Shown piece by piece: positions 1 through 22,229 of a stretch of 22,229 nt of DNA; within the stretch, counting starts at the first letter, position 1, and each line of letters starts with the position of its first letter. Below the pieces are notes generated by a model. The model was not told the DNA's origin. It saw only the letters and a program-made list of their open reading frames with translations, and ran no database searches. The translations under genes and the position numbers were made by a program. The DNA comes from a virus. The stretch spans positions 1 to 22,229 of IMG/VR virus record IMGVR_UViG_3300035698_028319; one strand, given 5' to 3'.

Positions 1-69
1 GCGGCCGATCAGTTGGCGTACCAACGCGATCAACTGCCGCTTGCTGAGTTGCTCCAGGTTGTCCGCCAT
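1..69 (-). CDS. N-terminal start of a possible transposase (runs off the window)
   Basis: The first 23 codons of a minus-strand gene run off the left edge. The peptide begins MADNLEQLSKRQLIALVRQL. A short leader with L-S-x-x-x-L-I-x-L-V spacing resembles the start of IS66-type transposases, but 23 residues cannot settle this. An AGAGG sits only two bases before the ATG. A 6-bp inverted repeat (TATCGG/CCGATA, 80-100) lies just upstream. The gene abuts the broken 5' side of the dockerin remnant at 118-540, which fits insertion of a mobile element. The family is inferred only. Confidence 0.35.
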   Translation of the reverse strand, partial: MADNLEQLSKRQLIALVRQLIGR

Positions 70-79
70 TACCTCTTGT

Positions 80-100
80 TATCGGACAACACGACCGATA
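80..100. repeat. Short inverted repeat TATCGG-n9-CCGATA
   Basis: Two perfect 6-bp arms are separated by 9 bases, 11 bp upstream of the start codon at 69. It could be part of a mobile-element end or an operator for the minus-strand gene. Neither role can be shown from the window. Confidence 0.35.
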
Positions 101-117
101 CGCTTGATAGGCTGTGA

Positions 118-540
118 AGGGTTACCGAAAACTTTGGCTATCGGAGTACCGACGGTAGTAGTAACGAGCCACGGCCAATCTTTAGTCCTGATGGCCAGCT
201 TGCTATCCTCCTAGTCTTCACCGATGACACCTCGGGGATATTCTTATTCTCAGCGAATCTCCCCGGCGACCTCAACGGCGACGGCTTCGTCGGCATTGAC
301 GATCTAAACATCATCCTGGGGTCATGGAATCAGAATGTCCCGCCCGCCAATCCCCTGGCCGACCCAAGCGGCGACGGCTTTGTCGGCATCGACGACCTCA
401 ACGCCGTGCTGGGCAACTGGAACGCTGGCACACCACCTGAAGCTCAGACGAATATCCCCGAACCCGGGATGCTGATGCTGTTATTTGCGGGAACTGGGTT
501 GGGTCTATGCCGTCGAGGCCATCGGTTATTTCAAACCTGA
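118..540 (+). pseudogene. 3' remnant of a secreted dockerin-repeat / PEP-CTERM protein
   Basis: The frame is open from the stop at 115-117 to TGA at 538-540 but has no credible start codon, so only the C-terminal part of a longer protein survives. In order it shows a short stretch with 'SPDGQLAILLVFTDDTSGIF', like the last repeat of planctomycete proteins that count data properties (DUF7453-like, by memory of the family). Next come two dockerin-like calcium-binding repeats (LNGDGFVGIDDLN and SGDGFVGIDDLN). Last is a PEP-CTERM style tail: PEP, a hydrophobic segment (MLMLLFAGTGLGL), then basic CRRGHR. In intact relatives such proteins are exported and sorted to the cell surface. The 5' end probably lies at a mobile-element insertion near 70-118. 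Confidence 0.7.
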
Positions 541-544
541 AAAG

Positions 545-1078
545 TTACCCCTTCCAGGGCACATCCTCGACCCCGGCCTGCTGATTCGCCAACCTTGCCA
601 ACGCGAACAGCAGGTCGCTTAGGCGGTTGAGGTAGATCACCGCCATGCCGACGTTCTCATCCTGAGCATGCAACGCCACACACGCACGCTCGGCACGCCG
701 GCAGACGGTGCGGGCGAAGTGCAGGCGGGCGGCCAATTCGCTGCCGCCGGGGAGGATGAAGTGTTTCATGGCGGGGAGCTGATCGGAAGCCGTGTCGATG
801 TCTTTTTCGATTTTGTCGATGTGGGCCTGCCCGATCCGCCGGGGCTTGCCCGGGTCGGCGGCCGCCAGGTCGGCACCCAGGTCGAAGAGCCTGCATTGCA
901 ACGCCAACAATTGCTCTTTGAACTCACCCGCTTCACAGGCAACAATCGCGAGGCCTAAAGCGGCGTTGGTTTCATCGACCTCGCCGATGGCGTGGATGCG
1001 AGGGTCGGTCTTGGTCGTGCGTTGGCCGGCATAAAGGTCGGTCCCGCCATCGTCACCGCGTCTGGTGTAGAGCTTCAT
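545..1078 (-). CDS. Cob(I)yrinic acid a,c-diamide adenosyltransferase, PduO type
   Basis: This 177-aa protein is the usual length for a PduO-type ATP:cob(I)alamin adenosyltransferase. That enzyme moves the 5'-deoxyadenosyl group of ATP to cobalt(I) to make adenosylcobalamin in the cytoplasm. Family signatures are visible in order: TRRGDDGGTDL near residues 5-15 (ATP-binding N-terminus), FILPGGSELAARLHFAR with the following VCRRAER near 107-131 (Arg/Glu helix), and YLNRLSDLLFALAR near 149-162. I chose the ATG at 1078 because AGGA lies 7 bases upstream and MKLYTRRGD is the normal start. An in-frame GTG at 1105 would add nine residues. It lies downstream of lon on the same strand, but a 172-bp gap holding a long palindrome suggests it is not simply co-transcribed. 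Confidence 0.9.
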   Translation of the reverse strand: MKLYTRRGDDGGTDLYAGQRTTKTDPRIHAIGEVDETNAALGLAIVACEAGEFKEQLLALQCRLFDLGADLAAADPGKPRRIGQAHIDKIEKDIDTASDQLPAMKHFILPGGSELAARLHFARTVCRRAERACVALHAQDENVGMAVIYLNRLSDLLFALARLANQQAGVEDVPWKG

Positions 1079-1126
1079 TGATCGATCCTGATTCGTATTT
1101 ACCACAGAGTCACAGAGAATACATAT

Positions 1127-1224
1127 GAAACAGGGATAAACGCTGATGAACGCGGATAAGATTGGGGATCTAAGTTCCCCGCTTATCTTCTTAATCAGCG
1201 TTTATCAGCGTTCATCCCTGTTTC
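1127..1224. repeat. 98-bp imperfect palindrome between lon and the adenosyltransferase gene
   Basis: The left arm begins GAAACAGGGATAAACGCTGA and the right arm is its near-perfect reverse complement, ending TCATCCCTGTTTC. The centre is the GGGGA/TCCCC pair around 1165. An 'ACCACAGAGTCACAGAGA' motif sits just outside at 1101-1118. Transcribed in the lon direction it would fold into one long hairpin without a terminal U run. It looks like a dispersed intergenic repeat (REP or MITE-like), possibly acting as an RNA processing or termination element after lon. Confidence 0.75.
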
Positions 1225-1250
1225 GATTCTTCCATCCTCATCCCTGCGGT

Positions 1251-3797
1251 TCACTTCTTCTTAGTCGTTTTCCCCAACGCCAGCTTCAACACCTGGTCCA
1301 CGTTATCGACAAAGTGGAACTTGCACTTCTTCTTCACCTGCGGGTCGACCTCTTCCATGTCCGGCTTATTCCGTGCCGGGAGCAGGATCGTCTTGACGCC
1401 GGCCCGTTCGGCGGCGAGGGTTTTTTCCTTGACCCCACCGACCGGCAGGACCTTGCCCCGCAGCGTGATCTCGCCGGTCATCGCAAGCTCCTGCTTGACC
1501 GGGATATCCAGTAGCAGCGAGGTGATCGCGGTGTACATCGCCGTCCCCGCGCTGGGGCCGTCCTTCGGCACGGCACCGGCGGGGACGTGGATGTGCAGGT
1601 CCAGCTCCGCCAACTGTTTGACGTCGTATCCCAACGCATCGGCCCGGCTCTTGAAGAGTGACAGCGCCGCGCTGGCGGACTCCTTCATCACGTCGCCGAT
1701 CTGCCCGGTCAGCGTGACGTTCCCTTTGCCCGGATATTGCGTCGCCTCGATAAACAATATCTCACCACCAAAAGGCGTGTACGCCATCCCCAGCGCCACG
1801 CCCGGCGAAACGGTCCGGGTATCCAGGTCCCGGATATATTTCTCCGGCCCAAGCATCTCACGCACAAAATCATTATCGATCGAGACCGCCTTGCGTCGCT
1901 TGCGCCCGTTGGTCGCGCCAGCCACCTCAGCCGCCACGCCGCGACAGACCGAACCGATCTGCCGCTCCAACTCGCGCACGCCGGCCTCGCGGGTGTAGTT
2001 CTCGATCACCTTCTTCAGCCCGGACGTCAGCCACTTGCATTTAGCAGCGATCAACCCGTTCTCTTTAAGCTGCCTGGGTGCGAGATACCGCCGCGCGATG
2101 ATCAATTTATCCGGGTCTGTGTAGCCGGGGATGTCGATGATCTCCATCCGGTCGCGCAACGCCGGCGGGACATCGCCGATGTCGTTCGCCGTCGCAATGA
2201 AGATTACCTGCGACAGATCGAACGGCACATCCAGGTAACGATCCACAAAGGCGTTGTTCTGCCGCGGGTCCAACACTTCAAGCAATGCGCTGGACGGGTC
2301 ACCTCGGAAGTCCGACCCGAGCTTATCGACCTCATCCAGCATCATCACCGGATTATTCGCGCCCGCACGCCGAAGCTCTTGAATGATCCGCCCGGGCATC
2401 GCGCCGATGTAAGTGCGCCGATGCCCGCGCACCTCCGCCTCGTCACGGATGCCCCCCAGGCTGATCCGCGAAAACTCGCGCCCCAGGCTATCCGCGATCG
2501 ACTGGCCCAGGCTCGTCTTGCCCACGCCCGGTGGCCCAACCAAGCAAAGGATCGGCCCACGCCCCTCGGGGTTCAGCTTACGCACCGCCAGATACTCGAT
2601 CAGCCGACGCTTGACTTTGTCTAAGCCGTAATGGTCACGGTCTAAAATCTTGCGCGCGCGTTGAAGATCAAGATTATCTTCGTTGGACTTGTTCCAAGGC
2701 AAATCCGCGATCAATTCGATATACGTCGTGATCACCGAATACTCGGGACTCGCCGGCGGGATCACACGCAGCCGATCTAGCTCTCGCGTCGCCTCGGCCA
2801 TCACCTTCTCAGGCGGGGCGGCCTCTTCCAGCTTCTTCTCAAGCTGCGTGATCGCGTGATCCCCGCTGCCATCATCATCACCGAGTTCTTTCTGGATCGC
2901 CTTGATCTGTTCACGCAGGTAGAACCGCCGCTGCGTATCCCCGATTGAGCTTTGAACATCCTCCTGAATCTTCTCCTGCAATCGAAGGATCTCAAGCTGG
3001 CTGGACAGGTGGACGTGGACCATCCGTATCCGCTTGGCGATGTTCAGTTCTTCTAAGAGGTCCTGCTTCTGCTCGACATCCAATGCCAGGTTCGCGCCCA
3101 GGAAGTCTGCGAGTGTTCCGGGGTCGTCGATATTCATCATCACTGTCAGCGCCTGCTCCGGAGCGCTGGGCGACAGGTCAATCAGGTCGTGCGCTTGGTC
3201 GCGCAGCTGGCTGACCTCCGCGTCAAACTTCTTACCCGTACCCGGTTTCTCCGTTGGCGTCGAAACGCGCGCCTTGAAGTAAGGCTTGGTCTGCGTCACC
3301 TCATCGAGGGTAATCCGCCCCAGCCCGTGAACGATCAGCGAGATGTTATCGTCTGGCTGACGGATCAACTTCAGCACCATCGCCGCCGTGCCAACGGTGT
3401 GCAGGTCGTCGGCGGTCGGGTTCTCAACCTCCTCGTCCTTCTGGCTGAACAGTGCGATGATTTTGGACTTGGGCAGCGACTCATCCAGCATCTTCCGGCT
3501 GGCGGGCCTGCCCACGCCCAAAGGAACGATCGTCCCGGGGAACATCACGCTCCCGCGCACCGGCAACACCGGCAGCACCTCCGGGATCGACGCCTTGCTC
3601 ACATCAAACGGCGCGGGTATCGCGTCCCGCGACTGCGGCACCGCGCTGATTAACTCCTCCACAGGAGCCTTGGGCTTGGGGGTCGGCCGACGTTTCAGCG
3701 TCTTGCGCTTCCCGCCGGTCTTTTTGGTCGTCTTTTTCTTAGTCGTCTTGCTCAAAGGTTGGTTCTTATCTCTGGTGGGAAGCAACGGGTCTAGCAC
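1251..3797 (-). CDS. lon: Lon ATP-dependent protease
   Basis: This is a full-length bacterial LonA, a cytoplasmic ATP-driven protease that degrades misfolded and regulatory proteins. The order is a Lys-rich extension (residues 15-45), the LON substrate-binding domain (about 75-285), a coiled helical region, and the AAA+ module with Walker A GPPGVGKT at 421-428 and Walker B MMLDE at 485-489. The protease domain follows, with catalytic Ser749 in PKDGPSAG and Lys792 in GGVKEK; their spacing of 43 matches E. coli Lon (679/722). The basic TTKKK motif appears at both termini. The start is uncertain: GTG at 3797 gives 848 aa and an in-frame TTG at 3755 would begin at SKTTKKK; neither has a clear ribosome site. 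It lies 33 bp downstream of the hsp20 gene, so the two probably form a heat-stress operon. Confidence 0.97.
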   Translation of the reverse strand: MLDPLLPTRDKNQPLSKTTKKKTTKKTGGKRKTLKRRPTPKPKAPVEELISAVPQSRDAIPAPFDVSKASIPEVLPVLPVRGSVMFPGTIVPLGVGRPASRKMLDESLPKSKIIALFSQKDEEVENPTADDLHTVGTAAMVLKLIRQPDDNISLIVHGLGRITLDEVTQTKPYFKARVSTPTEKPGTGKKFDAEVSQLRDQAHDLIDLSPSAPEQALTVMMNIDDPGTLADFLGANLALDVEQKQDLLEELNIAKRIRMVHVHLSSQLEILRLQEKIQEDVQSSIGDTQRRFYLREQIKAIQKELGDDDGSGDHAITQLEKKLEEAAPPEKVMAEATRELDRLRVIPPASPEYSVITTYIELIADLPWNKSNEDNLDLQRARKILDRDHYGLDKVKRRLIEYLAVRKLNPEGRGPILCLVGPPGVGKTSLGQSIADSLGREFSRISLGGIRDEAEVRGHRRTYIGAMPGRIIQELRRAGANNPVMMLDEVDKLGSDFRGDPSSALLEVLDPRQNNAFVDRYLDVPFDLSQVIFIATANDIGDVPPALRDRMEIIDIPGYTDPDKLIIARRYLAPRQLKENGLIAAKCKWLTSGLKKVIENYTREAGVRELERQIGSVCRGVAAEVAGATNGRKRRKAVSIDNDFVREMLGPEKYIRDLDTRTVSPGVALGMAYTPFGGEILFIEATQYPGKGNVTLTGQIGDVMKESASAALSLFKSRADALGYDVKQLAELDLHIHVPAGAVPKDGPSAGTAMYTAITSLLLDIPVKQELAMTGEITLRGKVLPVGGVKEKTLAAERAGVKTILLPARNKPDMEEVDPQVKKKCKFHFVDNVDQVLKLALGKTTKKK

Positions 3798-3830
3798 CCG
3801 TATGAAATAATAAACTCATGTCTATCGCAT

Positions 3831-4247
3831 CTACTTCAACGGCAGCGTGATCCACAACACCCCGTCACGATATTCACTATGTACCGCTTTCAAATCTACA
3901 TTCGTCGGCACCTGAATCACCCGCTGAAACGCGCCGTAATCGATCTCCATCGTCAGGATCTTCATACGACCACTCGTGTCTGGCTGCGATGGGTGCCCGC
4001 CAGGCTCCGGGGCCTCACGAACCCCGCTGACCGTCAGCCGGCCAGGCTCGATGCGTACATCGATCTTGTCCCGCTGAATCCCCGCCAGGTCCAGGCACAC
4101 GTGCAGAAGCCGGCCCACGTGGTAGATATTCACCGCCGGGGTCCAGCCCTGATTGTCCGCGAACTCAGAGAAACTACGGTAGGCCGCGTGCTCCACGACC
4201 ACGCCGATGTAACCACTGGATCGGCTCGGGGGTTTCTGGCTTGCCAT
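3831..4247 (-). CDS. Small heat-shock protein, Hsp20/alpha-crystallin family
   Basis: This 138-aa protein carries an alpha-crystallin domain from about residue 35 to the end: IDVRIEPGRLTVSGVRE in the middle and the signature YRDGVLWITLP (A/G-x-x-x-G-x-L type) at the C-terminus. Such proteins hold unfolding clients in a refoldable state without ATP. The chain stops at ITLPLK, directly after the last beta strand, so the usual tail with an I/V-x-I/V oligomer-docking motif is missing. The middle has a Pro/Gly-rich insert (EAPEPGGHPSQPDTSG) in the strand-connecting loop. It is the first gene of a likely two-gene unit with lon, pairing a holdase with the protease that clears clients. The ATG at 4247 is the only good start; no strong ribosome site is seen. 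Confidence 0.88.
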   Translation of the reverse strand: MASQKPPSRSSGYIGVVVEHAAYRSFSEFADNQGWTPAVNIYHVGRLLHVCLDLAGIQRDKIDVRIEPGRLTVSGVREAPEPGGHPSQPDTSGRMKILTMEIDYGAFQRVIQVPTNVDLKAVHSEYRDGVLWITLPLK

Positions 4248-4284
4248 GAGGGTGTCTCGTCGTCCGTTCGCGTTCGGGAAGTGT

Positions 4285-4312
4285 ATCCTAACCGATCCGC
4301 CCGGGCTGTCAG
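4285..4312 (-). promoter_or_regulatory. Candidate sigma-70 promoter for hsp20-lon
   Basis: Reading the minus strand, CTGACA (4312-4307) and TAGGAT (4290-4285) are separated by 16 bases and lie about 38 bases before the hsp20 start. The match to -35 is 5/6 and to -10 is 4/6. No CIRCE or other heat-shock operator was recognised. Confidence 0.35.
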
Positions 4313-4341
4313 AACGGATGGTCCCGAAACGTTTTCCCGGC

Positions 4342-4347
4342 TATAAT
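4342..4347 (+). promoter_or_regulatory. Candidate -10 box (TATAAT) for folE2
   Basis: A perfect TATAAT lies 107 bases before the folE2 ATG in the divergent hsp20-folE2 gap. No convincing -35 box precedes it at 17 bases, so it is a weak call. No riboswitch fold (for example preQ1 or THF) was evident in the leader. Confidence 0.3.
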
Positions 4348-4454
4348 CGCTGTTTATCCGCTGGATTACGCCGAGGATTGCCCACCGCGATCTACACGCC
4401 TAGTATTGCGGACCACAGACGGGTACCAGCCCCCTCCAACCGCCAGGACACCCC

Positions 4455-5264
4455 ATGACCTCCCCGAACACCACCGCGATGCCCGACGTGCAGGGCAAGC
4501 AGGACCTCCGCAAGATCGCCATCAACAAGGTCGGCGTCAAAGATATCCGCTACCCCATCCGCCTGCACTGCCCGGTCACCGGCGGCGGCCAGCACACCGT
4601 CGCCAACGTCAACATGTACGTCGCCCTGCCCCACGACCAGAAGGGCACGCACATGAGCCGGTTCCTGGAGATCCTCAACCGCCACCACGACTCCATCCGC
4701 TCCGACCAATTGATGGAGGTCTGCCACGACATCAAATCCCGCCTCGAGGCCGAAACCGCCCACCTGGAACTGACCTTCCCCTACTTCATCGACAAGCCCG
4801 CCCCCGTCACCGGGCAGGTCGGCAAGATCGATATCGAGGTCTCCTTCGAGTGCTCAAGCAACGCCAAAGACGACTTCGTTATGGGCGTCAAGGTCCCCGC
4901 GACCAGCCTCTGCCCTTGCTCCAAAGAAATCTCCAAATACGGCGCCCACAACCAGCGCTGCGAGATCGAGGCCAAGGTCCGCTTCGCGCCCGACAAAACC
5001 ATGTGGATCGAAGACCTCTTCCGCATCGTCGAGCAGGCCGCCAGCACCCAGGTCTTCGCCGTCCTCAAACGCCCCGATGAGAAGTTCGTCACCGAAGACG
5101 CCTACGAGAACCCCAAGTTCGTCGAAGACATCGTCCGCGATCTGGCACTGGACCTCGATGATGAGGACCGGATCATCTGGTACCAGATCAACAGCACCAA
5201 CTACGAGTCGATCCACAACCACAACGCCTACGCCTTCATCGAACGCGATAAATCCAAGACCTAA
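4455..5264 (+). CDS. folE2: GTP cyclohydrolase FolE2 (type IB)
   Basis: This 269-aa protein is the expected length for the FolE2 family, which converts GTP to dihydroneopterin triphosphate, the first step of tetrahydrofolate synthesis and also of queuosine-type 7-deazaguanine synthesis. Visible hallmarks are the N-terminal KVGVKDIRYPI strand, the central SLCPCSKEISKYGAHNQR segment near residues 151-168 carrying the conserved metal-site cysteine and histidine region, and the C-terminal NYESIHNHNAYAFIE near 249-263. FolE2 works with Mn or other metals and is often kept by bacteria that face zinc limitation. The ATG at 4455 has AGGA six bases upstream. It is divergent from hsp20 and stands alone, with repeat-rich DNA downstream. 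Confidence 0.95.
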   Translation: MTSPNTTAMPDVQGKQDLRKIAINKVGVKDIRYPIRLHCPVTGGGQHTVANVNMYVALPHDQKGTHMSRFLEILNRHHDSIRSDQLMEVCHDIKSRLEAETAHLELTFPYFIDKPAPVTGQVGKIDIEVSFECSSNAKDDFVMGVKVPATSLCPCSKEISKYGAHNQRCEIEAKVRFAPDKTMWIEDLFRIVEQAASTQVFAVLKRPDEKFVTEDAYENPKFVEDIVRDLALDLDDEDRIIWYQINSTNYESIHNHNAYAFIERDKSKT

Positions 5265-5302
5265 AGTATCCTGCCCCATCTCTTCTCGTCATGCTCGCCC
5301 AT

Positions 5303-5381
5303 CCCGTCATGCCCGCGCAGGCGGGCATCCAGATGCCCCATGACTCCCAAGACGTGGACCCCCGCCTGCGCGGGAGTGACG
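5303..5381. repeat. Inverted pair of 'CCCGCGCAGGCGGG' intergenic repeats
   Basis: The left arm (5303-5330) reads CCCGTCATGCCCGCGCAGGC and onward. The right arm (5356-5381) is the reverse complement of the same unit with a few changes. Each arm is itself a small palindrome around GCGCAGGC. This unit resembles widespread bacterial intergenic REP-like repeats. It lies just after folE2 and could form a hairpin at the 3' end of its mRNA. Confidence 0.7.
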
Positions 5382-5489
5382 GCGGGCGCGGGGGTGACGG
5401 TGTGCATAGGGGTGACGATTCACGATACGGTATGCCATCCCGCAAGAAGCTATAAAGCAGTTTGCATGAAGACTTACCGCGCCTTTTAT

Positions 5490-5526
5490 GTCACCCCCGC
5501 GCAGCCGGGGGTCAGGGAATGACGGG
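5490..5526. repeat. Third copy of the 'CACCCCCGCGCAGCCGGGGGT' type repeat
   Basis: The sequence GTCACCCCCGCGCAGCCGGG, continuing to GGTCAGGGAATGACGGG, is a diverged copy of the units at 5303-5381 and folds on itself (CCCCCG with CGGGGG). Confidence 0.6.
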
Positions 5527-5645
5527 TAGCCATTACGCAAGACGCGCCGGTGCATTATGTATCGTCATTTCTCGGTATAACGCCGCGGTTTAGCGGGCGA
5601 TCGAAGATCGCCGTGGATGTTCCCCCGGCAAGTGACGGTGAAAGA

Positions 5646-5751
5646 AGCCTTAGCGCGGGTGCCACGTTCTGACCGCGCAGCGGCAAAGCGTGTCCCGCCC
5701 CCCAGACTTTGCCCGACAGGCCAAAGTCTGGCACCCGAACACACTAAGGCT
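5646..5751. repeat. 106-bp palindromic element with nested hairpin
   Basis: The outer arms are AGCCTTAG...CGGGTGCCA (5646-5663) and TGGCACCCG...CTAAGGCT (5730-5751). A nested perfect stem, CAGACTTTG with CAAAGTCTG, lies at 5703-5730. The 'GGGTGCCA' and 'CCAAAGTCTGGCACCC' wording looks like a dispersed intergenic element of planctomycete-type genomes (from memory, not searched). It has no coding capacity of note. Confidence 0.7.
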
Positions 5752-5785
5752 GGATGAGATCGCGCTGACCTGTTCAACCCGTCTT

Positions 5786-5822
5786 ACCCCCTCTCCCCCC
5801 GGGAGAGGGCCGGGGTGAGGGC
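5786..5822. repeat. CCCTCTCCC/GGGAGAGGG palindrome
   Basis: CCCTCTCCC-CCC-GGGAGAGGG is a perfect 9-bp stem, followed by CCGGGGTGAGGG. This pattern is seen in intergenic DNA of many bacteria. It is the third repeat family in the 729-bp gap between folE2 and the SPFH gene; no gene was recognised in that gap. Confidence 0.65.
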
Positions 5823-5993
5823 CGACCACCTGATTCGCCCCGCCTCAACCTTACGTCCCGCCTTCGCAACAACACCTGCACACCTTCCCAGCACCGGGCA
5901 CCGAACGCCCCGCACTTTCTGCTAAGCTATCCCCACAAACATCACGCGCCCAACGATCCGGCGCTTCACCATACACGCTCAGGGCAAACCCTC

Positions 5994-6890
5994 ATGAATA
6001 ACTCCACCAAACTCGTCCCCGTCGCCGTCCTGCTGGTCATCATCGGCCTGCTAGGCTCCTGGCTCTTCAAGAGTGTCCCCGCCGGGCACGTCTCCGTCGC
6101 CACATTGTTCGGCAAGGTAATTCAAGACCCCTATCAGCCGGGCCTGCACTTCCCGGTCAACCCGCTGTACCGCTGGTCCGACTACGACGCCCGGCAGAAG
6201 ACCCACATGGAGACCGCCGAGGTCCCAAGTCAAGACCAACTCACCACGAAGATCGATGTCTCCGTGCAGTACCGCATCAAGGCCGACATGGCCCCCATGA
6301 TCCTGACGAACACCGGCTCGGTCGAGCAGGTCATAGCCGTCCACCTGGTCCCCAAGCTCCGTTCGGTCCTGCGTGAACAGGGCAAGACCATCAAGCGGGC
6401 CGAAGACTTCTTCCTGGAAGAAACCCAGAACCAGCTCCAGATGGCGTTGATGGAGTCGTTGCAGGAATCGCTGGAAGAGAACGGCCTGATCGTCACCGAA
6501 GTCCTCATCCGTGACATCACCCTGCCGCAATTTATTAACCAGGCGATCGAGCGGAAGAAAGAACGGGAGCAGGAAGCCGAACGCCAGAAGGCCGAGCTTG
6601 ATCGTTTCCGCACCGAACAGCAGCAACTCGTCGCCGAGGCCGAAGCCAAGCGTGAAGCCGCCGAGCAGGAAGCCATGCAGCGCGTGCTCCTCGCCGACGC
6701 CCAGGCCTACGAGATCGAGAAGATCAACGAGGCGATCTCCGGCAACCCGGCCTACATCCAACTCGAAGCCCTCAAAGCCCTCCAGGAAATCTCCAAAGAC
6801 CCCGCCGCCAAGGTCTACTTCCTGAACTCCGATTCACCGATGCCGCTACCGCTGATGCACATGGGCGACGTTGCGACGCCGAAGCCCTGA
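5994..6890 (+). CDS. SPFH/prohibitin-domain membrane protein
   Basis: The 298-aa protein has an N-terminal membrane segment (about residues 8-26) followed by the basic-flanked KSVPAGHVSVATLFGKV motif that opens prohibitin-type SPFH domains (about 28-195). A long charged helix follows (AIERKKEREQEAERQKAEL region, about 185-245) that should form a coiled coil. The GLHFPVNPLYR turn and LREQGKTIKRAEDFF resemble HflC/prohibitin proteins. These proteins form large ring scaffolds at the membrane and commonly modulate AAA+ proteases such as FtsH; here that link is only inferred. Neither an hflK partner nor an NfeD partner is adjacent. The ATG at 5994 has CAGGG about ten bases upstream, a weak ribosome site. 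Confidence 0.88.
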   Translation: MNNSTKLVPVAVLLVIIGLLGSWLFKSVPAGHVSVATLFGKVIQDPYQPGLHFPVNPLYRWSDYDARQKTHMETAEVPSQDQLTTKIDVSVQYRIKADMAPMILTNTGSVEQVIAVHLVPKLRSVLREQGKTIKRAEDFFLEETQNQLQMALMESLQESLEENGLIVTEVLIRDITLPQFINQAIERKKEREQEAERQKAELDRFRTEQQQLVAEAEAKREAAEQEAMQRVLLADAQAYEIEKINEAISGNPAYIQLEALKALQEISKDPAAKVYFLNSDSPMPLPLMHMGDVATPKP

Positions 6891-6904
6891 TCGCAAGGCT
6901 GAGT

Positions 6905-6984
6905 TTTTAAGGAAGAGTAAGAGAAAAGCGGCCGGACAAATATCGGCTCCCGCCCCCTCGCCCCCTTATCTTCCCTAACATTTA
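6905..6984. repeat. Imperfect inverted repeat between the SPFH gene and the orphan gene
   Basis: TTTTAAGGAAGAGTAAG on the left (6905-6921) is partly complementary to CTTATCTTCCCTAACATTTAAAA on the right (6965-6987 region). The arms share GGAAGA-TAAG and TTTTAA but are interrupted. It could be a transcription stop for the SPFH gene or the edge of the AT-rich insertion that carries the next gene. Confidence 0.3.
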
Positions 6985-7002
6985 AAACAAGGTCTTAATA
7001 AC

Positions 7003-7362
7003 ATGTCTGATGCTATTGATCGCATTAAAAAAAAAGTAAACGCAATTATAAAGGAAGCTTTTTCAGACAAGGCCGACTTGCTTAATATGGCGACAAATAA
7101 TATTGCCATGAAGAAGTACACGGCTGCTTTGGCGCCCGACTTCGATGAAAAGGATGCTCATGAACTGGCTTTCCATCTTTGTGATTGGGGCTGGGATGCC
7201 GCATTTATTATTGCCATGCATATGTGTCCCGACAGGTTTCTTGAGGATGAAATAGAAGCAGGTGTTGGTCTGTTTTTGATTCATGCTCCAAACCACCTTG
7301 CTGCGGCATGTCGCATCTATGGGGTAGATATGCAAGATATATTTACAGATGATTCGGAATAA
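7003..7362 (+). CDS. Hypothetical 119-aa protein in AT-rich DNA
   Basis: I do not recognise this family. The protein is acidic overall with a basic first helix (IDRIKKKVNAIIKEAF). A helical middle follows (LAFHLCDWGWDAAFIIAMHM), then an aromatic and Cys-containing patch, and the tail ends DIFTDDSE. There is no signal peptide and no clear membrane segment, although residues 55-75 are moderately hydrophobic. Codon use is strikingly A/T-ending (a run of nine A's near the start, AAT/ATT/GAT codons), unlike the GC-rich neighbours, so it was probably acquired recently. The ATG at 7003 has only a weak AAGG far upstream. The small, soluble, acidic and isolated nature recalls orphan immunity proteins, but that is speculation. 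An IS30 remnant follows directly. Confidence 0.6.
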   Translation: MSDAIDRIKKKVNAIIKEAFSDKADLLNMATNNIAMKKYTAALAPDFDEKDAHELAFHLCDWGWDAAFIIAMHMCPDRFLEDEIEAGVGLFLIHAPNHLAAACRIYGVDMQDIFTDDSE

Positions 7363-7411
7363 TTATATTCGGTGCCTCATGTTCTAGGGAAAACGGGGAT
7401 GGCCATGCCCT

Positions 7412-7706
7412 GTGGAAAACCCGAATGCTAGGCGATTGTTCGCTCTCGCCGGGTTCTGCAACGCCGTGATCGCGCGTCAGGTCGGTCGGCACCGCGCCAC
7501 GATCGGCCGTGAGCTGCGTCGCAACCGCGACGTGTTCGGCGTCTACCACTACGACCCGGCGCAGCGCGTCGCCGAGCACCGCCGAACTTCCGCCAGCCGA
7601 CGCTACAAACTCGACACCCCCGGAAGTGATTGGGGCCGGTACGTCCGGCAAAAACTGCGGCAACACGGGTCGCCCCAGCAGACCCACGCCCGACTTGCAC
7701 ATGGCC
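7412..7706 (+). pseudogene. IS30-family transposase fragment (N-terminal part)
   Basis: The translation contains the IS30 helix-turn-helix signature VIARQVGRHRATIGRELRRN, then YHYDPAQRVAEHRR and a KLxxxxxxxxYVRQKLRQHGSPQQTHARL segment equal to the 'L-SPEQI--RL' part of IS30 transposases. The catalytic DDE domain is absent: the frame runs into the left end of the IS3-family element at 7707. The normal N-terminus before ARRLFALAGF also looks shortened or frameshifted. It is a dead remnant of an earlier insertion; no IS30 terminal repeats were found. Confidence 0.75.
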
Positions 7707-7741
7707 TGCCTGAAAACTATGTACCAGCCTCAATGAGAGTC
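7707..7741 (+). repeat. Left terminal inverted repeat of the IS3-family element
   Basis: It begins TGCCTGAAAACTATGTACCA and ends AATGAGAGTC. With two small gaps it pairs with the reverse complement of 8972-9007: shared blocks TGCC, AAAACT, CCAG and AATGAGAGTC. The orfB stop lies inside this repeat. Confidence 0.8.
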
Positions 7742-8601
7742 GGTGGTGTGAGGGCTGATTCTATCACTGGGCGTAACGGAGTGCAGGGGAGGGGCGCAGC
7801 CCCGAGCCGGAACGCAGGCACGCCCAGTGAGGCGGCGAATCGAGCTGGGGGTTGATACGACAGTGACGAATGTGGACGCCGGTGGTTGTAGTGGTTCTTC
7901 CACCAGGCGCTGACCTGCCTTGCTTCGGCCAAGTCGGCGAACGATTCCTGGTTGAGTACTTCATCGCGGAACCGGCTGTTAAAACTTTCCGCATACCCGT
8001 TTTGCCAAGGTGCACCGGGTTCGATGTACAGCGTGTTGATATCCATCTGTCCCAGGAACACCTGGATCGCCTGGGCAATAAACTCAGGCCCGTTGTCCGA
8101 GCGGATGTGGCCGGGTGTGCCTCGGATCATCATCAATTCGCAGAGCACATCCAGAACATCTTGAGCCTTGAACGAACGACGCACCTCTACCGCCAAGCCT
8201 TCCCGCGTAAACTCATCCTCGATCATCAGCCAACGCAGCGCCCGGCCATGTTCATCTCGGTCGTGGATGAAGTCCCAGCACCACACCTCGTTGATCGACT
8301 CGGCCTTCTGTCGCATGATCCCGTTCCCGCTGACGCCAAGACGCCGCTTCTTTACTTGTTTTATAGGCACTTTGTAGCCATGCTCCCGCCACAGCCGATA
8401 CACGCGGTCACGCCCAACGGCGAACCCATCTTCTACCAACAACCCATGGATCATGCGGTAGCCATACCGAGGGTGCTGACAAACCAACGCTTCGATCGCT
8501 TCAAGCAACACGCCTTGATCCTCCTTGATCCGACGTTGGTAGCGCTGCGTGCTTCGCGGCTGATCCAGTGCCCGACACGTCCGACGTTCGCTGGTGTTCA
8601 T
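7717..8601 (-). CDS. IS3-family transposase OrfB (DDE integrase domain)
   Basis: The catalytic half of the transposase starts at an ATG at 8601, but homologous sequence (SPTRRREAVVHVRRQ) extends upstream in the same frame to about 8652, so the working protein is probably the OrfAB fusion made by -1 frameshifting. In order there is the HTH_21-type linker (EALVCQHPRYGYRMIHGLL) and the rve integrase core with the three acidic residues in WCWDFIHD, RSDNGPEF and NGYAESFNSRFRDE. The last two catalytic residues have 35 residues between them, the DD(35)E spacing. The HYNHRRPHSSLSYQPPARFA C-terminus is standard for the family, followed by an unusual 30-residue tail reading into the left terminal repeat. 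Confidence 0.92.
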   Translation of the reverse strand: MNTSERRTCRALDQPRSTQRYQRRIKEDQGVLLEAIEALVCQHPRYGYRMIHGLLVEDGFAVGRDRVYRLWREHGYKVPIKQVKKRRLGVSGNGIMRQKAESINEVWCWDFIHDRDEHGRALRWLMIEDEFTREGLAVEVRRSFKAQDVLDVLCELMMIRGTPGHIRSDNGPEFIAQAIQVFLGQMDINTLYIEPGAPWQNGYAESFNSRFRDEVLNQESFADLAEARQVSAWWKNHYNHRRPHSSLSYQPPARFAASLGVPAFRLGAAPLPCTPLRPVIESALTPPTLIEAGT

Positions 8602-8622
8602 CTGACGACGAACATGAACGAC

Positions 8623-8634
8623 CGCCTCTCGGCG
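8623..8634 (-). other. GNRA-type hairpin downstream of the IS3 slippery site
   Basis: On the minus-strand RNA CGCC-GAGA-GGCG forms a 4-bp GC stem capped by a GNRA tetraloop. It starts 17 bases after the slippery heptamer, further than the 5-9 bases usual for a stimulatory structure, so a role in frameshifting is possible but unproven. Confidence 0.35.
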
Positions 8635-8645
8635 ACGTGTCGGGC

Positions 8646-8939
8646 TTACTCGTTTCCCAGATGCTCCAACGCCGACTTGAGGATGTCCTTATCCAGATGC
8701 GCATCGGCCAGCAGCTTCTTGAGCCGAGCGTTTTCCTGTTCAAGTTCCTTGAGTCGCTTGGCTTCGCTGGCCTTCATCCCACCGTACTGTTGACGCCAAC
8801 GATGATACGTGGCCTCGCTGACCACCAGGGCCTGCAACACCCGCCCCAGCGGCTGACCTGTATTCAGCAGACGGTCTGCCTCCTTGAGTTTTTCGACGAT
8901 CTGTTGAGGGTTGTGACGACGACGCTTCTTCTGTGACAT
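8646..8939 (-). CDS. IS3-family transposase OrfA (HTH_Tnp_1)
   Basis: A 97-aa DNA-binding protein of the IS3 OrfA type. The helix-turn-helix lies in NPQQIVEKLKEADRLL to ATYHRWRQQYGGM, and a leucine-zipper-like coiled coil follows (SEAKRLKELEQENARLKKLLAD), which mediates transposase dimerisation. I chose the ATG at 8939 because AAGGAG sits six bases upstream; an in-frame start at 8957 lacks this. The gene ends at TAA 8646 right after GGA-AAC-GAG, where ribosomes can slip into the orfB frame. OrfA alone normally binds the IS ends and represses transposition in this family. Confidence 0.92.
   Translation of the reverse strand: MSQKKRRRHNPQQIVEKLKEADRLLNTGQPLGRVLQALVVSEATYHRWRQQYGGMKASEAKRLKELEQENARLKKLLADAHLDKDILKSALEHLGNE
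8652..8658 (-). promoter_or_regulatory. Slippery heptamer G-GGA-AAC for -1 frameshifting (orfA to orfB)
   Basis: In the orfA frame the codons are CTG GGA AAC GAG TAA. G-GGA-AAC fits X-XXY-YYZ exactly. A slip of -1 continues as CGA GTA AGC CCG, giving R-V-S-P-T-R-R, the normal start of the OrfB domain, which itself has no good start codon before 8601. It lies one sense codon before the orfA stop. Confidence 0.65.
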
Positions 8940-8971
8940 CCAAGTCTCCTTGCCCAATCAAGGGCAGTAGA

Positions 8972-9007
8972 GACTCTCATTCAAACTGGATCAAGTTTTA
9001 CGGGGCA
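8972..9007 (-). repeat. Right terminal inverted repeat of the IS3-family element
   Basis: Read on the minus strand it starts TGCCCCGTAAAACTTGATCC and ends AATGAGAGTC. It matches the left repeat at 7707-7741 and lies just upstream of the orfA ribosome site. Confidence 0.8.
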
Positions 9008-9634
9008 CGCCAGCGTGACATTCACATCCATGAATTCCGCCTCTAATACCACTAGTGTTTCGGGCCTGGTGTCCTGCTCGATTGGTGTAGTTGTTAGGTC
9101 TGCGAGATCTATGAGTTGTTGGATTTCACTTGGTGATAATGCGCGGTTATATACCCTCACATCGTCGATCGAGCCATCGAAATTCTGGGCCCCACTTGGG
9201 TTGTCGCCAATTCTGATTACCTGATTGGCAGTCGAGACTGTACCGGTAAGATTGGTCTTTCCAACTTCGACACCATCCTTAAATAGACGAAGTGTGTGCC
9301 CGTCGTAAGTCATGACGGCATGGACCCATATTCCAGGTACAAGTAGTCCAGAGCTTGCGCTCAATTTCATTGTGCTATCGCCGCCACCAGGATCGGTGCG
9401 GAGCCGGGCACGCAAACGCATACCCTCTTGCCTGACCGTTCCCAGCATCCAGAAGTGGTCTTCGTCAGCAGCAGAAGAGGCCTTAGATATGATCCTTGCC
9501 TCGGCGAGGTCGAAGTCGTCGGGTCGGACCCACGCGGCAATCGTGATTCCGTTGTCGCCATTTAGTGGTGTCGCAACCGTATTCGGGTCACGAATATAAG
9601 CTGCAGCGGTCGAACCAATTCTGATCGTGAAAAT
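9008..9634 (-). pseudogene. LamG-domain (concanavalin-like) protein fragment, broken at both ends
   Basis: The frame reads GSTAAAYIRDPN, then ITIAAWVRPDDFD, then WVHAVMTYDGHTLRLFKDG, then IRIGDNPSGAQNFDGSIDDVRVYNRALSPSEI. This is a near-complete LamG/jellyroll lectin fold with its closing 'G-IDDVRVYNRALS-SEI' signature. It has no start codon: the frame is closed upstream by TGA at 9635-9637, where the LamG similarity stops. The 3' end is cut by the IS3 element at 9007, after which seven IS-encoded residues precede a stop. Intact relatives are large secreted or surface proteins that bind carbohydrates. It is a remnant created by at least two events. Confidence 0.75.
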
Positions 9635-9700
9635 TCAGCCAGAAACGGAGTTTGCGAGCGATCGGAGACCTTTCTGGGCCACCTTGCAAGATGTCGGATC

Positions 9701-9916
9701 GTGCCGCTCAATGGCGACGCGTGGGGATGCGGCGTCTATAAGAAAGGTAACGAGGTGATCACCGACCCAGAACGAATGACCCAAGAACAGCGAGATCAGG
9801 AAGTGGCCCATCTTCTTGCTCGTTCATTATGGCGTATCCACGAGCTGGCCAAGAGGTCGAGGGTGACGGGCAAGTCTGACCCAGACAATGAAGCTCGGCC
9901 GGTGACTGAGAAATAA
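9701..9916 (+). CDS. Small hypothetical protein (71 aa, or 46 aa from an internal ATG)
   Basis: I do not recognise the family with certainty. The core MTQEQRDQEVAHLLARSLWR, continuing IHELAKRSR, is an amphipathic charged helix. The frame starts with GTG at 9701; the ATG at 9776 (MTQEQRDQ) gives 46 aa and fits the helical core better. No good ribosome site precedes either. The frame is also open upstream without a start, so this may be the tail of a larger broken gene. It lies at the boundary between the LamG remnant and the accessory genes. The existence of a product is uncertain. Confidence 0.4.
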   Translation: MPLNGDAWGCGVYKKGNEVITDPERMTQEQRDQEVAHLLARSLWRIHELAKRSRVTGKSDPDNEARPVTEK

Positions 9917-10002
9917 ATTCAGCGAGACACCGGTGCAGACGAGATGGTTGGGTGTCAGGAAACCAACGTTTTCTGAATCTCTTTGGCTGTGGGCCTTCGG
10001 TA

Positions 10003-10512
10003 TTAATGTCTGTTCTTTGCCTTCCCGTCCATGTAGGGAGCGATGCAATCAGTAATTTCCCTGGTGTTGTAGGAGCGGCCGGCAAGCACCCGCAGGAGCG
10101 GCAGTCCTGCTGCCCTAAAAGCCTGCTCTACCTCCATGTCTCGCTGCTGTCTCTTCGGCTTCGCATGGCTTGGCTCGTCTAGCTCGATCGCTACCAGTGG
10201 TCTTAGCGTGTCCGGGTCGCAAATCAGGAAATCCACGCTCCGGCGAGACAGCTTGTTCCACCAGGTTGCCCGGCCTAGATTCGTACTGTTGGTGCCCGGC
10301 AGGTAGATCAACTGAGCGAGTGAAACCTGTGCGAGTATGTGTCCCCGCTCGCCGAGCACGTGCCTCAATACCAGATAGAAGTTCTTTTCGGATGCAGTGA
10401 TGAACTTCTTGTTGACCATCATTTTGGGCAGGCTTGGCTCCGGCTCCTGACTTCCGAATGAGGCAAGGAACCTTAAACAGGTGGGGAGGCAACCTTTACG
10501 TTGTTCAGCCAT
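10003..10512 (-). CDS. DUF2726-domain protein, predicted PD-(D/E)XK-type nuclease fold
   Basis: The 169-aa protein has the DUF2726 layout: SLPKMMVNKKFITASEKNFY leads into a helix (LVLRHVLGERGHILAQVSL). A central core follows with RSVDFLICD (Asp94), LVAIELDEPSH (Glu110, Asp112, His116), KRQQRD (121-125) and GLPLLRV (136-142). The V-D-F ... A-I-E-L-D-x-x-S-H ... R-x-x-D series is typical of the domain and resembles restriction-endonuclease-like folds. No substrate is known. The start at 10512 is the only one that keeps the usual pre-domain segment; it lacks a ribosome site, and tandem ATGs at residue 31 are an alternative. The standalone domain beside hipBA and a prophage suggests accessory DNA metabolism or defence, which is inference. 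Confidence 0.8.
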   Translation of the reverse strand: MAEQRKGCLPTCLRFLASFGSQEPEPSLPKMMVNKKFITASEKNFYLVLRHVLGERGHILAQVSLAQLIYLPGTNSTNLGRATWWNKLSRRSVDFLICDPDTLRPLVAIELDEPSHAKPKRQQRDMEVEQAFRAAGLPLLRVLAGRSYNTREITDCIAPYMDGKAKNRH

Positions 10513-10857
10513 GGAGGAATCCCTATTGAAGAGCTTAGATGAGCCGCCATCATACCGATTCGCTGGCCTGGGCCCGTGGTTGAAATTGCCTTCATCGGGG
10601 GTTATTCCTGTTCCTTAACCGTCTCCGCACCCGATGTTTGCAGTTTCATCAGGCTCGTGAATGAACCACATTAACGTTTTGTATTTTGCCCGAAATGCGC
10701 ACAAACCCCATGATAATCCTATTGTTGGAATATCATATATTAGTTACTGATTAGGTTTGCCTTGTTTGGATACATCCTGATCCGGCGTGGTATTAGGTCC
10801 GTCAGTACATGCGGGAGCCATCGGTAGGCTGCCATTGAAACAACGAATCAATTTGCA
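10513..10857. other. Gene-free spacer between the DUF2726 gene and hipA
   Basis: These 345 bases carry no ORF with recognisable similarity and no clear hairpin terminator. The middle (about 10660-10760) is more AT-rich than its surroundings, as expected for a promoter region of the minus-strand DUF2726 gene, but no consensus boxes stood out. Confidence 0.5.
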
Positions 10858-12162
10858 TCAAATAAGGTCAAGCCTGAGCGTCTTGGCGATGGCATTAACT
10901 TGATCCGGGAGAACCTTAGCCTCGTCTGCAAACTCGCGCCAACGATTCACTGCATCGGTTACTTCACGGGCAATTGCCTCGGCCCGCCCGCGCTTCAGAG
11001 AGATCGTTTTCGCTGCGGCCTTAAAATCATCGAGGGTAAATCCGTCACGCTTATTGTTAAGGCTCATTTGGTGTTGGGATGTCCATGCCCCATCGGGGTT
11101 ATAGCTATAGATCACATCAAAAGCCGGTGCGAGCGACCAACGACCTGATTTGTCCATCAAGAATGCGATGTTCTTCACATGATCGTCCTGGTTCCTTGCG
11201 ATGATGTTGAACACCATGCGGCGGAACTGCTCCTCGGTCTCATCCATCGACAGATCCAGGCGTCGAATAACCAGGAGGGCCTGCTCATACGAGTTGCCAC
11301 CAGCGTTGTTGAAGTCTAAGTGTGCCATCGCACCCAGCGACTGCATGTGCAGTTTCTCGCCATCGGCAAGGCGATCAAAGCGGCGTGTCATGAAGTGTCG
11401 GCGGTCATTCTCTTCGAACAGTCGGCAATCAGACATGCGGATGCCAGCCGCTCTGGCCATCAGCGAGTAGGCGTATTCGATTGCGCCGTATCCCTTCGGA
11501 TCAGCGAGTTCCTTGTCGCGGTTGTCGGAAATACCATCGAACTTTAGCAGCCAATATTCGAATCCTGCCGGTGCCTTGACTTGTCCGCTGAGTACCGCAT
11601 TGGTCTTGGGGTTCCAGGCGATGGCCGCCTTTGCGCGGGCACCGCCGGCCGATGCGCCCACACGCAGGATCTCGCGTAACGCATGCTCCTTGACTTCATC
11701 GGCGAACGAAGCCTGAAGGCTCTCGCGACTTTTGAGTACATCCGACGCGAGTTCAACCAGAGCATCAACTTGTACCGGCATCGATTGATCTGCTTGTGGT
11801 CCTTTTGCTGGCTGAAACTCAAGTGCCCCCATGCCACGGGTCCCGGTATAGCACAGACGTTCGACTGCATCGATTTCTCCAGGAAGCTTGCCTTGGGTAG
11901 CGAGCCAAGCATCGATGACCGCGTTACCGAACTTGTCTGGCAAGGCGTCCGCCAAGAGCCCCGGTAGGCCGTTGAATGACTTCATGGATAAATCGGGGAA
12001 CCGATAGATACGATCTTCAAGCGGCATCATCAGCGGGGCGATCTCAATCCCACTTTTCTGGAAAGCGTCGGTGTATTCGAACGACGCGATTTCCTTCGGA
12101 CCCTCTACAGAGACGGCACCAATCATACGGCCCCACAGTCGGACTTCAGCGATAGTGCTCAT
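10858..12162 (-). CDS. hipA: HipA-like type II toxin, serine/threonine kinase
   Basis: The 434-aa protein is the normal HipA length. The N-terminal domain shows FNGLPGLLADALPDKFGN (63-80), the HipA N1 hallmark. The kinase region contains the Ser/Gly-rich loop VGASAGGARAK (168-178), the ATP-binding Lys207 in WLLKFDG, the catalytic loop NQDDHVKN (324-331, Asp327 and Asn331), and the metal-binding FDV with Asp349 (LAPAFDV). All key residues are present, so the kinase is probably active. E. coli HipA phosphorylates glutamyl-tRNA synthetase and causes growth arrest; the target here is unknown. It is translationally coupled to hipB through an ATGA overlap (12162-12159). It sits beside a prophage and may travel with it. 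Confidence 0.93.
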   Translation of the reverse strand: MSTIAEVRLWGRMIGAVSVEGPKEIASFEYTDAFQKSGIEIAPLMMPLEDRIYRFPDLSMKSFNGLPGLLADALPDKFGNAVIDAWLATQGKLPGEIDAVERLCYTGTRGMGALEFQPAKGPQADQSMPVQVDALVELASDVLKSRESLQASFADEVKEHALREILRVGASAGGARAKAAIAWNPKTNAVLSGQVKAPAGFEYWLLKFDGISDNRDKELADPKGYGAIEYAYSLMARAAGIRMSDCRLFEENDRRHFMTRRFDRLADGEKLHMQSLGAMAHLDFNNAGGNSYEQALLVIRRLDLSMDETEEQFRRMVFNIIARNQDDHVKNIAFLMDKSGRWSLAPAFDVIYSYNPDGAWTSQHQMSLNNKRDGFTLDDFKAAAKTISLKRGRAEAIAREVTDAVNRWREFADEAKVLPDQVNAIAKTLRLDLI

Positions 12163-12518
12163 TTCTCACTCCCTTCCTCGTCCCACGTCCATTCGTGGCC
12201 GTCCTCAGGTTGCTTGGACCGGGGCGCGGCTCTTTTTCTCTGTTTGCCCTGGGTCTTGAGTTGTTCGATTGGGCTTGGCGTTGGTGGCGGGATGAACGCA
12301 TCCAGGTTGTCTAAGAGGTCAAGCGCCCGGATGATCTTGATCAGATTCGTCAGTTGTGTTGATTCGCCGCCTTCGAGCCTAAGCAGTGTGCGTTTCGATA
12401 CACCCGCCTCACGGGCTAGTTCAGCCTGTGTGAGGTTGCGTTCCAGTCGATACCGGGCGAGCCGGTTGCCGATCTCGGCCAATACTGCTGGGTCCGTCAT
12501 GTGATAGTCCGTATTCAT
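12159..12518 (-). CDS. hipB: HipB-like antitoxin, XRE-family helix-turn-helix
   Basis: The 119-aa protein has an XRE/Cro DNA-binding domain at about residues 14-72 (IGNRLARYRLERNLTQAELA, then REAGVSKRTLLRLEGGESTQ). A long basic and proline-rich tail (PPPTPSPIEQLK, KQRKRAAPRSKQPEDG) ends acidic. In E. coli HipB binds HipA, neutralises it and represses the operon; the tail here is longer and different. The antitoxin is first and the toxin second, as usual. Two starts are possible: ATG 12518 (chosen, 11 bases after the likely transcript start) or ATG 12500. Neither has a Shine-Dalgarno site, so near-leaderless translation is likely. Confidence 0.88.
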   Translation of the reverse strand: MNTDYHMTDPAVLAEIGNRLARYRLERNLTQAELAREAGVSKRTLLRLEGGESTQLTNLIKIIRALDLLDNLDAFIPPPTPSPIEQLKTQGKQRKRAAPRSKQPEDGHEWTWDEEGSEK

Positions 12519-12528
12519 AAGATGCCAG

Positions 12529-12575
12529 TTCTGTCAATTATATCGTCAAATAGACCACAAAGCGACAGAATTGTC
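12529..12575 (-). promoter_or_regulatory. Candidate hipBA promoter with inverted-repeat operator
   Basis: On the minus strand a perfect TATAAT (12542-12537) lies 18 bases before the hipB ATG. It is flanked by TTCTGTC (12529-12535) and GACAGAA (12564-12570), which form 7-bp inverted arms, and by GACA-GAAT-TGTC (12564-12575), a smaller palindrome. Antitoxin binding to such TGTC/GACA half-sites around the -10 would give autoregulation. No good -35 box is visible. Confidence 0.5.
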
Positions 12576-12799
12576 ACCTTATTTTAGAGAATTATCTCGA
12601 TAAAATCCATCATAAACCCTGTAAAACGCTCTGCTGAGCCTAAAAGTGAGTCAATCGCCTTAGGAGTTGGATTATCACCCACTACCCGACCAAGGTCTCC
12701 TTGGGCCTGAAATAGTACTCCACCACCCGAACAGATGATCCTCTGCCAGGGGCGGCGGCCGCTTGAAGTTCGATCGCCAGCGTCAGCCGACGAGAGTCA
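12576..12799. other. Spacer between hipB and the last prophage gene
   Basis: No convincing gene is present. The left part is AT-rich. A perfect 6-bp palindrome CCAAGG-TCT-CCTTGG lies at 12690-12704, too short and without a U run to call a terminator. A minus-strand frame ending at 12682 is open but mostly overlaps the Cys-pair gene in another frame. Confidence 0.45.
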
Positions 12800-13213
12800 T
12801 TAGGTCGTCCCGTTCGCTCGGCCCTCCGCGTCCGGCGCGCTGGTGGTGGCTGCATCATCATCATGTTTGTACGGCACCAGCTTGTTGAGTGCGGCCTGGC
12901 GCTGTTTACAACCGCCACAAGGCTTGATGCCCATGGCCTTGGTTGCCTTGGCGATGGTGTCGCCGAGGCCTCGGCTCCGTCGGGGCCTGGGGGCGACATA
13001 GGGTTTACGTTGCGGCTTCGCTTCGTCGGTTGCCTTTGGTTTATTGATCCATTCGACGCCGTGCGGGCAGTCGAAGTCGGGGTCGTCATCGGGCAGCGAA
13101 AACGATTGGGCCAGCTGCTCCCGAAATCGTCTTGATGACCGGCATACCTTGCATGCGCCGCGTTCCCTTCTGCTTGAGCAATGGATGGTGTCTGTGAATA
13201 GCGGCAGCTTCAT
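12800..13213 (-). CDS. Small phage protein with paired cysteines (GIKPCGGC motif)
   Basis: The 137-aa protein has six cysteines: C12, C21, C24 and C49 at the N-terminus (HC...ACKVC...DCPHG), which could bind one zinc, and C99/C102 in GLGDTIAKATKAMGIKPCGG. That second block, ending ALNKLVPY, is one I recall from small proteins at the end of tail modules in phages of several phyla (from memory). I chose the ATG at 13213 because it follows the upstream stop by one base and has GGGGGA as ribosome site; a longer frame from 13288 overlaps that gene. The linker (PKATDEAKPQRKPYVAPRP) is disordered and basic. The function is unknown. Confidence 0.75.
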   Translation of the reverse strand: MKLPLFTDTIHCSSRRERGACKVCRSSRRFREQLAQSFSLPDDDPDFDCPHGVEWINKPKATDEAKPQRKPYVAPRPRRSRGLGDTIAKATKAMGIKPCGGCKQRQAALNKLVPYKHDDDAATTSAPDAEGRANGTT

Positions 13214-13214
13214 G

Positions 13215-15191
13215 TCATCCCCCGAACACAATGGTGATGCTTGGGCAATCAAGCCCGCAATCCCCAACGCACCCTTCCAGTACGGCATCCGTGAGCGTGA
13301 CGCTGCCGGAGAGTTCGCCGGTCTCAGGATCGCAACTCAGATTGGCTTCTTCCGGCGTCCACCCCACGTTGTTTGTTCCGTCATGTATGACGGTGAATAC
13401 CCCTTCTTTGTAATAGACGAATACATAATGATAGGTAGTCGAAAATGGACCTACGATCGCCTTGCGCCATGCCCAGCAGCATTCGTAAAAGGAGCATAGG
13501 CCCGGATCGCTGGACGTATAGGTCCCAGACGGAGAATGGGGACCGCCGTGGAACGTACAATCTCCGTCCCATGTTCCGTTCAACGTGACGGTGCAATCCG
13601 GTTGCTCGCCGCCGCAGGATTCGCACGGGTTGGCAGGGCCGCACGCCGGATCGTCGCAGTCCTCCCGTTCCTCGCCGATGCTCGGATGGTCTTCCTGCGG
13701 GCAGTTCTCCGCTTCATAGACCGTGTAGCACTCCCCGCCGACATCCACGACCTTGCCGACGACCGCTGACAGGTCATCCCGCGTGAACAGATTCACCAGG
13801 CCGTCGCACCGCTCCAGGCGATAACAGGCAGAGCATTCCGAGCACCCGCGCGCGCCGAAGTTAGAGATCACGCCGGTGAGCATCGGACCGGGTGGTGCCT
13901 CCGCGATGACGATGTCCGGCGAGATGACAACGCACACGAGCGTGCCGGTGGCGTTCATTACCAGCAGGACCGTCCCCGCCGGGTAGCTGCCGGTATCGAC
14001 CCACTGCCCGTACCGTCCCCCGCCGCATTTATTGACAGGTGAGTAGCGTCTTTTCTTCGGCCCCGGCGGCGGTGGCGGCGGCCTGGGGTCTGGCCCAGGC
14101 CCCGGGCCCGGCCCGGGCCCCGGCGGGAAGGGAGGGTATGGCGGGTCGGGGTCCCAAGGGGGCGGGTCACCGCCGGTCCCATCGCAATCGGCGAAGGACC
14201 CGCACGATGCCGCCGCATTCCCGATCGAATCTTCCCACCCCGCCGCGTGGGGCGGAACCAGCTTGACGGTCCCGCCCCCGGCTCCCACGATGACCCGGCC
14301 TAAGGGTCTGGTATGCCCGGTCGGCGTCGATCCCGCTTGCAACACCGTCCCGATGTCCGAACACGACCAATCATTGTTGACCGTGACCGTCGATGTTGCT
14401 TCACCGAATGCGTCCAGCCACCCACTTGGGATGCTGGCGGTGCCCCGGAACAGCTCCGTGGATACGCTCATCCACAACGTCGGGTGCTTGCACGGAACGT
14501 CCGATCCATCGACGGGATCGTGGTCCCCGTCCGCACCGCTTGAGTAGGGGAACAGCCCCCCGAAGATGACCACCTCAACCTCGGACGGGGTAAAGGCGAC
14601 CTGGATCGTGAAGCCGGAGGTGTACGAATCGGTCCAGGTCGGGATCGGTCCTACCTGGGTCTGGACTACCAAATGCTCCGTATAGATGTCCGCATCGCAG
14701 TCGCAGTTGTATTGCCACCAGCAACCCTGCCCCACGTATCCGCCGTAGAGATACAGCAGCTTGTTCTGGAAACCTTCCTCGCCGGGCGACGGCTTGCGTT
14801 GGCGCAGCAGCCATTTGTCGTTCAGGTGGATCGAATACTCACCGAGCCTCACCCTTGCGCCGGTGGACGACTCGTCCTCCCCGTCTTCGATGCCGATCAG
14901 GGGCATGCAGCCCTTGAACCCGATGTTGTCGATTTCCAGGTAGAGGCACTTCAAGGCCCGATCGGCGACGGTCCAGAACGTCGCGTTGGGCGGATCGTTG
15001 ACCCCCGGATTGGCCGTATGCGCGGAATGACAGACGTAGTAGACCGCGGGCGACCCGCTGAAGACCAGGTCGCCCACGTCGTAGGAATTGCCACCGGCCC
15101 ACGGGCCACGGTTGACCTTCCAATCGGTGAAGATCGGCAGGCCCATGCCGGTACAGTCACAGCAGCAGCGGTTGCTCGCGGTGCTGGACAT
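13215..15191 (-). CDS. Large cysteine-rich prophage virion/appendage protein
   Basis: The 658-aa protein is in the tail module. In order it shows an N-terminal CCCDC cluster (9-13), then a module at about 24-77 (W...PWAGGNSYDVGDLVFSG...YYVCHSAHT...FWTVAD). The latter resembles carbohydrate-binding modules of the CBM5/12 chitin-binding type. A beta-rich middle follows, then a Pro/Gly hinge at 342-378 (repeated GPGPGP, PPPPPP). Next are a Cys cluster CSECSACYRLERC (450-462), another Cys stretch (512-533), and a C-terminal domain ending CVGDCGLDC (641-649). By my count it has 35 cysteines. This layout suits a host-surface-binding fibre or tip protein. The ATG shares one base with the stop of the upstream gene. 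No exact family was recognised. Confidence 0.7.
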   Translation of the reverse strand: MSSTASNRCCCDCTGMGLPIFTDWKVNRGPWAGGNSYDVGDLVFSGSPAVYYVCHSAHTANPGVNDPPNATFWTVADRALKCLYLEIDNIGFKGCMPLIGIEDGEDESSTGARVRLGEYSIHLNDKWLLRQRKPSPGEEGFQNKLLYLYGGYVGQGCWWQYNCDCDADIYTEHLVVQTQVGPIPTWTDSYTSGFTIQVAFTPSEVEVVIFGGLFPYSSGADGDHDPVDGSDVPCKHPTLWMSVSTELFRGTASIPSGWLDAFGEATSTVTVNNDWSCSDIGTVLQAGSTPTGHTRPLGRVIVGAGGGTVKLVPPHAAGWEDSIGNAAASCGSFADCDGTGGDPPPWDPDPPYPPFPPGPGPGPGPGPDPRPPPPPPGPKKRRYSPVNKCGGGRYGQWVDTGSYPAGTVLLVMNATGTLVCVVISPDIVIAEAPPGPMLTGVISNFGARGCSECSACYRLERCDGLVNLFTRDDLSAVVGKVVDVGGECYTVYEAENCPQEDHPSIGEEREDCDDPACGPANPCESCGGEQPDCTVTLNGTWDGDCTFHGGPHSPSGTYTSSDPGLCSFYECCWAWRKAIVGPFSTTYHYVFVYYKEGVFTVIHDGTNNVGWTPEEANLSCDPETGELSGSVTLTDAVLEGCVGDCGLDCPSITIVFGG

Positions 15192-16141
15192 CAGATACAG
15201 GTCCCGTCCACGCCATTGAGGTAGAAGAAGGTGGCGCGAATCGGCGGCGAGCCGGGCGGACTTCCGGGAAGACCTCCGGGGGCGGGTTCATCGCGCAACC
15301 AGACCACCACGTCGTCGGGCGCGGGCTGGATGGTTAAACCTTCGTTGAGTACATCGACATCGACGCCGTTACCCTGCACCCCTGTGGGACCGTTGCCGGC
15401 CTCGGCGGTGTTGATCGCGTGGGTGTTGGGGTCGAGCGAATCGCCGTAGCGGCCTCCGGGCACGACGGTCCAGTCCGTGCCGTCGTAGGTGACCTCGTCG
15501 AAGCCGTAGTACCAGATGTTGCCGGACTGATCGGCGCTGCCGTAGATGCGGGCCCAGTAGCCGTCGCGGGTGGCCGGACCCAGTCGAACAATCGCCCAGC
15601 ACTCACCGGGAGAAGTGGCCACCTCCTCACGCCAGATGACTTGAGCTGCGCCACCCGCTTTCAGTTCCAGTACCGTGCTGTCGGCGTCCACCACGTCGGC
15701 CTGCGTTCCCATGTTCGCGTTGTTGGGCACACGCAGACGCACGACGCACACGCCATCGATATAAGCCCGACCGATCGCGCCGTCGGCCAGTGGTTCGGCG
15801 AGGATCACGAATCGGCCTGTATGCGTCGGCACGACCGGCACCACACACGACAGCGCGACCTGGCGTTTGAACTCCTCCTCGTGCCCGCCGGATTCACTGT
15901 CGCCGGGTAGGATGATCGGGGTATCGATCCCCAGCACCGCGAACCGCTCCTGGTCGGCACCGGAGGCATTCTTGATGTAGACGATGCCCGTGGCGTTCGC
16001 ACCGGTAGTGGCCGGTTTGCTGGATGCTACGTTCGCCTGGCTCTCGTAGTGCGCACGCGTGACGTCGATGATCGCATTCCAGTCCGAAGCTGGGATGCGC
16101 ATTGGCTGACCGGATTGAACGTGCCGGAGGTTCATTCGCAT
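15191..16141 (-). CDS. Prophage virion protein of unknown function (316 aa)
   Basis: I do not recognise a named family. The protein begins MNLRHVQSGQPMRIPASDWN, then has beta-rich segments (TGIVYIKNASGADQERFAVLGI; GRFVILAEPLADGAIGRAYI; VCVVRLRVPN) and a Gly/Pro-rich C-terminal region (APGGLPGSPPGSPP) before a final strand. The style is that of a structural protein in which modules display sugar- or surface-binding ends. It is translationally coupled with the cysteine-rich protein downstream (TGATG overlap at 15193-15189), so they probably form one structure. ATGs at 16141 and 16135 both follow a GGGGG run; the second has the better spacing. The gene before it in the operon is separated by the inserted GIY-YIG gene. 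Confidence 0.65.
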   Translation of the reverse strand: MRMNLRHVQSGQPMRIPASDWNAIIDVTRAHYESQANVASSKPATTGANATGIVYIKNASGADQERFAVLGIDTPIILPGDSESGGHEEEFKRQVALSCVVPVVPTHTGRFVILAEPLADGAIGRAYIDGVCVVRLRVPNNANMGTQADVVDADSTVLELKAGGAAQVIWREEVATSPGECWAIVRLGPATRDGYWARIYGSADQSGNIWYYGFDEVTYDGTDWTVVPGGRYGDSLDPNTHAINTAEAGNGPTGVQGNGVDVDVLNEGLTIQPAPDDVVVWLRDEPAPGGLPGSPPGSPPIRATFFYLNGVDGTCI

Positions 16142-16203
16142 ACCCCCGCTTTGAGCGTTACGCTAGGTTCACATTGCTCAGGAGAATCAATCGGGAACCA
16201 CTT

Positions 16204-16944
16204 ATGGCCAAAGCACCCAAACTCTCGCCGTCTGTCACCCGCCACCTGGGCCACTACGTCTACCTCTACGTGCGGCCCGACACCGAAGAAGTCTTTTATG
16301 TGGGTAAAGGCAAGGGCAACCGCGCCCTGGCTCATATAGAGGGCAAGGGCAACACACCGCACGATGAGGTGATACGTGAGCTTCACGATCTTGGTCTGAA
16401 GCCCCGGGTTGAGTTGCTGATCCATGGTTTGAAGACGGAAGCCGAAGCCTTCGCCGTGGAGATGGCGGCTATTGACCTGATCGGGTTGGAGCGGCTTTCG
16501 AACCGGGTATACGGCCACAATAAATCTCGACTTGGCAGGATGAGCATTGATCAGGTACGGGCGTTGTATGACCGTAAGCCGGTCAAGATCACGGAACCCG
16601 TCGTGATCATCCGGGTCGCCAGGCGTTTCCACTACGGCATCGATCCCGTCGCGCTCTACGATGCCACGCGTTCGGCCTGGGTGGTGGGTGAGCGCCGCGA
16701 GGGAGCTGAGTATGCGCTTGCGGTGTATGAGAACATCGTGCGGGAGGTCTATAGGATCACCCACTGGCTGCCGTCCGGATCGACGTTCCGCGCCGACAGA
16801 CCGACCCGTGGCCCTGCCGAGGAGCGGTGGGAGTTCGTCGGTGTGGTTGCCGAGGAGAAGGTGCGTAAAAAGTACCTGAACCGGTCGGTAGCAAAACACA
16901 TCCCAAAGCACAGCCAGAACCCGATCCTGTACGTGAATTGTTGA
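16204..16944 (+). CDS. GIY-YIG nuclease (LEM-3-like) inserted antisense in the tail operon
   Basis: The 246-aa protein has the GIY-YIG core in its LEM-3-like form: GHYVYLYVRP (16-25), FYVGKGKGNRALAH (31-44, with the Tyr and Arg/His typical of the catalytic face), and Glu86 in AEAFAVEMAAIDLIG, followed by LSNRVYG (98-104). The C-terminal half (about 130-246) has ALYDATRSAWVVGERREGAE, then EVYRITHW and SQNPILYVNC, a second domain I recall following this nuclease type, possibly PUA-like. It is the only plus-strand gene in the phage block, ending eight bases before the convergent neighbour. I chose the ATG at 16204; the frame extends to 16102 but that part overlaps the divergent virion gene. It is probably a homing endonuclease or moron. 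Confidence 0.82.
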   Translation: MAKAPKLSPSVTRHLGHYVYLYVRPDTEEVFYVGKGKGNRALAHIEGKGNTPHDEVIRELHDLGLKPRVELLIHGLKTEAEAFAVEMAAIDLIGLERLSNRVYGHNKSRLGRMSIDQVRALYDRKPVKITEPVVIIRVARRFHYGIDPVALYDATRSAWVVGERREGAEYALAVYENIVREVYRITHWLPSGSTFRADRPTRGPAEERWEFVGVVAEEKVRKKYLNRSVAKHIPKHSQNPILYVNC

Positions 16945-16952
16945 GGGATTTG

Positions 16953-17744
16953 TCACGTGCCGATCCCCAATGAACTAAAACTTCCCTCGCGGTAGACACG
17001 CTCGACGTATGCGGCCACAGGTTTGCGGATCAGCATCTTGGCGGTCGCGTCCTCAGCGGCCTGGTATCTGACCCAGAGGTATTCCCAGCCTTTCTTCTCG
17101 ATGCCCACGATCGAGCCGATGGACAGCCCCGTGACATTGGGTGAGCCCGCGAAGGCGAAGCTGATCTCCCAGGGGTCGTCGCCACGCTGAGTGCCCGCTG
17201 CGCCGAGGAACAGACATTCGCCCGCCGCTAAGCCCTTGAATGAGGCATCATTCACTCGCCCCGTCAATCCGAAGAGCGTCGCTTTGTATGCGGTGTTGAC
17301 CGCACTCGGGGACAGGTAGTGAGTCTCGGAGAAGGTGTAGACCGGCACGGTGATGTCCACACCCCCCACAGAGTCCTCGGTCACACCAATCGCGCCGTCG
17401 AAGATGGGTGCGGCGGGGATGTCGGGGGAGGCGTAGCTCGCCACGGTGGCCAAGGACTGCGTGATGTGTTGCGTGCCCCCGCGTGTCTCGAAGGCGAAGC
17501 TGGACTCGCCGGCCTGGGGTGGGTTCGCTGCGGAGGGCGCGTATCTGACCGTCCCCAACCAGATCAGGTCGTGGATCTCTTCAACCTGCGCATCACTTCG
17601 CACCAGGCCGTTATGTGTGGACGGTGATGCGATCAGTAATTCAGTCCGCGCATCCACATCGTCGGCGAGGTCGCGGATGATGTAAGTGATCTCTGCCGAA
17701 TCATCGGAGAGTATGCGGCCGTATTTTTCCTCAACGATGGGCAT
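16953..17744 (-). CDS. Prophage distal tail / baseplate-associated protein (inferred)
   Basis: The 263-aa protein starts at MPIVEEKYGRILSDDSAEIT. It is followed by a predicted all-beta body: ITYIIRDLADDVDARTELL and later FETRGGTQHITQSLATVASY, VDITVPVYTFSETHYLSP and WEISFAFAGSPNVTGL, then KGWEYLWVRY. The last blocks look like a beta-sandwich with a conserved GWEYLW turn, as in other small tail proteins placed after the tape measure. The name rests on position: genes just after the tape measure normally encode the distal tail and baseplate hub. The start ATG at 17744 is seven bases after the stop of the tape measure gene; a longer frame from 17792 overlaps it and lacks support. Confidence 0.65.
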   Translation of the reverse strand: MPIVEEKYGRILSDDSAEITYIIRDLADDVDARTELLIASPSTHNGLVRSDAQVEEIHDLIWLGTVRYAPSAANPPQAGESSFAFETRGGTQHITQSLATVASYASPDIPAAPIFDGAIGVTEDSVGGVDITVPVYTFSETHYLSPSAVNTAYKATLFGLTGRVNDASFKGLAAGECLFLGAAGTQRGDDPWEISFAFAGSPNVTGLSIGSIVGIEKKGWEYLWVRYQAAEDATAKMLIRKPVAAYVERVYREGSFSSLGIGT

Positions 17745-17751
17745 AGGATTC

Positions 17752-19737
17752 TCAGGCGAACGCGATCGCGTTGTCGTTGATCGCGCGTTCAATGTGTTTG
17801 GTGTTACGGGCGGTGTCTTCGGTGGCCTTGGCGGTGCGCTCGGCGACGCCGCTGTCGGTCATCAAGCCTTGGATCGCGGCGGCGTTGAACGTGCCCCGAA
17901 CACCGATCCGCTCGGCTTCGCGCTCGAGCATGTCACTGAGACCAGACAGATCAGGTGCCCCCGGAATTGGGCTATCGCTACCCACGCCAATTGCGGCACG
18001 GTTGGACTTGGCTTCTGCGATCGCCGCCTCCCACTCCCGCCGCGCGGCGATCAGGGCCTGTTCGGCCTCCAGTTCGGCCTGCGCACGCTCGCTCGCCTGG
18101 CGGGTCTGTTCGTCCTCGTACTTTTGACCGAGGACCCCGAGGGTCTGATCATGGAGGGAGGCGGACCGGTTACGGCGGTTCTGACGGCGCAGGTCGGCCC
18201 CGATCACCGCCTCGCCGGTGTTCTGGTCGATCTGGGCTAGACGTTGTGCCAAGGCCCGGTCGATCTCGGCGTTGGCTTTGCCGGTGTCGAAGCTATCGGT
18301 GAACAGGCCTTTTATAGTGTTCCAGGTCTTGGCGGCCAGGGCCTTCATCTGCTCCCACGAGCCTGTGAAGATGTTGACGAACCCGTACCACGCCTTGGCC
18401 AGGAAGGCGGTAGTTTCGATCCAACCGACCTCCAGGCCGTGCCAGATGGTCTCCAACGTGGCGAGTGCCCCGACGAACGCGCCCACGAGCACGTCCATAA
18501 TGAACCCCCGGAATCTAAGCCAGACACCCTCGATGAAGCTGACACCCTTGATCCACTCCATCTTTAGGGTTAGCCAAAGGATCCTCGCCGCCAGTCCGAT
18601 GTCGCCAGCGGCCAACGCGTCCGCGATGCCCTGGTAGGCCTGCAACGCCGTGTCCTTCAACTCGCCGAAACGATCGCCCAACCACGCCAGCGCCGCACCC
18701 CCGATCCCGGAGGTTTTCACGAGATAAGCCCCGAGCACACCCAATCCCGCGATCACCAGCCCGATCGGCGAGACCAGGAACCCGATCGCGGTCGCGACGA
18801 GTCCGATGCCCGCTGCGGTCACACCCAGGATGGTCGCCAGGCCGCCGAGGACCGCACCCAGTCCCGAGATCAATGTGCCCAATACGATCAGCGCCACACC
18901 GGCAGCCACAACGATCGCAGCGATCTTCGCCACCTGGACGATCAGACCCCGGTTCTGTTTGACCCATTCACTGACTGTTATGACCACGCGGGTGATCGTG
19001 TCGGCCATACTTTGAAGCACAGGGGCCAGAGCCGCACCGATGTTGAAGACGCCCATCTTCACAACCTTCCACAACTGATCGAGCGCATCGGTGAAGTCTT
19101 CCGCCGCCTTGGCGTCTTCGCCCGACATGGTCAGCCCCAAACGGTGCGCCTCGGCCTGCAACGCCTCGATGCCCGCGCTGCCGGCCGCGAACATCGGCAG
19201 CAGGTTTGTACCAGTGCGTCCAAATAGCGACATCGCGATCGCCGCTCGCTTCGTGGGGTCCTCGACCTGACCGATCCGATCCGCTAACAGCTTGAATTGG
19301 TCCTCGGGTGACAGGCCGTCCAGATCCTTGAACGTCAGGCTCAGATCGTTCAACGAATCCACTTGTGTGGACAGACCCCGCCCCGCGTCGTAGATCGACC
19401 GCTGCATCTTGCGGAAGGCCATCTCGAGTGACTCAAACTCGGTGCCGGTCTGGCTGGCCACGAACCGCAGTTCACTGAGTGTTTCGACCGACAGGCCCGT
19501 GCGCTTGGCCATCTTGGCGACCTGGTCGCCGTAACTACTGAACAATTTGGCAGAGGCCGCCAGAGGCGCAAGCACCGCCGCGCCGATGCCGACAGCCATC
19601 AAGCCTAGATTGCGGATCGACGCGCCGAAGGCCTTGAGCTTCCGCTCCGCACGACGAAGCCCGCGCACGAGCTGGCTGTCGTCGGCGAACAACTCGACGA
19701 ACGCACGCCCGGCTCGGATACCTTGTGTGGATGCCAT
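17752..19737 (-). CDS. Phage tail tape measure protein
   Basis: The 661-aa protein opens with GIRAGRAFVELFADDSQLVR, a common tape-measure N-terminus (TIGR01760-like), then a long helical part (SYGDQVAKMAKRTGLSVETL). A strongly hydrophobic Gly/Ala/Val-rich stretch lies at about 265-340 (AAIVVAAGVALIVLGTLISG onward), as expected for the part that enters the host membrane. The C-terminal third is a Gln/Glu/Ala/Arg-rich coiled coil (ERAQAELEAEQALIAARREW). Tape measure length sets tail length; at the usual 0.15 nm per residue this implies a tail near 100 nm, so a siphovirus. It follows the chaperone-like pair by three bases and precedes the baseplate-like gene. ATG at 19737 with GAGA upstream. Confidence 0.93.
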   Translation of the reverse strand: MASTQGIRAGRAFVELFADDSQLVRGLRRAERKLKAFGASIRNLGLMAVGIGAAVLAPLAASAKLFSSYGDQVAKMAKRTGLSVETLSELRFVASQTGTEFESLEMAFRKMQRSIYDAGRGLSTQVDSLNDLSLTFKDLDGLSPEDQFKLLADRIGQVEDPTKRAAIAMSLFGRTGTNLLPMFAAGSAGIEALQAEAHRLGLTMSGEDAKAAEDFTDALDQLWKVVKMGVFNIGAALAPVLQSMADTITRVVITVSEWVKQNRGLIVQVAKIAAIVVAAGVALIVLGTLISGLGAVLGGLATILGVTAAGIGLVATAIGFLVSPIGLVIAGLGVLGAYLVKTSGIGGAALAWLGDRFGELKDTALQAYQGIADALAAGDIGLAARILWLTLKMEWIKGVSFIEGVWLRFRGFIMDVLVGAFVGALATLETIWHGLEVGWIETTAFLAKAWYGFVNIFTGSWEQMKALAAKTWNTIKGLFTDSFDTGKANAEIDRALAQRLAQIDQNTGEAVIGADLRRQNRRNRSASLHDQTLGVLGQKYEDEQTRQASERAQAELEAEQALIAARREWEAAIAEAKSNRAAIGVGSDSPIPGAPDLSGLSDMLEREAERIGVRGTFNAAAIQGLMTDSGVAERTAKATEDTARNTKHIERAINDNAIAFA

Positions 19738-19740
19738 GAG

Positions 19741-19983
19741 TCAATTCTCTGAACGTCGTCGTTGCGGTCCTTCAAGCGCCTCGCGCAATAACCTCAGGTC
19801 CTGCTTGCTGGCGGTCTGCTTGGATGACGCGTCCCACCTTCGCTGACGTGCATAAGGATCAAAGTCTGCCGGCTTGAACGGCCGGTGCTTCTTCGGGTCG
19901 CGGTTGGCGTTGGCGATCAAAGCGCAGACCAGCGAGGTATGCGCCCAGCGCTCACGTCCCAGGCCCTCAGCCATCCACAACAA
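19741..19983 (-). CDS. Second tail-assembly-chaperone-like ORF (possible 'T' extension)
   Basis: An 80-aa frame lies directly before the tape measure: LWMAEGLGRERWAHTSLVCA, then IANANRDPKKHRPFKPADFD, then a basic end. It has no ATG at a good position; the first start-like codon is TTG at 19983 (or CTG overlapping the previous stop), with no clear ribosome site. The same frame stays open upstream to 20184 inside the previous gene in the -1 register. That is the arrangement of the lambda G/GT tail assembly chaperones, where -1 frameshifting makes a long form. No X-XXY-YYZ heptamer was found, so coupled reinitiation is an equal possibility. The function is inferred from synteny. Confidence 0.65.
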   Translation of the reverse strand: MLWMAEGLGRERWAHTSLVCALIANANRDPKKHRPFKPADFDPYARQRRWDASSKQTASKQDLRLLREALEGPQRRRSEN

Positions 19984-19994
19984 CTGCCGCAGTG

Positions 19995-20474
19995 TCAGTC
20001 GTCGGAGTCCACGGGGTCCGAGACCGAGGCTTCCCGCGATGCGCCAGACATCGCGCCAGCGATCGTCTGCTCCACATTGATCCCGTCGATCTTGGTTTCG
20101 ATCGCGGTCACCGCCGCGTCGATCATGGCCATCTGTTTCGCGACCGCCTTGGCCCTGTCGTTGCGGCCGCGTGACCGGAAAAAATCAATGAGTTCCTCAT
20201 AGAACGCCTTCTGGGCTGCGAGCAGCGTCTGCCCGTCAAAACTGTTCCGCACGTCGGCCTCGGTGACCTTGTGCGTGACGAACTGGCCTTCGAGCATGGC
20301 GCAGAGCACTTCGCCCAGAAGCATCTCGTCCGTGCCGAGCCGTGTGAGTAACGGCGGATCGCCCGCTTCCGGCTGGAGCAGGTCCACGTTCAGCTTGGCT
20401 TTGACGGCCATGGCGGTGCCGAGGTTGAGCGTGAGTGACCAGGTCCGACTGGATGCGTCATTAAAAGTCTTCAT
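19995..20474 (-). CDS. Tail-assembly-chaperone-like protein (lambda G position)
   Basis: The 159-aa protein starts MKTFNDASSRTWSLTLNLGT. A small beta start is followed by helices (TRLGTDEMLLGEVLCAMLEG, LAAQKAFYEELIDFFRSRGR, then AKAVAKQMAMIDAAVTAIET) and an acidic tail ending DPVDSDD. It lies between the tail tube gene and the tape measure, where siphophages encode the chaperone that coats the tape measure during tail assembly. I chose the ATG at 20474 because GGAGGTG lies a few bases upstream and it overlaps the tail-tube stop (TAATG); a six-residue extension to 20492 would remove that ribosome site. No sequence family name could be assigned. Confidence 0.7.
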   Translation of the reverse strand: MKTFNDASSRTWSLTLNLGTAMAVKAKLNVDLLQPEAGDPPLLTRLGTDEMLLGEVLCAMLEGQFVTHKVTEADVRNSFDGQTLLAAQKAFYEELIDFFRSRGRNDRAKAVAKQMAMIDAAVTAIETKIDGINVEQTIAGAMSGASREASVSDPVDSDD

Positions 20475-20911
20475 TACGCCACCTCCACCCATTCCTCGAA
20501 CTTGGCGAGCTTGGCTGTCACGGAGACGGTCACGCCTTCTTCGAGTGGTTCGTTGCGACTGAAGTTGGTGATACTGAAGTCGCCTCGCGGTCCTTCAGTA
20601 TCAGACGCCGACTTGTCGCCGGTGAGGACGGCCAAGGCGATCGTGGCCGAGGTCAGGAACGCGGTCTTGATCGCGTCGAAGCCGGTGTCGCCGGGCTTCC
20701 AGAGCATCTCGAACTCGGCGGTGCACTCGCGCAGGGTCGGGGCGGTGGCGCGCCAGCCCTGGTTGGCGCGGGTGGTCACATCCGCCTCGCCTGCTTCCAG
20801 ATTCAGCGTCACATCCTTGACGTTGTCCATCTCGGTGAGACTGGCGAGCGCGGTGCCCGTCGGGCCCTGGTAGATCTTGGCGTTCATGCCTAATAGGAAT
20901 TCTTGAGGCAT
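20474..20911 (-). CDS. Phage major tail (tube) protein
   Basis: The 145-aa protein is all-beta in style. The start is MPQEFLLGMNAKIYQGPTGT, then NVKDVTLNLEAGEADVTTRA, EFEMLWKPGDTGFDAIKTAF, and ITNFSRNEPLEEGVTVSVTA near the end. The 'D-T-L-x-x-x-E-A-D-V-T-T-R' and 'E-x-G-V-T-x-S-V-T-x-K' strands match the tail-tube fold of long-tailed phages. Tube subunits stack as hexamer rings around the tape measure. The start codon at 20911 has a strong ribosome site (AAGGAG) nine bases upstream, as expected for an abundant protein. The next gene overlaps its stop. Confidence 0.82.
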   Translation of the reverse strand: MPQEFLLGMNAKIYQGPTGTALASLTEMDNVKDVTLNLEAGEADVTTRANQGWRATAPTLRECTAEFEMLWKPGDTGFDAIKTAFLTSATIALAVLTGDKSASDTEGPRGDFSITNFSRNEPLEEGVTVSVTAKLAKFEEWVEVA

Positions 20912-20938
20912 GGGTATGTCTCCTTACTTATTCCGGGG

Positions 20939-21361
20939 TTATTTCCGGGGAATGCTGTCACGCCACATGGCGGGCAGCTTGGGTTGTTCTTTCTGGAAGG
21001 CCGGTCCCATGAAGGGGCGTGGTTTGTATCTGGCGCGACGTTTGCCGACCTTCGCGGGGCCGCCGTGCTCGAGCAGGGCCGGCGCTTTGCCACGGCCGTT
21101 CTGGCTGAGCCGCACGGGTCCGATGACCACACTTCTGGCGGTGGGTTCGTAGCCGAAGAAGATGAACTTCTTCAGCAGGCCGATGTGGCTACTGGGCGGT
21201 GCGCCGGGCGCACTGATCCGCTTACGTTTGCGTATGCTCGATCGGGCGGTACGCCTGACGAACGCGCCGAACTTCGAGAGCACCCGACGCGTCCCAACAT
21301 CGACCTTGTCGCGCACCGCCTGCTTATCGAAGAACTGGTTAATGATCTCGAAGCGGATCAT
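20939..21361 (-). CDS. HK97-gp10-like head-tail / tail-completion protein
   Basis: The 140-aa basic protein has a helical beginning (INQFFDKQAVRDKVDVGTRR, then VLSKFGAFVRRTARSSIRKR) and a beta part (GLLKKFIFFGYEPTARSVVI). It ends in ALLEHGGPAKVGKRRARYKP followed by RPFMGPAFQKEQPKLPAMWR. 'LEHGG ... RPFMGPA' is the usual C-terminal signature of HK97 gp10-like proteins, which help join head and tail or complete the tail. It lies immediately before the tail tube gene, the standard place. It is translationally coupled to the upstream gene by an ATGA overlap (21361-21358), with GGTGGG as a possible ribosome site. Confidence 0.8.
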   Translation of the reverse strand: MIRFEIINQFFDKQAVRDKVDVGTRRVLSKFGAFVRRTARSSIRKRKRISAPGAPPSSHIGLLKKFIFFGYEPTARSVVIGPVRLSQNGRGKAPALLEHGGPAKVGKRRARYKPRPFMGPAFQKEQPKLPAMWRDSIPRK

Positions 21362-22083
21362 TGGCCCACCCCCGTCATGGCGAGGCGACCGTAGCTTTCG
21401 CTGGCGGCGATCACGGTGGCAGCTTCATAGTGTGCCTGGATCCGCTCGGGTGTCAGGTCGTGGGCATAGAACGCCGCGCGGGTCAGGGTGCCGCTGAAGG
21501 TGGAGCTGGAACCTGCCCAGCCAAGCATGAAGGTGTAGTTCGAGCCCGCGCGTGTGATCGGGTCCGACGCAGACCCGACCAGCTCGCCATCGACCCACAA
21601 CTCGCGGAGTTCGTTGTGGATTGAACGTGTAACCACGTGGTGCAGACCGGTTGGGCTGACGACCGAACTGCTGATGACGTTGGAGGATTCGAACTGATCA
21701 AATTCAGAGAGATAGAACCGACGTACACCGATAATCGTCCGAGTAATGAGTAGTATCCCGTGAGCCTGTGAGTCATCGACGATGGCCATGACCATCTCCA
21801 GCGAGGCGACCTGCGCGGGGTCTTTGACGAAGATCTCCGTTGCGTAGGGGTAGACGAGATTAGGTATGGGCACGAGGGTCTTGCCGTTCACACCGTCGTA
21901 GGTGATGCCCAGGGCGCTTTCGTTGACGAACTCCGGGATAGGCACCGAATAGGTCAGGCCTGACGAGCCGTGGCTGCCGTTCACCGCGTTGGGCGACGAG
22001 TCCACGGCGAGACCGCCCGATGATTCCTCAAGCTTGAGGTATCGGGTGGGTGTGTCTGCGAGAACAGTGTCGTCGTAGGGCAT
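21358..22083 (-). CDS. LamG/concanavalin-like virion protein
   Basis: The 241-aa protein starts MPYDDTVLADTPTRYLKLEE and reads as one LamG-type jellyroll: L-E-E-S-S-G-G-x-A-x-D-S-S, then GITYDGVNGKTLVPIPNL, GLHHVVTRSIHNELRELWVD, VDGELVGS, and LTRAAFYAHDLTPERIQAHY, the closing strand and helix of the fold. A lectin-like fold inside the head-tail part of a phage operon suggests a capsid or tail decoration that holds carbohydrate. The ATG at 22083 was chosen because the frame upstream (to 22191) is the end of the previous gene read in another frame; no ribosome site is seen. Confidence 0.75.
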   Translation of the reverse strand: MPYDDTVLADTPTRYLKLEESSGGLAVDSSPNAVNGSHGSSGLTYSVPIPEFVNESALGITYDGVNGKTLVPIPNLVYPYATEIFVKDPAQVASLEMVMAIVDDSQAHGILLITRTIIGVRRFYLSEFDQFESSNVISSSVVSPTGLHHVVTRSIHNELRELWVDGELVGSASDPITRAGSNYTFMLGWAGSSSTFSGTLTRAAFYAHDLTPERIQAHYEAATVIAASESYGRLAMTGVGQ

Positions 22084-22091
22084 AGCGGTGC

Positions 22092-22229
22092 TTAGGCGTC
22101 GGTGGTTTCGAAGTAGACAAGCCAGCCGCCGACCGCGACGGCGGACGCCAGGTGCAGCGTCAACGCCTCGCCGGGTTCGGTCAGCAGCCACGCCGTGGCC
22201 GGGTCGGTGGGCGCGTTGATCACGAACCC
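22092..22229 (-). CDS. C-terminal end of a further prophage gene (partial)
   Basis: The last 45 codons of a gene enter from the right edge, reading GFVINAPTDPATAWLLTEPG, then LTLHLASAVAVGGWLVYFET, and ending at TAA 22094-22092. It lies 8 bp before the LamG virion gene on the same strand. The short beta-rich end with TEPGEALTL resembles the tail of small virion proteins, but no family is claimed. Confidence 0.6.
   Translation of the reverse strand, partial: GFVINAPTDPATAWLLTEPGEALTLHLASAVAVGGWLVYFETTDA

Follow-up and report, generated by a model that had tools for sequence, protein, structure and literature searches.

What does a 658-residue protein containing 35 cysteines do at the end of the tail genes of a planctomycete virus? 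To our knowledge, the entry of viruses into planctomycetes is poorly understood. The gene in question lies on the minus strand at positions 13215 to 15191 (stop codon included) of the window, the 22,229-base stretch of DNA that we analyzed and that is the whole virus record; the plus strand of the same interval contains several stops. Cysteine makes up 5.3% of the protein versus 0.83% across the other genes in the window (binomial P ~ 1.5 × 10−17) and 0 to 1.3% in the tail genes around it. The original prediction had pointed to the 35 cysteines, a CCCDC start, an aromatic-rich module, and a Pro/Gly linker, all of which are present in the minus-strand reading frame (the last three at residues 9 to 13, about 24 to 77, and about 341 to 380, respectively). 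As this start, module, and linker recur in IMG/VR homologs and in one planctomycete genome, the reading frame is, judged by its sequence, a real conserved gene. Searches of Pfam, PHROG, and the PDB with the whole protein returned nothing, and our literature searches found no description of such Cys-rich proteins.

The surroundings of the gene agree with the proposal that it encodes a phage appendage. The right part of the window holds a minus-strand tail module consisting of genes for a tail tube protein (20474 to 20911; Pfam PF06199, 4.8 × 10−9), a tape measure protein (17752 to 19737; PHROG, 2.2 × 10−42), a 279-residue protein (16953 to 17792), a 316-residue protein (15191 to 16141), and the Cys-rich protein, followed by a small Cys gene. 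The 279-residue protein, encoded between the tape measure and the 316-residue protein that we read as an adaptor, is conserved in relatives, had no family match in Pfam or PHROG, and occupies a possible tail-tip or Dit position. The Cys-rich gene is located within the tail module, after the tape measure and hub genes, as is typical of tail appendages, and from this position we infer that its product is a virion protein. A 280-residue plus-strand reading frame (16102 to 16944) that by eye resembles GIY-YIG separates the adaptor gene from the 279-residue gene; in the relative L002, these two genes adjoin without an insert, which suggests a mobile insertion into the tail operon.

The left third of the window resembles host chromosome, with a Lon protein 94% identical to that of a Phycisphaeraceae MAG, which supports the suggestion that the virus is a prophage. 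The host-type genes at 545 to 6890 (cobalamin adenosyltransferase, Lon, and Hsp20, with FolE2 and HflC/prohibitin recognized by eye) indicate that the virus record includes host chromosome. Between these genes and the tail module, the minus strand (7717 to 12518) carries transposase reading frames, a short LamG-domain reading frame (8981 to 9448), and a HipB/HipA-like pair (10858 to 12518, by eye). Downstream of the Cys-rich gene is a small Cys protein gene on the minus strand (12800 to 13210; phrog_32048; likeliest start, MKLPLF), whose product carries the signature GLGDTIAK..GIKPCGGC..RQ and which occupies the same place in L127. In L132 (8001 to 9026, plus strand), a CC-headed Cys-rich protein ends in an in-frame fusion with a GLGDS..CAGC version of this sequence. 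A relative near the terminase of Nonlabens phage P12024S makes it less likely that the small gene serves the Cys-rich protein specifically. In the L006 phage, the Cys-rich gene is directly followed by a gene for an amidoligase-domain protein (PF12224) with a Cys-rich C terminus (L117, 12892 to 14130, plus strand).

To characterize the protein, we divided it into segments, all on the minus strand. An N-terminal cysteine tag (residues 1 to 16, MSSTASNRCCCDCTGM; 15144 to 15191), which we propose is a docking peptide and which recurs in otherwise unrelated proteins encoded after the adaptor, precedes a CBM5/12-like module (residues 19 to 85; 14937 to 15137). These are followed by a central domain whose cysteines are conserved in the alignment (residues 86 to 340; 14172 to 14936), a Pro/Gly linker lacking cysteine (residues 341 to 385; 14037 to 14171), a C-x2-C-x2-C-x5-C module kept in all homologs (residues 387 to 517; 13641 to 14033), and a Cys-rich C-terminal domain (residues 521 to 658; 13218 to 13631), which is swapped between homologs and is a candidate host-contact tip. 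The central, linker-distal, and C-terminal Cys domains showed no homology to one another by hhalign, and a weak PHROG match (phrog_2225) of the linker-distal module appeared for the L006 copy only. An AlphaFold 2 model of residues 1 to 345 built from seven sequences reached a pLDDT of 39, too weak to judge Cys pairs, and was discarded.

The N-terminal module had been predicted to be of the CBM5/12 type, with a carbohydrate-binding fold at residues 24 to 77, and modeling of residues 19 to 85 supports that fold. In Pfam, the module alone matched only PF02839 (CBM_5_12), below the cutoff (E = 0.014; 15.8 bits against 26.2). Its profile nevertheless aligned with CBM5/12 sequences in hhalign (98%; score, 61; maximum in 200 column shuffles, 18.8) and with three PDB CBM5/12 sequences alone (96%). 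An AlphaFold 2 model whose input was seven of the protein's own homologs, without CBM sequences, had a pLDDT of 79.7. The best Foldseek matches in the PDB, none of which reached an E value of 0.001, were the CBM5 domains of chitinase 4tx8 and of Vibrio chitin oligosaccharide deacetylases, a group in which an Anabaena injection-system base plate also appeared; next came the chitin-binding domain of ChiA1 (1ed7 among the hits) and fibers of phages 7-7-1, A-1(L), and Milano. Named viral Foldseek matches included tail fibers, minor tail proteins, and annotated CBM5/12 proteins, and the module alone gave weak matches in phage proteins, some of them tail fibers. The module therefore resembles CBM5/12 domains in its predicted fold and in the pattern Y..GD.V...Y.C..AHTA...P....W. 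It differs from them in its subthreshold Pfam score, in its place near the N terminus of a phage Cys-rich protein, and in having AHTA where the classical tryptophan pair is expected, although HTA is also found in the CBM5 domains of the Vibrio deacetylases.

The match to CBM5 domains of chitinases and chitin deacetylases raises the question of whether this module is itself the receptor-binding part, attaching to a host polysaccharide, as the original prediction had it, with the cysteines only stiffening the protein. We think this unlikely. Phage fibers usually attach to the virion by the N terminus, and the module is conserved and close to that end, whereas the part that is exchanged is the C-terminal 140 residues; the module may accordingly be structural, with sugar binding as a putative function. 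The missing tryptophan pair points the same way, as does the wide occurrence of similar modules, possibly structural ones, in phage tail proteins.

We then asked whether the cysteines are conserved, as the original prediction expected. Full or partial homologs were found on five IMG/VR contigs (52 to 88% identity over the best segment). The planctomycete genomes, searched with the full protein or its domains, yielded a sole true relative, L094 in genome G002 (about 34 to 38% identity); L095, L097, L098, L121, and L122 were set aside as matching only through the Pro-rich linker, interrupted by stops, or due to chance (L122 is flagellin-like). Among 50,697 GenBank phage records, neither the Cys-rich proteins nor the adaptors had a match, one search giving a chance-level match only. 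All homologs have in common a CCC start, the small module, a Pro/Gly linker, and the postlinker Cys module. Within the core (residues 1 to 518 minus the linker), which has 24 cysteines, L006 keeps all 24 and 54% of other residues (P = 6 × 10−7), and L094 keeps 22 and 36% of other residues (P = 5 × 10−8); core cysteine positions thus do not vary freely. The C-terminal 140 residues are replaced in L005 and L006. In L005, C277 and C330 are lost together, and C54, in the small module, is lost as well; since Cys is frequent at the C54 position in the CBM5/12-like modules that other proteins carry, C54 need not belong to a disulfide.

Conserved cysteines could also bind metal. In this alternative, the same appendage would take up metal in the cytoplasm (zinc or an iron-sulfur cluster, for example) and hold it at its N-terminal CCCxC, C-x5-C-x-C, and C-x2-C-x2-C-x5-C motifs in place of forming disulfides. 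In its favor, the clustered CxxC and CxC motifs are kept in all homologs, and tails assemble in a reducing cytoplasm. We give this reading less than even odds: the adjacent CC pairs, the 5 to 9% Cys content, and the variable number of C-terminal cysteines look more like a disulfide-rich protein, and no metal-binding family matched.

The stop codon of the 316-residue protein overlaps the start of the Cys-rich gene (TGATG), and its C-terminal domain (15194 to 15574, minus strand; GvQgNGvDvD ... VDGTCI) can be followed across phages by alignment. MuA and MuB mark the L005 contig as a Mu-like phage; its tape measure is of another kind, and the tube, tape-measure, neck, and 279-residue proteins of the window find no match there. 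Its Cys-rich protein is nevertheless 73% identical to that of the window, and it matches the C-terminal 120 residues of the adaptor at 42%. The L006 phage, on the other hand, shares 81 to 91% identity with the window in its neck, tube, g165, g279, and adaptor proteins and only 52% in its Cys-rich protein. The adaptor C-domain and the Cys-rich gene thus both occur in a Mu-like phage with otherwise unrelated tail genes, and so the two appear to move as a cassette. We read the 316-residue protein as an adaptor in which the N-terminal part would fit the tail and the C-domain would fit the appendage. The conserved anchor side, the exchanged distal side, and the horizontal transfer between tails are all features of a tail appendage. 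In L131, L142, and L145, the adaptor-domain proteins reach up to 1,199 residues, contain several Cys pairs, and have long tails rich in Ser and Gly.

These observations also bear on whether the protein belongs to the particle at all. An accessory or secreted Cys-rich protein might have come to lie by chance at the end of the tail operon, and the missing family assignment, a Cys content extreme for a tail protein, and a position at the border of the tail module would fit. We nonetheless consider this improbable, as the stop/start overlap with the adaptor gene recurs in unrelated phages, the gene is exchanged together with the adaptor C-domain, a module of the tail-fiber type is present, and no obvious hydrophobic N-terminal signal peptide is visible by eye.

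When the adaptor C-domain served as the query, six further IMG/VR loci emerged, and those with downstream DNA encode, directly or after one or two genes, a Cys-rich protein without detectable similarity to that of the window. These otherwise unrelated proteins share a start of the form M-x(5-8)-CC(C), with CC or CCC at residue 7 to 10, as in YCCCDAGGC (L127), QCCCGDDC (L130), ACCCGGPRRAC (L129), and QCCEDV (L132); the truncated L131 shows ICCCGGQYGC. In a set of 186 longest reading frames from ten sources, six had a CC in the first 20 residues as well as a Cys content of 4% or more, and each of these is encoded after an adaptor; a seventh CC reading frame is antisense, in L130. The other CC-headed proteins are mostly short (155 to 341 residues) and the CBM5/12-like module is not recognized in them by sequence, which further argues against this module as the receptor-binding part.

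For a prospective test, we searched 362 planctomycete genomes with a nine-sequence profile of the adaptor C-domain. Among the new loci for which downstream sequence is present, in L144, L146, and L147, the adaptor stop overlaps the ATG of a CCKC-headed Cys-rich protein, and in L143, a CCCD-headed Cys-rich protein is encoded ~700 bases beyond the adaptor. The L144 and L146 proteins are alike only over their first 18 residues, the pattern that a docking peptide joined to an exchangeable body should give. The exception was L145, where the adaptor domain is part of a long protein that is rich in Ser and contains CC pairs; this stretch yielded no CC-headed gene. Overall, stop and start overlap or nearly overlap between adaptor and appendage genes in the window, L094, L127, L130, L144, and L147, other sequence separates the two in L129, L132, and L143, and L129, L130, L132, L143, and L144 have a tape measure upstream. 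Given the composition of each protein, the probability of CC within the first 20 residues is 0.045 to 0.14, with a product of 1.5 × 10−9 for eight proteins whose loci were partly chosen while looking and are not fully independent (a single genome supplies three of the four prospective loci, and the first 18 residues are the same in L144 and L147).

The reading that we favor, with slightly better than even confidence, is that the Cys-rich protein is an interchangeable tail-tip host-adhesion appendage of a planctomycete siphophage, docked via its N-terminal Cys tag and stabilized by disulfides or metal. The tag would be the plug that fixes such appendages to the adaptor, and the swapped C-terminal domain would be the end that contacts the host. 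After lysis, when the particle is no longer in the reducing cytoplasm, the many cysteines of the protein may pair as disulfides, which is plausible because phage Milano shows them; alternatively, they may bind metal, which the iron-sulfur cluster of lambda gpL in the tail tip makes plausible. We dropped the idea that the C-terminal Cys of the adaptor always pairs with the tag: this Cys is missing in L005, L144, L146, and L147, and a simple Cys-Cys bridge between adaptor and appendage therefore cannot be general.

More tentatively, planctomycete phages may have a previously undescribed plug-and-socket arrangement, in which an adaptor domain (GvQgNGiDvD) receives unrelated Cys-rich adhesion proteins via the M-x(5-8)-CC(C) tag through a covalent (cystine) or metal joint, perhaps even with thiol exchange with Cys-rich planctomycete wall proteins. 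This last contact is speculation. Some planctomycetes have cysteine-rich wall proteins, and the YTV proteins are reported only in Planctomycetales (PMC8567305); the present host, in contrast, looks like a member of the Phycisphaeraceae. The new element is the combination of adaptor and cysteine tag, and the tag is the more notable finding. The original prediction did not give the strand, and the partner adaptor, the cassette behavior, and the sharing of the tag by otherwise unrelated proteins go beyond it. If the arrangement is recurrent, it would help to recognize host-adhesion genes of uncultivated phages when homology gives no lead, and it would allow the use of thiol or metal chemistry in tail-tip assembly to be tested simply.

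Among known systems, Agrobacterium phage Milano has a disulfide-linked virion (PMC10491603). It resembles the present case in structural-protein Cys content far above normal, for which particle stabilization is proposed, and the cysteines here are conserved, as would be expected of a disulfide-stabilized virion protein (24/24 in L006 and 22/24 in L094). In Milano, however, the cysteines are spread over many structural proteins (2.4%), whereas here they are concentrated in one protein (5.3%) and nearby tail proteins have almost none, and a profile search of PDB chains found no sequence relation to Milano proteins. Lambda gpL, with its iron-sulfur cluster at the tail tip (PMC10721106), is likewise a tail-tip protein with conserved cysteines. 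Its four cluster cysteines lie in one domain, and PHROG, Pfam, and PDB searches gave no match of our protein to the gpL family. A further parallel is the class of phage receptor-binding proteins that combine a conserved N-terminal anchor with a variable body. The Cys-rich proteins resemble them in a short conserved N terminus behind a shared adaptor, a variable remainder, and horizontal exchange; they differ from them in that a CC(C) cysteine tag would serve as the anchor, and in the high cysteine content of the variable part.

Follow-up and report, generated by a model that had tools for sequence, protein, structure and literature searches.

A probable PD-T4-3/CMoRE-family nuclease as polymorphic cargo in the tail module of putative planctomycete phages

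The tail module and its antisense gene

The window, that is, the whole stretch of DNA analysed (22,229 bases, IMG/VR record IMGVR_UViG_3300035698_028319), contains in its right part a minus-strand module that is assigned to the phage tail by matches to a tape measure family (PHROG, E 2e-42) and to a tail-tube family (Pfam, E 5e-9). The open reading frames of the left part we take to be bacterial (Lon, FolE2 and a band-7-like protein), and what is presumably an IS3-like transposase pair (7717–8957, minus strand) is situated between these bacterial-type genes and the phage module. The latter is adjoined by a gene pair (10858–12518, minus strand) coding for a helix-turn-helix protein and for a product that we assume to be HipA-like; PADLOC matches to this pair were weak. 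Because no integrase was found in the window, a temperate lifestyle rests on the bacterial-type genes that the record also contains and on homologous modules in bacterial genome contigs. Planctomycete groups are named in the titles of 68 of the 80 genome contigs retrieved as relatives, and planctomycete-like bacteria are the putative hosts of the virus. The features around the nuclease gene are as follows.

15191–16141, minus strand: downstream tail-operon gene (316 aa), on the 3′ side of the junction (open reading frame list and search for relatives)
16132–16956, minus strand: passenger open reading frame (274 aa), antisense to the nuclease gene (no family; codon positions)
16142–16952, no strand: insert of 811 bp between both tail genes, absent from five of the six closest relatives (junction comparison)
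16204–16944, plus strand: gene for a GIY-YIG nuclease (246 aa), probably of the PD-T4-3/CMoRE family (Pfam, PHROG, PADLOC, PDB and Foldseek)
16204–16497, plus strand: N-terminal GIY-YIG domain, about residues 1–98 (Y18, Y20, Y32, R40 and E86; 12-residue loop, 45–56)
16591–16941, plus strand: C-terminal domain, residues 130–246, counterpart of the 5hmC-sensing domain of CMoRE (PDB alignment and structure comparison)
16953–17792, minus strand: upstream tail-operon gene (279 aa), on the 5′ side of the junction (open reading frame list and search for relatives)
17752–19737, minus strand: tape measure protein (PHROG)

As described in the first-pass annotation, the nuclease gene is the only one on the plus strand in the phage part, since every other open reading frame accepted as a gene from 12159 to 22191 is on the minus strand, and it lies between two tail genes without overlapping either, with gaps of 62 bp on the side of the downstream gene and 8 bp on that of the upstream gene. 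It starts with ATG, although the same frame is open further upstream from a TTG at 16102. Comparison of the window copy with its homologues from a divergent tail module (locus L083) and from a chromosome showed differences at the third position in 55–62 % of the codons, at the first in 24–30 % and at the second in 15–24 %, the pattern of a selected protein; the plus strand is thus the coding one. The antisense frame of 274 aa was rejected as an operon gene, because it belongs to no family in Pfam or PHROG and its wobble position coincides with the conserved first position of the nuclease codons. The insert contains only the nuclease gene and this passenger frame, with no partner gene, and the same is true of the insert in L083. 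A scan for sigma-70-like promoters gave none for the nuclease gene, against 0.7 expected, a consensus that says little for planctomycetes, and a terminator scan found nothing.

Occupancy of the junction in related modules

A search with the upstream flanking gene gave 464 relatives in IMG/VR and 171 in genome contigs, of which we fetched the best 80 each. Of the 161 loci, the window included, 156 allowed the junction to be called, counting all of L007, L008 and L009, which have one junction sequence, and both L068 and L069, which have one insert. It spans at most 50 bp in 139 loci, 51–299 bp in five and at least 300 bp in 12. The same tail module occurs three times in each of two planctomycete chromosomes, CP054186.1 (L129, L135 and L161) and CP087563.1 (L145, L162 and L166).

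Among the six closest relatives (L006–L011), with both flanks 81–92 % identical, five are empty and one, L010, carries a NUMOD4-HNH gene. The empty site that the first-pass annotation had suggested looking for therefore exists, the nuclease being present or absent at a single junction, and the alternative of a fixed part of the module does not hold, since most close relatives are empty there. In the empty junction of L011 the two tail genes overlap by ATGA, which contains both the stop of the one and the start of the next, whereas in the window this overlap is split by 811 bp with both tail frames undamaged. The nuclease gene thus looks like an acquired extra and not a fixed part of the virus.

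Presence or absence at one exact junction is consistent with a free-standing homing endonuclease, which would cut the empty tail junctions of co-infecting phages and be copied into them with the flanking tail genes. Three other observations point the same way: L083 has at the same junction, and in the same orientation, a nuclease that is 64.3 % identical, versus 60.2 % and 49.7 % for its flanks; the gene in L010 (6265–6822), whose start codon shares ATGA with the stop codon of the upstream gene, matches a PADLOC 'homing endonuclease' (E 6e-20); and two relatives from jumbo phages are annotated as putative homing nucleases. However, the junction also takes genes that do not code for nucleases, either in sense, for glycosyltransferases or a pyruvyl transferase (L022, L024, L089 and L096), or in antisense, for GNAT (L068 and L069) and DinB-like (L079) proteins, besides inserts to which no family was assigned (L104 and L147). 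The neighbouring tape measure junction likewise contains antisense genes for thioesterase and DNA-alkylation-repair proteins (L138, L147 and L140). Since non-nuclease genes, in several cases antisense, are thus found at both junctions, homing is not needed to explain the insert. The sense cargo might represent surface-modifying phage genes, and antisense single-gene cargo is seemingly a habit of these tail operons. The nuclease junction is not supported as a strict hotspot: excluding the window, inserts of at least 300 bp occupy it in 11 of 155 loci, versus five of 155 for the tape measure junction (Fisher P 0.20), and it is therefore permissive, not proven special.

Similarity to PD-T4-3/CMoRE enzymes

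The only Pfam match of the protein was a LEM-3-like GIY-YIG domain (35.9 bits, cut-off 27), and an NCBIfam search assigned no family. The designation LEM-3-type, made in the first-pass annotation, is therefore correct as a domain label but does not describe the whole protein. LEM-3 carries LEM and ankyrin domains; the window protein shares the GIY-YIG domain with LEM-3 and Ankle1, but its second domain corresponds to that of CMoRE and not to ankyrin or LEM. Pfam also detected none of the homing-type DNA-binding motifs (NUMOD, IENR and similar), in contrast to the NUMOD4 of the L010 gene, although other binding domains are possible.

Nearly the entire protein could be aligned to PD-T4-3, both with the PADLOC model (residues 6–243, E 1.1e-32) and with the solved proteins 9u7u (E 2.2e-22) and 9u75 (E 7e-20; residues 10–243 for both). 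A Foldseek search with the predicted structure (pLDDT 77.7, pTM 0.59) returned PD-T4-3 chains as its top four matches (E 2.5e-18 to 2.4e-17) and no other match below E 0.001. A VIA comparison of the whole chain with PD-T4-3 gave Z values of 15.3–15.9 with an rmsd of about 17, probably because the two domains are differently placed. These results indicate that the 246-aa protein is a full-length, two-domain relative of PD-T4-3/CMoRE, with 31–35 % identity to the characterised type. Additionally, PHROG 5356, labelled as of 'unknown function', was the sole PHROG at E ≤1e-5 for the eight family members tested (those from the window, L083, a planctomycete chromosome, an E. coli prophage, a phage-plasmid, a Rhodococcus plasmid and two jumbo phages), each of which also matches PADLOC PD-T4-3, suggesting a function for this PHROG.

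PD-T4-3 has been renamed CMoRE, a single-protein type IV restriction enzyme against phage DNA with 5hmC or 5ghmC that has an N-terminal nuclease and a C-terminal sensor; in assays, its cleavage depended on 5hmC or 5ghmC, and it protected against T2, T4 and T6 by about 5 logs (PMC12923530). A tetrameric state and cleavage limited to such DNA are further traits of this family. The closest known systems are the enzymes from E. coli ECOR68, O157:H7 and APEC O1 (PDB 9U75, 9U7U, 9U7Z and 9U8D). They share with the window protein the single-gene organization, an N-terminal GIY-YIG domain with an extra tyrosine, the catalytic R/E pair and the C-terminal domain; the window protein differs in its sequence (about 31–35 % identity), its separate clade and its location in a planctomycete phage tail junction. 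Family alignments retain Y18, Y20, Y32, G34, K35, R40, H44, E86 and N100. Mapping by hand equates Y18, Y20 and Y32, which form a GIYxY-YIG motif with a third tyrosine, with Y17, Y19 and Y31 of CMoRE. The catalytic residues R40 and E86, whose absence would have spoken against a nuclease of this type, are invariant. Y122 aligns with Y127 of CMoRE, whose main chain contacts 5hmC.

The first-pass annotation had considered residues 130–246 a conserved second domain with no function to name. Conserved it is, but a putative role can now be proposed: the matches to 9u7u and 9u75 extend over both domains and the C-terminus of CMoRE is the sensing part, so that this region is the counterpart of the modification sensor. 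Modelled alone (pLDDT 79.8, pTM 0.77), it gave Z values of 14.6–15.6 against PD-T4-3, with an rmsd of 3.6–3.8. After PD-T4-3, most of the 47 other structural matches were YTH, EVE or ASCH proteins, including the VcaM4I sensor and human THYN1, with Z values of only 3.6–5.0; some of these were untitled entries that we presume to belong to these families. Two DrmAB chains were also among the weak matches, and the sensor domain showed no link to EVE or YTH at the sequence level. This weakly suggests, as a lead, that the CMoRE-type sensor may be PUA-superfamily-like (YTH/EVE), against the description of the sensor in PMC12923530, which calls its fold distinct, reports no homologues and likens its 5hmC binding to that of the SRA domain. 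According to the authors of VcaM4I, EVE, YTH and SRA belong to the PUA superfamily (PMC7897488). VcaM4I and other modification-dependent nucleases of this superfamily (EVE-HNH and SRA fusions) share the sensor-plus-nuclease layout with the window protein, although they have another nuclease fold and no sequence link to it, and VcaM4I has the reverse domain order.

Phylogeny, mobility and proposed role

The nuclease as a single query found no relative in IMG/VR, while a two-sequence alignment returned the contig of L083 together with relatives of about 30 % identity, and an eight-sequence alignment further ones of 37 % identity and less. The family tree (21 rows, leaving out L246, with a stop in its translation) separates two clades (support 100/99). 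Clade A contains the window copy, L083, planctomycete chromosomal copies, a Rhodococcus plasmid copy and, on a long branch, an E. coli phage-plasmid copy; clade B contains the E. coli CMoRE-type and jumbo-phage copies, with members in phages Moabite and OBP. The relatives from Pseudomonas phage OBP (L005) and Klebsiella phage N1M2 are annotated as 'putative homing nuclease', and that of OBP matches PADLOC PD-T4-3 with E 2e-62.

The window copy is sister (97/95) not to that of L083 but to a chromosomal copy, 65 % identical, beside tRNA-Trp and near a tuf-like gene, and no such tail module was found within the 19 kb read there. This indicates that the gene moves, and argues against homing at this junction. 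The tree speaks against the copies in the window and in L083 having simply been inherited vertically at one site, although transfer from phage to chromosome would rescue this scenario; the data fit either two gains at one junction or a single gain followed by transfer to the chromosome and by many losses. PD-T4-3 was present in eight of 392 genomes from a sample of the planctomycete phylum and, in a near-identity search, in 833 of 5426 E. coli genomes (838 records with a match). Two E. coli contexts out of these 838 were read, and in both the gene is beside pinE and tail-fibre genes and, as in the window, on the strand opposite to the prophage tail genes.

All ten rows of clade A have a 12-residue loop with no run of three or more acidic residues (longest run in the window protein, residues 45–56, two), whereas the loop has 16–33 residues in intact rows of clade B, with an acidic run in E. 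coli CMoRE; several clade B rows, including both jumbo-phage copies, also lack a run of three. The partial sequence L258, placed in B by default, was set aside from this comparison. An acidic autoinhibitory loop is described for most CMoRE members, without being strictly defining, and replacing four acidic loop residues of the E. coli enzyme with alanine led to activity on ordinary DNA and to toxicity (PMC12923530). Since the enzyme altered in this way cuts ordinary DNA, clade A must either be controlled in another way or have a lower specificity, and its separate position, lack of an acidic loop and 31–35 % identity imply that substrate or regulation may differ.

We favour, with a probability of about 0.7, a phage-borne defence gene ('moron') of the PD-T4-3/CMoRE family. 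Of the three options in the first-pass annotation, defence or exclusion is preferred because the whole protein, beyond its GIY-YIG part, falls in this family; spreading of the tail module by homing becomes a weaker rival. The defence reading is based here on two-domain homology, intact catalytic residues, insertion at a tail-gene junction left empty in close relatives, and a history of mobility. By analogy with the 31–35 % identical E. coli enzymes, the C-terminal domain would bind modified bases (5hmC-like) in the DNA of incoming rival phages, which the N-terminal GIY-YIG domain would cut, sparing the unmodified DNA of host and prophage. The antisense placement would allow the gene to be transcribed in the lysogen, from its own promoter, at times when the tail operon is off. 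Both the modified DNA of rival planctomycete phages and expression in the lysogen are putative here. In E. coli, 12 of 21 selected defence systems were in intact prophages (Vassallo et al., PMC9519451).

Homing is unlikely given the PD-T4-3-like character of the whole protein and the requirement of characterised CMoREs for two modified cytosines with no strict sequence (PMC12923530). We consider very unlikely that the nuclease is used by the replicating phage, and not by the lysogen, to exclude co-infecting phages; the relatives in Moabite and OBP and a published virus-derived modification-dependent nuclease, HHPV4I (PMC10101028), are compatible with such a use, but a gene antisense to the tail operon has no obvious co-expression with it and both E. 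coli copies read adjoin prophage genes. Highly improbable is a dual purpose for the loop-less clade, combining modification-sensing restriction with the cutting of unmodified empty junctions of related phages, which would spread the gene and exclude rivals. Least credible is an inactive or neutral passenger, in spite of the many unrelated inserts tolerated at this junction, in view of the retained catalytic residues and the codon-position pattern against two homologues.

Among the papers listed in our literature searches, none dealt with this gene in planctomycete phages. Under the favoured reading, what is probably a type IV defence nuclease would be a polymorphic cargo gene, with an exact empty site, in phages of a barely studied phylum; the strongest new points are this site, the gene's history of movement and the clade without the loop. 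That clade would be a natural group of CMoREs devoid of the loop to which restraint of the enzyme has been attributed, and a PUA-like fold, if confirmed, would place the CMoRE sensor with the EVE, YTH and SRA sensors instead of making it a new fold.
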